The notes under the pieces are model-generated. The model did not search any database, was not told the DNA's origin, and saw only the letters and a program-made list of their open reading frames with translations. 64,000 nt of DNA from Bacteroidota bacterium (GTDB lineage: Bacteria > Bacteroidota > Bacteroidia > Bacteroidales > FEN-979): the NCBI GenBank assembly GCA_026391805.1, contig JAPLDJ010000015.1, positions 124,001 to 188,000 on the forward strand, in the 5' to 3' direction. Shown here in pieces: positions 1 to 64,000 of this stretch. How positions within the stretch are numbered: position 1 is the first letter of the stretch; the number at the start of each line of letters is the position of its first letter. The position numbers and the translations under genes are program-made.

Positions 1-1296
1 TTGCCTTTCGGATCGATGATCCCGAGATCGCCGGTATGCAGCCATCCGTCCTTTTCAAGCACGGCACCGGTGGCCTCCTCGTTCTTGTAATATCCGAGCA
101 TTACATGACTTCCCCTCACCATGATCTCACCGGCAATTTTTTGCGGGTTTGCTGAATCGATTTTAACCTCCAGTTCATCCACGATCCTTCCCGAAGCTCC
201 AAGCTGTGTTGTCTTCCATGAGGCATAGGAGATCAGCGGACCGCATTCCGTCATTCCATAGCCAACGGTAAAGGGGAAGCGGATCTTCCGGAAGAACCGT
301 TCGGCCTGGCTGTTGAAGGGAGCGCCGCCAATCACAACTTCTGTGAAATTTCCCCCGAATACGTCCACCATTTTTTTCCTGATCTTCGCGAAAATCAAAA
401 GGTTGATCAATGGTATTTTAGAGAGGATCTTCACGGCCGGTTTCCGGAGCGCCGGGATCAGCTGTGACTTATAAATTTTTTCGATCACCAGCGGTACCGA
501 CAGGATCAGCGCCGGGCGGATCTCCTGGAAGGCCTGCATGATGATCTTCGGAGAGGGTGTTTTTGTAAGGAAGGTGATGTCGCATCCGAGTGTGAACGGA
601 AATAAAAATTCGAACGCACATCCATAGGTATGCGCCAGCGGCAGGAATGAAAGGATCTTGTCCTTGGCTTCCAGCGGCATATTCCGGTGGGCATAAAGAA
701 TGTTGCCAAGAAGGCTCTTGTGCTGGATGATCACGCCTTTTGAAAAACCGGTCGTGCCGGAAGTATAACTGATCACGGCAATATCTTCATTTTCTGAAGG
801 GGGAAAATCAATCATTGCGGGGGTAATCACATCCGGCAAGGGTTCCGGAAGAGCCGATACCTGTGAACCGTTCCGTACGAACAGAACAGAGAGGTCCCGG
901 ATCCTGAATACCATTCCGATCAATACCATCGCCTCCGGATTCAACGTTTTGAAGAGTGAATCTTCCGAGAAAAGAAGCACAGAATCCGAATGTGTGACAA
1001 TGTGATGAACATCGGCAGGCTTAAAATCCGGCAGTATTGGAACGATCACGGCGCCATAAGTGACGGTGGCAAGGTAGATGATGCACCAGTTCGAGGAATT
1101 TTTGCCCAGGAGCGCAATTTTGTCTCCTTTTTTTATTCCGTTCTGCCGGAACAGGCTGTGGACATTCAAGATCTTTTCACCGACTTCCCGGTAGGTGAAG
1201 GTATCGCCCCCGTAATCGGAAAGCGACCGGAATTCCCAGTTATCCCGGATAGCCTTTGCAAAAAGTGTGATTAAATCTGTAGAATTCGTCCCCATG
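1..1296 (-). CDS. Long-chain acyl-CoA synthetase / AMP-dependent ligase (3' end truncated by window start)
   Basis: Minus-strand translation from ATG at 1296: MGTNSTDLITLFAKAIRDNWEF..., AMP-binding motif ISYTSGTTGFSKGV, YGMTE, DGWLHTGDLG. Not in the ORF track because it is open at the edge. Confidence 0.92.
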
Positions 1297-1487
1297 TAAA
1301 AAGATTTTGCCGCTTTTGATCTGGTAGGAAAAAGGACCAATTAAATAAGCGAGTGACTAACAAAGGTAATAATTCCGGTAGCATTTGTCCGGAATGGAAT
1401 TTTTTTCTGTTTTTCAAAAAATTAATTTGAATTCAATCTAAATAAATAAAATATTTCGTAACTTCGTATCGTAATTTGTAACAGGTT

Positions 1488-2645
1488 ATGCCACATTATT
1501 TTTCACTGGGAAAAATCCCGCACAAGCGGCATACGATCTTCCGCCGGCCCGACGGAGGTTTGTATGCTGAACAGCTGGTCTCGACTGAAGGCTTTTCAGA
1601 CAATTATTCTCTGGTCTACCATTGCAATCCTCCCACCCGGGTGCTGGAGATCGGAAAGGATTATCCCGTAGCCCCGAAGATCGCTGTTGAACAGAACATG
1701 CAGCACCGCAGTTTCCTGGGATTTGGCATTCCTCCGCAGGATGATTACCTCGAAAGCCGGATGCCCGTCCTGGTGAACAGCGATGTTTACCTGAGCCTTG
1801 CTGCGCCCCGGAAATCGATGACCGGCTATTTCTTTAAAAATTCGGGAGCCGATGAAATTATTTTTGTCCACAGGGGCGAAGGTGTTCTGAAAACGATGTA
1901 TGGCAGGATCCCGTTCTCGTACGGCGATCACCTGGTGATCCCGAGGGGAACAGCCTACCAGCTTGAATTCAGGGACGAAGACAACCGGTTTCTGATCATT
2001 GAATCGTTTTCTCCAATCAATTTCCCGAAGCGGTACATGAACCGTTCGGGGCAGCTGCTGGAACATTCGCCTTTTTGTGAACGCGACATTCGCAAGCCAC
2101 AGGAGCTGGAAACACACGAGGAGAAAGGCGATTTTCTTGTCCTGATCAAGCGCGACGACCGGGTCTGGCCGTATCATTTTGAAACACATCCCTTCGATCT
2201 TATTGGATGGGATGGTTGCCATTATCCGTATGCATTCTCGATCCACGACTTTGAGCCGATCACCGGAAGGGTTCACCAGCCGCCTCCTGTTCACCAGACC
2301 TTTGAAACATCCGCATTTGTGATCTGCGCATTCGTGCCGCGTCTGTACGACTATCACCCGGATGCCATCACGGTTCCTTACAACCACAGCAATGTGGATT
2401 CTGATGAAGTGCTCTATTACGTTGAAGGCGAATTTATGAGCCGGAAGAACGTTCAGAAAGGACAGATCACCCTTCATCCCAAAGGAATTGTCCACGGACC
2501 GCAACCCGGTGCCGTGGAAAAAGGGATCGGCGCGAAAGAAACCAACGAACTGGCTGTGATGGTCGATACCTTCCGGCCGTTAAAGCTTACAGAAGAGGCG
2601 ATGAAGATCGAGGATAAAGATTATTACAGATCCTGGATGGAATAG
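1488..2645 (+). CDS. hmgA: Homogentisate 1,2-dioxygenase
   Basis: 385 aa cupin-type protein (MPHYFSLGKIPHKRHTIFRRPDG..., EIIFVHRGEGVLKTMYG, HGPQPGAVEK), next to HPPD and fumarylacetoacetase. Confidence 0.92.
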   Translation: MPHYFSLGKIPHKRHTIFRRPDGGLYAEQLVSTEGFSDNYSLVYHCNPPTRVLEIGKDYPVAPKIAVEQNMQHRSFLGFGIPPQDDYLESRMPVLVNSDVYLSLAAPRKSMTGYFFKNSGADEIIFVHRGEGVLKTMYGRIPFSYGDHLVIPRGTAYQLEFRDEDNRFLIIESFSPINFPKRYMNRSGQLLEHSPFCERDIRKPQELETHEEKGDFLVLIKRDDRVWPYHFETHPFDLIGWDGCHYPYAFSIHDFEPITGRVHQPPPVHQTFETSAFVICAFVPRLYDYHPDAITVPYNHSNVDSDEVLYYVEGEFMSRKNVQKGQITLHPKGIVHGPQPGAVEKGIGAKETNELAVMVDTFRPLKLTEEAMKIEDKDYYRSWME

Positions 2646-2714
2646 CCCTCCCCTTGCATTGGGGGAAAGGTCATCAAACAAACAACATTTAATATAACAG
2701 AACACACAAACAAT

Positions 2715-3827
2715 ATGGAAAACCAAAACACCAGGCAGAACGATTTCCTGCCGATCAACGGGACCGACTTTGTAGAATTTTATGTCGGGAATGCAAAACA
2801 GGCCGCACACTATTACCAGACCGCATTCGGGTTTCAGCCGCTGGCCTATGCCGGGCTTGAGACGGGACTCAAAGACCGGACCTCATATGTGCTCAGACAG
2901 GGAAAGATCATTTTTGTTCTAACCACCGCCCTTGAACCTGATTCACCCATTGCAGAACATTGCAAGCTTCATGGTGATGGTGTTAAGGTGGTTGCCTTAT
3001 GGGTGGATGATGCAAGGAAATCGTTTGAAGAGACCACGAAACGGGGCGGGAAAGCTTACATGGAACCTGCCGTTATGCAGGACAAGGACGGGGAAGTGGT
3101 CATTTCCGGAATACACACTTATGGCGAGACGGTTCATCTTTTTGTTGAACGAAAGAATTACAAAGGTCTCTTCCTGCCCGGCTTTGTCAAATGGGAACCT
3201 CTTTATAAGCCGGAACCTGTCGGATTGCTCTATGTCGATCATATGGTTGGGAACACGGATTGGGGTGAAATGGATAAATGGTGTGATTTTTATCGTGAGG
3301 TGATGGGATTTGATCAGCTGATCTCCTTTGACGATACCGACATTTCAACAGAATACACCGCGCTGATGAGCAAGGTGATGGCCAACAGCAACCTTTACAT
3401 CAAATTCCCGATCAATGAACCGGCGCACGGGAAGAAGAAATCGCAGATCGAAGAGTTCATCGATTTTTACCACGGTTCCGGGGTTCAGCACGTGGCCATG
3501 GCGACCAACGACATCCTGAAAACCGTAACGGCCCTGCGTGACCGCGGCGTTGAGTTTCTCCGGGTTCCGGATGCCTATTATGACACACTGTTGAACAGGG
3601 TTGGAAAGATCGACGAGACCATCGCTCCATTGAAGGATCTTGGTATCCTGGTCGACCGGGATGAAGACGGATACCTTCTGCAGATCTTCTCCCGGCCGGT
3701 GGAGGACCGCCCAACAGTATTTTACGAGATCATTCAGCGGAAAGGCGCAAAATCATTCGGGAAAGGCAATTTCAAGGCGCTGTTCGAATCGATCGAGATT
3801 GAACAGGGAAAACGCGGAACGTTATAG
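2715..3827 (+). CDS. hppD: 4-hydroxyphenylpyruvate dioxygenase
   Basis: 370 aa, two VOC domains, VDHMVGN, C-terminal LLQIFSRPVEDRPTVFYEIIQRKGAKSFGKGNFKALFESIE. Confidence 0.96.
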   Translation: MENQNTRQNDFLPINGTDFVEFYVGNAKQAAHYYQTAFGFQPLAYAGLETGLKDRTSYVLRQGKIIFVLTTALEPDSPIAEHCKLHGDGVKVVALWVDDARKSFEETTKRGGKAYMEPAVMQDKDGEVVISGIHTYGETVHLFVERKNYKGLFLPGFVKWEPLYKPEPVGLLYVDHMVGNTDWGEMDKWCDFYREVMGFDQLISFDDTDISTEYTALMSKVMANSNLYIKFPINEPAHGKKKSQIEEFIDFYHGSGVQHVAMATNDILKTVTALRDRGVEFLRVPDAYYDTLLNRVGKIDETIAPLKDLGILVDRDEDGYLLQIFSRPVEDRPTVFYEIIQRKGAKSFGKGNFKALFESIEIEQGKRGTL

Positions 3828-3860
3828 TACCACTTTATGAAACTTGATTAAAAAATGTGT

Positions 3861-3961
3861 CACGCAAAGGCCGCTAAGGAAAATCGCAAAGAGCGCAAAG
3901 AACTGAGTTTATTATTCTAAGTTCTTTGCGTCCTTTGCGCAAACTTTGCGTTCTCTGCGTG
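3861..3961. repeat. Intergenic hairpin built from iterated GCAAAG/CTTTGC words
   Basis: Six GCAAAG/CTTTGC copies; exact arms CGCAAAGAACT (3894-3904) / AGTTCTTTGCG (3920-3930); outer CACGCA / TGCGTG. Confidence 0.85.
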
Positions 3962-4005
3962 AAACATAATACCGGAACCAAATAATTAAATGGAAATAAA
4001 ATCCG

Positions 4006-5262
4006 ATGAATAATAATCGTACATCCTGGATAAACGTTGAACCCGGAAGTGATTTCCCGATCCAGAACCTTCCGCTGGGAATTTTCAGTGTTCCGGGGAA
4101 AGCCCCTTCTGCCGCAACCAGGATCGGGGATACGGTGATCTCCCTTTATTCCCTTGCCAAAAGGTGCTTTTTCGAAAAAACAGGGATCGATCAGGAAGTA
4201 TTCAACAAACCGGAGCTGAATGATTTTATCGCCCTGGGTAAACCTGCATGGCATGGACTGAGAGAAAGTCTTTCGGAAATATTTCGGGCTGAGAATCTCC
4301 TGATGCGTGATTACATTCAGAACACCGAGGATATTCTTTCCCCGGTTCAGGATGTTGAAATGATGATGCCGGTGAAGGTGGGCGATTACACTGATTTTTA
4401 TTCCAGCATTGAGCACGCGACAAATGTCGGGATCATGTTCCGTGATCCTGCCAATGCACTTTTGCCGAACTGGCGCCATATTCCGGTTGGCTACCATGGG
4501 AGAAGCTCTTCCATTGTCGTTTCCGGAACACCCATCCACAGGCCAAAAGGGCAGACAAACCCGGGGAACAACGAGCCTGTCTTCGGCCCGACCAAAGAAT
4601 TTGATTTCGAACTCGAGATGGCTTTCATCACAGGGCAGGCAACACCGCTCGGAAGTTCAGTGTCCACAGCAGAAGCAGAAGACCATGTTTTCGGGCTTCT
4701 TCTTTTCAACGATCTTTCGGCACGGGATATCCAGCGGTGGGAATATGTACCGCTGGGGCCCTTCCTGTCAAAGAATTTCGGTTCGGTTGTTTCACCATGG
4801 ATCGTTACCCTCGAAGCGCTGGAGCCCTTCCGGGTTCCCGGACCTGTACAGGAGCCTGCTGTTCTTCCCTACCTGAAATTCAGCGGTGATAAGAATTTCG
4901 ACATTACACTGGACGTGCTCATTCAGCCTGAAGGAGCTGATCCGGCGAGGGTCTGCCGTTCCAACTTCAGATACATGTACTGGAACATGGCGCAGCAGCT
5001 GGCACACCAGACCGTCAACGGGTGCAACATCAACGTCGGTGATATGTATGGTTCCGGAACCATCAGCGGACCCACATCTGATTCATTCGGTTCAATGCTT
5101 GAAATTGCATGGAAAGGGACAAAACCGGTGACGATGGCAGATGGAACGACACGAACCTTCATCAACGATAACGATACCATTATCATGAAGGGCTTCTGTG
5201 AAAAGGATGGATTAAGGATCGGTTTCGGAGAAGTCGTAACAAAGATATTAGCTGCTATATGA
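4006..5262 (+). CDS. fahA: Fumarylacetoacetase
   Basis: 418 aa; DYTDFYSSIEHATNVGIMFRD, YHGRSSSIVVSG, FELEMAFITG, NDLSARDIQRWEYVPLGPFLSKNFG, GDMYGSGTISGP. Confidence 0.96.
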   Translation: MNNNRTSWINVEPGSDFPIQNLPLGIFSVPGKAPSAATRIGDTVISLYSLAKRCFFEKTGIDQEVFNKPELNDFIALGKPAWHGLRESLSEIFRAENLLMRDYIQNTEDILSPVQDVEMMMPVKVGDYTDFYSSIEHATNVGIMFRDPANALLPNWRHIPVGYHGRSSSIVVSGTPIHRPKGQTNPGNNEPVFGPTKEFDFELEMAFITGQATPLGSSVSTAEAEDHVFGLLLFNDLSARDIQRWEYVPLGPFLSKNFGSVVSPWIVTLEALEPFRVPGPVQEPAVLPYLKFSGDKNFDITLDVLIQPEGADPARVCRSNFRYMYWNMAQQLAHQTVNGCNINVGDMYGSGTISGPTSDSFGSMLEIAWKGTKPVTMADGTTRTFINDNDTIIMKGFCEKDGLRIGFGEVVTKILAAI

Positions 5263-5891
5263 CCAAAGAATTCATCCATTTCGATCCCCGGGAAACCCCG
5301 GTTCCCCTGTTTCATAAGCTGATGCTCGGTGCCGTGGCGCCGCGCCCGATCGCATTTGCCAGTACCATCGATAAAGACGGGCATCCTAATCTCTCCCCCT
5401 TCAGCTTTTTCAACGTTTTCGGGGCAAATCCACCAGTACTGATCTTCTCTCCATCACGACGCGGAAAAGATAATACCACCAAGCATACTTACGAAAATGT
5501 AAAGGAAGTTCCCGAGGTGGTGATCAACGTGGTGAACTATGCAATGGTTCAGCAGGTGAGCGATGCCAGCGCCGATTTCCCGAAAGGTGTCAATGAGTTT
5601 GAGATGGTTGGATTTACCATGGAGCCATCCGACCTTGTCAGGCCTTTCCGGGTTAAGGAATCCCCTGTCCAGCTGGAATGCAAGGTACTGCAGGTGATCG
5701 AGACCGGATTGAAGAATGCCGCCGGCAATCTTGTGATCTGCGAGATCCTGAAAATGCATGTTGATCCCGCAATCCTGGACGAGAACGGGCTGATCGATCA
5801 GAATAAAATCGATCTTGTGGGACGCCTTGGCGGAAATCATTATGTGAGAGCCTCGGGCAATGCATTGTTTGAGGTTAAAAAACCGGATTGA
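5259..5891 (+). CDS. Flavin reductase-like (FMN-binding split-barrel) protein
   Basis: APRPIAFASTIDKDGHPNLSPFSFFNVFGANPPVLIFSPS; ATGA overlap with fahA. Confidence 0.88.
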   Translation: MTKEFIHFDPRETPVPLFHKLMLGAVAPRPIAFASTIDKDGHPNLSPFSFFNVFGANPPVLIFSPSRRGKDNTTKHTYENVKEVPEVVINVVNYAMVQQVSDASADFPKGVNEFEMVGFTMEPSDLVRPFRVKESPVQLECKVLQVIETGLKNAAGNLVICEILKMHVDPAILDENGLIDQNKIDLVGRLGGNHYVRASGNALFEVKKPD

Positions 5892-5893
5892 TT

Positions 5894-7624
5894 ATGGAAA
5901 TGAACGAAATACTGGAGAGGCTGCCGAAGCATCTCCTCAGCCTTGTCATCGACCAGCCCTATAACTCCTATACGGTCCAGGACCATGCACTCTGGCGCTA
6001 TGTGATGAGGCAGAATGTACGGTACCTAAGCAAGGTTGCCCATGGTTCTTACCTGGACGGCCTCCGGAAAACCGGCATCAGCCTGGACCGGATCCCCATG
6101 ATGTACGGGATGAACCGCATCCTGCGCGAGATCGGGTGGGCTGCCGTGGCGGTTGACGGTTTCATTCCCCCGTCTGCATTCATGGAGTTCCAGGCGTACA
6201 ATGTGCTGGTCATCGCTGCCGATATCCGTCCCATCGACCAGATAGGATATACTTCTGCACCCGACATCATTCATGAGGCGGCAGGACATGCCCCGATCAT
6301 CGCTGATCCTGTTTATGCCGGTTACCTAAGACGGTTCGGGGAGATCGGCTGCAAGGCGTTTCCCTCCGGAAACGATTACAGGATGTACGAAGCCATCCGC
6401 CACCTTTCCATCCTGAAAGCAGATCCTTATTCCAACGCACAGATGATTGAAGAGGCTGAAAAGGCGATTGAACTTCTCGGGAAAAATCTCGGGGAACCCT
6501 CCGAACTGGCGCAGATCCGCAACCTTCACTGGTGGACCGTTGAATACGGACTGATCGGGGAGCTTTCAAATCCGCAGATCTACGGCGCAGGACTTCTTTC
6601 TTCCATCGCCGAAAGCTATTATTGCATGCAGCCAAAGGTGAAGAAAATCCCCTATTCGCTGGATGCGGTCAATTACAGTTTTGACATCACCGAACCCCAG
6701 CCGCAGCTTTTCGTGACGCCCGACTTCGAAACCCTGAACAGCGTGCTGGATGAATTTACAAGAACCATGGCCCTTTCAAAGGGAGGGGTGGACGGGATCC
6801 GCAAGGCCATCCGTTCGGAAAACACCGGGACCTCTGTTTACAGCTCCGGGCTGCAGGTTTCGGGAACATTCACCGATGTCATTGAAAAGAATGGCGAACC
6901 TGTCTACATCCGTACAACCGGCCTGACAAACCTGAATTTTTCCGGGAAGGAAATCCCCGGTCATGACAAACAATATCACAGGCACGGCTTCAGCTCACCC
7001 GTTGGCTGGATCATGGGACTAACCGCTCCTCCCGAAGATGCTACTGATGATGATCTTTCACGGCTCGGATTCAGTGCAGGAAAGAGTGTTGAATTTGAAT
7101 TTGAATCGGGACTGAAGGTCCGGGGAATTTTTCAGCGTGCATTGCGGAAAGAAGGAAAACTCATTCTCCTCAGCTTTTCGGAATGTGAAGTTACTTTTGA
7201 GGGGACGACGCTTTACCAGCTGGAATGGGGTCCTTTTGACATGGCCGTTGGCAGCAGCATTGTTTCCTGCTTCAGCGGCCCCGCCGACCCGGTGGCCTTC
7301 GGGTTGAATTACCCCGTTCCTTCAGAAAAAACACATAAGATCGAACACACAGAAAAAGCAATCAAACTTTTTTCCCTTTATCAGAAGGTCAGGGATCTCA
7401 GGGAACAGACCGATACTTCGGTTGATCTTTCCGGAGTTTGGGAAGCTCTGAATAAAGACCATCCCGGCGACTGGCTTTGCGCACTGGAGATCCTGGAACT
7501 GCTGAAAGACCGGAAAGAAGATCCTCTATACAAGGAGATCAATGATTTCCTGCAGAAACGTTCCGCCGAAAGCGAAATCTTCAGGAAGCTGATTGAGGAT
7601 GGGTTGGTTCTGATTGAGGACTGA
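5894..7624 (+). CDS. Aromatic amino acid hydroxylase (phenylalanine 4-monooxygenase-like) with long C-terminal extension
   Basis: Catalytic-domain motifs PDIIHEAAGHAPIIADPVYAGYLRRFGEIG and WTVEYGLIGE; ORF track starts at TTG 5888, ATG at 5894 preferred. Confidence 0.92.
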   Translation: MEMNEILERLPKHLLSLVIDQPYNSYTVQDHALWRYVMRQNVRYLSKVAHGSYLDGLRKTGISLDRIPMMYGMNRILREIGWAAVAVDGFIPPSAFMEFQAYNVLVIAADIRPIDQIGYTSAPDIIHEAAGHAPIIADPVYAGYLRRFGEIGCKAFPSGNDYRMYEAIRHLSILKADPYSNAQMIEEAEKAIELLGKNLGEPSELAQIRNLHWWTVEYGLIGELSNPQIYGAGLLSSIAESYYCMQPKVKKIPYSLDAVNYSFDITEPQPQLFVTPDFETLNSVLDEFTRTMALSKGGVDGIRKAIRSENTGTSVYSSGLQVSGTFTDVIEKNGEPVYIRTTGLTNLNFSGKEIPGHDKQYHRHGFSSPVGWIMGLTAPPEDATDDDLSRLGFSAGKSVEFEFESGLKVRGIFQRALRKEGKLILLSFSECEVTFEGTTLYQLEWGPFDMAVGSSIVSCFSGPADPVAFGLNYPVPSEKTHKIEHTEKAIKLFSLYQKVRDLREQTDTSVDLSGVWEALNKDHPGDWLCALEILELLKDRKEDPLYKEINDFLQKRSAESEIFRKLIEDGLVLIED

Positions 7625-7630
7625 AAAACG

Positions 7631-7701
7631 GAGGTCAGAGTTCAGAGGTCGGAAAATGGAGGATGGAAAACCTCTGTGTAATCTGTGAAATCTGTGGTGA
7701 A
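7631..7701. repeat. Iterated-word intergenic array (GAGGTCAGAG-type, then CTCTGTGTAATCTGTGAAATCTGTGG, period ~9)
   Basis: Direct reading between the convergent stops at 7624 and 7705. Confidence 0.7.
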
Positions 7702-7704
7702 TTA

Positions 7705-8421
7705 TTAGAACGTAAAGTAATACGAAATCCCGACCACATAATCCGTTTCCGGGTGCTTCACGTTGTATTCTTTCCTGAAAAGATAATGAACATCCACCAT
7801 GTGCATCCGGTTGAAGGTATATTCAATCCCTCCGCAAAGCCTCAGCTGGTCGAACGAACCATAAACAATCCTGTTTAGCCGGAAGAAAGATTCGCCTTCA
7901 ATATACGGCACGAATTTCCGGTTAAGATCGAATTTCAGCGTCAGCTTTACCCTTGCATGATTGTCGGGAACAAACCCGTCTTCCGATGAATAGATGTTGC
8001 TGTATTCAGACTGGAACCTTGTCCTGAGCAGGAATGTAACCGGTTTTACCTTTTCCCTATAGCCCAGGTCAAAATAGTACCGGTGACGCTTATCATACGA
8101 ATCATCCACATTCCGCTGGTTTGAGAAACGATACCCTGCAGCTATCTTGAACCGTTTTCCAAGCCGGTATGAAAGGCTGAAATCGCTGAATATTGTGCCG
8201 ACTTCGGTGATGTTTTCGTTCAGCCTCACCTCTTCCGTGAAATGGGCGGAAAGAACAGGGGTGATCTTTTTCTCAATATTCAGGCTCGTCCACAATTGCG
8301 CATCGTTCACCTGTGCGAAGATCCCCTTCTGAGGAAACAGCAGACAGAGAAATAAGAAAACCGCCGGGATGACTTTTCGCATCCCGCAACTTTTTCTTTT
8401 ATGTCCGTACTGAAACTTCAT
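7705..8421 (-). CDS. DUF2490-type outer-membrane beta-barrel protein
   Basis: Signal peptide, NDAQLWTSLNIEKKITPVLSAHFTEEVRLNEN..., alternating beta-strand pattern, C-terminal Phe (YYFTF). Confidence 0.75.
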   Translation of the reverse strand: MKFQYGHKRKSCGMRKVIPAVFLFLCLLFPQKGIFAQVNDAQLWTSLNIEKKITPVLSAHFTEEVRLNENITEVGTIFSDFSLSYRLGKRFKIAAGYRFSNQRNVDDSYDKRHRYYFDLGYREKVKPVTFLLRTRFQSEYSNIYSSEDGFVPDNHARVKLTLKFDLNRKFVPYIEGESFFRLNRIVYGSFDQLRLCGGIEYTFNRMHMVDVHYLFRKEYNVKHPETDYVVGISYYFTF

Positions 8422-9171
8422 TTAATTAATGATCTTTCTGTGGTTCTTCCCGAATCTTTTTGCATAGTAATAAATCCTGACCCGTGCAGAATCCTTCAGG
8501 AAATCGATCCTGCTGATCGCAATCCTGTGAATGTCAAGCCCGGTTCTTTTCTTCAGGTCTTCGATCAGCAGCTCGCTGTTTTCAGGCTTTATCATTTCAA
8601 TGTTCTCATACTGGATCGTCTTCGACAACTCTTGCCTGAAAAGCAGGTTCCCGTCGAGGCAGAAGGCTACGCCAAAGATCACAGCATCCAGGATCGCCAG
8701 CTCGTAATAATCAAGCTGGATGGCGCTTATCAGTCCCATCGCAATAAAGAGGAACAGGTAGGTCATGTCTTTCATGGAGATCCCGGCAGTCCTGTAACGC
8801 AGGATGGAAAAGACCGCAAACAGGCCGAAGACGGCCCCCATTGAGAGTTTGATATATTTAAGCGTGAAGGTCAGCAGGAATATGATCAGATTGAACATGA
8901 TGAAGGTGAAGATGTAATCCAGCTTCCGGTAATTCGGGTAATAGATCAGGCTGATGATCAGCGCCACGGCCGCCATGTTGATGGCCAGGCTGATAAAGAA
9001 CTTTTCATCAAGCTCGAAGACTTTTTTCTTTTTTGCCGGTTTCGCTTCAACAGTTGTAGTTTCATCGGTTTGCAGCAGCTCCGTTTCCGACTGCTGTGCA
9101 ATACAAACCTTTACCGGCAGAGCCAGATAGAGAAAAAGGAAAACAACAAGAATGCTTTTAAAGGGCTTCAT
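8422..9171 (-). CDS. DUF4956 domain-containing membrane protein
   Basis: Four hydrophobic segments and the family-typical AVFSILRYRTAGISMKDMTYLFLFIAMGLISA; overlaps upstream gene by 14 nt. Confidence 0.82.
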   Translation of the reverse strand: MKPFKSILVVFLFLYLALPVKVCIAQQSETELLQTDETTTVEAKPAKKKKVFELDEKFFISLAINMAAVALIISLIYYPNYRKLDYIFTFIMFNLIIFLLTFTLKYIKLSMGAVFGLFAVFSILRYRTAGISMKDMTYLFLFIAMGLISAIQLDYYELAILDAVIFGVAFCLDGNLLFRQELSKTIQYENIEMIKPENSELLIEDLKKRTGLDIHRIAISRIDFLKDSARVRIYYYAKRFGKNHRKIIN

Positions 9172-9922
9172 GGTTGATATGATTAATGTGAATGAGTTTC
9201 TGTTTGAAATTATTCTGCTTGATCTCCTTGTTGAGACTGCAGATGCCGAGGCAATATTTACTGATCGAAAACGGGGTAATGTGATGTTCCCGGAGCAGGA
9301 GATGAAACGGAGATTGCTGCGACCGGGCCTGTTTCAGTTCAGCAACGACAAGACCGGGATACTTCTTTTCAGTTCCGTTATGGAGGAAATGAAGGTCGAT
9401 ATCCAGGGTGATCCGTTCCGTAAGGTTACTGTTCACAAGGGTGATCCGCGAGAAGTAAACACGGAGGGCCGGTTTCAGCGATTCCGGATCCAGCGGTGTG
9501 TGCCCGGCAAGTAATTTCAGTGCTTTCCCGCTGATCTCCTCTTTGATCTCTTTCCGTTTGATCCTGTTTTTGACCGTTCTTCCCTTGTTGTTTTTGAACT
9601 TGACCTCAAAGAAACTCTGGCCCGAATCAAGGTAAGATCTGCTGCGAACCTTAAACCGGTTAAGTTTTCCGTTGTGATGATGCAGGTAAAGGCGATGATC
9701 CTCCGTGTCGAAATAAAGGGTCTCATAACGGTTGAGCCTGATTCCATTGATCTCAAGGATCCGGTAATTTCCATCCAGGTCCCTGAGAAGAGGAAACAGC
9801 TTCGCGACCGGAAACACATACTTCCTGTCAACCCGGTCAAGCAGTTTCACAGCATCCATCTCTTCCAGCGTGATGGGGTTGAATGAACCGAGTATATCAT
9901 GAATTTCCGTCATCCGGTGCAA
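9158..9922 (-). CDS. VTC-like polyphosphate polymerase domain protein (CYTH superfamily)
   Basis: LLDRVDRKYVFPVAKL, YETLYFDTEDHRLYLHHHNGKLNRFKVRSRSYLDSGQSFFEVKFKNNKGRTVKNRI. Confidence 0.82.
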   Translation of the reverse strand: MHRMTEIHDILGSFNPITLEEMDAVKLLDRVDRKYVFPVAKLFPLLRDLDGNYRILEINGIRLNRYETLYFDTEDHRLYLHHHNGKLNRFKVRSRSYLDSGQSFFEVKFKNNKGRTVKNRIKRKEIKEEISGKALKLLAGHTPLDPESLKPALRVYFSRITLVNSNLTERITLDIDLHFLHNGTEKKYPGLVVAELKQARSQQSPFHLLLREHHITPFSISKYCLGICSLNKEIKQNNFKQKLIHINHINHEAL

Positions 9923-9927
9923 CAGGA

Positions 9928-10494
9928 TTAAAAATATTCGTATTCATATTTCTTTTCGGATTCAGGAATATTCGTCCCCGAAACGACCTTTTTGCCTGTC
10001 TTAAGGTTCTTTGCGTTATAGGTATAGGTGGTTTTTTTAGTAATCATCCCGGATCCATCGGAGATTGTTTCAGAAGCCTTGTTCCCATTGGCGTCATAGG
10101 TAAAAACCGTTTTCTTCATAACCGTTCCCGAGCCGTTGTATTCAACCTCCTCTGTCTTGTCCCTGAAAGCATTGTATTTAAAGGTACGGATGATCGTTTT
10201 TTTCTTTGCCACGTTGAATTCGGTCTCTTCGGTCTTGTTCTGGTAACTGTCGTATTTCGCCGTTTCCTTTTTCAGGATGGTGCCATCCGGCCCGTATTCA
10301 ATCTTTGTCAGGGTGTTGCCGTTCCGGTCATACTCTTCATAAGAGAATTTGTAGGTCGATGCCTTTCCGTTCTCATAAACCGTTTGCCACTCAGTAGCTG
10401 ATTTGATCTTTGACTTTTTCGCTTCCTTTTTCGATTGAGCCTGTACCGAAAAGACTATGACAAGGCTGGCGAGGATGATGATGATTTTTTTCAT
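9928..10494 (-). CDS. Exported YD/RHS-like repeat hypothetical protein
   Basis: Signal peptide; repeated EYDRNGNTLTKIEYGPDGTILKKETAKYDSYQNKTEE units. Confidence 0.6.
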   Translation of the reverse strand: MKKIIIILASLVIVFSVQAQSKKEAKKSKIKSATEWQTVYENGKASTYKFSYEEYDRNGNTLTKIEYGPDGTILKKETAKYDSYQNKTEETEFNVAKKKTIIRTFKYNAFRDKTEEVEYNGSGTVMKKTVFTYDANGNKASETISDGSGMITKKTTYTYNAKNLKTGKKVVSGTNIPESEKKYEYEYF

Positions 10495-10501
10495 GTCAGG
10501 A

Positions 10502-10906
10502 TTAATTAAAGATGACGATATCCGGCACTTCGATGTCGGCTTTTTTGTTTTTGGGGACGGAAACCTCCTTGATCACCGCAATGTCGGCGACAGACTGCAA
10601 GGTTGAATCCTTCGAGTAAGCATAGACATGATAGGAGCCGGGCCGCATGTACCTGAATTCGTATGTACCGTCATAATTTGTCCGTACACGGTCGCCATAA
10701 TCGCGGTCATCACCGTAAATTATGTAGACCCAGGTTTCGGGGGCGTAATATTCCTGCTCAAGAACAGTAAAGGTTGCATTGTAGTCCTTACAAAAAACCT
10801 TTCCGTAGATGGTCGATTTTCCACCGGGACCGGGCTCTTTTTTGCAGGAAAAAAGCACGGCACAGAGCAGGAGCAACAGAACGGGTGTCAGGATTTTTTT
10901 ATTCAT
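10502..10906 (-). CDS. Small lipoprotein with carboxypeptidase-regulatory-like fold
   Basis: Lipobox LFSCKKEPG; TNYDGTYEFRYMRPGSYHVYAYSKD; ATG at 10906 preferred. Confidence 0.6.
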   Translation of the reverse strand: MNKKILTPVLLLLLCAVLFSCKKEPGPGGKSTIYGKVFCKDYNATFTVLEQEYYAPETWVYIIYGDDRDYGDRVRTNYDGTYEFRYMRPGSYHVYAYSKDSTLQSVADIAVIKEVSVPKNKKADIEVPDIVIFN

Positions 10907-10943
10907 GGCGCAAAATATTGTTTTCAGTCGGTTTGATAACATA

Positions 10944-13223
10944 CTAATATTTGATGAACGTCCGGGTGATGACCCTGTCGCTGCAGAGTACCTTCAGAAC
11001 ATAGGCTCCTGCAGGGAACACCGATACGTCCAGGTCTTCGTTAATAACAGGAACCTGTTCCTTGTCGAATGAGCGCTCTTCATTCACCATCTGCCGCCCG
11101 CAGGCATCATAAACAGCGAGGGAAATCGGAGTCGTGTTGTTCTCCATTTCGATGTGGATGATCTCTTTTGCAGGATTGGGATAGAGCAGAATGTCGCTTT
11201 CAGGGGTGGTCCCGTAATAATTATATGCAGAAAAAGAAGGATGCATGAAGACGAAAGAACCGTATCCGTTCGGGTATCTGCCAAGTGATTTTCCCTTCAC
11301 CTGATTTCCAAATATAACAGAATCCATAATGATCCCGGAAGGATTTGAAAGCAGGATCTTTCCTCCGCTTTGATTCAGCAGATAACCTGCATGCAGGCCT
11401 TTATGCAATGTATCATAGTCAGCCCAAACGATAATGTATTTCCCTGTGCTGATCACAGTATCGGGGAATTCCCATTTGCAGGGATCCATACCATCCGAAA
11501 GACAAACGCCTTTCAGGTTCAGCTCTTCGCGGGTATTGTTGCAGAGTTCGATCCAGCTGCTGTAATTGCCCTCCTCGTTCGCGATGGTAGTATTCAGCAC
11601 CTCAAATTCATTGATCGCAACATCGGCTTTTCCGATCAGCGGCTGGATCGAATAATATTCATATTCGGCCCGTGCAGGGGAAAATGCCCCGGCACTGTCA
11701 TTTTCGGCCCAGAGATAATAGTGAAGAACATGACCTGAAGGAATGACGGAAGCTCCGAAACCACCATCACCGGCGGCGCCGTCATGGTGGTTTCCGTCAT
11801 CAAACATTATTACGTTCCGGAAGATGTCATAGCTTTTTTCCCTGTATGAAAGAACCACCTTTGCGGCATTCTGCACCGTAGCTGTGATCCATGTCTCTTC
11901 TCCTTTTCGTGGTGCATCGGGCTGATGGCTTATGTCAGTAATTGAAGGAGCACCACGGATCCCCGGGTAGGTGTCGAGGTAGGCTATCCTTGCTTCCACC
12001 AGGTCCTTCAGCCCCGGGTATTTAAGCATCGTTCCCGTGCCTCCTACCGTGGAATCGAGGTTATGTTTGAAATCAGCATAGGAATAGAATTTATTCGGAT
12101 CCTGCTGCACGCTGGCATCGATGAACTCCTGGATCTCCTCTCCCCGGTTGTAATATTCATTGGTCTTGAAATTTTCATCGATGATCGTACGAATATGTGC
12201 CAGGTATTTTTTCCTGTAAGTATCATTCCTGAACAGGTTGACCATCAGCGGACGGGGTGAAACGCAGAAGTTGAGGTGCTCCAAGGGATCCAGCACTTTT
12301 TCCTCATCGATCGTGAGGCCGGTAAAATGTGAAGAGCCGTCGGAATTCCGGAAGCTTCCGAACGACATGTTCATGTCCCACAGGATCGGGTTGAAGCGGC
12401 CGTTATCGTCTTTGTAGATATAGTAATTCTGGGAATAGCCGATGTAGCTGTCAAGGTTCAGCAGGGCGAAATTGAACGCATGCATCCAAAGGGCCCGGTC
12501 GGTGTTCAGAACGGATTCGACACTGTCGGGCATTTCATTCAATATATAGATAAAGTCCAGCAGCTCTTTCCATCCGTAATCGGATTCCGCTTCATAATAG
12601 GGCATATAGCCGGTAGTGTCTGTTCCGTGTGTATAAGCCAGGTTTGCATTCTGGCCGAACGGATAAACGAGGTGCTGCGGCGATCCTTTGAAAAAGGCGT
12701 TTCCGTTTGAAGGAAAATAGTCCAGGATGAATTTCCTGTTCACCGATTCAACATTGGTATAAAGACCTGTCAGCGTATCGTTGATGTAGAGGTTCGCGAA
12801 ATTCGCATGGGATGCAGGCATGTATTTCCGGGCGATCTCGTATGAGAGCGCCTCCCTGACAAAAGAGGGATCATCGATCACATTGCTCAGCTTCAGGTTG
12901 GTGTAACCCTGATAGTTTCGGTTATTCTGCGAATACTGCAGGTCGATGTTGAACGGATTTTTCATTTCATCCGTGTTCACCGAGCTGTATCCTTTATATC
13001 GGATCCCGGCGCCGGCAATGGTTTTCCCGTCGATGGTCACATCCCCCAAAATGCGTCCGGTGCCGTCGCCGGTAAAGATCAGGCTGTCGAGAAGGTGTTT
13101 CCAGTTTTTATCCCTGAATGTGATCCGGATCTCCGGGATCCGGTTGATATCATAAAGATCATCCTGGGCGTGGAGGCCCGTGAATGTCAATAAAAGTACC
13201 AGCAGGATGAACGTTTTTTTCAC
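10944..13223 (-). CDS. CotH kinase family protein with lamin-tail-like domain and T9SS C-terminal sorting domain
   Basis: GAGIRYKGYSSVNTDEMKNPFNIDL, YYIYKDDNGRFNPILWDMNMSFG; lamin-tail-like INEFEVLN...SSWIELCNNTREELNL; C-term LLYPNPAKEIIHIE...RTFIKY. Signal peptide fits a GTG start at 13223; the track's 13265 start is TTG. Confidence 0.87.
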   Translation of the reverse strand: MKKTFILLVLLLTFTGLHAQDDLYDINRIPEIRITFRDKNWKHLLDSLIFTGDGTGRILGDVTIDGKTIAGAGIRYKGYSSVNTDEMKNPFNIDLQYSQNNRNYQGYTNLKLSNVIDDPSFVREALSYEIARKYMPASHANFANLYINDTLTGLYTNVESVNRKFILDYFPSNGNAFFKGSPQHLVYPFGQNANLAYTHGTDTTGYMPYYEAESDYGWKELLDFIYILNEMPDSVESVLNTDRALWMHAFNFALLNLDSYIGYSQNYYIYKDDNGRFNPILWDMNMSFGSFRNSDGSSHFTGLTIDEEKVLDPLEHLNFCVSPRPLMVNLFRNDTYRKKYLAHIRTIIDENFKTNEYYNRGEEIQEFIDASVQQDPNKFYSYADFKHNLDSTVGGTGTMLKYPGLKDLVEARIAYLDTYPGIRGAPSITDISHQPDAPRKGEETWITATVQNAAKVVLSYREKSYDIFRNVIMFDDGNHHDGAAGDGGFGASVIPSGHVLHYYLWAENDSAGAFSPARAEYEYYSIQPLIGKADVAINEFEVLNTTIANEEGNYSSWIELCNNTREELNLKGVCLSDGMDPCKWEFPDTVISTGKYIIVWADYDTLHKGLHAGYLLNQSGGKILLSNPSGIIMDSVIFGNQVKGKSLGRYPNGYGSFVFMHPSFSAYNYYGTTPESDILLYPNPAKEIIHIEMENNTTPISLAVYDACGRQMVNEERSFDKEQVPVINEDLDVSVFPAGAYVLKVLCSDRVITRTFIKY

Positions 13224-13281
13224 AGTGATCAATTGAGGGGGTCTTTGATCCGTTCTTAAAGGCAAAATAAGGCTATTCAGA

Positions 13282-14484
13282 TCACCGGATCACTATTTTC
13301 CTGGAAATTGTCTGATTTCCCTGGCTGATCTGTAAAAAGTAAAGGCCCGGTGTCAATGTTTCGGTACCGATCGTCTCCATACCCCCGCTGGAGGACCGGC
13401 TGAGGCGAATCTGGCCTGTCATGTCAACAAGGACAAGCCGGGCCTTGTTTTCCAAATTGGTTATGTTAATACAGGTTGATGCAGGATTCGGGTAAACAGC
13501 AATGTCTGAATCATCCTGATAAAGAGCTGTTCCGGAATTGTTCATGGTCACTTTTGAGACGCCGTTCCCTGTAGCAACCCAGGCATTATTCTGCTGATCG
13601 ACGGCCACTCGCTTTACGAGGTTGTTCACCAGCGAATCGGCCATGGTAAAAGAGGTCCAGGCCGTGCCGGTGAACCTTGTGATGCCTCCGTCCTGGAGGT
13701 AATCATTGTACAATCCTGCCCAGAGTACATCCTTTGAATCAAAGGCAAGATCCCGGACGAAGTCGTTGTACAGTCCGTCAACGGTGGAATAATTAACCAT
13801 CCAATGGTCGTTGCTGTCAAAAACTGAGATGCCGCTGAGGGTTCCGATCCATTTTTTTCCTTTGGAATCGATGGCAACCGACATGATGTTATTGTCGGGC
13901 AGGCTGTCGGCCGTCGTGAAGGTGGTAAACGTGGAGTTGTCATACCTGGCAAGTCCTCCGATCCATGTGCCGATCCATTTGATTCCCGAAGGATCAACCT
14001 TTATATAACTGACCAGGTCGTTGGGCAACCCGTTTGCACTGGTAAAATTGGTCCATACAGAACCGTCGAACTTAGATAATCCTCCATTCGTCCCAATCCA
14101 GACACTCCCGTCAATATCGCCTGCAATGTAGTTGATCATGCTGTTGACAAGACCATTGGCGGTTGTATAGGAAGTCCATGCCGTACCGTTGAATTTGCTT
14201 ACCCCGAAGTCGGTCCCGACCCAGATGTTGTTGTTTTTATCAACGGCGATGCAGTTGATGTAATTATCGATCAGCCCGTCGGCCGTGGTGTAATAAACCC
14301 ATGTAGAATCGGTGAATTTTGCCACACCAAGTTGTGTGCCGAACCATTTGTTGTTGTCGTTATCGATCGCAACACCATTAACGGTGTTGGAGGGAAGTCC
14401 GTTGCCGGTCCTGAAGTTGGTGAATGTCTGCGCCCCGAGGGTCAAGGCAGAAATAACAAAGATGCTGATGAAAAGTGATTTCAT
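13282..14484 (-). CDS. Two-component-regulator-type beta-propeller protein with T9SS C-terminal domain
   Basis: Repeated WxxYTTADGLxxNxINxIAVDxxxNxWxGTxxGVSKF blades; C-term VYPNPASTCINITN...SRKIVIR. Confidence 0.85.
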   Translation of the reverse strand: MKSLFISIFVISALTLGAQTFTNFRTGNGLPSNTVNGVAIDNDNNKWFGTQLGVAKFTDSTWVYYTTADGLIDNYINCIAVDKNNNIWVGTDFGVSKFNGTAWTSYTTANGLVNSMINYIAGDIDGSVWIGTNGGLSKFDGSVWTNFTSANGLPNDLVSYIKVDPSGIKWIGTWIGGLARYDNSTFTTFTTADSLPDNNIMSVAIDSKGKKWIGTLSGISVFDSNDHWMVNYSTVDGLYNDFVRDLAFDSKDVLWAGLYNDYLQDGGITRFTGTAWTSFTMADSLVNNLVKRVAVDQQNNAWVATGNGVSKVTMNNSGTALYQDDSDIAVYPNPASTCINITNLENKARLVLVDMTGQIRLSRSSSGGMETIGTETLTPGLYFLQISQGNQTISRKIVIR

Positions 14485-14494
14485 AATCCGGGGG

Positions 14495-16714
14495 TTATTT
14501 GGTAAGAATAATTTTTCGCGTGAAGAGAACATTGGAATCTGTCGAGATGATAAGATAATAGATGCCTGCATTAAATCCGGATAAATCGACCTGTGAACTG
14601 TTTTCAGACTGAAGCAGGATTTTTCCGCAGATATCGGATACCTTCACCCGGTAACCGTTAATTTTCTGTGCTTTTACATGGATGATCCCGGACGTCGGAT
14701 TAGGATAGATCAGGATGGATTCCTTCGTATTTTCAACTACTCCGGTGATCACTACGGGCGCAGATAATGCCGAAGAGCATCCATTTACTGTGACCTGAAC
14801 CTGGTACGATCCTGCCTGTGAAGGCACATAGTACTGCCCGGTAGCGCCTGTGATCAGGTTCCCGTCGAGGAACCACTGGTTGCCGGCCGGGGCACTCGAA
14901 ACCAGTGAATCGCCCGTTTTTGTTACGGTTGGAGTGGCCGGGGCCGGATTTACGGTGATGGTCACTTCGTTAGTGGTAACGGTGCCGCAGCTGCCACCGG
15001 AGATCTGTTGCTGGCGGTATCGGGTAGTTTCCGTCAGGGCAGGCGGCTGGTAATTCAGTCCGGTTGCTCCGCTGATATCTTCCCATGCGGATGCTGTTGA
15101 ATTCCATTTCTGCCACTGGTAAGTATAGGGTGTGATTCCTCCAGCCGGGGCTGTACCGGTGAGTTGGGCCGGCGTGATCCCGGAGCAGACGGTCTGGGTG
15201 CCGGAGATGGAGCCCGCCATGAATTGAGGCGATACGATAACGGTAACGGAATCTGTAGCTGAACACGGGCCATTGGTAACTGTTACAATATAGGTGGTCG
15301 TGACCAGCGGAGATACCACGGGATTATGGATGGTTGATGTAAACCCGGCAGGAACCGATGTCCAGGACCAGGTATAAGCAACACCGCCGGTGATGGAGAC
15401 ATCCAGCTGGGAGGAACCTCCTCCGTAACAGAGAGAGGATGGAGTAGCACTGGCAGTGGCGGAATAGGTGCCGGTAACATAGCAGGGAGGATACCTGAAC
15501 GATTGCGCAATCGTACCTCCTACAGTCTTCGACCAGACCTGGATCTGGTTGGAATCGATCTCATAGATGAACCCATTCATCCCGGCGCATACCAGGGTAT
15601 TTCCGTTGGGCAGCTGCTGTGAATTCCCGTTGTCCGGCTGCTGGTTGCCGGAATAGGTATGCCGCCAGTTATAGGTTGACGGGGCATAGGCATTGCCCGG
15701 TGTGTAAAGGTAATTGTACCCGTTGTATGGCGGCGTGAAGATATCAATGCAGGTCTTGTTTCCTGCACCACCCTTATTGTTGTATCCGCAAAGAGAGTTC
15801 GGAAAACGGGGACTGCTCATCGGAACCCAGTGCGCATCATGAACCACATTGAAATCAGCGCTTCCCGGTGCCTGGTAGGCCTGGGGATTCCCCCACCGGT
15901 AAAGGAAATCGCCGCCTTTGCCTGAATTTCCGCCCGCATGACTGGCCGCCTGCGCGGTGGTCGTGCTGTGATCAATCACATAGACCTCGTTCAGGCTGTG
16001 GGAACTGAACGTGATCTGGTTGAGTTGCTCGTTGAAGTCGATCCCGTTTACATGCATCCAATCCTTCGTTGTAATGTAATTAATGTTAAGCAATTCCGGA
16101 TGGGTTGCGACGGCCCCGTAATTGTTCTTGGAGACATCATATTCCTGTACGAGGTGATCCCAGGCATGCCATTCCCAGACGACCGTGCCGCCGTTGGTTC
16201 CCGAAGGCTGGATCTCGACAATTTTATCCGGCCACATCTCTATGCTTTGTGAACATCCTGCCTGTGTCACTTCGGCAGGTGTCTTGCGTTCATAAGCGAT
16301 CAGCAATACATTGCCGTTGGGCATCGCACAAATATCATGGTGTGTGCAATAATTCGTGGTTGAATAAACAAAATCCCATAAGATATTCCCGTTGTAGTCC
16401 ACTTTCTGAACCTCCCCCGAGATTGGACCGCCGTTAAATGAATTTCCTGGATGATTTACGGTTCTTAAGACCACACCGCCGGAAAGCAGGTAAGAAGCAT
16501 AGGTGGTCTGGGATGAAAATGTCCATTGATGATAGGTGCTCCCGCTCAGATCAATGAGGTACGCCTTCGTACCATTCTGGGGAAAGTAAAATGTATATCC
16601 GTCATACGACTGTCCCGATGCGGAAGCCATTGATGCGAAGAGTACCAACATTAAAAAGATACCTCTGAAAGAAGGAAAAAACTGTTTTCCTGGTTTGGGA
16701 GATTTTGTTTGCAT
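14495..16714 (-). CDS. Aryl-sulfate sulfotransferase-like protein with PKD-like modules and T9SS C-terminal domain
   Basis: GYTFYFPQNGTKAYLIDLSGSTYHQWTF, HHDICAMPNGNVLLIAYE, VVWEWHAWDHLVQEYD, HSLNEVYVIDHSTT; C-term IYPNPTSGIIHVK...RKIILTK. Confidence 0.83.
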   Translation of the reverse strand: MQTKSPKPGKQFFPSFRGIFLMLVLFASMASASGQSYDGYTFYFPQNGTKAYLIDLSGSTYHQWTFSSQTTYASYLLSGGVVLRTVNHPGNSFNGGPISGEVQKVDYNGNILWDFVYSTTNYCTHHDICAMPNGNVLLIAYERKTPAEVTQAGCSQSIEMWPDKIVEIQPSGTNGGTVVWEWHAWDHLVQEYDVSKNNYGAVATHPELLNINYITTKDWMHVNGIDFNEQLNQITFSSHSLNEVYVIDHSTTTAQAASHAGGNSGKGGDFLYRWGNPQAYQAPGSADFNVVHDAHWVPMSSPRFPNSLCGYNNKGGAGNKTCIDIFTPPYNGYNYLYTPGNAYAPSTYNWRHTYSGNQQPDNGNSQQLPNGNTLVCAGMNGFIYEIDSNQIQVWSKTVGGTIAQSFRYPPCYVTGTYSATASATPSSLCYGGGSSQLDVSITGGVAYTWSWTSVPAGFTSTIHNPVVSPLVTTTYIVTVTNGPCSATDSVTVIVSPQFMAGSISGTQTVCSGITPAQLTGTAPAGGITPYTYQWQKWNSTASAWEDISGATGLNYQPPALTETTRYRQQQISGGSCGTVTTNEVTITVNPAPATPTVTKTGDSLVSSAPAGNQWFLDGNLITGATGQYYVPSQAGSYQVQVTVNGCSSALSAPVVITGVVENTKESILIYPNPTSGIIHVKAQKINGYRVKVSDICGKILLQSENSSQVDLSGFNAGIYYLIISTDSNVLFTRKIILTK

Positions 16715-17027
16715 ATTTACCTGGATTAGATGTTAATGTTTAGTGTTGGATGCCGTTTAGAACAAAAACTTGTGTTTTGGATATGATTATCCGGTACTGT
16801 CTTAAATTTTGCTTTTCACGATGCAATAATATGCGGCATTTTCCGGATATCTGTTATGAAATTTTTTAAATCATGTATAAAATTTTTATCCCGATATTGT
16901 TTGAATTCATTGTTATTCCGGTGTTCTTTTATTTTGTAGGTTTGTAGAATAAAAGAATAACCTTTCTCTTTTTGCAGGCGCAAGTCTCTGACGTGTGCCG
17001 GATGAGATCTAATAAAAAAAACACCCT

Positions 17028-19838
17028 ATGAAAAAAATCCTCCTTTCCGCTGCATTCAGCTTTTTTGTACTTCTTGCAGTAAATCTGCTGGCTCAACCGC
17101 AAAAGTACGACCTGAAATCGATGCCCCCACTGGATCCGAAGGTGAAAACCGGCGTCCTTGACAATGGCATGCATTATTACATCCGGGCAAACAAGATCCC
17201 TGCAAACAGGGGAGAATTTTATATTGCCAACAACGTCGGTGCAATCCAGGAAGACGACGACCAGAACGGGCTCGCCCACTTTACAGAGCACATGTCGTTC
17301 AACGGGACAGCTCATTTCCCCAAAAAGGGAATCCTCGATTACCTGGCCACGATCGGCGTAAAGTTCGGCACGAATGTCAATGCCGGGACCAGTCTTGAGC
17401 AAACCGTTTACAATGTATCCAATGTGCCGCTGAAGCGTGACGGGATCCTGGATTCGGCCCTTATGGTACTGCACGACTGGTCGCATTTTGTTTCCCTGGA
17501 AGATCATGAGATCGATCTGGAGCGCGGTGTTATTGTTGAGGAATGGCGGATGTACGGTACGGCCGATGAACGCATGAACAACAAGCTGGCCCCCGTCATC
17601 TACAAGGGATCAAAATATGCAACGCGGAATGTGATCGGCGATACCGCCATCCTGAAGCATTTCAGCTATGAAACCATCAGGAATTTCTACCATAAATGGT
17701 ACAGGCCCGATCTTCAGGCGCTGATCATCGTGGGTGATTTCGATGAGAATGTGGTTGAGGCCAAGATCAAAACGCTGTTCAGTGATATTCCGAAAGTTCA
17801 GAACCCGGCACCGAAAGAGGACTACCCGCTTCCGGATAACGTCGAACCGCTGATCGGTACTGCCACCGACAAAGAGGCCACTTCAACCAGTGTCGATGTC
17901 GCCTATAAGCACGATGTAGTGAAAGATGCTGATAAAAACCTTGTTTATATGCGCCTCCAGCTGATCCGGAACCTGATCAACAACATGTTCGGGAAAAGGA
18001 TGAGCGAGCTTTCACGGAAAGAGAATCCGCCATTCATTATGGCATACAGCTATTATGGAGGATTTACACACACCAAAGATGCATTCTCAGGAACAGCCCA
18101 GGCCGCCAACAACGAAGCCATCAAGGCGCTTACGGCACTTCTGACCGAAATGGAACGGATGAAGCAGTATGGATTTCTCGACATCGAGTTTGAGCGCGCC
18201 AAAGCCGATCTTCTGAAAAATTACGAATCGCAGTACATGGACCGCGATAAGCGCAAGAACCGCGAGCTGGTGCGCCCGAACATTTCAAATTTCCTGACCA
18301 ACAACCCGAACCCGGGAATTGAATACGACTATGCATTTGCAACTTCCATGGTCCCGGGCATCACGCTCAATGAGGTGAATGCCGAAGCAAAGAAATATGT
18401 CACCGATCAGAACATGATCGTTACTGTTACCGGACCGGAGAAGGAAGGCATCACCATCCCCACCGAAAAGGAGATAAAGGATGTTCTGGTCTCTTATAAG
18501 AAGGCCAAGATCGGCCCCTATGTTGATCTGCTCGCCGGGAAAAAACTGATCGAGAAAGAGCCGGTTCCGGGGAAAGTCGTCAAGACTTCACTCAACAAGG
18601 AATTCAGCGTCACCGAATGGACCCTTTCGAACGGCATGAAGGTGATCTTCCGCCCCAGTGATATCAAGGAGGATGAACTGCTGATTGTAGGATACCGCGA
18701 AGGCGGTACTTCCCTGCTGAAGGATGAAGATCTACCTTCGGCGCGGGTACTTGATTATGCAGTATCCCAGATGGGTGTTGGTGATTTCTCGACCACAGAT
18801 CTTGAAAAGATGATGTCGGGAAAGCGTGTGAATCTACGGTTTTATTCCTCTGATGAGCGCGACGGTATTTCGGGGAGGCTTTCCCCAAAAGACCTTGAAA
18901 CAGCCCTGCAGCTGATCTACCTGCAATTTACAAAGCCCCGCTGGAATGCGACCGACTACAAGACCTGGATGGAAAAGATGAGAGCCAACTACATCAACGC
19001 TGAATCCGATCCGCGCAAGGCCTTCCGTGATACGATCACCCTGCTGATGGCCAACCATCACCCGCGGGTCGTTCCGATGAGCTACAAGCTTCTTGACAAG
19101 GTCTCGCTTGAAAAGATTCAGGCGATCTACAAGGACCGTTTCTGCGATCCGGGAAATTTCACTTTGGAATTTGCAGGAAAGATCGATCCCGAAAAAGTAA
19201 AGCCGCTTATTGAAAAATACCTGGCCTCCCTGCCGACTGTAAATCGCTCCCAGGTTTATAAAGACAATGGCATCCGTCCTCCGAAGGGGGAAGTTAACCG
19301 GGATTTCAGTCATGAATCGAAAACTCCGCGTACATCTGTGTATGTAAATTTCACTGGTAGCTGCAACTATACTGTCAGCGACCGGCTGCTGGGCGCTGCG
19401 CTCAGGCACATCCTGGAGCTGCGCTACGTTGAATCGATCCGTGAGGACGAAGGCGGGGCCTACAGCGTAAGGGTGCAATTCAGCCTTAACAAACTGCCGG
19501 TTCCTTCTTATAATATGATCGTCACATTTGAGACCGATCCCGTCAAGGCCGACAAACTGGTCTCCATCATTCATAAGGTAGCAAACAAAATGGTCGAGAA
19601 CGGACCTTCGGATGCCGATCTGCAGAAGGCAAAGGAATATTTCCTCAAGCAGCGGCCCGAAGACATGAAGGAGAACAGCTGGTGGCTTAGCACGATGGAT
19701 GACTATTATTTCTATGGGATGAATTTCCTGACCGGTTATGAAGATCTGGTGAAAGCGCTTGATACGAAAGCGGTTCATGAGTTTGCGAAGAAGGTTCTGA
19801 CCCAAGGGAATGTAGTTCAGGTAGTCATGCGACCATAG
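17028..19838 (+). CDS. M16 family metallopeptidase (insulinase/pitrilysin-like), exported
   Basis: 936 aa, signal peptide, zinc motif HFTEH in NGLAHFTEHMSFNGT, two M16 halves. Confidence 0.94.
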   Translation: MKKILLSAAFSFFVLLAVNLLAQPQKYDLKSMPPLDPKVKTGVLDNGMHYYIRANKIPANRGEFYIANNVGAIQEDDDQNGLAHFTEHMSFNGTAHFPKKGILDYLATIGVKFGTNVNAGTSLEQTVYNVSNVPLKRDGILDSALMVLHDWSHFVSLEDHEIDLERGVIVEEWRMYGTADERMNNKLAPVIYKGSKYATRNVIGDTAILKHFSYETIRNFYHKWYRPDLQALIIVGDFDENVVEAKIKTLFSDIPKVQNPAPKEDYPLPDNVEPLIGTATDKEATSTSVDVAYKHDVVKDADKNLVYMRLQLIRNLINNMFGKRMSELSRKENPPFIMAYSYYGGFTHTKDAFSGTAQAANNEAIKALTALLTEMERMKQYGFLDIEFERAKADLLKNYESQYMDRDKRKNRELVRPNISNFLTNNPNPGIEYDYAFATSMVPGITLNEVNAEAKKYVTDQNMIVTVTGPEKEGITIPTEKEIKDVLVSYKKAKIGPYVDLLAGKKLIEKEPVPGKVVKTSLNKEFSVTEWTLSNGMKVIFRPSDIKEDELLIVGYREGGTSLLKDEDLPSARVLDYAVSQMGVGDFSTTDLEKMMSGKRVNLRFYSSDERDGISGRLSPKDLETALQLIYLQFTKPRWNATDYKTWMEKMRANYINAESDPRKAFRDTITLLMANHHPRVVPMSYKLLDKVSLEKIQAIYKDRFCDPGNFTLEFAGKIDPEKVKPLIEKYLASLPTVNRSQVYKDNGIRPPKGEVNRDFSHESKTPRTSVYVNFTGSCNYTVSDRLLGAALRHILELRYVESIREDEGGAYSVRVQFSLNKLPVPSYNMIVTFETDPVKADKLVSIIHKVANKMVENGPSDADLQKAKEYFLKQRPEDMKENSWWLSTMDDYYFYGMNFLTGYEDLVKALDTKAVHEFAKKVLTQGNVVQVVMRP

Positions 19839-19840
19839 AC

Positions 19841-19871
19841 AAAGTACGAACGACGAAGTACGAAGTACGAA
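19841..19871. repeat. Short iterated AAGTACGA array
   Basis: aaagtacgaacgacgaagtacgaagtacgaa immediately after the M16 stop. Confidence 0.75.
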
Positions 19872-19872
19872 T

Positions 19873-19912
19873 AAAATTGGCGGATCGTGTAATCAAACAA
19901 TCCGCCAATTTT
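19873..19912. terminator. Bidirectional rho-independent terminator
   Basis: AAAATTGGCGGAT ... ATCCGCCAATTTT, 13-bp perfect stem, between convergent genes. Confidence 0.85.
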
Positions 19913-19918
19913 TTATTA

Positions 19919-20806
19919 TCAGTCGCGGATGCATCTCACTGACATTCCGTTGCGCTTATCGCCGATATCAAGAACAAAAGTGGCATCGGACCTAAAAAGA
20001 TAACCTTCATAGGACATCGTGCCGTCATAAGCCGTTGTCGTCCACCAGAGTCCGTAATCACCGTTTGACCACCATGTTCCGTTGTAGAGCCTGTAACCGC
20101 CTCCGAAACCGGAGAAGCCGCTTGTATTGGTTGCAGAATTATTAGGGGCAGTCCAGTTCAGAAGAGCTTTGGCTTTACCGCCACCAGTACCTGCTCCGCC
20201 GAGGTAACTTATCAGTGTATTGAAATCATCGTAAGTCGGGACATGCCACCCGGGTGCACAGATTTTCCGGCTATCGGTAACGGCATACCAGTTATAAAGT
20301 GCTCCATAGATGTTTTTATAAGTAGATGGATCATTGGCATAATAGCAATAACCGGCTGTGGCAAGGTTGCCCCAGGCCGTATTATCGGTCACATTGCTGA
20401 CGGCCGAACCATCAAAGAAATGTGTCGTCTTCAGGTTTTCGGCCATCCATTCCTGTTCGCCGATCTTCACAGTGGTATAGGCATTCCCGTCGGCATCGAT
20501 CATGTGTCCGCCACCGCCTTGGTTTGTTCCCAGGTAAACCCATGCCGTGCCGTTATAAACATAAAACCCGGTCGGTACTTCGTTCTGGTAAACGATCAGG
20601 CCGGCTGCCGGGGAGCTGATGCCGGTCCGCTGGGAGGCGCTCATCCGCGGGATCAGCAAACCTTTCGAAGTCGATTTCACATCCAGCATGGCGCTGGCAT
20701 CGGGGTTGGAATTGTCGGTGTTAATGGCTACCTGACCGGAGCCGGAAAGTACAAAATTCATTATGAACACAATGATCAGCGTCAGAGGGAAAAGTCGTTT
20801 CTTCAT
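19919..20806 (-). CDS. FISUMP domain-containing exported protein
   Basis: MLDVKSTSKGLLIPRMSASQRTGISSPAAGLIVYQ; WMAENLKTTHFFDGSAV, YGALYNWYAVTDSRKICAPGWHVPTYDDF, GMSVRCIRD. Confidence 0.88.
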   Translation of the reverse strand: MKKRLFPLTLIIVFIMNFVLSGSGQVAINTDNSNPDASAMLDVKSTSKGLLIPRMSASQRTGISSPAAGLIVYQNEVPTGFYVYNGTAWVYLGTNQGGGGHMIDADGNAYTTVKIGEQEWMAENLKTTHFFDGSAVSNVTDNTAWGNLATAGYCYYANDPSTYKNIYGALYNWYAVTDSRKICAPGWHVPTYDDFNTLISYLGGAGTGGGKAKALLNWTAPNNSATNTSGFSGFGGGYRLYNGTWWSNGDYGLWWTTTAYDGTMSYEGYLFRSDATFVLDIGDKRNGMSVRCIRD

Positions 20807-20852
20807 TTCTATCGTTTTTTATTGCAGTTTTTGAATCAGGAAAGTGAGTATC

Positions 20853-21740
20853 TCAATCACGGACGCACCGTACGGATAGTCCTGAAACTCTGGACGGATA
20901 ATACATGTACAGTCCGGAATAGGAGCCATCAAAATTGTAAACGATAACCATATTGTCGTATCTCAGGTTGGGCGTGCCCCAGTAAGCATCCTCTCCCATA
21001 TAATAAAAGCTTCCGTTGGAATCATAGCGCAGTCCGCCCGGCCGGCCGGAAAACCCCGTAGTGTTCATCCCGAAATTTGTCGATGATGCTGCCATCATCC
21101 TGGCCCCAGCCCAACCGACGGCTCCCCCGAGGTAATTATTCAGTGCGGTGAAATCAGCAGCCGTGGCAGCATGCCACCCTGAAGGGCAAAGGTTCCTGCT
21201 GTCGGTAATGGCGTACCAGTTATAGAGGGCGCCGTACAGGCTTTTATTACTGATTGCGTTATTGTACCAGCAGTAAGCGCCTGAAGTGAGGTTGATCCAT
21301 GAGGAATTGTCCGTTACGTTCGGGATGGCGTCCCCGTTCCGGTAATGTGTGGTCTTCAGGTTCTCAGCCATCCATAACTGGTTGCCGATTTTTACCGTCC
21401 GGTATATGTTTCCTTCGATATCGGCAACATGCATTGAGATTCCTTCAGCCGTTCCCAGCGCGGTCCATGCAGTGCCGGAATAATAATAAAATCCGGTGGT
21501 GGCATCCGTCTGGTAGACCAGCAGTCCGGCTGCCGGTGAAGCAATAGCTGTTCGCTGGGCTGCTGTCATCCGCGGCGTCAGCATCCCTTTTTGCGTGGAT
21601 TTGACATCAATGGCAGAACTTTGATCAGGTAGAGAGCCATCGGTATTTATGCTTATCTGGCAGTACAAATTCTGGTTTGCCGGAAGTGTAAAAAGAACGG
21701 GGAGGATGATCTTGAGCAATGTTTTCTTGAGCTGATTCAT
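20853..21740 (-). CDS. FISUMP domain-containing exported protein (paralog of previous)
   Basis: Same architecture; WMAENLKTTHYRNGDAIPNVTDN, YGALYNWYAITDSRNLCPSGWHAAT, GLSVRCVRD; ATG at 21740 gives a signal peptide. Confidence 0.88.
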   Translation of the reverse strand: MNQLKKTLLKIILPVLFTLPANQNLYCQISINTDGSLPDQSSAIDVKSTQKGMLTPRMTAAQRTAIASPAAGLLVYQTDATTGFYYYSGTAWTALGTAEGISMHVADIEGNIYRTVKIGNQLWMAENLKTTHYRNGDAIPNVTDNSSWINLTSGAYCWYNNAISNKSLYGALYNWYAITDSRNLCPSGWHAATAADFTALNNYLGGAVGWAGARMMAASSTNFGMNTTGFSGRPGGLRYDSNGSFYYMGEDAYWGTPNLRYDNMVIVYNFDGSYSGLYMYYPSRVSGLSVRCVRD

Positions 21741-21948
21741 TTTCTTCAGTAATGATTTCGGACAAAAATATGCTTTGAAAACCCACATGTAAAATAATGG
21801 TCGGACGGATTTGTAAATCTGCACATTTTGTGATCAAAAAAAAGCCTTCTTCAGGAGTTCGTATAATGAAAAGCTGGTCATGAACGATTCAATGGCTTCC
21901 TGCATTATGATAAATTTTTCAGTAATATTGCACTATTATCCATGTCGT

Positions 21949-22632
21949 ATGAAAAGATTTATTGTTCCCGCATTTCTTTTTCTGGTAACCATTGGCCTCA
22001 CGGGTTGTCATAACAAGGCTGATCTCTCTGTTGCGCCACCCTTCCCGGATGTAGCCACCAGCCATTCGTGTTCGCCGGATACCGTTTATTTCCAGAACAC
22101 CGTTCTTCCGCTGATCATCTACAGTTGTGCAAAATCAGGGTGTCACGGACAGGGCAGCAGCGAAGGGGATTTTACACTCGAAAGCTACTCCACAATCATG
22201 CAGATTGTGACTCCCGGGGCACCCACAGCCAGTAAACTCTATACCACGCTTTTCGCAGAAGGGGATAAGCACATGCCGCGAAAAGGAAAGTTCACAGTCA
22301 ATGAAGATGGGATCATCTATTACTGGATCCTGAAGGGAGCACTGGATAACCGCTGTGAACCGGCCGGATGCGATTCCTCGAACGTTACCTATACCGCCAC
22401 CATCGGCCCCATTGTAAATTCCTGGTGCACCGGATGCCACGGAACCTCGAATCCTTCTAACGGATTAGACCTCACTACCTACGACCAGGTCAAGGCCAGC
22501 GTCAACGGCGGCCGGCTGATGGGCGCCATCCAGCAGGATTACGGATATTATCCCATGCCAAAGGGCAGCCATCTTTCTTCCTGCGAGATCTCCCTTTTCC
22601 AGATCTGGGTAAGGCTCGGAATGCCACAATAA
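21949..22632 (+). CDS. c-type-cytochrome-like lipoprotein
   Basis: Lipobox TGCHNK; CAKSGCH (CX4CH) and CTGCH (CX2CH) motifs; start at 21949 gives a signal peptide. Confidence 0.7.
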   Translation: MKRFIVPAFLFLVTIGLTGCHNKADLSVAPPFPDVATSHSCSPDTVYFQNTVLPLIIYSCAKSGCHGQGSSEGDFTLESYSTIMQIVTPGAPTASKLYTTLFAEGDKHMPRKGKFTVNEDGIIYYWILKGALDNRCEPAGCDSSNVTYTATIGPIVNSWCTGCHGTSNPSNGLDLTTYDQVKASVNGGRLMGAIQQDYGYYPMPKGSHLSSCEISLFQIWVRLGMPQ

Positions 22633-22667
22633 AAAAGCCCCGCCGTTTCGGGCAGGGCTTTCGCTAT
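22631..22667. terminator. Terminator hairpin between convergent genes (copy 1)
   Basis: aaaaaagccccgccgtttcgggcagggctttcgc; near-identical copy at 26279-26315. Confidence 0.75.
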
Positions 22668-22691
22668 TTCGCTTTTCGCTTTTCGCTATTT
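22660..22691. repeat. Iterated TTTCGCTAT/TTTTCGC word array overlapping the adhesin stop codon (copy 1)
   Basis: ttcgctatttcgcttttcgcttttcgctattt. Confidence 0.8.
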
Positions 22692-25600
22692 ATTTACAAG
22701 TATCTTCCTCACCACCTGGTTATCGGCGTTGCGGAGGATCACGGTGTAGATACCCGAAGGAATCGGACGCAGGTCAACGACCTTTTCAACAGTTCCCTTC
22801 ACCTGGATATCCTTCTGCTGGTAAATCGTTACTCCCAGGTTGTTAAGCACGCTGAGTGTGAATGATTCACTTGAAGAACTCGTAATGGAGACCTTGAACT
22901 GTCCGTCGTTCGGTACAGGATAGATCGAAATGCCGGATCCGCTTGGGGAATTGACACCAACCGTGATGGTAATATGGTTCGACTCTCCGGAAACGCATCC
23001 GTTGATGGTGACAATATCCGAATAAACTCCAGGCAGGGTTGCAACGTAGGTCTGTCCTGTAGCCCCTGTAATGGCCGATCCGTCAAGATACCACTGGTTG
23101 CCGGTTGGGGCATCGCTTGAAAGCGTCAGCCCGGATACGGTGATCACCGGGGTAGGCACTGCGGTCACGGTAACTGCTAACGGAGGTGAAGTTGCCCCGT
23201 TGCCGCAGGTGCTGTTTGCATAAACCGTGATGTTACCTGATGATGCACCAGCAGGATAATCAACTGTAATGGTATTTGAATATAGTCCTGAAACGATGTT
23301 AGCTCCGGCCGGTAATGTCCAGATATAGGAGTGGGCATTCGGGATCGTTGCAACAGAATAGGTTTTACCAGTTTCGCCGTCACAGATGTTGGAAGGACCC
23401 GTAATGGAACCTGCCGCTCCCGGTAAACCAAGAACAGAGACAGGTAATGTAAAGGGTGCCGGGGACGCACAACCGGCCCCATTGGTATAATTAACGCTGA
23501 TGGTCTGAGGACCGCTGCTGTTCCAGGATACGGTTGCCGTGTTTGTAGTCCCGCCGAAGTTGATGGTTCCTCCGGATGATATCGTCCAGTTATAACCCGT
23601 CATGCTGGCCTGTGTGGTATAGGTCTGGTATCCTGAATTGACACAAACCACGCCTGGTCCGCTGATACTGGGAGAAGGACCTTGCTTCACCGTAACCGGA
23701 TATGCTGATGGCGCTGAACTTGTACAACCATTGGCATTGGTATAGACCACATTGGCACTTTGTGCCCCGGATGCAGTCCAGAGTACCGTTACCGAGTTGG
23801 TACCCTGGCCCGTCTGGATCGTACCACCTGCAGAAGTTGTCCAATTATATCCGGTCATCCCTCCCTGAGTTGTATAAACGGTTGTCAGCCCTGAACAGGG
23901 GTTGGCATCCCCTGCAATGACCGGCACCGGCAACGGGTTGACGGTAACGTTTACAGAGGCCGGGGTAAGTCCGGCGCATCCATTGGCATTGTTATAATTT
24001 ACAGAGATGGTCCTTGCTCCGGCCGATGTCCAGGTGACAGTTGCAGTATTACTGGTTGCAATTCCTCCTGCAGTTGCAGTTCCCCCAGTGATTATCCAGG
24101 CATAGCCTGTCATACCAGCCTGGGTTGTGTATACATTGCCGGCAACGTTGACACATGCGGCTGTCGGCCCGGTAAGCGTAGGCGTGGCCGCTGCATTTAC
24201 ATATAAGGGCATGTAAGATGGGGTTCCGTTCCCGGCACATCCGACCCCGTAAACAGATACGTTCCCGGAAAATGAGGGATTCGGGAAGGAAACCGTGATG
24301 GTGTTGGTATTCGCTCCGGCCGTGATGGTGGCGCCGAAAGGAACCGACCAGGTGTAACCTGTGGCATTGGCGATTGCAGCTACAGTGTAAACATACCCTG
24401 ATCCTCCGTTACAAACCTGGCTGGGCCCTGTGATCGCTCCTGCAGCACCGGCAGTAAGGCAAACTGTGAAGAAGGTCAGGTCGCCTCCATAGCTGGTCCC
24501 TGCAGTATTAACTCCTTTAGCCCGGAAATGATAAGTCTGGTTGGAAGTGAGGCCGGCAATGTTGGCGCTGAAGTTTGTTGAGATCATACCGGCAATTGGT
24601 GACGGAATTCCAGGTGCAGTGCTTCCGTAGGCTGTTGTCAAACCATATTCGAAAGAAACCGTTGTGGATGAATTGTTGGCCACACAGGATCCGTTCAGAG
24701 TAGCGGCCGCATTTGTTACACCGGTTGCCGCCAGGGTTGTGATAAGAGGTGCAATAGTCGCTGTGGTAAAGGTCAGATCGCCCCCGTTGGAGGTTCCGTA
24801 AGTGTTCACACCATTGATCCTGAAATGATAGAGGGTGTTCGGGAGCAGGCCGATAATGCCGGCGTTCACGGCCGTCACGGTAGTTCCGTTAACGGTCAGG
24901 GGAACCCCGGGAACATTGGTGCCGTAAGCCGTTGTCAGTCCGTAATCAAAGGAAGTAGTCGTGGCGGCATTGTTGGCATTGACTGTTCCGTTCAGCGTTG
25001 CGGTGGTGCCGGTAATAGCAACGGCCGCTGTTGTCACCACAACCGGTGGTCCCCCGGCAAACGGGATCAGGTTGGCTGTGAAATCCCCGCAATTCCCATA
25101 GGTATAAGCCCCGCATGGATTCTGCGAGGAGGAGGCATAATTACACACAAACCGCATCCGGTGGCTGCCTGTCGTAGTCCCCAGCGGAATGTTGATCGTG
25201 GCGGTGAAATTCGTAGCGCTACTGGAGCAGTAAAGATCGGTAACAACCCTTTCAGTGGCAGCAAAAGTGTTGTCGTTGTTGTAATCGATCCATACGCAAA
25301 CATATTGAGAAGGAAATCCGACCTGAACTGTCAGTGTATAGTTGGTGTTCAGCATGAGGGTTGTGGAGGTCGTTGTCCAGTCATGGTACCAGGGATTAGG
25401 AACCCCGTTGCAGGCAACGACCTGGTTTATAGTATTGAGGTTGAAAAGGGTCAGTCCGTCTCCATAACTGCAACCTGTCGAAAAGGTTGGCAGGCAAGGC
25501 CCGGCAGATGCCAGGTTAACGGTAAAATCCTCACAATTTCCGAAGGTCACCGGGCCGCAGGGACCGGTGGGGTAGCCATAATATTCAGTAATCGCCCTCA

Positions 25601-26000
25601 TGCGGGTAGCGCCAGACAGTGCGGCACCGGGAACAGTAAAGGGGATGGCGTAGTTGGTTGCGGAAGCGGCACAGATAACCTGCCCGACCATTTCCCCGGC
25701 ATCAGCAAAAGAATTGTTGTGGTTGTAGTCGATGTAAAGATTGACATATGTATTGGGATAGCCAGCCTGTACCGTTACAGAATAAGCACTCCCAATGGTC
25801 AGGTTGGTGGATGATGCCGTATAATCATGGTAGAAGGCAGTGCAGGTGATCGTCTGGTTAATGGTGCCAAGCTGGAAAAGGGTCAGCCCGTCTCCGTAAG
25901 AACATCCGTAAGTACTGGTCGGAGTGCAATATTGTGCCATCGCACCACTGCAGAAAAGCATCAATATAAATACGGAAAAGATCTTGTAAAGTTTCTTCAT
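22686..26000 (-). CDS. Large T9SS cargo adhesin: two GEVED domains, Fn3-like repeats, PKD-like repeats, C-terminal sorting domain (tandem copy 1)
   Basis: Repeated CxPTxxxGCSYGDGLTLFxLxTINQ...NCEDFTVNL; ATLNGTVNANNAATTTSFDYGLTTAYG repeats; C-term ISIYPVPNDGQFKVSI...RKILVNK; ATG at 26000 gives a signal peptide. Confidence 0.88.
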   Translation of the reverse strand: MKKLYKIFSVFILMLFCSGAMAQYCTPTSTYGCSYGDGLTLFQLGTINQTITCTAFYHDYTASSTNLTIGSAYSVTVQAGYPNTYVNLYIDYNHNNSFADAGEMVGQVICAASATNYAIPFTVPGAALSGATRMRAITEYYGYPTGPCGPVTFGNCEDFTVNLASAGPCLPTFSTGCSYGDGLTLFNLNTINQVVACNGVPNPWYHDWTTTSTTLMLNTNYTLTVQVGFPSQYVCVWIDYNNDNTFAATERVVTDLYCSSSATNFTATINIPLGTTTGSHRMRFVCNYASSSQNPCGAYTYGNCGDFTANLIPFAGGPPVVVTTAAVAITGTTATLNGTVNANNAATTTSFDYGLTTAYGTNVPGVPLTVNGTTVTAVNAGIIGLLPNTLYHFRINGVNTYGTSNGGDLTFTTATIAPLITTLAATGVTNAAATLNGSCVANNSSTTVSFEYGLTTAYGSTAPGIPSPIAGMISTNFSANIAGLTSNQTYHFRAKGVNTAGTSYGGDLTFFTVCLTAGAAGAITGPSQVCNGGSGYVYTVAAIANATGYTWSVPFGATITAGANTNTITVSFPNPSFSGNVSVYGVGCAGNGTPSYMPLYVNAAATPTLTGPTAACVNVAGNVYTTQAGMTGYAWIITGGTATAGGIATSNTATVTWTSAGARTISVNYNNANGCAGLTPASVNVTVNPLPVPVIAGDANPCSGLTTVYTTQGGMTGYNWTTSAGGTIQTGQGTNSVTVLWTASGAQSANVVYTNANGCTSSAPSAYPVTVKQGPSPSISGPGVVCVNSGYQTYTTQASMTGYNWTISSGGTINFGGTTNTATVSWNSSGPQTISVNYTNGAGCASPAPFTLPVSVLGLPGAAGSITGPSNICDGETGKTYSVATIPNAHSYIWTLPAGANIVSGLYSNTITVDYPAGASSGNITVYANSTCGNGATSPPLAVTVTAVPTPVITVSGLTLSSDAPTGNQWYLDGSAITGATGQTYVATLPGVYSDIVTINGCVSGESNHITITVGVNSPSGSGISIYPVPNDGQFKVSITSSSSESFTLSVLNNLGVTIYQQKDIQVKGTVEKVVDLRPIPSGIYTVILRNADNQVVRKILVNK

Positions 26001-26126
26001 GGTTTTTGGTTTTTGGTTTATTATTAAATACAAGATATAGGATCAACTACAAAAAATGAAGTAGCTAATTATATATGAATGCTGATTTTCATTTTCTGAA
26101 CCTTCATGTTTTATTTGGCAGCAAAA

Positions 26127-26134
26127 CAAATATA
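26127..26134 (-). promoter_or_regulatory. Candidate Bacteroidota -7 element for adhesin copy 1
   Basis: CAAATATA (reverse of TATATTTG), conserved in position in the second copy (29776-29783). Confidence 0.5.
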
Positions 26135-26278
26135 AAACAACACCGTGAAAAACCGGCATTAAATATACAATTTTTTCTTATATAGAGCAACAAAATATTT
26201 CCTGAATACCTGAGAATGCACCTAATAACATCCTTGTGATGATACCGGAATACAGACCGGATCTCCCGGCGCAGATAA

Positions 26279-26315
26279 TAAAAAAGCCCTGCCATTTCGG
26301 GCAGGGCTTTCGCTA
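26279..26315. terminator. Terminator hairpin after adhesin copy 2
   Basis: aaaaaagccctgccatttcgggcagggctttcgc; GCCCTGCC/GGCAGGGC stem. Confidence 0.78.
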
Positions 26316-26340
26316 TTTCGCTTTTCGCTTTTCGCTATTT
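26308..26340. repeat. Iterated TTCGCTAT/TTTTCGC array overlapping the stop codon (copy 2)
   Basis: Same sequence as 22660-22691. Confidence 0.8.
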
Positions 26341-29300
26341 ATTCACAAGAATCTTCCTCACAACCTGGTTTTCGCTGTTGCGGAGGATCACGGTGTAGAT
26401 ACCCGAAGAAATCGGACGCAGATCGACGATCTTTTCTACCGTTCCCTTCACCTGGATATCCTTCTGCTGGTAAATCGTAACGCCCAGGTTGTTAAGCACG
26501 CTGAGCGTAAATGATTCACTTGAAGAACTTGTGATGGAGACCTTGAACTGTCCGTCGTTCGGAACAGGATAGATCGAAATGCCGGATCCGCTTGGGGAAT
26601 TGACACCAACCGTGATGGTAATATGGTTCGACTCTCCGGAAACGCATCCGTTGATGGTGACAATATCCGAATAAACTCCGGGAAGTGTTGCAACATAAGT
26701 CTGGCCGGTTGCCCCGGAAATGGGTGATCCGTCAAGATACCACTGGTTGCCGGTTGGGGCATCGCTTGAAAGCGTCAGCCCGGCTACGGTGATCACCGGT
26801 GTAGGCACTGCAGTCACGGTAACTGCTAACGGAGGTGAAGTTGCCCCGTTGCCGCAGGTGCTGTTTGCATAAACCGTGATGTTGCCTGATAAAGCACCGG
26901 CAGGATAATCAACGGTAATGGTATTTGAATAGAGTCCTGAAACGATGTTAGCTCCGGCCGGTAATGTCCAGATATACGAGTGGGCATAAGGGATCGTTGC
27001 AACAGAATAGGTTTTACCTGTTTCGCCGTCACAGATATTGGAAGGACCGGTAATGGAACCGGCTGCTCCCGGCAGTGGAACAATGGTCACGGGTATCGTC
27101 CCCGGTGTTGCGGAAGTACATCCTGCAGCATTCGAATAATTTACGCTGAGTGACTGACTTCCGGCTGTATTCCATGTCACGGTCACCGTATTTGTGGTTC
27201 CGCCGAAATTGATTGTTCCACCGGCAGAAATTGTCCAATTATAACCGGTCATACTAGCCTGTGTGGTATAAGTCTGGTATCCCGAGTTGATGCATACCGC
27301 TCCGGGCCCTGTGATCGTTGGAGAAGGCCCCCCCTTGACGGTGACATTATAGGCTGTCGGAACAGTATTCGCGCAACCGTTAGCATTGGCATAGACCACG
27401 TTTACGCTTTGTGCACCTGTGCCCGACCAGAGAACTGTAATTGCATTGGTTCCTGCCCCTGACTGGATGGTGCCGCCCGGCGAGAGTGTCCAGTTATAAC
27501 CGGTCATGCCTGCCTGGGTAGAATAGACAGTCGTAAAGCCTGAGCACGGATTGGCATCTCCTGTTATAATAGGTGTCGGCAATGCGTTTACTGTCACGTT
27601 TACGGTGGCAGGTGTAATTCCGGCACAGCCGTTGGCATTGTTATAATTCACCGAGATGGTCCTTGCTCCGGCCGATGTCCAGGTGACGGTAGCGGTATTA
27701 CTGGTTGCAGTTCCGCCTGCTGTGGCCGTACCGCCGGTGATTGTCCAGGCATAACCTGTCATACCAGCCTGGGTTGTGTATAAATTGCCGGCTACGTTGA
27801 CACATGCGGCTGTTGGCCCGGTCAGTGTTGGCGTGGCCGCAGCATTCACATACAAGGGCATGTATGATGGCGTTCCGTTCCCGGCACATCCGACCCCGTA
27901 AACAGATACGTTCCCGGAAAATGATGGATTCGGGAAGGAGACTGTAATGGTATTGGTATTCGCCCCGGCCGTGATGGTGGCGCCGAAAGGAACCGACCAG
28001 GTATAACCAGTGGCATTGGTGATGGCAGCTACAGTGTAAACATACCCTGATCCTCCGTTGCAAACCTGGCCGGGACCCGTGATCGGGCCGGCTGCACCGG
28101 CAGTAAGGCAAACGGTAAAGAAGGTCTGGTCGGTGCCATAGGAAGTACCTCCTGCGTTAACGCCTTTAGCCCTGAAATGATACGTTTGATTAGAGGTGAG
28201 GCCGCCAATATTTGCGCTAAAGTTTGTTGAGGCCATACCGGCAATCGGTGACGGAATTCCTGCTGCAGTGCTTCCGTATGTTGTTGTTAAACCATATTCG
28301 AAAGAAACTGTCGTGGATGAATTGTTGGCCACGCAGGATCCGTTCAGGGTAGCGACCGCATTTGTCACACCGGTTGCCGCCAGGGTTGTGATAACCGGCG
28401 CCACGGTAGCCGTTGTAAAGGTCAGATCGCCCCCGTTGGAGGTCCCGTAAGTATTCACACCATTGATCCTGAAATGATAAAGGGTATTCGGGATAAGACC
28501 AACAATGCCGGCACTCACTCCTGTAACGGTAGTTCCATTAACGGTCAGAGGAACCCCGGTAACATTGGTGCCGTATGCTGTTGTCAGTCCATAATCAAAG
28601 GATGTAGTCGTCGCAGAATTGTTGGCATTTACCGTGCCGTTCAGCGTGGCGATTGTGCCGGCGATAGATGTGGCCACTGTTGTCACGACAACCGGCGGGC
28701 CACCTGCAAACAGGATCAGGTTGGCCGTGAAATCCCCGCAATTCCCATAGGTATAAGCCCCGCATGGATTCTGAGAGGAGGAGGCATAATTACACACAAA
28801 CCGCATCCGGTGGTTGCCCGTCGGCGTTCCGTTCGGAATGTTGATTGTGGCGGTGAAATTCGTAGCACTACTGGTACAGTAAAGATCGGTAACAACTCTT
28901 TCAGTGGCAGCAAATGTGTTGTCGTTATTGTAATCGATCCATACGCAAACATATTGAGAAGGAAATCCAACCTGAACTGTCAGCGTATAGTTGGTGTTCA
29001 GCATCAGGGTTGTAGAGGTTCCCGTCCAGTCATGATACCAGGTATTCGGTGACCCGTTGCAGGCAACAGCCTGGTTAATGGTATTGAGGTTGAAAAGGGT
29101 CAGTCCGTCTCCATAACTGCAACCTGTCGAAAAGGTTGGCAGGCAAGGCCCTGCAGATGCCAGGTTAACGGTAAAATCCTCGCAGTTCCCGTAGGTCTGT
29201 GCCGTGCAGGGGCCGCTCGGATAGGCGTACCATTCGGTAAGTGCCCTCAGGCGGGTGTTGCCTGTAAGGGCTGTGCCGGGTACGGTAAAGGGAATGGTGT

Positions 29301-29646
29301 AGTTGGTTGCTGAGGCAGCACAGTTGACCTGGCCGATCAACTCACCGGCATCAAACGTATTGTTATGGTTGTAGTCAATGTAAACATTCACATAGGTGCC
29401 GGCGTAACCTCCCTGTACAGTAATGGTATAGGCATTACCGATCGTCATGTTCGTTGAAGATGCCGTATAATCATGGTACCAGGAACTGCATGTGATGGGT
29501 TGGTTGATGGTGCCAAGCTGGAACAGGGTTAGCCCGTCACCATAGGTACAACCCGTACTGTAAGTTGGGTTACAATATTGTGCCATCGCTCCTGTTGAGA
29601 ACAGCGCAAAGGCAAAGAATAATAAGAACTTGTAAAATTTCTTCAT
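26335..29646 (-). CDS. Large T9SS cargo adhesin: GEVED + Fn3-like + PKD-like + sorting domain (tandem copy 2)
   Basis: Near-identical C-terminal ~230 aa and same architecture as 22686-26000. Confidence 0.9.
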   Translation of the reverse strand: MKKFYKFLLFFAFALFSTGAMAQYCNPTYSTGCTYGDGLTLFQLGTINQPITCSSWYHDYTASSTNMTIGNAYTITVQGGYAGTYVNVYIDYNHNNTFDAGELIGQVNCAASATNYTIPFTVPGTALTGNTRLRALTEWYAYPSGPCTAQTYGNCEDFTVNLASAGPCLPTFSTGCSYGDGLTLFNLNTINQAVACNGSPNTWYHDWTGTSTTLMLNTNYTLTVQVGFPSQYVCVWIDYNNDNTFAATERVVTDLYCTSSATNFTATINIPNGTPTGNHRMRFVCNYASSSQNPCGAYTYGNCGDFTANLILFAGGPPVVVTTVATSIAGTIATLNGTVNANNSATTTSFDYGLTTAYGTNVTGVPLTVNGTTVTGVSAGIVGLIPNTLYHFRINGVNTYGTSNGGDLTFTTATVAPVITTLAATGVTNAVATLNGSCVANNSSTTVSFEYGLTTTYGSTAAGIPSPIAGMASTNFSANIGGLTSNQTYHFRAKGVNAGGTSYGTDQTFFTVCLTAGAAGPITGPGQVCNGGSGYVYTVAAITNATGYTWSVPFGATITAGANTNTITVSFPNPSFSGNVSVYGVGCAGNGTPSYMPLYVNAAATPTLTGPTAACVNVAGNLYTTQAGMTGYAWTITGGTATAGGTATSNTATVTWTSAGARTISVNYNNANGCAGITPATVNVTVNALPTPIITGDANPCSGFTTVYSTQAGMTGYNWTLSPGGTIQSGAGTNAITVLWSGTGAQSVNVVYANANGCANTVPTAYNVTVKGGPSPTITGPGAVCINSGYQTYTTQASMTGYNWTISAGGTINFGGTTNTVTVTWNTAGSQSLSVNYSNAAGCTSATPGTIPVTIVPLPGAAGSITGPSNICDGETGKTYSVATIPYAHSYIWTLPAGANIVSGLYSNTITVDYPAGALSGNITVYANSTCGNGATSPPLAVTVTAVPTPVITVAGLTLSSDAPTGNQWYLDGSPISGATGQTYVATLPGVYSDIVTINGCVSGESNHITITVGVNSPSGSGISIYPVPNDGQFKVSITSSSSESFTLSVLNNLGVTIYQQKDIQVKGTVEKIVDLRPISSGIYTVILRNSENQVVRKILVNK

Positions 29647-29775
29647 GGGTTTTGGTTTTTGGTTTATTGTTTAAAACAAGATATAGGATCAACTACAATG
29701 AATGAAGTAGCTAATATATATTTGAATGCTCATTGGCGTTTTTCCAAACCTTTATGTTTTACTCCGGCAGCAATA

Positions 29776-29783
29776 CAAAGATA
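29776..29783 (-). promoter_or_regulatory. Candidate Bacteroidota -7 element for adhesin copy 2
   Basis: CAAAGATA (reverse of TATCTTTG) at the same distance from the start as in copy 1. Confidence 0.5.
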
Positions 29784-29822
29784 AAACAACACCATAAAAA
29801 ATCGGCTTAAATATACTATTTT

Positions 29823-29863
29823 TTCATTCACGCTATAATAAAATATTTTAGTCAGTGAATGAA
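29823..29863. promoter_or_regulatory. Dyad (candidate operator) upstream of aldehyde dehydrogenase
   Basis: TTCATTCAC (29823-29831) ... GTGAATGAA (29855-29863), immediately before TATATTTG (29865-29872). Confidence 0.45.
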
Positions 29864-29864
29864 T

Positions 29865-29872
29865 TATATTTG
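29865..29872 (+). promoter_or_regulatory. Candidate -7 element TATATTTG
   Basis: Match to TAnnTTTG upstream of 29895. Confidence 0.5.
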
Positions 29873-29894
29873 CAAGCGTCAGGAAACTAATAAA

Positions 29895-31370
29895 ATGGAA
29901 AAACAGACAGATCAATTTGTGGAAGAAACCCTGCAGAAGGCATTGAGCGCCGGCCATGCCCTGGGGAAACTGGACCAGGAACAGACCGACAGGATCGTCC
30001 GTTCCATCTATGAGGTCGGATTCAACAACCGGTGGAAACTGGCCGAAATGGCCCACCGGGAAACAGGGATCGGGAACATCCGCGACAAGATGATCAAGAA
30101 CATCATTGCCACACGTTTTGTTTACCGTGATATCAGCCTTCAGAAAACGGTCGGGATCATAAACGAAGACCTTGAAAACCAGGTAGTCGAGATCGCGCGC
30201 CCGATGGGGCCGATCTTTGCGGTGACGCCGGTCACTAATCCCACCTCGACTGCCTTGTTCAAGATCCTGATCGCCATGAAGAGCCGCAATCCCATTATCA
30301 TCTATCCTCACGGTGCGGCAAAGAAATGTACGGTTGAGGCAGCACGGCTTTGCTACGACGCTGCACTGGCTGCAGGCGCCCCGGAGAACTGCATCCAGTG
30401 GATCCCGCGTGTGACACGTGAGCAGGTGCTGCAGTTCATGGGCCATAAGCGGATCGCACTGGTGCTGGCCACGGGATCGGTAAGCCTGGTAAGGGCTGCA
30501 TATACCTCCGGCAACCCGGCCATTGGAGTTGGCCCTGGTAATGTTCCGGTATACATTGGCAAGAGCGCCGACGTTGAGTTTGCCGTGGATCAGATCCTGC
30601 TTTCGAAACTGTTCGACAACGGCACCATCTGCGCCAGCGAGCAGGCCGTGGTGGTTTCGCGTTACAACGCTGATGCGGTCAGAGAAGAATTTAAAAAAAG
30701 GGGCGCTCATTTTCTTTCTCCTGACGAAATTGAAGCTGTCGGGAAGATCGCTTTCAACAAGACACAGCGGTCGATGAGCCCGGAAGTGATCGGGAAACCG
30801 GCGACCTTCATTGCGGAACTCGCCGGGATCAGGGTACCCGAAACGACAACACTTTTAATCGCCGAAATGGAGAAGCACCAGGTTGGGATCGAATGGCCGC
30901 TTTCCCTCGAGATCCTTGCCCCGATCCTGGGATTTTATGAAGTTCAATCCTTTGATGAGGGGATCGCCATGTGCAGGAAGATCAATGAACATGGCGGACT
31001 CGGTCATACTGTGAGCATTTTTTCCAATGATGATGAGAAGATCCGCTACTTTGCCCAATCCCTCAATGCCGGCCGGATCGTAGTCAATACACCGTCTTCA
31101 CAGGGTGCCCTTGGCGGACTCTACAACGGCCTTACGCCTTCGATGACCCTCGCCTGCGGCTCAGGAGGCAAGAATTTCACCACCGATAACATCTCCGTTA
31201 AACACCTCCTGAACATCCAGCGCATCGCCTATCGCAAGATCAGCTTCTGCGCCGAGCACCAGGAGGACAGCGCCTTCTGCTGTGACCAGAACCTGTCGGT
31301 CCACGAGATCGAAGAAAAATGCGCAAAGCACAGGGAAGAAAAATATCCCACCGTCCCACCATTGCATTAA
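29895..31370 (+). CDS. Acylating (CoA-dependent) aldehyde dehydrogenase, AdhE-N/EutE-like
   Basis: GPGNVPVYIGKSADVEFAVDQILLSKLFDNGTICASEQAVVV (catalytic Cys context), PSMTLACGSGGKNFTTDNISVKHLLNIQRIAYR. Confidence 0.87.
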   Translation: MEKQTDQFVEETLQKALSAGHALGKLDQEQTDRIVRSIYEVGFNNRWKLAEMAHRETGIGNIRDKMIKNIIATRFVYRDISLQKTVGIINEDLENQVVEIARPMGPIFAVTPVTNPTSTALFKILIAMKSRNPIIIYPHGAAKKCTVEAARLCYDAALAAGAPENCIQWIPRVTREQVLQFMGHKRIALVLATGSVSLVRAAYTSGNPAIGVGPGNVPVYIGKSADVEFAVDQILLSKLFDNGTICASEQAVVVSRYNADAVREEFKKRGAHFLSPDEIEAVGKIAFNKTQRSMSPEVIGKPATFIAELAGIRVPETTTLLIAEMEKHQVGIEWPLSLEILAPILGFYEVQSFDEGIAMCRKINEHGGLGHTVSIFSNDDEKIRYFAQSLNAGRIVVNTPSSQGALGGLYNGLTPSMTLACGSGGKNFTTDNISVKHLLNIQRIAYRKISFCAEHQEDSAFCCDQNLSVHEIEEKCAKHREEKYPTVPPLH

Positions 31371-31386
31371 AAAAACGAACCTTTTT

Positions 31387-31450
31387 TGAACACGGATTAC
31401 GCGGATAAACGGATTATTATTTTCCGTTTATTCCGTGTCTTCCGTGTTCA
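31387..31450. repeat. Nested hairpin with iterated CGGAT/TCCGTG words
   Basis: TGAACACGGA / TCCGTGTTCA outer arms and ATAAACGGA / TCCGTTTAT inner arms, both perfect. Confidence 0.82.
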
Positions 31451-31561
31451 GAATTATATGGCTTTTCGTATTTCCAGGACCGGTTTCCTGATCATCAGAC
31501 ATGAAATTCTTAAAATATGTTAAAAATTCACTATACCATTCTTTACATATGTTATTTTTTA

Positions 31562-31569
31562 TATTTTTG
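31562..31569 (+). promoter_or_regulatory. Candidate -7 element TATTTTTG
   Basis: TAnnTTTG match 30 nt before ATG 31599. Confidence 0.4.
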
Positions 31570-31598
31570 TTGTGAATTAATTAACCAAAAAAGAACCC

Positions 31599-33410
31599 AT
31601 GAAGAAAAAAATTTACTTTTTTCCATTCATTCTCATTATCACAGCTGTCCTGTTAACGGCTTTCGGAGGCGACGGTGGTAACTCTGATTACCCCTCTGGT
31701 GCACCCGCCGGTAATACCGGATCTCCCGGCGACGGGCAAAATTGCACTTCCTGCCATAACGGCACTGCGACGACACAGGCCGGGATAATTACTTCCACCA
31801 TTCCCGGATCGGGATACATTCCGGGAACAGCTTATACGATCACCGTTACCCTCTCAGGAAGCGGACAGAAAGGATTTGAGGTTTCTCCGCAGAATATCAG
31901 CGGTACATTGCTCGGAACCCTTACTGCCGGATCGGGAAGCAAGCTTGTAGGAAGCGGAAAATATTGCACTCACAGCAGTGCAGTCGGAGGCTCTTCAGCC
32001 ACCTGGAATTTCACCTGGACGGCTCCAGCCGTCGGTACCGGTACCGTTACCTTCTATGGCGCTTTCACCATAACGAAACCGGTAACCAAGCTTTCCACAC
32101 TTGTTGTAAATGAAGGCGTTCTTCCCCTCGGCGTAACGGCATCAGCCACACCTTCCACGATCCTGTCAGGAAGCACATCCCAGCTGAATGCAACCGCAAC
32201 CGGCGGGTCGGGAATTTACACCTATTCATGGGTTTCAAACCCTGCGGGATTTACTTCTACGCAACAGAATCCTTCTGTTTCTCCTACCGCAACCACCATA
32301 TATACCGTAACTGTAAATGACGGATCGGGCAGCGCCAACGGCAATACAACGGTGACCGTCATCCCAAATAACCTTGCTGTTACTGCCAATGCAAGTCCCG
32401 CCAGCATCACCAGCGGACAGTCATCACAGCTTAACTCCAGTGCAACGGGGGGCTCCGGAACTTTTACCTATTCCTGGACATCCATTCCTGCGGGGTATAC
32501 CTCCACCCAGCAGAACCCGGTGGTTTATCCGACCGTAACCACACAGTACATCGTCCAGGCAAACGACGGATACCAGGTTTCCTCGGCTAACACAACAGTT
32601 ACCGTGACCGCCGGCCCACTTTCCTGCACTGCAAGTGCAACTCCCGGTACGATTTGTTCCGGTAACAGTTCACAGCTTAATGTGATCGCGTCAGGTGGTT
32701 CAGGTCTTTACACCTATTCATGGACTTCTGTTCCTGCAGGATTTACCTCAACGCTTCAGAACCCTGTTGTTTCCCCGACCGCATCAACACAATACATTGT
32801 ACAGGTCAATGACGGAACCAACAACACAAGCGACAATACACAGGTCGATGTCACCAACCCGCCAACAGCATCTGCCGGAACTGATACCACCTATTGTGCA
32901 ACCATTGCAGAGATCCCGCTTCATGGCACGGCTTCGGGTTCTGCATCGGCGTTGTGGACTACTAGTGGCGACGGAACTTTCAGCAATGCCTCCAATCTAA
33001 ACAGCTCCTATTTCCCGGGCGCCAACGACAAGAGCAACCACCTGGTGCATCTTACACTTACTGCTTCACCGCAGTCACCCTGTACCAATGCCGCATCCAG
33101 CATAAGGAATATCACCTTTATTGATTGCCCGGTAGGTATTCATAACCAGGCAGGAAATGGTTTTACCTTCTCGCTCCGTCCGAATCCTTCAACCGGAATT
33201 TTTACTATCTACAGCTCCAATGCAGCATCCGGGGATATGGTCATCCGGGTGACGGATCTGAATGGGAAAACAGTTTCGACCGAAACCATCTCTGTTTCGG
33301 TTACCCCGGTAAACTACAGGATGGACCTGTCCGTACTTGGAAAAGGAATCTACTTTGTCAGGATTCAAACCAATGATGGCATCAGGACAGAAAAGCTGAT
33401 CATCGAATAA
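31599..33410 (+). CDS. T9SS cargo protein with choice-of-anchor-V-like N-terminal domain and three PKD-like repeats
   Basis: PSGAPAGNTGSPGDGQNCTSCHNG, GKYCTHSSAVGGSSATWNFTWTAP; repeats with SWTSVPAGFTSTxQNPxVSPTxxTxYIVxVNDG; C-term LRPNPSTGIFTIYS...EKLIIE. Confidence 0.85.
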   Translation: MKKKIYFFPFILIITAVLLTAFGGDGGNSDYPSGAPAGNTGSPGDGQNCTSCHNGTATTQAGIITSTIPGSGYIPGTAYTITVTLSGSGQKGFEVSPQNISGTLLGTLTAGSGSKLVGSGKYCTHSSAVGGSSATWNFTWTAPAVGTGTVTFYGAFTITKPVTKLSTLVVNEGVLPLGVTASATPSTILSGSTSQLNATATGGSGIYTYSWVSNPAGFTSTQQNPSVSPTATTIYTVTVNDGSGSANGNTTVTVIPNNLAVTANASPASITSGQSSQLNSSATGGSGTFTYSWTSIPAGYTSTQQNPVVYPTVTTQYIVQANDGYQVSSANTTVTVTAGPLSCTASATPGTICSGNSSQLNVIASGGSGLYTYSWTSVPAGFTSTLQNPVVSPTASTQYIVQVNDGTNNTSDNTQVDVTNPPTASAGTDTTYCATIAEIPLHGTASGSASALWTTSGDGTFSNASNLNSSYFPGANDKSNHLVHLTLTASPQSPCTNAASSIRNITFIDCPVGIHNQAGNGFTFSLRPNPSTGIFTIYSSNAASGDMVIRVTDLNGKTVSTETISVSVTPVNYRMDLSVLGKGIYFVRIQTNDGIRTEKLIIE

Positions 33411-33428
33411 TATTCAGATTAATTCGTG

Positions 33429-33464
33429 AAAAAGCCGGGCAGATCGTTTTGCCCGGCTTTTTTA
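33429..33464 (+). terminator. Rho-independent terminator
   Basis: AAAAAGCCGGGC agatcgtttt GCCCGGCTTTTTT. Confidence 0.9.
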
Positions 33465-33496
33465 TTTTTGATGATGACCCCACCCCCCGTCCCATC

Positions 33497-33540
33497 AAAT
33501 CTGTGACTAATCCGTGATTTTCTGTGGAAATCTGTGGTGA
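33497..33540. repeat. Iterated ATCTGTG/ATCCGTG array
   Basis: aaatctgtgactaatccgtgattttctgtggaaatctgtggtga. Confidence 0.75.
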
Positions 33541-33578
33541 AGATTTATCAGGGGGAATGCAAGTTGCATATTTCAATT

Positions 33579-33619
33579 AACTTTTTAGTTGACAAACTAA
33601 GTTTTTAGTTGTATATTTG
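33579..33619 (+). promoter_or_regulatory. BlaI-type promoter/operator
   Basis: Inverted repeat TAGTT-GACA-AACTA (33586-33599), direct repeat TTTTTAGTTG (two copies 20 bp apart), -33 TTGAC at 33589 and -7 TATATTTG at 33612, 20-nt gap. Confidence 0.65.
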
Positions 33620-33641
33620 TATTGAAAAAAATCAAACCGTC

Positions 33642-34055
33642 ATGAAAAAGGATGATCCGAACAACAAATCCATCCGGGAGCTGACCCGGGCCGAAGAGCA
33701 GATCATGCAGCTCCTCTGGGACCTTGAACGGGCGATGGTCAATGACCTGCTTGAACGGCTGCCCGAACCAAAACCCGCATACAATACCGTTTCCACCATC
33801 ATCCGTATCCTTGAGCAAAAAGGATTTGTAGGGCATAAGGCCTACGGACGGTCACATGAATATTTTCCGCTTATCAGCAGGACCGTTTATACAAAATCGC
33901 ATTTCAGGAATCTTGTGGTCAATTATTTCGGGAACTCTTACCGGTCGCTTGCTTCCTTTTTTACCAGTGAAGAAAACCTCAGCATCAGCGAGCTGGAAGA
34001 GATCCGGAAGATCATGGAGAATGAGATCAATAAACAAAAAAAACAAAAAAAATGA
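33642..34055 (+). CDS. BlaI/MecI/CopY family transcriptional repressor
   Basis: LTRAEEQIMQLLWDLERAMVNDLLERLPEPKPAYNTVSTIIRILEQKGFVGHKAYGRSHEYFPLISR. Confidence 0.95.
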   Translation: MKKDDPNNKSIRELTRAEEQIMQLLWDLERAMVNDLLERLPEPKPAYNTVSTIIRILEQKGFVGHKAYGRSHEYFPLISRTVYTKSHFRNLVVNYFGNSYRSLASFFTSEENLSISELEEIRKIMENEINKQKKQKK

Positions 34056-35353
34056 GCCATTTTCTTATATACCTGCTCCAGTCCTCCGCCTGCATGGGGA
34101 TTTTATACGGGGTTTACTGGATCTTCCTGCGAAAGGATACCTTCCACATGGTAAACCGGTTTTACCTTGTCCTCACTGCGTTCCTGTCAGCCCTGGTCCC
34201 GCTCCTGAAGATCGATCTGGCCAGCCTGGGGCCTGTACGCACGATAATGATCTATCTTGACCCGATCATCATCACCCCGGATACGATCGGGAATGCAGCG
34301 GCCAGTCCCTTCAACTGGTTGACAATTGCCGGCATCGTTTATACGACCGGGGTGATCATTTTTCTTTCACGTTTCATCTTCCAGCTGATCCAGATCCTCC
34401 TGCTTGCAAGGCATTATGGCATCAGCCGGACGAATGGAATGAACCTGGTCTTTGTCGACAGGAATTATTCCCCTTTCTCCTTCTTCAATATCATCTTTAT
34501 AAATGCCCCGGAAAAGAAAGAGGATCTGCAGACCATTCTCGAACATGAACAGGTTCACATCCGCCAGATGCATTCAATGGATCTTTTGGTCGTTGAATTA
34601 CTGACGATCTTCCAGTGGTTCAATCCCTTTGTATGGTTTACCAACCGTTCACTGAAAACCATCCATGAATTCCTTGCCGATCAGGGCGTGCTGAAATGCG
34701 GCCATAAGAAGGTCGATTACCAGCAGCTGCTCCTTGACCGGACAATGGGAATCCAGGTAAATAATCTGACCAATAACTTTAATGTTTCACTGATTAAAAA
34801 ACGCATTATTATGATGACAAGAAAAAATTCAACCCCAACTGCGCAGCTGAAGCTGGCAGTTGTGTTACCGGCTTTTCTGGTTGCGGTAATTCTTTTTTCG
34901 GGAAATTCGTTCAACCAGATCCTGGCCCAGACATCCAAACAGGAACCTGCAAAGGAAACTGTTAAACCAAATGCTTCAAAACAACAGCAGTCATCCGAAG
35001 CGAAAACGGAAACAGTTTGCAGGGAGGCTGAGGTACAACCCCAATTTCCGGGCGGTAATGAAGCATTGATCGAATTCCTTTCCAAAAACATCCAGTATCC
35101 TGCCGAAGCAAAGAAATCGGGTATCCAGGGGAAAGTCGCCGTTAATTTTGTAGTCCGGTCGACGGGCGAAGTTACCGATGTCAAGGTTCTGAGAGGGATT
35201 GGCGGAGGTTGCGATGAAGAAGCCGTAAGGGTGATCCAGCTGATGCCGAAGTGGACACCGGGACTGATCAAAGGCAAACCCGTTGCAGTGGGATTTGTAA
35301 TCCCGATCCAGTTCAGGCTTGACAAGGACGGGAAGAAAGAGGAAAAGAAGTAG
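34052..35353 (+). CDS. BlaR1-like M56 metallopeptidase fused to TonB C-terminal domain
   Basis: HEQVHIRQMHSMDLLVVEL (M56 HExxH-type motif) plus C-terminal GIQGKVAVNFVVRSTGEVTDVKVLRGIGGGCDEEAVRVIQLMPKWTPG (TonB-C). Confidence 0.94.
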   Translation: MSHFLIYLLQSSACMGILYGVYWIFLRKDTFHMVNRFYLVLTAFLSALVPLLKIDLASLGPVRTIMIYLDPIIITPDTIGNAAASPFNWLTIAGIVYTTGVIIFLSRFIFQLIQILLLARHYGISRTNGMNLVFVDRNYSPFSFFNIIFINAPEKKEDLQTILEHEQVHIRQMHSMDLLVVELLTIFQWFNPFVWFTNRSLKTIHEFLADQGVLKCGHKKVDYQQLLLDRTMGIQVNNLTNNFNVSLIKKRIIMMTRKNSTPTAQLKLAVVLPAFLVAVILFSGNSFNQILAQTSKQEPAKETVKPNASKQQQSSEAKTETVCREAEVQPQFPGGNEALIEFLSKNIQYPAEAKKSGIQGKVAVNFVVRSTGEVTDVKVLRGIGGGCDEEAVRVIQLMPKWTPGLIKGKPVAVGFVIPIQFRLDKDGKKEEKK

Positions 35354-35355
35354 GG

Positions 35356-36321
35356 TCAGTTGTGCGCGTTGAGAAATTCCAGCAGCAGCTTGTTGAAAAT
35401 CTCCGGGTGTGTTTCCATCGGGGCATGAGCTGCTGCCGGAATTATTTTCAGGCTGATCGTAGGAACATTTTTCTTTAGTTTCCTTCCACTTTTCGGATAG
35501 ATCGTGTGGTCCTTTTTACCCCATATCACCAATACCGGAAGGTCCATAAGGCCGTCTGCATGCAGGTGCCGGATCTCTCCGGCATTTGCATAAATATTGA
35601 TCACCGAAGCAGCCGAACCTTCAATGTAAAGGGGTTCCATGTAACCTTGCATTTCAGCCGAATCCAGTGGCCGGCCGTATACCCCCTTCATCAGCCGCTC
35701 CATGCTGCCATATGAAATGATGTTGCTTTTTGCAAGGCTGACAAGAATCTGGTTCGTGCCTTTCATCTTTGACATGGTGACAAAGGCCCCTTTCAGATTA
35801 TGATTCCGGATGAAGATCATCCCATCGACAAGGATGACCGTTTGTACCCGGTCAGGGTTCATCAGCGCCATGGCCTCGATGGCGCCTGCACCCATGGAAT
35901 GCCCGATGATGTTCCATTTTATGGTCGTACTGCCTTCGATTTTGGCCAGCATCGCCCAGATGAGCTTTGCACGTCCGCTGTGCGACTGGTTCACACTAAG
36001 GTTCCGGTCGCTGTAACCGAACCCGGGCAGATCGATGGCGACAACAAGGTATCCGGCCTTCACAAGGGTGTTGATGTTGTTCCGCCAGCAAAATGTGGAT
36101 CCGGCGAACCCATGCACAAGCAGGACGTGCCCCCTCGGGTGCTCCAGGCTATCGTTGAAAATCCTGTAATGAAAAGTTGCCGAATCAACTTTTACGAAAT
36201 GGCTGTTCTCATAAGGTTTTGATGGAGTCTGTGCCCGGAGGAAGGTTGAGGCTGATCCGGGATGAAAAAAAACGAAAAGCAGGATGGTGAGATACCTGAT
36301 AGCAATTACGAGTCGTTGCAT
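35356..36321 (-). CDS. Alpha/beta hydrolase
   Basis: VLLVHGFAGSTFCWRNN, IGHSMGAGAIEAMAL, VLVIWGKKDHTIYPKSG, AAHAPMETHPEIFN. Confidence 0.93.
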   Translation of the reverse strand: MQRLVIAIRYLTILLFVFFHPGSASTFLRAQTPSKPYENSHFVKVDSATFHYRIFNDSLEHPRGHVLLVHGFAGSTFCWRNNINTLVKAGYLVVAIDLPGFGYSDRNLSVNQSHSGRAKLIWAMLAKIEGSTTIKWNIIGHSMGAGAIEAMALMNPDRVQTVILVDGMIFIRNHNLKGAFVTMSKMKGTNQILVSLAKSNIISYGSMERLMKGVYGRPLDSAEMQGYMEPLYIEGSAASVINIYANAGEIRHLHADGLMDLPVLVIWGKKDHTIYPKSGRKLKKNVPTISLKIIPAAAHAPMETHPEIFNKLLLEFLNAHN

Positions 36322-36440
36322 TCCGGATTATGATTGAGCTTCAAATTTAGGGGTTTTTTCAGTTGTGGGAGCAGGGTTAAATTTCAGAATGCGTACTTTT
36401 GGCAAAAAATCGACGTTTGAATGTCTGAAATTGATACAGG

Positions 36441-38048
36441 ATGGATAATAATAAGTTAAGGTCCTACATGCCCCTGATTTATGCAGGGATACTGCTGGCA
36501 GGGATACTGCTCGGCATGCAGCTCAGCAGGATGGGAAACGGATTTTCTTTCTTCAGGAAGCCACATACCGACAAGGTAAACGAGGTGATCAATTATGTAA
36601 AGGATAATTATGTCGACACGATCGGTCACGACCAGCTGGAGGAGAAGGCAATCACCGGGATGTTGCAAAGTCTTGATCCCCATTCGACATATATCACACC
36701 AGCCGAGTTTCACGATGCCAACGACCCGCTACTTGGTGGTTTTGAAGGGATCGGGGTACAGTTCAGGATCGAGCGTGATACCATCATGGTGATCACCCCG
36801 GTTTCCGGCGGACCCTCGGAAAAGCTGGGGATCAGGGCAGGCGACCGGATCGTGAAGATCGACGGAAAGAAAGTCGCCAGCGTAAAGATCAAGAACAACG
36901 ATGTGATGCGAAAGCTGAAAGGCCCCAAGGGCACAAAGGTGAATGTTTCCATTTTCCGCAGGGGCGTAAAAGGCTTTCTTGATTTCACCATTACACGCGA
37001 TGTGATCCCGATCTACAGTCTGGATGTTTCCTACATGGCCAGGCCGGGCATCGGCTACATCCGGCTGAACAATTTCTCGGCTACCACCCATGAAGAAATC
37101 GAGAAAGCCCTGAAAGACCTTAATTTCCACGGGATGAAAAAGCTGATCCTCGACCTGAGAGGCAACGGAGGCGGCCGTCTCCAGGCAGCCATCGATGTGG
37201 CGGATGAATTCCTGACCGACGGAAAGCTGATCGTATATACCCAGGGCGCACACAATCCGAAGAAAACAGCCTATGCCTCGGGCGGAGGGCTTTTTGAGCA
37301 GGGAGAACTGGTGGTGCTGATTGATGAATGGTCAGCCTCCGCGAGCGAGATCGTGGCCGGCGCCATCCAGGACAACGACCGCGGAACGATCATCGGCCGG
37401 AGGTCGTTCGGGAAAGGACTTGTGCAGCAAGAGTATGATTTCAACGACGGTTCGGGCATCCGGGTGACGATCGCACGCTATTACACGCCTACCGGCCGTT
37501 GCATACAGAAATCTTACAAGAACGGCTCAGAGGAATATTACAGCGATTATTATCACCGGATCCTTTCGGGTGAGATGGAAAATCCCGACAGCATCCATTT
37601 TGCCGATTCCCTGAAATTCAAAACCCCGAAAGGAAAAACGGTTTACGGCGGAGGAGGCATCATGCCCGATATCTATGTGGCTGTAGGAAAGGACACGCTG
37701 CTCTATTATTACAACACCCTCGCCAACAAAGGTCTGATCTACCAGTATGCTTTTGATTATACAGATAAGAACCGTGCAGGACTGAAGTACCGGACATTTG
37801 ATGAATTCAACCAACGGTTTACCATCACCAATGCCATTTATGACGATTTTCTGAAGTCTGTCGAAAAAAGCGGTATCAAACGGGCAGGGAAAAACCTCTC
37901 CGAATCCGATGCAAAGATCAAGGTCCTGCTCAAGGCATACATCGGAAGGAACATCCTTGATAACCCGGGTTTCTACCCCCTGCTGAACAGCACTGACGAA
38001 ACCTTTCTGAAGGCACTTTCCAAACTGCAACAAGAGCAACATTCCTGA
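36441..38048 (+). CDS. S41 family C-terminal processing peptidase (CtpA-like, PDZ domain)
   Basis: GFEGIGVQF, PDZ GIRAGDRIVKIDGKKV, LDLRGNGGG, LIDEWSASASEIVAGAIQDNDRGTIIGRRSFGKGLVQ. Confidence 0.96.
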   Translation: MDNNKLRSYMPLIYAGILLAGILLGMQLSRMGNGFSFFRKPHTDKVNEVINYVKDNYVDTIGHDQLEEKAITGMLQSLDPHSTYITPAEFHDANDPLLGGFEGIGVQFRIERDTIMVITPVSGGPSEKLGIRAGDRIVKIDGKKVASVKIKNNDVMRKLKGPKGTKVNVSIFRRGVKGFLDFTITRDVIPIYSLDVSYMARPGIGYIRLNNFSATTHEEIEKALKDLNFHGMKKLILDLRGNGGGRLQAAIDVADEFLTDGKLIVYTQGAHNPKKTAYASGGGLFEQGELVVLIDEWSASASEIVAGAIQDNDRGTIIGRRSFGKGLVQQEYDFNDGSGIRVTIARYYTPTGRCIQKSYKNGSEEYYSDYYHRILSGEMENPDSIHFADSLKFKTPKGKTVYGGGGIMPDIYVAVGKDTLLYYYNTLANKGLIYQYAFDYTDKNRAGLKYRTFDEFNQRFTITNAIYDDFLKSVEKSGIKRAGKNLSESDAKIKVLLKAYIGRNILDNPGFYPLLNSTDETFLKALSKLQQEQHS

Positions 38049-38123
38049 TGCAGTGAGGAATTGATTTTTAATTTGACTTTTTTCTGAAAAACCAATAATT
38101 TAGAGATTCAAAAACCGAAAAAC

Positions 38124-38699
38124 ATGATACACGAATTGCCAAAACTGCCGTATGAGATGAATGCGCTGGAGCCTTTCATTTCCCAGAGAACGATTGAGTT
38201 CCATTACGGAAAGCATCACCAGGCCTATGTCACCAACCTCAACAAGCTGATCGTGGGGACCGAATTTGAAAATGCCTCCCTTGAAGATATCGTAAGGAAA
38301 GCAAACGGCGGAATTTTCAACAACGGGGCGCAGGTATGGAATCATACCTTTTACTGGAATTGCATGAAGCCCAAAGGAGGCGGAGAGCCCGCCGGTAAGC
38401 TGGCAGATGCCATCCTGAAACATTTCGGTTCGTTCGCCGAATTCAAGGAAAAATTCTCCGCTGCCGGGGCAACCCTGTTCGGTTCAGGCTGGGCCTGGCT
38501 GGTTAAGAAGGAAGATGGCACCCTGGAGATCACCCAGGAAAGCAATGCCGGCAACCCCTTACGCACGGGCGGTACGCCCCTGCTGACCTGCGACGTTTGG
38601 GAACATGCCTATTACCTCGACAAGCAGAACCTCAGGCCGGGCTATATTGCCGATTTCTGGAACCTGGTGGATTGGGACGCTGTAGCTGGCCGGTTATAA
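38124..38699 (+). CDS. Superoxide dismutase (Fe/Mn type)
   Basis: [79 protein letters not shown]. Confidence 0.97.
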
Positions 38700-38702
38700 A
38701 AA

Positions 38703-38791
38703 TTCTCTGTGAGCCTCTGTGCCTTCTCTGTGGTTCTCTGTGAAACAAAAAATTATTACACTGAGGTTCACAGAGGAGACACAGAGAAGAA
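38703..38791. repeat. Iterated CTCTGTG array in inverted orientation
   Basis: Four CTCTGTG then two CACAGAG, four nt after the SOD stop. Confidence 0.85.
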
Positions 38792-38797
38792 GGTTAA

Positions 38798-40324
38798 TTA
38801 AGATATCGGAGCGATCTTTTTTCCCAGGATCTCACTGATCCCGTCAACCGGGATTCGTTCCTGTAACATCGTATCACGGTCGCGGATGGTGACCGTGTTA
38901 TCCTGCAGGGTCTGATGGTCGATGGTGATGCCATACGGCGTACCGAGGGCATCCATGCGGCGGTAACGGCGGCCGATGGTATCCTTTTCCTCGTAAAAAC
39001 AACGGTATCGGTATTTCAGGACATCCATGATTTCCCTTGCTTTTTCCGGCAGCCCGTCTTTCTTTATCAGCGGCAGGATCGCAACTTTTATAGGTGCAAG
39101 GATGGCAGGCAGGCTCAGAACAACGCGTTCAGAACCATCTTCCAGCTTTTCCTCGCGGTAGGCATTGCTGAGCACGGCCAGAAATGTACGGTCGAGGCCG
39201 ATCGATGTTTCCACCACATAAGGAACAAACCCTTCATTCTTTTCCTGGTCGAAATACTGGATCTTCCGGCCCGAGAACTTCTGGTGCGCGCTGAGGTCGA
39301 AATCAGTGCGTGAGTGGATCCCTTCAATTTCCTTGAACCCGATCGGAAATTCAAATTCGATGTCGGTTGCAGCATTGGCATAATGGGCCAGCTTGTCATG
39401 ATCATGGAAACGATATTTTTCCGCAGGGATGCCAAGGGAGAGATGCCACTTCATGCGCTCCTGCTTCCAGTAGCTGAACCATTCGAGCTCCTCACCAGGC
39501 TTTACAAAAAACTGCATCTCCATCTGTTCAAATTCACGCATGCGGAAGAGAAACTGGCGTGCTACGATTTCGTTGCGGAAGGCTTTCCCGATCTGTGCGA
39601 TCCCGAACGGGATCTTCATGCGGGCCGATTTCTGGACATTCAGGAAATTCACAAAGATCCCCTGGGCTGTTTCGGGCCGGAGGAAGATCTCGTTTGCATC
39701 TTCATTCACAGAGCCCATCTGGGTGGAGAACATCAGGTTGAACTGGCGTACATCGGTCCAGTTCTTTGTTCCTGAAACGGGACAAACGATGCCCAGCTCC
39801 TCGATCAGGGCTTTCACATCGGCCAGGTCGTTCTTCTCAAGGGAGGCATAAAACCGTTTCTTTATCGTGTCGATCTTCGCCTGGTTTTCCATCACCCTAG
39901 GGTTGGTGGTTCGGTACATCTGTTCGTCGAACGTTTCGCCGAAACGCTGGCGGGCCTTTTCCACCTCCTTCTGGATCTTGTCTTCGATCTTCTGAACATT
40001 ATCCTCCACCAGCACATCGGCACGGTAACGCTTCTTGGAGTCCTTGTTGTCGATCATCGGGTCGCTGAAGGCATCCACATGCCCGGAGGCTTTCCATACC
40101 GTGGGATGCATGAAGATCGCGGAATCCAGACCCACGATGTTTTCATGATACTGAACCATCGATTTCCACCAGAACTCCTTGATGTTGTTCTTCAGCTCAA
40201 CGCCGAAGGGACCGTAATCATAAACAGCGCTTAATCCGTCGTAAATTTCACTGGAAGGAAAAACATATCCGTATTCTTTGGAATGGGAGATAATCTTTTT
40301 GAAAAGGTCTTCGTTTGTTGCCAT
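38798..40324 (-). CDS. glyS: Glycine--tRNA ligase (single-chain type)
   Basis: DLFKKIISHSKEYGYVFPSSEIYDGLSAVYDYGPFGVELKNNIKEFWW, NLMFSTQMGSV, FLRPETAQGIFVNF, FRNEI, GLDRTFLAVL. Confidence 0.97.
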   Translation of the reverse strand: MATNEDLFKKIISHSKEYGYVFPSSEIYDGLSAVYDYGPFGVELKNNIKEFWWKSMVQYHENIVGLDSAIFMHPTVWKASGHVDAFSDPMIDNKDSKKRYRADVLVEDNVQKIEDKIQKEVEKARQRFGETFDEQMYRTTNPRVMENQAKIDTIKKRFYASLEKNDLADVKALIEELGIVCPVSGTKNWTDVRQFNLMFSTQMGSVNEDANEIFLRPETAQGIFVNFLNVQKSARMKIPFGIAQIGKAFRNEIVARQFLFRMREFEQMEMQFFVKPGEELEWFSYWKQERMKWHLSLGIPAEKYRFHDHDKLAHYANAATDIEFEFPIGFKEIEGIHSRTDFDLSAHQKFSGRKIQYFDQEKNEGFVPYVVETSIGLDRTFLAVLSNAYREEKLEDGSERVVLSLPAILAPIKVAILPLIKKDGLPEKAREIMDVLKYRYRCFYEEKDTIGRRYRRMDALGTPYGITIDHQTLQDNTVTIRDRDTMLQERIPVDGISEILGKKIAPIS

Positions 40325-40435
40325 GCGGCAAAGATAGAAAAATTTGAAGTCTGAAGTCTGAGGTCAGAAGTCGGAAAACAGAAGATGGAGAATGGAAGAT
40401 GGAATCATTTTCTAATATTCTTTGATTAAAGTATT

Positions 40436-40587
40436 AATTACCCCGGACTTCAGTCCGGGAGTAAAGGGACAGAGAAAAACCCGGACTTTAGTCCAAGATT
40501 TAAGTAAACCAATTACGAATGGAACTTTTGGGCTAAAGCCCTTTTTAAGGTGGCGTTTTTACCCCCGCGCTAAAGCGCGTGGTAATT
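40436..40587. repeat. ~150-bp element of four short palindromes bounded by AATTACC/GGTAATT
   Basis: CCCGGACT-TC-AGTCCGGG (40442-40459), GGACT-TT-AGTCC (40483-40494), GGGCT-AA-AGCCC (40530-40541), CGCGCT-AA-AGCGCG (40566-40579). Confidence 0.8.
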
Positions 40588-42264
40588 CATTGAGGTGACC
40601 GGAAGCTGAAGTTCCTTCGTTGTCCGGAAAGAATATTTCCCGGTGCCCATCTTCACATGGATTGTAGTTCCGGATTGTTCAACAGAAACACCGATGTGCC
40701 TGGCTTTCATAACATTTATAAATGTGACGGCTTTCTCAATGCCATCCCCGCATTTGTAATTCACCACCTCATCGGGAAGTGCAACACGGTTCCCCTCATA
40801 TATGGATTCTTCAGGCCAGTTTTCGAGCGTCCTGTAAGTTTCTTCCGGATCCATTTCCATGAAAAAATCCACAGAAACGGGATTACGCTCAAATGCAGCT
40901 TTCAGATATGGCTTCCAGTCGCACGAATCCATGTGCCTTCCCGCGTAAAAGGCAAGATCGGCGGTGACAGATTCTTTGCGGAGGGACATCAGATGGTCAA
41001 TGATCTCTTCCCGGGAATCAGATGGTAAAATGGTAATAGGGTGAGATGGTGAAAACGTCTTGTTGGAAGATGGGAGTTTAGGGTTTGTGTGGATGAATTT
41101 CTTCATGTCATCCATGAATTCTTTATTGGCGGCAAGGGCGGGAAATTCCTGGTGGAACAGGTTGTAGAATTCTGTATTTGTCTTTTGGTCGAAAATGAAA
41201 TTATCGGATGCAATGACAGCCCTGTCCTGTTCAACCGTGAAAGACAGGTCCTCCTCATCGATCTCGCAATAAAGGTTCCGGGCCGATTTATCTCCGATCC
41301 TGTTCTTGCTGCCGTGTTCGTAAGCGTAAGCCTTTTCAAGGCGGATGTAGCGTGTCTGGTCCTGGCAGGTAAAAGCAAGCTGGAAAAATTTCTGGTATTT
41401 TGATGCCGACCGCAGGAAATTGGTGAAGATCTCAAAATTCACTGTGGTTTCGAGGTAAGCACTTAGTTTTTGGCGGAAGGAATGATATTCTTTCTCACCG
41501 ATGGTGGCCTCAGGGTAAATCGTGTGGATGTAACCTGTAGAATGTGCAACGATCGTGATCTGTTCATGTTCCAGTGCGCGCCGTGCAAGTACCGAAAGTT
41601 CAGTTCCGTTATACCACATCGGCTTTGTAACAATACGGCGGTTGTTGGTGAGGACTCCGTCATCCACTAGAATAAAATTCTGTGAGTGAAGCGGGGTTCC
41701 GAGCAGGTAAATTTTTTCAAGGGGAACTTTTGCAACGACGAATAGGGCGGCGGCATAAAGAGTGGCCAGCGACACGCATTCACCCGCCCCGGTAGTATAT
41801 CCGGGTTTGAAACGGAACGCATTCATGGCTTCAATTGTTTCCGTTTTCCAGTAGGGAATGATATCCGAATCATACTTGTCGAGCCCGAAATGTTTCCGGA
41901 TGTCGATGTCGAAATAGTATTTATCACCTTCATAACCGAACAGGGCATTCGAACGCTGAAGGGTTTCCGTGTCAAGGAAATCCTCAAACCGGCTGATCTC
42001 GGTCTGCTTGTCGGTGAGGCCCCAGGTATCGAGGTCAAGGTTGAAACTGTAATGATCCATGATGTATTGCTTCAGCCGGTGGATCTTTTTCAGCGGGCCC
42101 ATCCTGTCGATGCCTGCAAACCATTTGTCGTCGCGCCATTTCCAGATCTCCGGCGACATGATGTTGGCCAGCACCAGTGCGTACAGCAATTCAGGAAAAA
42201 TGAAGATCTCCATGTCGGAGAGCGTGAAGGCGGAGGAGTATTTCTCGAGTTGTTTCTTATCCAT
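40570..42264 (-). CDS. Transglutaminase-like domain hypothetical protein
   Basis: 564 aa; GAGECVSLATLYAAALFVVAKVPLEKIYLLGTPLHSQNFILVDDGVLTNNRRI resembles a Cys-His-Asp transglutaminase/cysteine-protease core; no confident family. Confidence 0.6.
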   Translation of the reverse strand: MDKKQLEKYSSAFTLSDMEIFIFPELLYALVLANIMSPEIWKWRDDKWFAGIDRMGPLKKIHRLKQYIMDHYSFNLDLDTWGLTDKQTEISRFEDFLDTETLQRSNALFGYEGDKYYFDIDIRKHFGLDKYDSDIIPYWKTETIEAMNAFRFKPGYTTGAGECVSLATLYAAALFVVAKVPLEKIYLLGTPLHSQNFILVDDGVLTNNRRIVTKPMWYNGTELSVLARRALEHEQITIVAHSTGYIHTIYPEATIGEKEYHSFRQKLSAYLETTVNFEIFTNFLRSASKYQKFFQLAFTCQDQTRYIRLEKAYAYEHGSKNRIGDKSARNLYCEIDEEDLSFTVEQDRAVIASDNFIFDQKTNTEFYNLFHQEFPALAANKEFMDDMKKFIHTNPKLPSSNKTFSPSHPITILPSDSREEIIDHLMSLRKESVTADLAFYAGRHMDSCDWKPYLKAAFERNPVSVDFFMEMDPEETYRTLENWPEESIYEGNRVALPDEVVNYKCGDGIEKAVTFINVMKARHIGVSVEQSGTTIHVKMGTGKYSFRTTKELQLPVTSMNYHAL

Positions 42265-42304
42265 TTTGGTCAGAAGGGACTTTTCTTAGGGGGCGCAAAG
42301 GTAA

Positions 42305-42338
42305 CAAAAAAAGCCCGGTGTCTCTCCGGGCTTTTTTT
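42305..42338 (-). terminator. Rho-independent terminator
   Basis: AAAAAAAGCCCGG tgtctct CCGGGCTTTTTTT. Confidence 0.9.
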
Positions 42339-42360
42339 CGTCAGGTAAAGTGAAATTTTG

Positions 42361-44697
42361 CTATTCAACGATCACTTTCAGTACCAGTTGTTTTTCGCTG
42401 CTGGTGAAATTAAAGAAGTAAACTCCCCGTGTAAGGCTCGTAATATCCAGCGGGTAAGTTCCGTTCAGTTCGAGTCCGGTTTTTTCAATGACAACGGAAC
42501 CGAGTGCATTCATTACCCTCAGGTCGGCTTTCATTTTATACTGGGGAATGATGTTCACCGTTCCGCTGGCAGGATTCGGATATACGGAGATGAATTTTTG
42601 TGACTGATGCTCTGTGATCCCGGTAACGACATTTACAGGGAACTCCTGCGAGAAGGCGCCTGCGCCACAGGAGTTGACGCCCTGGACCTTGATGCTGGCG
42701 CTTCCGGCGTAGCTTAAACTCCATGTGATCGAAACCGTTGTTCCTGTTCCGCTGAAGGTTCCTGCACTCGCAGGTGTAACAACCCAGTTGTAGGTGGTTG
42801 CATACGTTCCGCCGGCAGTGGTATAATCAGTGGTGGTTCCTGCTGCAGGGTTACTGTTGCCGGCAGGCTGGGCCGGTGCATCCGGGACCTGCGGATCGAT
42901 CGATACAGCAGATACCCCGTTCATCACGCCGGAACAGGTGGTGGCAATGTTGGTTCCCCATGAGGAATAATTTCCTGCAACCGTCTGGTTACCGAATGTT
43001 ATTGCTCCGCCCGTACCGGCAACGATGTTCGATGTGGGGCTGGCATTCAGATAGAGCGTATAGTTGATGCCTGTTTGTGAACCATCCAGTCCGACGGCAA
43101 TGCCGCTTCCTGTGGCACAGGTAGTGCCGCCACCGGTCATGGTATAGGAAGCAGGTCCGGAATTTACATTTACGAGCATATCGGGAGACCATGGGCCTTC
43201 GCAGCCAAGGTTGGATGCTTTGACATGGATCGTGGCAGCTCCGACAAAAGATGCCGACCAGTCAACGGTTCCTATCAGCGAACTGCCCGAGATTGTACCA
43301 GCCGAAGATGGCACGATCTCCCAGATATAGGATGTGGCCGGCGTGGTTCCGGAGGTTGTATAATCCGTGTTGGCAGGGTTCAGGCAAAGCATGGCAGAAC
43401 CTGTTGGGGCTCCGGGTGTTCCGGGCTGCTGGTTCAATGTTATCGAGAGGGTCGGCGACCATGGGCCGTCTCCGCAGGAGTTTGTCCCTTTTACCTTCAG
43501 GTTGCATGATCCGACATAAACATTATCGAAGTCGATGGTGCAGCTTGTGCCGTTGTTCGTGATGACGCCAGCGGAGGCCGGTGACAAATCCCATACATAG
43601 GAAGTGGCGTTGTTGGCAGGCGCACAGTTATAGGTCTGGTTGGCCGGATTGGAGCACAAATTATTGGAACCAGAAGGTGTTCCGGCTATATCGGGAAAAG
43701 CCAACGCAGTGATATAGTTTGTTTTCACCACTTTGTTTCCGCGAAAAGTCGTCGAACTCCATGCGGTCAGGGTTGCATTGTAAGTGCCTGTTGCGGTATA
43801 GGAAACGCTCGGGTTCTGTGAGGTGGATGTGGGCGGAGTTGCGCCGGGCAGATCCCACTGGTAAGTGTTAACACCAGCTGACTGATCGGTGTAATTCACC
43901 GTAAACGGAGCACATCCGCTGGTCACATTGGAAGCGAAGTTAACCGTAACAGGGGCAGGTAGTGAATTCAGGGCTACCGTAGCACCATTGTAAATCGTTT
44001 TGGTTGAATAATCCTGCACAAAGGCTACCAGCGCACAATTTGCCAGGACCCAGGCCGGATCTTTGGTGAACGTAAGAACGATGATCTGCATGTCGCCGGA
44101 TGAGAAATTGATCGCAGTCCCGTTATAATCGGGCACCATCAACCGCTCGACATGATGGACGGTCGTCATGCAGCCATAACCCGGGGGCCAGGCTGCAGCT
44201 GAAATATCGGTCTCGGTAAGGACCAGGTGGGCCCTCACATCGCTGCCTGAAACCGTGGCTCCTTTGTGGATCGAAAGTACGACCGTATAATCATTTCCTG
44301 AATTAGTCCCCGCAATATCAAGGACGACGGGTGACTGCACAGCATAGCAATTGTTGTAGTTATTCGTGTAGCTGACACCGTTCCCCGGGCAGGCGGATCC
44401 CCCCACCTGGGCAGTGGGTCCGTCAAAATGAGCGGTAGGATAGCCGGTAATGGCATAATAGCTGTTCCTGGCATTGGATGCTGCGTTCGCAAATACATCG
44501 CCGTTGTGATACTCGATCACGGCCACATTCGCACCGCTGGCAATCAGGTTCGTTGCTGCATTTGCAGCGCCCGGACAGTAGGTGCACCATGTTCCCGTGG
44601 AAATTTCACAAACGACTTTGTTCCGCTGAACTGTTTGCGAATTAACAGTGGCTGCCACCATTAATAAGGCAACCGCGATAAGTAAAATTTTTTTCAT
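42361..44697 (-). CDS. T9SS cargo protein with Omp28/thioredoxin-like N-terminus and PKD-like repeats
   Basis: VVCEISTGTWCTYCPGAANAATNLIASGANVAVIEYHNGDVF (CxxC), PKD SAGVNTYQWDLPGATPPTSTSQNPSVSYTATGTYNATLTA; C-term SVYPNPASGTVNIIPQ...LKVIVE. Confidence 0.85.
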   Translation of the reverse strand: MKKILLIAVALLMVAATVNSQTVQRNKVVCEISTGTWCTYCPGAANAATNLIASGANVAVIEYHNGDVFANAASNARNSYYAITGYPTAHFDGPTAQVGGSACPGNGVSYTNNYNNCYAVQSPVVLDIAGTNSGNDYTVVLSIHKGATVSGSDVRAHLVLTETDISAAAWPPGYGCMTTVHHVERLMVPDYNGTAINFSSGDMQIIVLTFTKDPAWVLANCALVAFVQDYSTKTIYNGATVALNSLPAPVTVNFASNVTSGCAPFTVNYTDQSAGVNTYQWDLPGATPPTSTSQNPSVSYTATGTYNATLTAWSSTTFRGNKVVKTNYITALAFPDIAGTPSGSNNLCSNPANQTYNCAPANNATSYVWDLSPASAGVITNNGTSCTIDFDNVYVGSCNLKVKGTNSCGDGPWSPTLSITLNQQPGTPGAPTGSAMLCLNPANTDYTTSGTTPATSYIWEIVPSSAGTISGSSLIGTVDWSASFVGAATIHVKASNLGCEGPWSPDMLVNVNSGPASYTMTGGGTTCATGSGIAVGLDGSQTGINYTLYLNASPTSNIVAGTGGAITFGNQTVAGNYSSWGTNIATTCSGVMNGVSAVSIDPQVPDAPAQPAGNSNPAAGTTTDYTTAGGTYATTYNWVVTPASAGTFSGTGTTVSITWSLSYAGSASIKVQGVNSCGAGAFSQEFPVNVVTGITEHQSQKFISVYPNPASGTVNIIPQYKMKADLRVMNALGSVVIEKTGLELNGTYPLDITSLTRGVYFFNFTSSEKQLVLKVIVE

Positions 44698-44849
44698 GGG
44701 TTTTGTTTTTTGGATGATGGGTTTGTCTCGGATACAAAATTATAACATTTTCAATTCGTGTTACATATGTTTTATGCATATCAGCAAAAAAAATTCTTGA
44801 AGGAAATCTTCTTACAATGACCCGGCATTTCTAATCCCTTATTTTTTCT

Positions 44850-44857
44850 TACATTTG
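44850..44857 (+). promoter_or_regulatory. Candidate -7 element TACATTTG
   Basis: TAnnTTTG match upstream of ferritin-like gene. Confidence 0.4.
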
Positions 44858-44880
44858 CTCAACAAAAAAAACTGATTGAC

Positions 44881-45342
44881 ATGTATTACTCCGGATTAGA
44901 AATCATAGAGATTGCCGTCCGTATTGAAGAGAACGGCCAGGAATTTTATACTGCAGCAGCAGAAATGATTGAAGAAAGCAGCGACGTGAAGGGTTTGTTT
45001 TATGATCTTGCGGAGAAAGAACTCACGCACATTGCCATCTTCCAGAAGCTGGCCGATAAATTTGAAGCCGAGACGTTTGAATTCAATAAGGATGAGGCTT
45101 CGGATTATATCGGACATCTTGCCGACACCCATATCTTCGGAAAGAAAGACGCCGGTGCAGCGCTTGCAAAAACGGTTTCAACACCTCAGCAGGCACTCGA
45201 AATTGCCTATAAATTCGAGAACGACAGTGTTCATTTCTATGAGGAGCTGCTGAAGCGCACCGAAACCGATTCCAAAAAGGTGATCCTTCAGATCATCGAA
45301 GAAGAGAAAGAACATGCTGCTGAAATAAAGCAGTTCATGTGA
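44881..45342 (+). CDS. Ferritin-like/rubrerythrin-type diiron protein
   Basis: AVRIEENGQEFYTAAAEM, LAEKELTHIAIFQKLAD, AYKFENDSVHFYEELL, EEEKEHAAEIKQF. Confidence 0.88.
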   Translation: MYYSGLEIIEIAVRIEENGQEFYTAAAEMIEESSDVKGLFYDLAEKELTHIAIFQKLADKFEAETFEFNKDEASDYIGHLADTHIFGKKDAGAALAKTVSTPQQALEIAYKFENDSVHFYEELLKRTETDSKKVILQIIEEEKEHAAEIKQFM

Positions 45343-46719
45343 TCACAGAAGATTGATCAGGAAGGCTGGCAGAAGTCCGAGTAATATCGTCAGGACTGTT
45401 AAAAAAACAATGTGGGTTTTGTAAGCAAAACCTGCCTCCAGTTTTATTCCTTCACCTTCCTTCAGGTACATCGAGATGATGGGTTTGAAATAATAGCCCA
45501 CGCTGATGGCTGAACCCAGCACGGCCAGGATGACCAGCCATAAATAACCCTTCTCAAGTGCTGTTGCAAACAGGTAATATTTTGCCATGAACCCGGCCAG
45601 GGGCGGAATTCCTGTCAGCGACAAAAGTGCAATGGTGAGGCAGACGGCCTCCACCGGATTCTTTCTCCCCAATCCCTCAAAGGATGTAAAGAGGTCATTC
45701 CCTTTTGCCCCTCTTACCAGGATCAGGATGCCGAAAGCAGTGACGGTAGCAACCGAATAGGCTGCGGCGTAAAGCAGCAGTGCGTCAGCGCTGCGTGCGC
45801 TGAACGCAAGCACCGCCAGCATCATGTATCCGGAATGGCTGATGCTGGAATAGGCCAGCATGCGTTTCAGGTTTGGCTGGTAAAGACCGGTGAGATTTCC
45901 CACCAGGATCGTTAACACTGCCAGGATCCAGAGCGTTGTCTCCCAGGTTTCCCTGATGGCTGGAAAACAGTGACTGAACAACCGGAACAGGGCAACGATG
46001 CTGGCAACTTTGACTACGGTCGCCATGAATGCGGTCAGGAGTGTGGGTGTTCCCTCGTACACATCCGGTGCCCAGAAATGAAAGGGAACAATGGCAATCT
46101 TGAACGCCAGTCCGATGATCAGCAGGAACAATCCTGCCTTGAACATCGGGGAAAGATGGGCCGCCTCCCGGACTGTATAGGCAGAAATCTCATCCATGTT
46201 AAGGGATCCTGATGCGCCATAGAGCAGGGCGATGCCAAAAAGCAGAAATCCCGACAGGAAAGATCCCATCAAAAAATATTTCAGGGTTGCCTCATTGGAA
46301 GTGATGGCTTCCTTGTGACTTCCTGCAAGCACGTACAGGGCGATCGAGAGGGTCTCAATTCCAAGAAAAAGCATGATCAGGTTCCCGAAACTGGTCATCA
46401 TCACGCTGCCGACCAGGGCAAAAATGAGGATGGCATAAATGTCGTCGAGCGGGCGCTGGACGCCCCTGTAATAATGTCCCGCAAACATGAAGATCAGGAA
46501 GGTCGTAAAGATCAGGATGGAGCTGAATGCTACCGAAGAATTATCCACGATCATCATTTCGTTGTAATAATGCAGATTCAGATTCCATCCCGAAAGCGTC
46601 AGCGCAAGCGACACCAGCAACCCGATCAGGATTGTAGGCAGGTGCCATGCTTTTTTTCCGAGCAATCCTTCAGCAAGGATCAGAACACCAAGTACCGATA
46701 GAGAAATGATCGTCGACAT
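45343..46719 (-). CDS. nuoN: NADH-quinone oxidoreductase subunit N
   Basis: Proton-pumping subunit motifs; last gene of the nuo operon. Confidence 0.95.
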   Translation of the reverse strand: MSTIISLSVLGVLILAEGLLGKKAWHLPTILIGLLVSLALTLSGWNLNLHYYNEMMIVDNSSVAFSSILIFTTFLIFMFAGHYYRGVQRPLDDIYAILIFALVGSVMMTSFGNLIMLFLGIETLSIALYVLAGSHKEAITSNEATLKYFLMGSFLSGFLLFGIALLYGASGSLNMDEISAYTVREAAHLSPMFKAGLFLLIIGLAFKIAIVPFHFWAPDVYEGTPTLLTAFMATVVKVASIVALFRLFSHCFPAIRETWETTLWILAVLTILVGNLTGLYQPNLKRMLAYSSISHSGYMMLAVLAFSARSADALLLYAAAYSVATVTAFGILILVRGAKGNDLFTSFEGLGRKNPVEAVCLTIALLSLTGIPPLAGFMAKYYLFATALEKGYLWLVILAVLGSAISVGYYFKPIISMYLKEGEGIKLEAGFAYKTHIVFLTVLTILLGLLPAFLINLL

Positions 46720-46767
46720 TCAATGATTTTCGTTCTTCATTTAATTATTGCATGCGTCTTTTTATGG

Positions 46768-48216
46768 TCAATGCATCAGGTTTAAAATGGTCCGGACGGC
46801 CGGTTCCGCCAGGTTCAGGAAAAAGCCCGGGAAGATCCCGATCCAGAAGATCATAACCACCAGCGGGATCAGGGGAATGGCCTCTTTCATGCTGATATCC
46901 CCGGAAATCTCCAGGTCTTCCATCGGATTCCCCAGCATGGTCCTCTGGTACATCCAGAGCATGTATACGGCGCTGAAGATGATCGTCAGTCCGGCGACGG
47001 CCGCAATCCAATAATTGTATTCAAAAATGCCAAGCAGTAGCAGGAATTCACCGACAAAGCCGTTGGTCAGTGGCAAGCCTATGCTGCCCAGCAAAACGAT
47101 CATAAAGAGAACCGCCAGCCATGGCGCTTTTGCCGCCAATCCGCTGATTCTGGAAATCTCTCTTGTTCCTGTTCTTTTTTCAATAATACTGATGATGATG
47201 AACAATCCGGTAATGTTGATGCCGTGGGAAACCATTTGTATAACGGCACCTTCAAGCGCTTTTGGTGTCAGGGCAAAGATCCCGGCAGCGATCAGCCCTA
47301 CGTGTGCGATCGAAGACCAGGCCACAAGCCTTTTCATGTCGGATTGCCGGATCGCAATGACCGATGCATAGATGATCCCGGTCACGGCAAGGATCATGGC
47401 GAGCCAACCCCATTCTTTCAAAGCTACCGGGCAGATGGGCAGCAGAAAACGGATCAGTCCGTACGTTCCCATCTTCAGCATGATGCCTGCCAGCAGCATG
47501 GTGCCGCCGGCCGGGGATTCGGTATAGGTATCGGGCTGCCAGGTATGGAAAGGGAAAATGGGGATCTTGATGGCGAATGCCAGGAAAAATGCAAGGAAGA
47601 TCCAGGTCTGTTCCGCCGGCGTCAGATGGGCGGCATAAAGATAAATAATCTCGAAGGTATGCGGTTGCGGCGTGCGGAAATAGAGCCAGATCAGGGCTAC
47701 CAGCATGAAGAGGCTGCCGGTGAAGGTATAGATGAAGAACTTGAATGTGATGCGGATCCGGTCATTACCGCCCCAGACGGCACAGATAAAATAAGCAGGG
47801 ATCAGTGCAAGTTCCCAGAAAATGTAGAAAACAAGACCGTCGGAGGCGGTGAACACCCCGATGAAAGCCATCTCCATCAGCATGATCAAACCATAGAAAG
47901 CAGAAGGTTTCCGGTAGGAATGTTCAAGTGATGATAGAATAATCAGCGGCGTCAGGAATGTAGTAAGAAGAACCATCAACAGGCTGATCCCGTCAATACC
48001 GAAACTGAGGTTGATGTGAAGGCTCGGGATCCACCCGATGTCCAGCAGCCAGTTGCAATGGCATTGGGTTGAATAGAGAAACAAACCGTAAGCCGATACA
48101 AGGAATTCCGCCACGGAACCTGTCAGAGCCGCCATCCTGATCTGCCGTTCATCGCGCAGGCTGAAGATCAGCAGCGAGAACGCCAGCGGGAGCAATATGA
48201 GGATTCCTGTGATCAT
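46768..48216 (-). CDS. nuoM: NADH-quinone oxidoreductase subunit M
   Basis: FEWELALIPAYF-type motif (FYIFWELALIPAYFICAVWGG), KIPIFPFHTWQPDTYTESP, RLVAWSSIAHVG. Confidence 0.96.
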   Translation of the reverse strand: MITGILILLPLAFSLLIFSLRDERQIRMAALTGSVAEFLVSAYGLFLYSTQCHCNWLLDIGWIPSLHINLSFGIDGISLLMVLLTTFLTPLIILSSLEHSYRKPSAFYGLIMLMEMAFIGVFTASDGLVFYIFWELALIPAYFICAVWGGNDRIRITFKFFIYTFTGSLFMLVALIWLYFRTPQPHTFEIIYLYAAHLTPAEQTWIFLAFFLAFAIKIPIFPFHTWQPDTYTESPAGGTMLLAGIMLKMGTYGLIRFLLPICPVALKEWGWLAMILAVTGIIYASVIAIRQSDMKRLVAWSSIAHVGLIAAGIFALTPKALEGAVIQMVSHGINITGLFIIISIIEKRTGTREISRISGLAAKAPWLAVLFMIVLLGSIGLPLTNGFVGEFLLLLGIFEYNYWIAAVAGLTIIFSAVYMLWMYQRTMLGNPMEDLEISGDISMKEAIPLIPLVVMIFWIGIFPGFFLNLAEPAVRTILNLMH

Positions 48217-48219
48217 GGT

Positions 48220-50148
48220 TCAGATAACAAGGTTAAAAAGTAATATGGCGATGATCCCGACCACCATCATGAAGACATAGAAGCCGACATGACCGGTCTG
48301 CAGATAACGGATCGTATTCCCCGCCTTTACAACGAGTGTTCCGGCGCCGTTCACGGTGCGATCGATGATCCGGATTTCCATCACATCATGACAAACTTTT
48401 GAAAGCCATAATGACGGTCTGACAAAAAGAAGGTCGTAAAGTTCATCGATATAAAATTTATTCGTCAGGATCCTGGCAACCGGAGATCGCAGGATCGTTG
48501 CCTCATCCGGGATCAGGGATTTTTTAACAAACCGGCTCCAGGCCACGACGATCATCACGGCAACATAAACGATTGTTACACCAACCAGCAGGTAATCCGT
48601 TTGCGCATCAAGAAAATAAACCGGTCCTTTCAGCAGGGGCGTTGCATCGGCAAATACAGGTCCGAGGAAAGAATGAAGCCAGGCAGAACCGCCGGCCAAC
48701 GCGGGAAGGTTGATGATTCCTCCGGTAACAGACAAGAAGGCCAGCAGTATGAGCGGGATCATCATGACAGGTTCCGCGTCCCGGAGATGCTGCAACTGTT
48801 TTATGTTGCCGCGAAAATTCCCTGAGAAGGTGAGGAAATAGAGCCGGAACATGTAGAAGGCGGTCATCAGGGCTCCGGTAACCGCCACGACCCAGAGGAT
48901 CATACTGTGGGTGAAAACGGATGAAAGGATCTCATCTTTGGAAAAGAAACCTGCAAACGGCGGCATGCCCGCAATGGTAATGGTGCCGATGAGGAAGGTC
49001 CACCGGGTTTTCGGGAGGGCCGATCCCAGTCCGCCCATTTTCCGGATGTCCTGCTCGCCGTCCATGGCGTGGATCACGCTGCCGGCGGCAAGGAACAGGA
49101 GGGCTTTGAAGAATGCATGGGTGATGAGGTGGAACATCGCCCCGGTGAAGGCCCCGAGACCGAGACCGAGAAACATATATCCCAGCTGGCTGATGGTGGA
49201 ATAGGCGAGGATCTTTTTGATATCATTCTGATAAATGGCGATGGCAGCGGCAAACAAGGCTGTTACCAGTCCGGTTACAGCAACGACAGTCATGGTGGCC
49301 GGCGCAAGGGCGTAAAGGATATTCGAGCGGGCCACCATATAAACACCGGCCGTGACCATCGTGGCAGCATGGATGAGGGCAGATACCGGAGTCGGACCCG
49401 CCATCGCATCGGGAAGCCAGGTATAAAGCGGGATCTGTGCGCTTTTTCCAACAGCTCCTGCAAAAAGGAGCAGTGTTATGGCTGTTACCACACCCGTGCC
49501 GGGCAGAAATCCTTTCGCATTATGAAATACATCAATGTAATTGAGGCTGCCGAAGGTGGTGAAGAGCAGGAACATCCCCAACAGGAAACCCAGGTCGCCG
49601 ATCCTGTTCATGATAAAGGCTTTCTTTGCTGCATTGTTGAATTCCTGGTTCCGGAACCAGAACCCGATCAGCAGGTAAGAACAGAGCCCGACCCCTTCCC
49701 AGCCGATGAACATGATGAGGTAATTGGCGCCCATCACCAGGATCAGCATGAAGAAAACAAAGAGGTTCATGTAAGCGAAAAACCGGTTGTAACCCTGATC
49801 ATGCTCCATGTACCCGATGGAATATACATGGATGAGGAACCCGACACCGGTGACAACCAGCAGCATGAGCGCCGACAGCGGATCAATGTAAAAGGAGAAA
49901 GAGAGCGACAGCCCGCCAAAGGTCATCCAGTTGAACACTTCCGTGACCGGCCATGTTTGAACTCCCCTGCGGGATCCTGCAGCAATAATTACAAAAATGA
50001 TGAATGAGAGAATGAAGGAAATAAGGACCGTTCCGGGACCAATAAGCGAAGCGAGCTTTTTTGGAATGCGGTTAAATCCCAACCCGAGGATCAGAAATCC
50101 CAAAAGTGGAAATACGGGGATCAATGTTACGATCAGGTCTTTCATCAA
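48220..50148 (-). CDS. nuoL: NADH-quinone oxidoreductase subunit L
   Basis: FIGWEGVGLCSYLLIGFW, AQIPLYTWLPDAMAGPTPVSALIHAATMVTAGVYM. Confidence 0.97.
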   Translation of the reverse strand: MMKDLIVTLIPVFPLLGFLILGLGFNRIPKKLASLIGPGTVLISFILSFIIFVIIAAGSRRGVQTWPVTEVFNWMTFGGLSLSFSFYIDPLSALMLLVVTGVGFLIHVYSIGYMEHDQGYNRFFAYMNLFVFFMLILVMGANYLIMFIGWEGVGLCSYLLIGFWFRNQEFNNAAKKAFIMNRIGDLGFLLGMFLLFTTFGSLNYIDVFHNAKGFLPGTGVVTAITLLLFAGAVGKSAQIPLYTWLPDAMAGPTPVSALIHAATMVTAGVYMVARSNILYALAPATMTVVAVTGLVTALFAAAIAIYQNDIKKILAYSTISQLGYMFLGLGLGAFTGAMFHLITHAFFKALLFLAAGSVIHAMDGEQDIRKMGGLGSALPKTRWTFLIGTITIAGMPPFAGFFSKDEILSSVFTHSMILWVVAVTGALMTAFYMFRLYFLTFSGNFRGNIKQLQHLRDAEPVMMIPLILLAFLSVTGGIINLPALAGGSAWLHSFLGPVFADATPLLKGPVYFLDAQTDYLLVGVTIVYVAVMIVVAWSRFVKKSLIPDEATILRSPVARILTNKFYIDELYDLLFVRPSLWLSKVCHDVMEIRIIDRTVNGAGTLVVKAGNTIRYLQTGHVGFYVFMMVVGIIAILLFNLVI

Positions 50149-50181
50149 TCTATCAAACGTTTTCTAGAATTTTGATTAATA

Positions 50182-50272
50182 CTTTTCGTGGATTTTCGTG
50201 GTCCTTCGTGGATTTTCGTGTAAGAAAAACTATTTCACGAAAGACACGAAGAAGACACGAAAGACACGAAAG
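50182..50272. repeat. Iterated TTTCGTG/CACGAAAGA array in inverted orientation
   Basis: Four TTCGTG then four or more CACGAA words, between nuoK stop and nuoL start. Confidence 0.85.
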
Positions 50273-50279
50273 TTTATAT

Positions 50280-50609
50280 CTACCATTTCAGTTTATTCAA
50301 AACATCAATATCAATCGAGTGCGTTGTCCGGTAAATAACCACAATGATAGCCAGCCCTATCGCAACTTCTGCCGCAGCCACCACCATAATGAAAAACACA
50401 AAGATCTGGCCTGCAGGATCGTTCAGGTAGGTCGAAAAAGCCGCCAGCAAAAGGTTGATCGAGTTGATCATCAGCTCCACCGACATCAGGATCAGCAGCG
50501 CATTCCTTTTGATCAGAACCCCGATCACCCCGATGCAAAAAAGCACGGAGCAAAAGATCAGGTAATAACTGATCGGGATAAACTGCATCGTATATCTTAT
50601 TTCCTCCAT
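50280..50609 (-). CDS. nuoK: NADH-quinone oxidoreductase subunit K
   Basis: SVELMINSINLLLAAFS, VVAAAEVAIGLAIIVVIYR. Confidence 0.96.
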   Translation of the reverse strand: MEEIRYTMQFIPISYYLIFCSVLFCIGVIGVLIKRNALLILMSVELMINSINLLLAAFSTYLNDPAGQIFVFFIMVVAAAEVAIGLAIIVVIYRTTHSIDIDVLNKLKW

Positions 50610-50640
50610 TTACTTCAAATTCATCTTGTTTCTAATTCCC

Positions 50641-50672
50641 GCATTTCAGCATTCCTGCATCCCCGCATTGAT
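50641..50672. repeat. Period-8 GCAT-anchored array
   Basis: GCATTTCA GCATTCCT GCATCCCC GCATTGAT between nuoJ stop and nuoK start. Confidence 0.7.
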
Positions 50673-50674
50673 TT

Positions 50675-51175
50675 TCAAATCTGTTCTTTCTTCCCCAGCA
50701 ACACCGCTCCCACCATCGCCGTCAGGAACAGGATCGAGGCCAGCTCGAACGGTAAAAGGTATTGCTTGTACAGAACCTGTCCCAGGTTTTTCACCAGTCC
50801 GATCTGGGTCAGGGCCGGATCTTTTTCGATGGCAATATCATAGCCCCGGAAGATCCCGATCAGCACGATCATCAGCAGGCAGCCGGCGATGATGGCCACA
50901 ATTTTGATCCAGACCGGTTTTGGGGATACCTCTTCCTTGTTCAGGTTCAGAAGCATGACGGTGAACAGGAAGAGGACCATGATGGCGCCGGCATAAACGA
51001 TGACATGAACCACGGCCAGGAACTGTGCATTCAGCAGAATATAATGCCCGGCGATCGCGAAGAAGGTGAGCGTCAGGTAAAGAACGCTGTGGATCGGCTT
51101 CCGCGAGAGCAGCACCATAATGGCCGAGTAGAGTGCAACTGTGGAAAGAAAGAAGAAAATGTACTTCGTAAACAT
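50675..51175 (-). CDS. nuoJ: NADH-quinone oxidoreductase subunit J
   Basis: KPIHSVLYLTLTFFAIAGHYILLNAQFLAVVHVIVYAGAIMVLFLFTVMLLN. Confidence 0.96.
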   Translation of the reverse strand: MFTKYIFFFLSTVALYSAIMVLLSRKPIHSVLYLTLTFFAIAGHYILLNAQFLAVVHVIVYAGAIMVLFLFTVMLLNLNKEEVSPKPVWIKIVAIIAGCLLMIVLIGIFRGYDIAIEKDPALTQIGLVKNLGQVLYKQYLLPFELASILFLTAMVGAVLLGKKEQI

Positions 51176-51215
51176 CCTGTCAGCTATGCATTATTTTTTA
51201 GTTGCCGGATTCCGG

Positions 51216-51791
51216 TTACCGGTTATGCTTTCGTGTTTTGTCTTTTTTAAAATCAAGTACCGCCCTGGTCTCCCGTTTTGAAACATCGATCCGCTGTGCG
51301 GGATCACGGGGTTCAACCAGTTTATCCTTGCCAAAGATAAAACCTTCCCGTTCGTAATCCGCAGGGATAATTCTTTTTGTCAGGAAAATTGCCTCCTTTG
51401 GACATGCTTCTTCGCACAATCCGCAAAAGATGCAGCGCAGCATGTTGATTTCATAAATGGCCGCATATTTTTCTTCCCGGTAGAGCATCTCCTCGCCCGG
51501 CTGCCGTTCGGCAGCCACCATCGTGATCGCTTCGGCCGGGCAAGCCACCGCGCAAAGGCCGCATGCGGTGCAGCGTTCACGCCCTTCGTCGTCGCGTTTC
51601 AGGACATGCACGCCACGGTAGATCTCCGAAAATTCCCGTTTCACTTCGGGATACCGGATGGTGGTTTTTTTCTTGAAAAGATGCGAGAAGGTGATTCGCA
51701 TTCCGTTGAGAATGGCAGGCAAATAGATCTTCTCCCAAAAAGACATCTTTTTGTTTGAGACTACTTTCGACCGGTTACTCAAAGGATCCAT
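51216..51791 (-). CDS. nuoI: NADH-quinone oxidoreductase subunit I
   Basis: Two 4Fe-4S motifs CTACGLCAVACPAEAI and CIFCGLCEEACPKEAI. Confidence 0.96.
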   Translation of the reverse strand: MDPLSNRSKVVSNKKMSFWEKIYLPAILNGMRITFSHLFKKKTTIRYPEVKREFSEIYRGVHVLKRDDEGRERCTACGLCAVACPAEAITMVAAERQPGEEMLYREEKYAAIYEINMLRCIFCGLCEEACPKEAIFLTKRIIPADYEREGFIFGKDKLVEPRDPAQRIDVSKRETRAVLDFKKDKTRKHNR

Positions 51792-51815
51792 CGTTAAAAA
51801 TTCTTCTTTATCAGG

Positions 51816-52844
51816 TCAGCCTTGTTTTATAAGGATGACCACACCTGTTATGATGATATTTACGATTGCCAGCGGAATTAATGCTTTCCAGCCCAGCCGC
51901 ATCAGCTGGTCGTAACGGAACCTCGGCAGTGTCCACCGCACCCACATGAAAATAAAGCCCAGGAAGGTGATCTTGATGAACAGGACAAGAAAACCGACGG
52001 CCGCCAGGGCATTCGGGGAAAGTCCCAGGCTGTCTTCAAAAGGAAAATGGTACCCGCCGAAGAACAGCGTGGCCATCACGGCTGAGGAGATGAACATGTT
52101 GATGTATTCTGAGAACAGGTAAAACCCTAGTTTCATGCTGCTGTATTCGGTATGGTAACCGCCCACAAGTTCGGTCTCGCACTCCGGAAGATCAAAGGGC
52201 GACCGGTTGCATTCTGCAAAGGCACAGACCAGGAAGATAATGAAAGCGGCGGGCTGATACCAGACATTCCAGTTTATTCCTTTTTGGCTATCCACGATGT
52301 CTTTCAGGCTGAGTGAACCCGTCATCATGACCACTGCGATGATGGCAAGGCTCATCGCCAGTTCATAGCTGATCATCTGAGAGGATGCACGGATGGCGCC
52401 CAGCAATGCAAATTTGTTGTTGGAGGCCCACCCGCCGATCATGATCCCGTAAACCCCGATCGACACAATGGCAAAAATGTAAAGGATCCCGATGTTGATA
52501 TCCGCTACCTGCAACGGATAAACCTTTCCGTTGATGACCATATCGCCCCCCCACGGAATGGCGGCACTGGTCAGCAGGGCGATAAGCATGGTAAGTGAAG
52601 GGCCCAGGATGTAAAGGAACTTATCCGCCGTGTTCGGCATGAACTCCTCCTTGAAAAAGAGCTTGATCCCGTCGGCAAGCGGCTGGAAAATTCCCCAGGG
52701 ACCTGCACGGTCGGGGCCGAACCTGTCCTGGAAAAAGCCTGCCATCTTCCGTTCGATCAGGGTCGAATACATGGCAACCACCAGGCTGATGATCAGGATC
52801 AGCGAGGCCAGGATGAATTTATAGATGATAAAACCCGAACCCAT
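51816..52844 (-). CDS. nuoH: NADH-quinone oxidoreductase subunit H
   Basis: ERKMAGFFQDRFGPDRAGPWGIFQPLADGIKLFFKE, ECNRSPFDLPECETELVGGYHTEYSSMKLG. Confidence 0.97.
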   Translation of the reverse strand: MGSGFIIYKFILASLILIISLVVAMYSTLIERKMAGFFQDRFGPDRAGPWGIFQPLADGIKLFFKEEFMPNTADKFLYILGPSLTMLIALLTSAAIPWGGDMVINGKVYPLQVADINIGILYIFAIVSIGVYGIMIGGWASNNKFALLGAIRASSQMISYELAMSLAIIAVVMMTGSLSLKDIVDSQKGINWNVWYQPAAFIIFLVCAFAECNRSPFDLPECETELVGGYHTEYSSMKLGFYLFSEYINMFISSAVMATLFFGGYHFPFEDSLGLSPNALAAVGFLVLFIKITFLGFIFMWVRWTLPRFRYDQLMRLGWKALIPLAIVNIIITGVVILIKQG

Positions 52845-52847
52845 GAG

Positions 52848-53825
52848 CTATGTTTTCTCCTCCTTTTTTCCCATTTTCCCTTCGATCGGCTGAATGACCG
52901 AAGGCTTGATCAGTTTTTCATAATGATTGGCCGAGATTACCGATTGCCGTTTGATCTTCCGCGGCCCTTCTATGACCCAGTCGTTCCGGTCCTTCTTTTC
53001 AAACCTGCATTCGTTGCAGATAAATTCTTCCAGTTCTCCGTACTGATCTTTTCTTCCGGTGATCCGGTAGATTTCGTTCCCGAACATCCATGCTGTTACT
53101 TTCCCGGAGCATTTTCTGCACTCCCTGTGGGCGTCCATCGGCTCAAGGAACCACACGCGGCTTCTGAAGCGGAAAGTCCGGTCGGTCAGCGCGCCGACGG
53201 GACAGACATCGATCACATTTCCCGAAAAATCATTGTCAATGACATTCTGAATATAGGTGCTGATCTCGGCAGCATCTCCGCGGTAAAGAACCCCGTGCAC
53301 ACGTTTATCCGTGAGCTGATCCGCAGTAAAAACACAGCGGTAGCAAAGGATGCAGCGGTTCATATGAAGTTTGATCGAATCCCCGATGTCGATGACAGGG
53401 AACTCCCTGCGATCTTCTTCGCTCCTTGTTTCTACAACGCCATGTTCAAAGCTCAGGTCCTGGAGGTCGCATTCGCCGGCCTGGTCGCAAACGGGGCAAT
53501 CCAGCGGGTGGTTGATCAGCAGGAACTCAACGATGGCCTTCCGGGCATCCAGCACTTCCTGCGATGTCGTATTCTGAACTACCATTCCGTCCTGAACAGG
53601 CGTGCTGCAGGATGCAACCAGTTTCGGCATCGGGCGGGGATCTTTCGCCGAGGACTCCGCTACCCTGACCAGGCAGGTGCGGCATTTCCCGCCGCTGCCT
53701 TTCAGCTTTGAATACCAGCACATGGCCGGGGGAACGATCTTGCCCCCGATCTTCCGGGTTGCTTCAAGGATGGTGGTCCCCTCCGCGACTTCAATGGTTA
53801 TATTGTCAATCGTAACTTTTATCAT
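52848..53825 (-). CDS. nuoG: NADH-quinone oxidoreductase subunit G, short form (Fe-S domains only)
   Basis: CWYSKLKGSGGKCRTCLVRV, DCPVCDQAGECDLQDLSFEHG, CILCYRCV; ends at 325 aa without a molybdopterin-oxidoreductase domain. Confidence 0.92.
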   Translation of the reverse strand: MIKVTIDNITIEVAEGTTILEATRKIGGKIVPPAMCWYSKLKGSGGKCRTCLVRVAESSAKDPRPMPKLVASCSTPVQDGMVVQNTTSQEVLDARKAIVEFLLINHPLDCPVCDQAGECDLQDLSFEHGVVETRSEEDRREFPVIDIGDSIKLHMNRCILCYRCVFTADQLTDKRVHGVLYRGDAAEISTYIQNVIDNDFSGNVIDVCPVGALTDRTFRFRSRVWFLEPMDAHRECRKCSGKVTAWMFGNEIYRITGRKDQYGELEEFICNECRFEKKDRNDWVIEGPRKIKRQSVISANHYEKLIKPSVIQPIEGKMGKKEEKT

Positions 53826-53827
53826 TT

Positions 53828-55162
53828 CTATATATACCGGATCAGTGATCCGTGATTAATATTCTTTACAATATCGGGGTGTTCGACATGAAATTCAAAT
53901 TCCTTCCGGAAATGCCGGATGGCGCTGGAAACCGGCCATGCAGCAGCATCCCCGAAGGGGCAGATGGTGTTTCCTTCGATCTTATCGGCAATGCTGACAA
54001 GGAGATCGATCTCTTTCTTTTTTCCTTTTCCCTCTTCGATCCGGCGTAGGATGGGTTCCATCCATGCTGTTCCTTCACGGCAGGGGGAACATTGTCCGCA
54101 CGATTCATGGCGGTAAAACCGGGTGAAATTCCAGGTATTGCGAACCATGCAGGCATCTTCATCATATACGATGAAACCGCCTGAACCGAGCATTGAGCCC
54201 GTTTCGAAGCCACCTTCAGCCAGTGATTCATAGCTCAGCAGCCGCTTGTCTCCTTTCTGCGTATGTACGATCAGATCGGCCGGAAGGACCGGAACGGAAG
54301 AACCGCCCGGGACGACAGCTTTCAGGTACTTCCCGTTTTTGATCCCGCCACAGTATTCCTCCGAATAGAGAAAATCCTCCACTGGAAGTCCCAGATCAAT
54401 CTCATACACACCGGGCTTGTTGATATTTCCGCAGGCCGACATCAGTTTCGTACCGGTGCTTTTCCCGATACCAATGGAAGCGTAAGTATTTCCTCCCATG
54501 CCAATGATCGGAGCCACCGCAGCGAGGGTTTCCACATTGTTGACCATGGTCGGGCAATTGTACAATCCCCTGAAGGCAGGAAAAGGAGGCTTTATCCTCG
54601 GATTTCCGCGTTTGCCTTCCAGTGATTCGAGCAGGGCAGTTTCTTCCCCGCAGATGTAGGCGCCTCCTCCGGGGTGAAGAAAGATATCGAGTGAAAAGTT
54701 CGTTCCGAGGATATTCTGTCCGAGCATCTTGTTCTGGTAAGCCTCGCCAATGGCCTTTTGCAGGATCGCGATGATGTATTTGAATTCGCCCCGCACATAG
54801 ATGTAACAGCTCTTCACGCCAAGTGCATAACTGGAAATGATGATTCCCTCGATCAGCAGATGGGGCAGATGCTCCATCAGGTAACGGTCCTTGAAGGTGC
54901 CGGGTTCGCTTTCATCAGCATTGCAGATGAGGTATTTCGGTTTGTCGGATTTCCGGTCGAGAAAGCTCCATTTCAGCCCGGTCGGGAAACCGGCGCCGCC
55001 ACGGCCCCTGAGTCCGGATTTTGTGACTTCCTTGCCGACATCGGCGGGCGTCATCTCCTTAAGGGCCTTTTCCGCATTACGGTACCCGCCGTTCGACCTG
55101 TAAACGTCGAACCCGCGGATGCCGGGGATCCCGATCTTTTCTGTTAAAACAGCTCTGCCCAT
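53828..55162 (-). CDS. nuoF: NADH-quinone oxidoreductase subunit F
   Basis: SGLRGRGGAGFPTGLKW, NADESEPGTFKDR, GAYICGEETALLESLEGKRG, ESCGQCSPCREGT. Confidence 0.97.
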   Translation of the reverse strand: MGRAVLTEKIGIPGIRGFDVYRSNGGYRNAEKALKEMTPADVGKEVTKSGLRGRGGAGFPTGLKWSFLDRKSDKPKYLICNADESEPGTFKDRYLMEHLPHLLIEGIIISSYALGVKSCYIYVRGEFKYIIAILQKAIGEAYQNKMLGQNILGTNFSLDIFLHPGGGAYICGEETALLESLEGKRGNPRIKPPFPAFRGLYNCPTMVNNVETLAAVAPIIGMGGNTYASIGIGKSTGTKLMSACGNINKPGVYEIDLGLPVEDFLYSEEYCGGIKNGKYLKAVVPGGSSVPVLPADLIVHTQKGDKRLLSYESLAEGGFETGSMLGSGGFIVYDEDACMVRNTWNFTRFYRHESCGQCSPCREGTAWMEPILRRIEEGKGKKKEIDLLVSIADKIEGNTICPFGDAAAWPVSSAIRHFRKEFEFHVEHPDIVKNINHGSLIRYI

Positions 55163-55716
55163 CGAACCTCTGAAGTTTTCCCGTTTGATTTTTCTTTTAA
55201 ATCCCCGATGATCCGATCGATCTTTTCAGCGGTCAGGGATTCATGAAATTCCGTATTCACCTGCATCACCGGCGCCGTGCCGCACGCACCAAGGCATTCG
55301 ACGGTTTTTAATGTAAAGATCCCGTCGGGTGTGGTTTCCCCTACGTTGATCCCAAGGCTTTTCTCCAGGTGTTCCAGGATCTGTTCCCCGCCGCAAATTG
55401 CACAGGGGCCGGTCTGGCAAACCTCGATCACATATTTCCCTACCGGTTCAAGGTGAAACATCGTGTAAAACGTTGCCACCTCGTATACTTCCACCGGCTG
55501 AATGTTCAGCAGCGAAGCAACACGATCCATCACATCCACGCTGAGGTACCCGCCGAGTTCCTGCTGCGCAATGTGCAGCACCGGCAGCAACGCAGATTTC
55601 TGCTGCCCTTCAGGGTAATGACTGATGATCACCCCGATTTTTTCCAGTGTCGCATCAGAAAAAGCAACAGGTTTATTTTCTTTTATATGTAAATGATGAT
55701 CAATCATTCCGCTCAT
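55144..55716 (-). CDS. nuoE: NADH-quinone oxidoreductase subunit E
   Basis: ATFYTMFHLEPVGKYVIEVCQTGPCAICGG, VECLGACGTAPVMQVN. Confidence 0.96.
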   Translation of the reverse strand: MSGMIDHHLHIKENKPVAFSDATLEKIGVIISHYPEGQQKSALLPVLHIAQQELGGYLSVDVMDRVASLLNIQPVEVYEVATFYTMFHLEPVGKYVIEVCQTGPCAICGGEQILEHLEKSLGINVGETTPDGIFTLKTVECLGACGTAPVMQVNTEFHESLTAEKIDRIIGDLKEKSNGKTSEVRWAELF

Positions 55717-55733
55717 CCGTAATTTTTAATCAA

Positions 55734-56906
55734 TTATGCATCCAGCTCTCCTGCAATCACATTCATGCTGCTCATGGTCAGGATGGCATCCGACAACACT
55801 CCTCCCCTGATCATTTCCGGCAAAGCCTGATAATAGATGAAACAGGGCCTGCGGAAATGGAGCCGGTATGGAGTTCTTCCTCCATCGCTGACAAGGTAAA
55901 AACCAAGCTCGCCATTTCCTGCTTCAACCGAATGGTAGACCTCCCCGGCCGGAGCGCCGATTTCGCCCATCACGATCTTGAAATGCCAGATCAGTGCTTC
56001 CATTTTGTCATAGACCTCCTCTTTCGGAGGCAGGTAAAATTCCGGCACATCCACATAATGTTTTCCTTCGGGAAGATTATCGAGTGCGTTCCGGATGAGC
56101 TTCAGACTCTGCCATACCTCCTCCTGCCTGACACAAAACCGGTCGTAGGTATCGCCGTTCGTCCCAACCGGGATCGTGAAATCAAAATCATCGTAAGAGC
56201 TGTAAGGAGAAGTCACCCGCACGTCGTAATCAACGCCGGCAGCGCGGAGGTTGGGACCCGAAAACCCGTAATTGATGGCCCTTTCGGCTGATATCGGCCC
56301 CACGTTGATGGTGCGGTCCATAAAGATGCGGTTTCGCATCAGCAGTTGCTCAAACTGGTGCAATATCTTTGGCAAACGATCTGTGAACGCATAGATCATT
56401 TTGATCACCTCGGGTGAAAAATCACGTTCGAATCCGCCGATCCTGCCAATGTTTGTGGTCAGCCTCGCGCCGCAAAGCTGCTCATAGATCTCGTACACGC
56501 GTTCCCTTTCCTGGAAAAGGTAAACAAACCCTGTGAGTGCGCCGCTGTCGACGCCGATCACGCTGTTACAAACGAGGTGATCGGTGATCCGGGCCAGTTC
56601 CATCAGGATGATCCGCATGTAATCAATCCGGTGTGTGGTTTTAACCCCGAGGAGCTTTTCCACGGTCATCTGCCAGCCGATGTTGTTGATGGGAGAAGAA
56701 CAGTAATTCAGCCGGTCGGTCAGTGTGGTGACCTGGTAATAGGGCCGTCGCTCGGCGATCTTTTCGAACGCACGGTGAATGTAACCGATCGTTTGTTCCG
56801 TATCGATGATCCGCTCGCCATCCATGGTCAGCACGTTCTGGAATATCCCGTGCGTGGCCGGATGCGTCGGGCCAAGGTTCAGCGTTGTATAGAGGGCATC
56901 ATTCAT
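55734..56906 (-). CDS. nuoD: NADH-quinone oxidoreductase subunit D
   Basis: LNLGPTHPATHGIFQNVLTMDGERI, IGYIHRAFEKIAE, RPCFIYYQALPEMIRGGVLSDAI. Confidence 0.97.
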   Translation of the reverse strand: MNDALYTTLNLGPTHPATHGIFQNVLTMDGERIIDTEQTIGYIHRAFEKIAERRPYYQVTTLTDRLNYCSSPINNIGWQMTVEKLLGVKTTHRIDYMRIILMELARITDHLVCNSVIGVDSGALTGFVYLFQERERVYEIYEQLCGARLTTNIGRIGGFERDFSPEVIKMIYAFTDRLPKILHQFEQLLMRNRIFMDRTINVGPISAERAINYGFSGPNLRAAGVDYDVRVTSPYSSYDDFDFTIPVGTNGDTYDRFCVRQEEVWQSLKLIRNALDNLPEGKHYVDVPEFYLPPKEEVYDKMEALIWHFKIVMGEIGAPAGEVYHSVEAGNGELGFYLVSDGGRTPYRLHFRRPCFIYYQALPEMIRGGVLSDAILTMSSMNVIAGELDA

Positions 56907-57397
56907 CGTCCGAAAAATCTGTCGTCCTTGTCGTGCCTGGTCTGATCTTCCAGGGGATATTCCTTCCTCATGGGAAAATAATCCATGTACTCAACATTCA
57001 GGATCCTTTTCAGGTTCGGATGACCTTCGAAAATGATCCCGTAAAAATCATATGTTTCCCGCTCCATCCAGTCGGCCGCGGAAAAAAGATCGGTGACGGT
57101 GGGAATAACGGGGTTCTTCAGGGGCAGGAAGGTTTTGATCCGTATCTTCTCATTTCCTTCAAAACGGTGCAGGTGATAAACGACACCCAGCGGTAATTTT
57201 TGTTCCGGGTAATGGATTCCGCAAAGGGTTGTCAGGAAGGTGAATCCCAGCGACTGATTTTCCTTCAGGAAAAAGATCACATCGTGGATCACCTCCTTCG
57301 AAACCACCACCGTGAGCATGTCGGATGTCTCATCCGTGCTGATGATCCCGTCTGTGAAGCGGGTTTTCAGTTTGCCGGTAATGAAAGCGTTATCCAT
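56903..57397 (-). CDS. nuoC: NADH-quinone oxidoreductase subunit C
   Basis: ADWMERETYDFYGIIFEGHPNLKRILNVEYMDYFPMRKEYPLED. Confidence 0.96.
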   Translation of the reverse strand: MDNAFITGKLKTRFTDGIISTDETSDMLTVVVSKEVIHDVIFFLKENQSLGFTFLTTLCGIHYPEQKLPLGVVYHLHRFEGNEKIRIKTFLPLKNPVIPTVTDLFSAADWMERETYDFYGIIFEGHPNLKRILNVEYMDYFPMRKEYPLEDQTRHDKDDRFFGR

Positions 57398-57434
57398 TGT
57401 TGTTCAATGCCCCTTTCAGAAAAAAGAAAATTCA

Positions 57435-57986
57435 TTAAAAAATTCCGTAGCTTTTCAATAATTCCTTGTACTCTTCCGAGTACCTCCGCCTGAGCGGCTC
57501 CTTCCCGACCAGTTCCTGCACCTTCATGAATCCGTCGATGATCTGTTCCGGCCGCGGCGGACAGCCGGGAACATAAACATCCACGGGAACCACGAGGTCG
57601 ATTCCCTGGAGCACGCTGTAGGTATCGAAGATGCCTCCGCTTGCGGCACAGGCACCAACGGCCATCACCCACCGTGGTTCAGCCATCTGTACATAAACCT
57701 GCTGGACCACGGGGGCCATTTTCTTGGCGATGGTTCCCATCACCATCAGCAGGTCGGCCTGGCGGGGGCTGAAGCTCAGCCGCTCAGCGCCAAACCGTCC
57801 GAGGTCGTAATGCGCACCCATGGTGGCCATGAACTCGATCCCACAGCAGGAAGTTGCAAACGGCAGGGGCCAGATGGAATTCTTGCGGGCCAGCCCGATC
57901 ACCTTGTCGAAGGTGGTGGCAAACAGCCCGGGAGAAGAATATCCATCGGGAGGATCAACCTTGATATATCCTGCATTTACCATCAC
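57435..57986 (-). CDS. nuoB: NADH-quinone oxidoreductase subunit B
   Basis: [56 protein letters not shown]. Confidence 0.97.
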
Positions 57987-58047
57987 CTGAGTGCTTCGTC
58001 GCTTAGTCGTTTCATTAATTTCGAAATCAATAATCCCATCACCCCGT

Positions 58048-58079
58048 CAGCTCATCAACTCATCAGCTCATCAACTTAT
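58048..58079. repeat. Period-16 direct repeat CAGCTCATCAACTCAT / CAGCTCATCAACTTAT
   Basis: Two 16-nt units abutting the nuoA stop codon. Confidence 0.8.
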
Positions 58080-58459
58080 CAATCCCAGTCCAGGGCCTTC
58101 TTCCGGATGATATAATAGAACCCGAAAAGCAGGAAGCCCAGGAACAGCAGCATCTCCAGGAATCCATTCCAGCCGAACTCCTTGAAGTTGATGGCCCATG
58201 GATAAAAGAAGATGATCTCCACATCGAATAAGACAAACAGGATCGCGATCAGGAAATACTGCACCGAAAAAGGAAAACGGGCATTTCCCTTCACCTCTAT
58301 CCCGCATTCAAAATTCTCCTCTTTCCGCAGGGTATGGATCCGTTTCCGTTTCCCCCCAATGTAATGGGTAACGGTCATCGTTAGCGCGACAAAACCGAAT
58401 GCCACCACCGACTGGATAAGGATAGGGAAGTAATCCGACGAGAAAAATGACCGTTCCAT
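58079..58459 (-). CDS. nuoA: NADH-quinone oxidoreductase subunit A
   Basis: [44 protein letters not shown]. Confidence 0.97.
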
Positions 58460-58557
58460 TGTTTAGAATTATTCTTTACAAAGATACCTTTTTTTCCAAA
58501 AAATCAGGGAACAGGATAAAATTAATAATTTTGGCGCTCCATAATATCCCATCGTTG

Positions 58558-60393
58558 ATGAATGCAATGCCCCTGTTGATCGCAGCGCTTGCCCTGTTCG
58601 CACTCGCCTATCGTTTTTACTTCGCTTTTATCTCCGCCAGGGTTCTTGTGCTTGACGATACGCGGGTCATGCCTTCCTCAAAGCTATACGATGGCCAGAA
58701 CTATTACCCCATGAACCGGTGGATCCTGTTCGGCCATCATTTTGCCGCCATTGCCGGGGCAGGTCCCCTGGTCGGGCCAGTGCTCGCCTGCCAGTTCGGA
58801 TATTTCCCGGGGTTCCTCTGGATGGTGATCGGGGCCGTCATGGCCGGAGCCGTTCATGATATTGTTATCCTGACAGCCTCGGTCCGCCATGACGGGAAAT
58901 CGCTGGCCGAGATCGCCCGCCTGGAGATCGGGAAAATTTCCAGCAGCATTACCGCTTCCGTCGCCACTTTTATTATAATCATCATAGCGCTGGCAGGACT
59001 GGGGCTTGTTGTTGTGAATGCGCTGTCGGAGAGTTCCTGGGGCACGTTCACCATCGCGGCAACGATCCCCATTGCCATATTCATGGGAATCTGGATGTTC
59101 AAATTCCGGAAAGGAAAAACCGCGGAAGCCACCGTCATGGGGGTGATCCTTCTCTCCCTCGCCGTGATCTTCGGCAAATACATCCCCGGATCCCCGTTTG
59201 CTTCCTGGTTTCATTACGATCGCAAGACGCTGACATTGCTGCTGGCCGGCTATGGATTTTTCGCTTCCGTGCTGCCGGTCTGGCTGCTGCTCTCGCCGCG
59301 CGATTACCTGAGTTCAATCATGAAACTGGGGGTGGTGGCCATGCTGGCGATCGGGATCATCATTGTGGCCCCTAACCTCAAAATGCCGGCATTTACAGCG
59401 TATGCCTGGGGGGGCGGACCGATCATTCCCGGGGCGCTCTTTCCCTACCTGTTCATCACCATCGCCTGCGGGGCCATTTCGGGGTTCCATTCCCTGATCA
59501 GTTCGGGTACCACGCCCAAGATGCTGATGAAAGAATCGCACATTAAATCCATTGCCGCCGGTTCGATGCTGGTTGAGGGCGCCGTCAGCATTCTTGCAAT
59601 GATTGCCGCTGCCAGCCTCTTTCCCCTCGATTATTTCCAGATCAATGTATCGCCTGAAAAATTTCAGCAGATCCTTCCCCAGCTGCATGCGATGGGTTTC
59701 ACCACCTCCGATCTCTCCCGGCTTTCGGCCGAAGTGGGGGAAAAAGTTATAGGCAGGACGGGCGGGGCTGTATCGCTGGCCGTCGGGATGGCCCAGATCT
59801 TTTCATCCATCCCGGGATTAAAAGGATTGATGTCGTACTGGTACCATTTTGCGATCATGTTCGAGGCGCTGTTCATCCTCACCACCATTGATGCCGGGAC
59901 ACGCGTGGCACGGTTTATCCTCCAGGAAAGTTTCGGAAGATTTTACAAGCCTTTCGGACGGGCCGACTGGCTGCCCGGAAACCTGGCCGCCAGTGCCCTG
60001 GTCGTTATCTTTTGGGGATATTTTATCTATACCGGAACAGTATCAACGATTTGGCCGATGTTCGGCACCGCCAACCAGCTCCTGGCCACCATTGCGCTTG
60101 CCATCGGAACATCCTGGATCATCAACCAGGGTAAAATAAGGTACGCATGGATCACCATCCTGCCGATGACATTTGTCGGCATCACTACATTAACAGCCGG
60201 AATTCTCAACATAAAAAACATCTACCTCCCGCAGGCTGCTGATCCCGGCCTTCGCATTCATGGGATCATCAACATGACACTGACCGTGGTGATCATGCTC
60301 TCGGTGGTGATCATTATCAAAGATGCGCTCCCGCAATGGCTTGCAGCATGGAAAGGTGCAAGAAAAGTTCCGGGAAAGATAAAGGTGGATTAA
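58558..60393 (+). CDS. cstA: Carbon starvation protein A (CstA family peptide/pyruvate transporter)
   Basis: [76 protein letters not shown]; internal ATG 58558 preferred. Confidence 0.95.
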
Positions 60394-60402
60394 AGGAATG
60401 TC

Positions 60403-61803
60403 TTAATCCTGCAGCACCTCTTTTGTCTGATATTTCTTCGCCTTCTCCTCATCAAATTCCCCCTCCCATCGTGCAATAACAGCCGTGGCCAGGCAGTTGC
60501 CGATGACATTTACGGCGGTCCTGGCCATGTCCATCAATTCATCGATCCCCAGGATGATAAAGATCGGCCAGACCGGCAAACCGAAATTGGTGGCCGTTCC
60601 CAGCAGGATGACAAGGGATGCCCGCGGAACGCCTGCAACGCCCTTGCTGGTCAGCATCAGGGTGACCATCATCACCAGCTGTGTGCCGAGATTCATTTGA
60701 ATACCGCTGATCTGTGCAATAAAAATGGATGCAAGCGCAAGGTACAGGGTTGTTCCGTCGAGGTTGAAACTGTAACCGGTAGGGATCACGAAAGCAACTA
60801 TCTTCCTCGGAACCCCGAACCGTTCCATGTTTTCCATGGCAATGGGAAGTGCCGCTTCTGAACTGGTTGTGGCAAAGGCAAGCGTTGCTGGTTCGGTAAT
60901 GGCGACGATAAATTTTCTGACGGGGATCCTGAACAGCAGGGCGACGGGAAGCAACACCAGAAGGAGGAAAAGTAAAAGGGCAATGTAAAGAGTAGCCAGC
61001 AACTGGGCAAGGTTCACAAGAATTCCAATTCCCATATGGCCGACACTGTATGCAATTGCAGCAAAAACGGCAAAAGGGGCGAAGTACATGATCATGTTCG
61101 TGAATCGGAACATTACCTCCGACAATGCTTCCGCAAAATTGACCATGGGACGGCGGTACTTCTCCTTCACCAGGGCTACAGCGATCCCGAAGAGAATGCT
61201 GAAAACCACGATCTGCAGGACCTGTCCTTCGGCAACGGATTTTGCAATGTTCTCAGGGAAAATATGAAGAACGAGCTGTTCCCAGGTTTGTTTTGGGACT
61301 TCGGGCAGTGTTCCATGGGCCATCTCCGGGGGAACAGTTACACCGATACCCGCCCTGCTCAGGTTGATCGCCAGCAGGCCGATGAACAGTGCTATGGTGG
61401 AAACAACTTCAAAATAGAGGATCGACTTCCATCCCATCCGCCCTACCTGCCTGAGGTTCGAATGGCCGGCAATACCCACCACCAGTGTACCAAAAAGAAG
61501 AGGAGCAATAATCGTTTTTATCAGGTTCAGGAAGACCTTGCTGATAACGTTCAGATGTATGGCCACTGCCGGAAAGTCTTCACCGAATTCCGCTCCTGCA
61601 ATCATGCTCAGCATGATCCAGGCTGTTAATGACTTCCTTCTGTAAGCATAAACCGCGATGACCAGGATTACCAGCCAGCGGGATCCCGCAAGAACCCATT
61701 GCGGAAGTCCAGCGAGTGAATAATGCTTTAAAACCGTCAGGAGGGCTGCAAAGATCGTGGTAAACAGGAAAGAGAACAGAAGAATACCAGATGACCTTTT
61801 CAT
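60403..61803 (-). CDS. Dicarboxylate/amino acid:cation symporter (DAACS family)
   Basis: NVISKVFLNLIKTIIAPLLFGTLVVGIAG, FATTSSEAALPIAMENMERFGVP, IPTGYSFNLDGTTLYLALASIFIAQ. Confidence 0.95.
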   Translation of the reverse strand: MKRSSGILLFSFLFTTIFAALLTVLKHYSLAGLPQWVLAGSRWLVILVIAVYAYRRKSLTAWIMLSMIAGAEFGEDFPAVAIHLNVISKVFLNLIKTIIAPLLFGTLVVGIAGHSNLRQVGRMGWKSILYFEVVSTIALFIGLLAINLSRAGIGVTVPPEMAHGTLPEVPKQTWEQLVLHIFPENIAKSVAEGQVLQIVVFSILFGIAVALVKEKYRRPMVNFAEALSEVMFRFTNMIMYFAPFAVFAAIAYSVGHMGIGILVNLAQLLATLYIALLLFLLLVLLPVALLFRIPVRKFIVAITEPATLAFATTSSEAALPIAMENMERFGVPRKIVAFVIPTGYSFNLDGTTLYLALASIFIAQISGIQMNLGTQLVMMVTLMLTSKGVAGVPRASLVILLGTATNFGLPVWPIFIILGIDELMDMARTAVNVIGNCLATAVIARWEGEFDEEKAKKYQTKEVLQD

Positions 61804-61903
61804 GCTTCGTATTTATACAAAAATATTAAATAAATGCACATTGCCCCGGAATAAATCCTTATCCGATATTCTATAATAAAACGATTAATCTGATATTTTT
61901 AAC

Positions 61904-61934
61904 TTGACTTTTTTTCATTTTCGCCGTACTTTCG
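61904..61934 (+). promoter_or_regulatory. Candidate Bacteroidota promoter (TTGAC-like -33 / TACTTTCG -7)
   Basis: TTG at 61904-61906, 20-nt gap, TACTTTCG at 61927-61934. Confidence 0.45.
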
Positions 61935-61988
61935 TCATACTGCAATTCAGTAATCCAAATCATTAAGTTTAACCAAATCAAAAAAACC

Positions 61989-63641
61989 ATGAAAAAATTT
62001 ACCCGTTTCTTTACCCTGGCAATGGCCGCGATGCTGATGTTTCTGACCAGTTTAAATGCCCAGTACAAACCATCTTCACCCGCATTCGGATCAGACGTTC
62101 AGCTCTTCTCATACGTTGATTGTACGAATGCCTCTTCGCATATTTATGTTGCTAATAACGGATGGATATACATTCTTACAAAACTCGAAGCGTCCGCCAT
62201 CAACTACCAGGCCTGGCGTGTTTTTTATTCCTCCGACGATGGTGTTTCATTCACCCAGCTGTGCCAGTGGGAATATACGACTACTGATTACATACTCCAG
62301 GATTGTGATATTGTGGTGACCGGCGAAAATTCAGGTGATATCAGGCTCTGGATCGCCGAGGTTACAAATTCAGGAACTGTTACCCCTCATAATGCTTATC
62401 TCCGTGTCAATGAATTTGATGCTGCAGGGAATTTTATCGCCCAGGCAGATTACCTCGATTATGGCGCAGCCCCGAATCAGCTATACAGTGTGGCATTAGC
62501 CACAGATTATCGTTCACCAGGAACGCTCGGGACTCCTTTTTCCATTGGCGTCGCTTATACCGGGAATTACTCATCCAGCGACTGGCTTTCCTATGACTGG
62601 TCACTGGATGGCGGGGGATCATTTACCGGGTATGATTGTTACGGGCCAGCGGGCGCCGGGACACTCGGACGGGTCAGTCTCAGCCTCGGAGCAACATTGT
62701 CAAATCCCGGAGGACGCATGGCAGTGGCATTTGAAATGGACAAGGTCGGCGATCAGGGCAACATCGGGGTGATCAGCAAGTATATCGAATACACTAATGT
62801 CTTTTCATCATGGACTACGCCTGTTACCGTGAATATGACCTACGCCCCTTCTGCCGGAAAATGCCGCTATCCGACCATCCGTATCGCAGACAATAATGCT
62901 GTTGATCCGACCATCGCTTTAGATTATGTTCCAATAATTGTTGCTTATGAAGACTGGAGCAGCGGTGCAAGTGCTGTTGACATCATGTACAATGCGTTGA
63001 AAGCATCCTATGTAGACCTGACCCAGCCAACTGTTTCAGATTTTTATGGAAACTGGCTTGGCGCCGGGAATGGTCACAGCGAGAAAGAACCGAACTTTTC
63101 CTTTGATAAGCTTTATAACAATTTTCTGCTCACCTATGCCTCCGACTATAACAATGTTTGTGAATACGAGTGGACAAGCATGAACGACATTCTGTCTGGA
63201 TTCTGGGCAGACTGGGGGAATTACCGCGATGCAAGCACACCGATGCCATGGGCTGTTCAACCCAAGGTTGATATCAACCCGATGCACGGAAATGGATCCT
63301 GTTATTCATGGACACAGGAGAATCCGATCTATCCCGGGATGTATCAGATTCTCTTCGATGCTGAATGGTCCACCGTCGGGATTGGCGAACCTCAGGGACA
63401 GATTTCCGACAATTCTTTCGTCCTGAACCCGAATCCTGCAAAAGAATTCGTTAAGATCAGGTTCAGCAAAACGGGAGATTACACAGTCACAATGACGAGC
63501 CTTCTCGGACAGGAAGTCCTGAACACAATCCTTCATGGCTCAGAAAGCACACTTCAGTTGGGTGATATTGCCCCGGGAGTTTACATGGTCAGAGTTACCG
63601 GAAACGGTATCAGTGCCATGAAAAAACTGGTGGTGAATTAA
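61989..63641 (+). CDS. Exported T9SS cargo protein of unknown function
   Basis: Signal peptide; C-term LNPNPAKEFVKIRFSKTGDYTVTMTSLLGQEVL...MKKLVVN; central region resembles a sialidase/BNR-type propeller but no firm motif. Confidence 0.75.
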   Translation: MKKFTRFFTLAMAAMLMFLTSLNAQYKPSSPAFGSDVQLFSYVDCTNASSHIYVANNGWIYILTKLEASAINYQAWRVFYSSDDGVSFTQLCQWEYTTTDYILQDCDIVVTGENSGDIRLWIAEVTNSGTVTPHNAYLRVNEFDAAGNFIAQADYLDYGAAPNQLYSVALATDYRSPGTLGTPFSIGVAYTGNYSSSDWLSYDWSLDGGGSFTGYDCYGPAGAGTLGRVSLSLGATLSNPGGRMAVAFEMDKVGDQGNIGVISKYIEYTNVFSSWTTPVTVNMTYAPSAGKCRYPTIRIADNNAVDPTIALDYVPIIVAYEDWSSGASAVDIMYNALKASYVDLTQPTVSDFYGNWLGAGNGHSEKEPNFSFDKLYNNFLLTYASDYNNVCEYEWTSMNDILSGFWADWGNYRDASTPMPWAVQPKVDINPMHGNGSCYSWTQENPIYPGMYQILFDAEWSTVGIGEPQGQISDNSFVLNPNPAKEFVKIRFSKTGDYTVTMTSLLGQEVLNTILHGSESTLQLGDIAPGVYMVRVTGNGISAMKKLVVN

Positions 63642-63713
63642 TAAACTCACCCCCTCAATCCCCCTCTCTTTATTAAAAAGAGAGGGGGAAACCGAAGGCG
63701 GGGGTGAGTTTAT
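63641..63713. repeat. Nested 73-bp hairpin element abutting the stop codon
   Basis: Outer ATAAACTCACCCCC / GGGGGTGAGTTTAT (14 bp) and inner CCCCCTCTCTTT / AAAGAGAGGGGG (12 bp), both perfect. Confidence 0.9.
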
Positions 63714-63746
63714 AAAAAAGCCCGGGAAGAGAAATCAACCCGGGCT
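63714..63746. terminator. Terminator-like hairpin
   Basis: aaaaaaGCCCGGG aagagaaatcaa CCCGGGC. Confidence 0.65.
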
Positions 63747-63769
63747 CCTGTTTTCAGCGTTGAGGCACC

Positions 63770-64000
63770 CTAAAAATATTTATTGATAATCTTGTAAAGT
63801 TCTGTCTGTTCTTCATCCATTTCGAGAAGCTTTGATTTTGTATGCTTAGAATCTGGCAATGTGTAGGTTATCTGATACATATTGTGAGTCAATTCTGCTG
63901 CTCTTTTCAATGAAATGGCTGATTTCTCTACGTACAGTATTCTTTCAAGTTCCTTATAAATGCAATATGCGGTAAATGAAATGCAGACGTGTGCTTCAAT
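63770..64000 (-). mobile_element. IS4/IS1634-like DDE transposase, C-terminal part (truncated by window end)
   Basis: Minus-strand translation from the edge: IEAHVCISFTAYCIYKELERILYVEKSAISLKRAAELTHNMYQITYTLPDSKHTKSKLLEMDEEQTELYKIINKYF*; IEAHxCISFxAYxxYKELER is typical of the C-terminus of this transposase group. Confidence 0.75.

What the first reader, a model, noticed from the sequence alone, without database searches (positions are those of the whole stretch)
7705..13223. VTC-like polymerase + DUF4956 + DUF2490 + CotH-kinase cluster: candidate phosphoryl/polyphosphate surface-modification system
Seen: seven tightly packed minus-strand genes, of which CotH, a small lipoprotein, a YD-repeat exported protein, VTC/CYTH, DUF4956 (14-nt overlap with VTC) and DUF2490 form one run. 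Established: VTC domains of the CYTH superfamily make polyphosphate in eukaryotes, and CotH proteins are atypical protein kinases. Inference: a cytoplasmic VTC-like enzyme makes a phosphate polymer or a triphosphate-dependent product, DUF4956 is its membrane partner, DUF2490 an outer-membrane barrel, and the T9SS-exported CotH phosphorylates surface proteins. I recall VTC, DUF4956 and CotH being neighbours in other bacteria, but I know of no described function. This is the best candidate in the window for an undescribed system.
Basis: partly seen in the sequence, partly recalled or inferred. Interest (0 to 1): 0.78.

Follow-up and report, generated by a model that had tools for sequence, protein, structure and literature searches.

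The report
Bacterial polyphosphate-polymerase-like surface export operon
An eight-gene bacterial operon joins an enzyme built like the yeast polyphosphate polymerase to a membrane partner, an outer-membrane pore and secreted surface proteins including a kinase-like one; relatives in many phyla suggest a machine that makes a phosphate polymer and passes it out through the cell envelope, a function nobody has yet tested.

Summary
Eight minus-strand genes (7705-16714) run with gaps or overlaps of at most about 16 nt: ASST-like, propeller and CotH proteins (all with T9SS tails), lipoprotein, YD-like protein, VTC, DUF4956, DUF2490. The genome's only VTC, DUF4956, CotH and DUF2490 genes all lie here. 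The same eight genes in the same order recur in eight other genomes of the family at roughly 45-70% identity. The VTC protein keeps all 14 yeast Vtc4 tunnel residues checked, and its model matches Vtc4 best in the PDB. Among 103 VTC loci from many phyla, DUF4956 is adjacent in 99, CotH lies within 8 kb in 28, and either a periplasmic adaptor (77) or DUF2490 (9) sits beside VTC, never both. DUF4956 also occurs with adaptor plus TolC. Mainstream DUF4956 is a remote relative of MgtC, not of Vtc1. Best reading: a prokaryotic VTC-type synthase-translocase whose product, probably polyphosphate, leaves through the envelope, with secreted CotH acting at the surface. Architecture is shown; product, transport and the role of CotH are inferred. 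VTC-DUF4956-CotH was already noted, without a function, as accessory genes of Gram-positive Pel loci.

The parts
7705..8421 (-). DUF2490 protein, putative outer-membrane barrel (TC 1.B.81), last gene of the run
   Evidence: Pfam PF10677 91.8 bits; adjacent to VTC-DUF4956 in 9 of 103 VTC loci, all lacking an adaptor beside VTC; putative porin family in PMC4827864
8422..9171 (-). DUF4956 membrane protein: signal/first helix, four further TM helices, cytosolic alpha-beta domain; proposed translocator
   Evidence: Pfam PF16316 163.8 bits; AF2 model pLDDT 73; invariant R125 and R127; adjacent to VTC in 99 of 103 loci
9158..9922 (-). VTC/TTM (CYTH-fold) protein, proposed polyphosphate polymerase
   Evidence: Pfam PF09359 94.6 bits; profile hits Vtc4 E 1.9e-18; 14 of 14 Vtc4 tunnel residues conserved; AF2 model pLDDT 85, best PDB match Vtc4 3g3r/3g3q
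9928..10494 (-). 188-aa exported protein with weak YD/RHS-like repeat; conserved component in the family
   Evidence: marginal RHS/YD match; homologue at the same place in 11 family loci
10502..10942 (-). small lipoprotein with CarboxypepD_reg/SdrD-like beta-sandwich
   Evidence: lipobox LFSC in the sequence; weak CarboxypepD_reg; homologue at the same place in 11 family loci and directly upstream of VTC in two more distant loci, L035 and L039
10944..13265 (-). CotH kinase-like protein + lamin-tail domain + T9SS sorting tail (in-frame GTG start at 13223 also possible)
   Evidence: Pfam PF08757 145.9 bits, LTD, Por_Secre_tail; all 11 positions conserved in at least 75% of 35 CotH domains kept, incl. 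E173, D272, N280, D297
13282..14571 (-). Reg_prop beta-propeller + T9SS tail (likely start ATG at 14484)
   Evidence: Pfam Reg_prop, Por_Secre_tail; conserved place in family operons
14495..16714 (-).
   Evidence: Pfam Arylsulfotrans 58.8 bits, Arylsulfotran_2 41 bits; same place in 8 family genomes

Best explanation
The operon encodes a prokaryotic VTC-type polymer synthase-translocase with its surface module. (1) The cytosolic VTC protein polymerises phosphate from ATP, as Vtc4 does. (2) The growing chain is threaded through the inner membrane by DUF4956, which takes the place that Vtc1/DUF202 has in yeast but belongs to a different, MgtC-related family. (3) In diderm bacteria a further part carries it outwards: a HlyD-type adaptor, in some cases with a TolC-type channel, in most lineages; DUF2490 as outer-membrane barrel in the window's lineage; nothing in monoderms. 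(4) T9SS-secreted proteins (CotH, propeller, ASST-like) and the lipoprotein modify, anchor or use the polymer at the surface. Shown: domains, catalytic residues, fold, conserved operon, exchange of envelope parts. Inferred: the product, its export, and what CotH does.
For: VTC profile hits only Vtc4/Vtc2 in the PDB, E 1.9e-18; the model's best PDB matches are Vtc4 polymerase structures, ahead of other TTM enzymes. R196, K200, R264, R266, E279, K281, K294, R296, R361, R373, D377, E426, K428, K458 of Vtc4 all align with identical residues, including R264, R266 and E426, whose substitution was used to inactivate Vtc4 (PMC9911596). DUF4956 adjacent to VTC in 99 of 103 loci and in 6 of 6 VTC-bearing plasmid records. 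An adaptor of the MexA/MacA/EmrA kind adjoins VTC in 77 loci, DUF2490 in 9, never both. DUF4956 occurs with adaptor + TolC-type channel; L050 has CotH-DUF4956-adaptor-TolC-VTC in a row. Gram-positive plasmid loci have no adaptor or DUF2490 beside VTC-DUF4956, and 4 of 6 carry CotH. CotH near VTC: 7 loci against 0.54 expected, p 1.7e-6. Eight-gene order kept in 8 family genomes.
Against: No product or transport has been measured. The genome has a separate PPK1, so polyphosphate could be made without this locus. DUF4956-adaptor-channel sets exist without VTC, so the apparatus need not carry polyphosphate. DUF4956 has no fold match in the PDB and its model is only moderate. TTM enzymes of the same fold can be triphosphatases or cyclases. 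The window itself has no adaptor or TolC-type gene in the run. Linkage with CotH is frequent, not universal (28 of 103).
Confidence: 0.5

Rival explanations
1. The VTC protein is a polyphosphate polymerase, but its product stays inside or works as a signal; DUF4956, like MgtC, is a regulator that senses or limits phosphate/ATP use, and the surface proteins are the regulated output (matrix or adhesion).
For: Mainstream DUF4956 matches MgtC by profile at 94% over its full length; MgtC proteins are regulators rather than channels (own knowledge). In Gram-positives the set adjoins Pel exopolysaccharide genes (PMC7112168) and other polysaccharide genes. Family members carry a LytTR two-component pair downstream.
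Against: Adaptors and TolC-type channels beside DUF4956 are export parts, not expected of a purely internal regulator.
Confidence: 0.22
2. The TTM enzyme makes or cleaves another triphosphate compound (triphosphatase, cyclase, or transfer of phosphate to a lipid or glycan), and DUF4956 with the envelope parts exports or assembles a phosphorylated surface glycan.
For: The CYTH/TTM fold includes ygiF, thiamine triphosphatase and putative adenylate cyclases, which also match the model. The module sits in polysaccharide clusters in Gram-positives (PMC7112168). The bacterial proteins have an acidic residue at position 32 where Vtc4 has threonine, a partial ExExK.
Against: By sequence only Vtc4/Vtc2 are found, not other TTMs, and Vtc4 matches best by structure. 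All Vtc4 basic tunnel residues checked are kept. The window run contains no glycosyltransferase.
Confidence: 0.18
3. The genes are an ordinary T9SS cargo operon, and the VTC, DUF4956 and CotH genes stand together by chance or common regulation without a shared biochemical purpose.
For: T9SS tail proteins are abundant in the window, and three genes of the run are of that kind.
Against: Eight-gene order kept at roughly 45-70% identity; VTC-CotH proximity about 13 times above expectation and present in Gram-positives, which have no T9SS.
Confidence: 0.05

Closest known systems
Yeast VTC complex (Vtc4/Vtc3/Vtc1)
   Same: TTM polymerase domain with all 14 checked tunnel residues and the closest fold; a cytosolic polymerase tied to a small multi-helix membrane partner
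   Different: No SPX domain; membrane partner is DUF4956 (remote MgtC relative), not DUF202/Vtc1 (hhalign 0.6%; no DUF202 in the genome); the VTC protein carries no TM region itself; envelope and secreted parts added
Accessory gene group of Gram-positive Pel loci (cotH, poly-phosphate polymerase, DUF4956, DUF4832; PMC7112168)
   Same: CotH + VTC + DUF4956 contiguous; function unknown there too
   Different: No pel genes in the window run; T9SS-tailed CotH, lipoprotein, ASST-like, propeller and DUF2490 present; no DUF4832 found in the run
C. perfringens NELoc-2 VTC/CotH cluster (PMC2879425)
   Same: VTC proteins each followed by a 222-226-aa membrane protein (called 'tubulin' there, probably DUF4956: inference), then CotH, HEAT and a glycosyltransferase; same order as in the Planococcus plasmid L131
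   Different: Monoderm version without outer-membrane part and with a glycosyltransferase
Bacteroides DUF4956-DUF2490 pair (BT3498-BT3499; PMC10434189)
   Same: DUF4956 next to DUF2490 in a gut Bacteroidota
   Different: Known only from an iron-expression table (-7.6-fold, P 0.175); the control Bacteroides genome lacks CotH
MgtC family
   Same: Profile match of mainstream DUF4956 to MgtC over 184 columns, 94.4%, E 9e-8
   Different: The window's own subfamily reaches MgtC only through mainstream DUF4956 (96.4%), not directly

Membership tests
VTC domain / TTM polyphosphate polymerase | Match to the VTC profile above the curated cut-off | tested here: met
   94.6 bits, cut-off 23
VTC domain / TTM polyphosphate polymerase | Conserved basic/acidic tunnel residues of catalytic Vtc4 | tested here: met
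   14 of 14 positions identical
VTC domain / TTM polyphosphate polymerase | TTM tunnel fold closest to Vtc4 | tested here: met
   Foldseek E 4.7e-13, TM-score 0.66 to 3g3r, ahead of other TTMs
VTC domain / TTM polyphosphate polymerase | Synthesis of polyphosphate from ATP | not testable with these tools
   needs purified protein
Eukaryotic VTC complex | SPX domain and DUF202 (Vtc1-type) membrane subunit | tested here: not met
   Pfam finds only VTC above its cut-off in the 254-aa protein; no DUF202 in the genome; DUF4956 vs DUF202 profile 0.6%
DUF4956 | Match to PF16316 above cut-off | tested here: met
   163.8 bits, cut-off 30.6
MgtC family | Match to PF02308 above cut-off | tested here: not met
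   Window protein has no MgtC match; mainstream DUF4956 shows remote profile homology only; link of the window protein is transitive
CotH kinase family | Match to PF08757 and conserved active-site-type residues | tested here: met
   145.9 bits; E173, D272, N280, D297 and 7 more kept
CotH kinase family | Protein kinase activity | not testable with these tools
   needs an in vitro assay; also unclear which phosphoryl donor exists outside the cell
DUF2490 outer-membrane family (TC 1.B.81) | Match to PF10677 | tested here: met
   91.8 bits, cut-off 29.8; barrel nature rests on PMC4827864
Tripartite adaptor/TolC export system | Adaptor and TolC-type channel beside the inner-membrane part | tested here: not met
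   No adaptor beside VTC in the window and no TolC-type gene in the run; met in relatives of other lineages
Pel-associated accessory module | Contiguity with pel genes | tested here: not met
   The run holds none; flanking genes are biopterin hydroxylase, fumarylacetoacetase and M16 peptidase

The most novel reading that the evidence does not exclude
Secreted CotH proteins use the polyphosphate (or an end-group of it) exported by VTC-DUF4956 as their phosphoryl donor, so that bacteria phosphorylate surface proteins or matrix outside the cell, where ATP is lacking. This would explain why a kinase-like protein meant for the outside is linked to a phosphate-polymer synthase in both monoderms and diderms.
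Probability: 0.12. Interest if true: 0.92.

Novelty: new variant of a known kind. Interest (0 to 1): 0.68.

Why it matters
Bacterial polyphosphate is credited to PPK enzymes, yet a polymerase of the eukaryotic VTC kind with an intact active site is widespread in bacteria, present in some archaea, and nearly always tied to one membrane protein of unknown function. If the reading is right, bacteria have a dedicated make-and-export route for polyphosphate, which would offer a source for surface and extracellular polyphosphate, give DUF4956 and DUF2490 a role, and make testable how secreted kinase-like proteins get phosphate outside the cell.

Tried and rejected
Vtc1/DUF202 as origin of DUF4956: rejected by profile comparison (0.6%). 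A first profile comparison with MgtC gave nothing because it was run globally with mixed, partly wrong sequences; repeated locally with clean sets and with unrelated membrane families as controls (0.5-2.7%). Fold search of the DUF4956 model in the PDB: no match. Sequence search of DUF4956 in the PDB: nothing significant. A single-sequence PDB search with VTC gave only short repeat matches. CotH against the PDB: only T9SS tails. A first neighbour cluster labelled partly CotH was held together by T9SS tails, so CotH was recounted with a trimmed domain model. Rfam: no RNA family in the window. Promoter/terminator scan: promoters no better than shuffles, terminators slightly above. Laying the whole genome in the Python box was not available.
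Full report
What is there. The window holds eight minus-strand genes at 7705-16714, transcribed from the high-coordinate end: an ASST-like protein, a Reg_prop propeller and a CotH protein, all three with T9SS tails, then a lipoprotein, a 188-aa exported protein, VTC, DUF4956 and DUF2490. Gaps between genes are 0-16 nt and VTC/DUF4956 overlap by 14 nt; the nominal 77-nt overlap of the propeller gene with the ASST-like gene vanishes if its start is the ATG at 14484. Downstream of DUF2490 the next gene is a convergent biopterin-dependent hydroxylase. The assembly (3.9 Mb, 28 contigs) has exactly one VTC, one DUF4956, one CotH and one DUF2490 match, all in this run, and a PPK1 elsewhere.

The unit is conserved. 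In the window's own taxonomic family 14 of 43 genomes carry DUF4956; the four other members of its genus do not, so the locus is patchy. Of 13 other loci read, eight show all eight genes in the same order and strand (L176-L179, L181-L183, L186), two are cut by contig ends, one keeps only lipoprotein-YD-VTC-DUF4956-DUF2490 (L184), and two are of a more distant type. Identities to the window are about 41-57% for VTC, 46-53% for the propeller and 58-71% for the ASST-like protein, with small gaps or overlaps kept. In most of these loci two genes follow DUF2490; in L186 they are a histidine kinase and a LytTR response regulator. The pair is missing in the window.

VTC. A profile of 23 homologues finds only Vtc4 and Vtc2 in the PDB (3g3q, E 1.9e-18). 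Fourteen tunnel residues of Vtc4, including R264, R266 and E426, whose substitution was used to inactivate the enzyme (PMC9911596), line up with identical window residues R30, K34, R93, R95, E106, K108, K118, R120, R159, R170, D174, E195, K197, K222. The AlphaFold2 model (pLDDT 85, pTM 0.84) matches Vtc4 structures best (E 4.7e-13, TM 0.66), ahead of ygiF, thiamine triphosphatase and other TTM proteins. Polymerase chemistry is therefore the likeliest, but it was not measured.

DUF4956. Across a phylum sample of 149 genomes, all 29 with VTC also have DUF4956, and 46 have DUF4956 in all. Among 14 well-known control genomes both families occur in the same three: Bacteroides ihuae, Corynebacterium glutamicum and Methanosarcina acetivorans. 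Two subfamilies exist. The mainstream one matches MgtC by profile over its whole length (94.4%, E 9e-8), with unrelated membrane families at 0.5-2.7% and DUF202/Vtc1 at 0.6%; 46 of 59 members also show a weak Pfam MgtC match. The window's subfamily joins MgtC only through the mainstream one (96.4% to it, 0.2% directly). Its model (pLDDT 73) has no PDB match.

Neighbourhoods. One scan of 85,462 species genomes gave 80 VTC loci from Bacteroidota, Ignavibacteria, KSB1, Latescibacterota, Calditrichota, Zixibacteria, Krumholzibacteriota, Neomarinimicrobiota, Chloroflexi and Eisenbacteria. With the survey and plasmid loci, 103 VTC loci were typed (a few are the same contig fetched twice): DUF4956 adjacent in 99, a membrane-fusion adaptor adjacent in 77, DUF2490 in 9, never adaptor and DUF2490 together, CotH within 8 kb in 28. 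The adaptor profile finds MexA, MacA and EmrA proteins in the PDB. Six of six plasmid records with VTC, from Bacillota and Actinomycetota, have DUF4956 next to it; four also have CotH, and none has adaptor or DUF2490. DUF4956 also occurs without VTC, with an adaptor and a TolC-type channel or a 410-aa protein in its place. L050 holds CotH-DUF4956-adaptor-TolC-VTC in a row, and L121 has both systems side by side.

CotH. In the 29 VTC-carrying genomes of the survey CotH density is about one per Mb (118 matches in 117 Mb, summed), so about 0.54 would be expected within 8 kb of the VTC genes; at least seven loci were seen (p 1.7e-6). The window's CotH keeps all 11 positions conserved in at least 75% of 35 domains. 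It carries a T9SS tail, hence is probably outside the cell, where ATP is scarce; its phosphoryl donor, if it is a kinase, is an open question.

How it most likely works. Shown: an intact VTC active site and fold, an obligate-looking VTC-DUF4956 pair, and envelope-spanning parts that swap by lineage (adaptor with or without TolC in most diderms, DUF2490 in the window's lineage, none in monoderms). Inferred: the VTC product is polyphosphate, it is threaded through DUF4956 as in the yeast complex, it leaves through DUF2490, and the secreted proteins act on or with it. The swap pattern is the best argument that the product goes outward; the existence of VTC-less DUF4956-adaptor sets is the best argument for caution, since DUF4956 may serve other substrates or a regulatory role like MgtC.

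What is known. CotH, 'poly-phosphate polymerase' and DUF4956 were reported as accessory genes of Gram-positive Pel operons without function (PMC7112168), and a VTC/CotH cluster lies in a C. perfringens locus (PMC2879425). DUF2490 is listed as a putative porin family of unknown function (PMC4827864), and DUF4956-DUF2490 of B. thetaiotaomicron appears in an iron-expression table (PMC10434189). No paper found in the searched library links DUF4956 to MgtC or to adaptors, or describes the eight-gene T9SS operon; subscription journals and preprints were not covered.

Limits. Gene calls were mechanical; the 80-locus sample was drawn with one VTC pattern and favours that subfamily; the CotH density was summed by hand from the search tables; no activity, interaction or localisation was tested.

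Noticed in passing
22686-26033 and 26335-29646: Two tandem giant T9SS proteins (the first with GEVED and PKD-like domains by Pfam), 963 of 1103 aligned residues identical: a recent duplication.
   Followed up: partly
19919-20806 and 20853-21824: Tandem pair of Fib_succ_major proteins, 143 of 286 aligned residues identical.
   Followed up: partly
4006-7624: Aromatic amino acid degradation genes: fumarylacetoacetase and biopterin-dependent hydroxylase, with a flavin-reductase-like gene between them (by eye).
   Followed up: partly
L186:8714-10521 and the matching places of L176-L178, L180-L182, L185: Two-component pair (in L186 His_kinase + LytTR response regulator by Pfam) directly downstream of DUF2490 in most family members, absent in the window; only L186 was checked with Pfam.
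   Followed up: partly
L187-L194: VTC-less set DUF4956 - HlyD-type adaptor - 410-aa protein in the place of a TolC channel, near YceI, DUF6580, BrkB and an SDR gene, in 8 of 8 genomes read of one family.
   Followed up: partly
L121:4865-14497: One locus with both versions: adaptor-VTC-DUF4956, an SdiA-regulated-like gene, then a window-type DUF4956 with DUF2490, flanked by CotH.
   Followed up: partly
L015 / L049 (G136): VTC domain inside a 761-778-aa open frame, possibly a fusion or a long unmasked frame in GC-rich DNA.
   Followed up: no
13282-14571: The propeller protein gives a strong but sub-threshold NCBIfam match to the T9SS protein PorZ (79.8 bits, cut-off 260).
   Followed up: no
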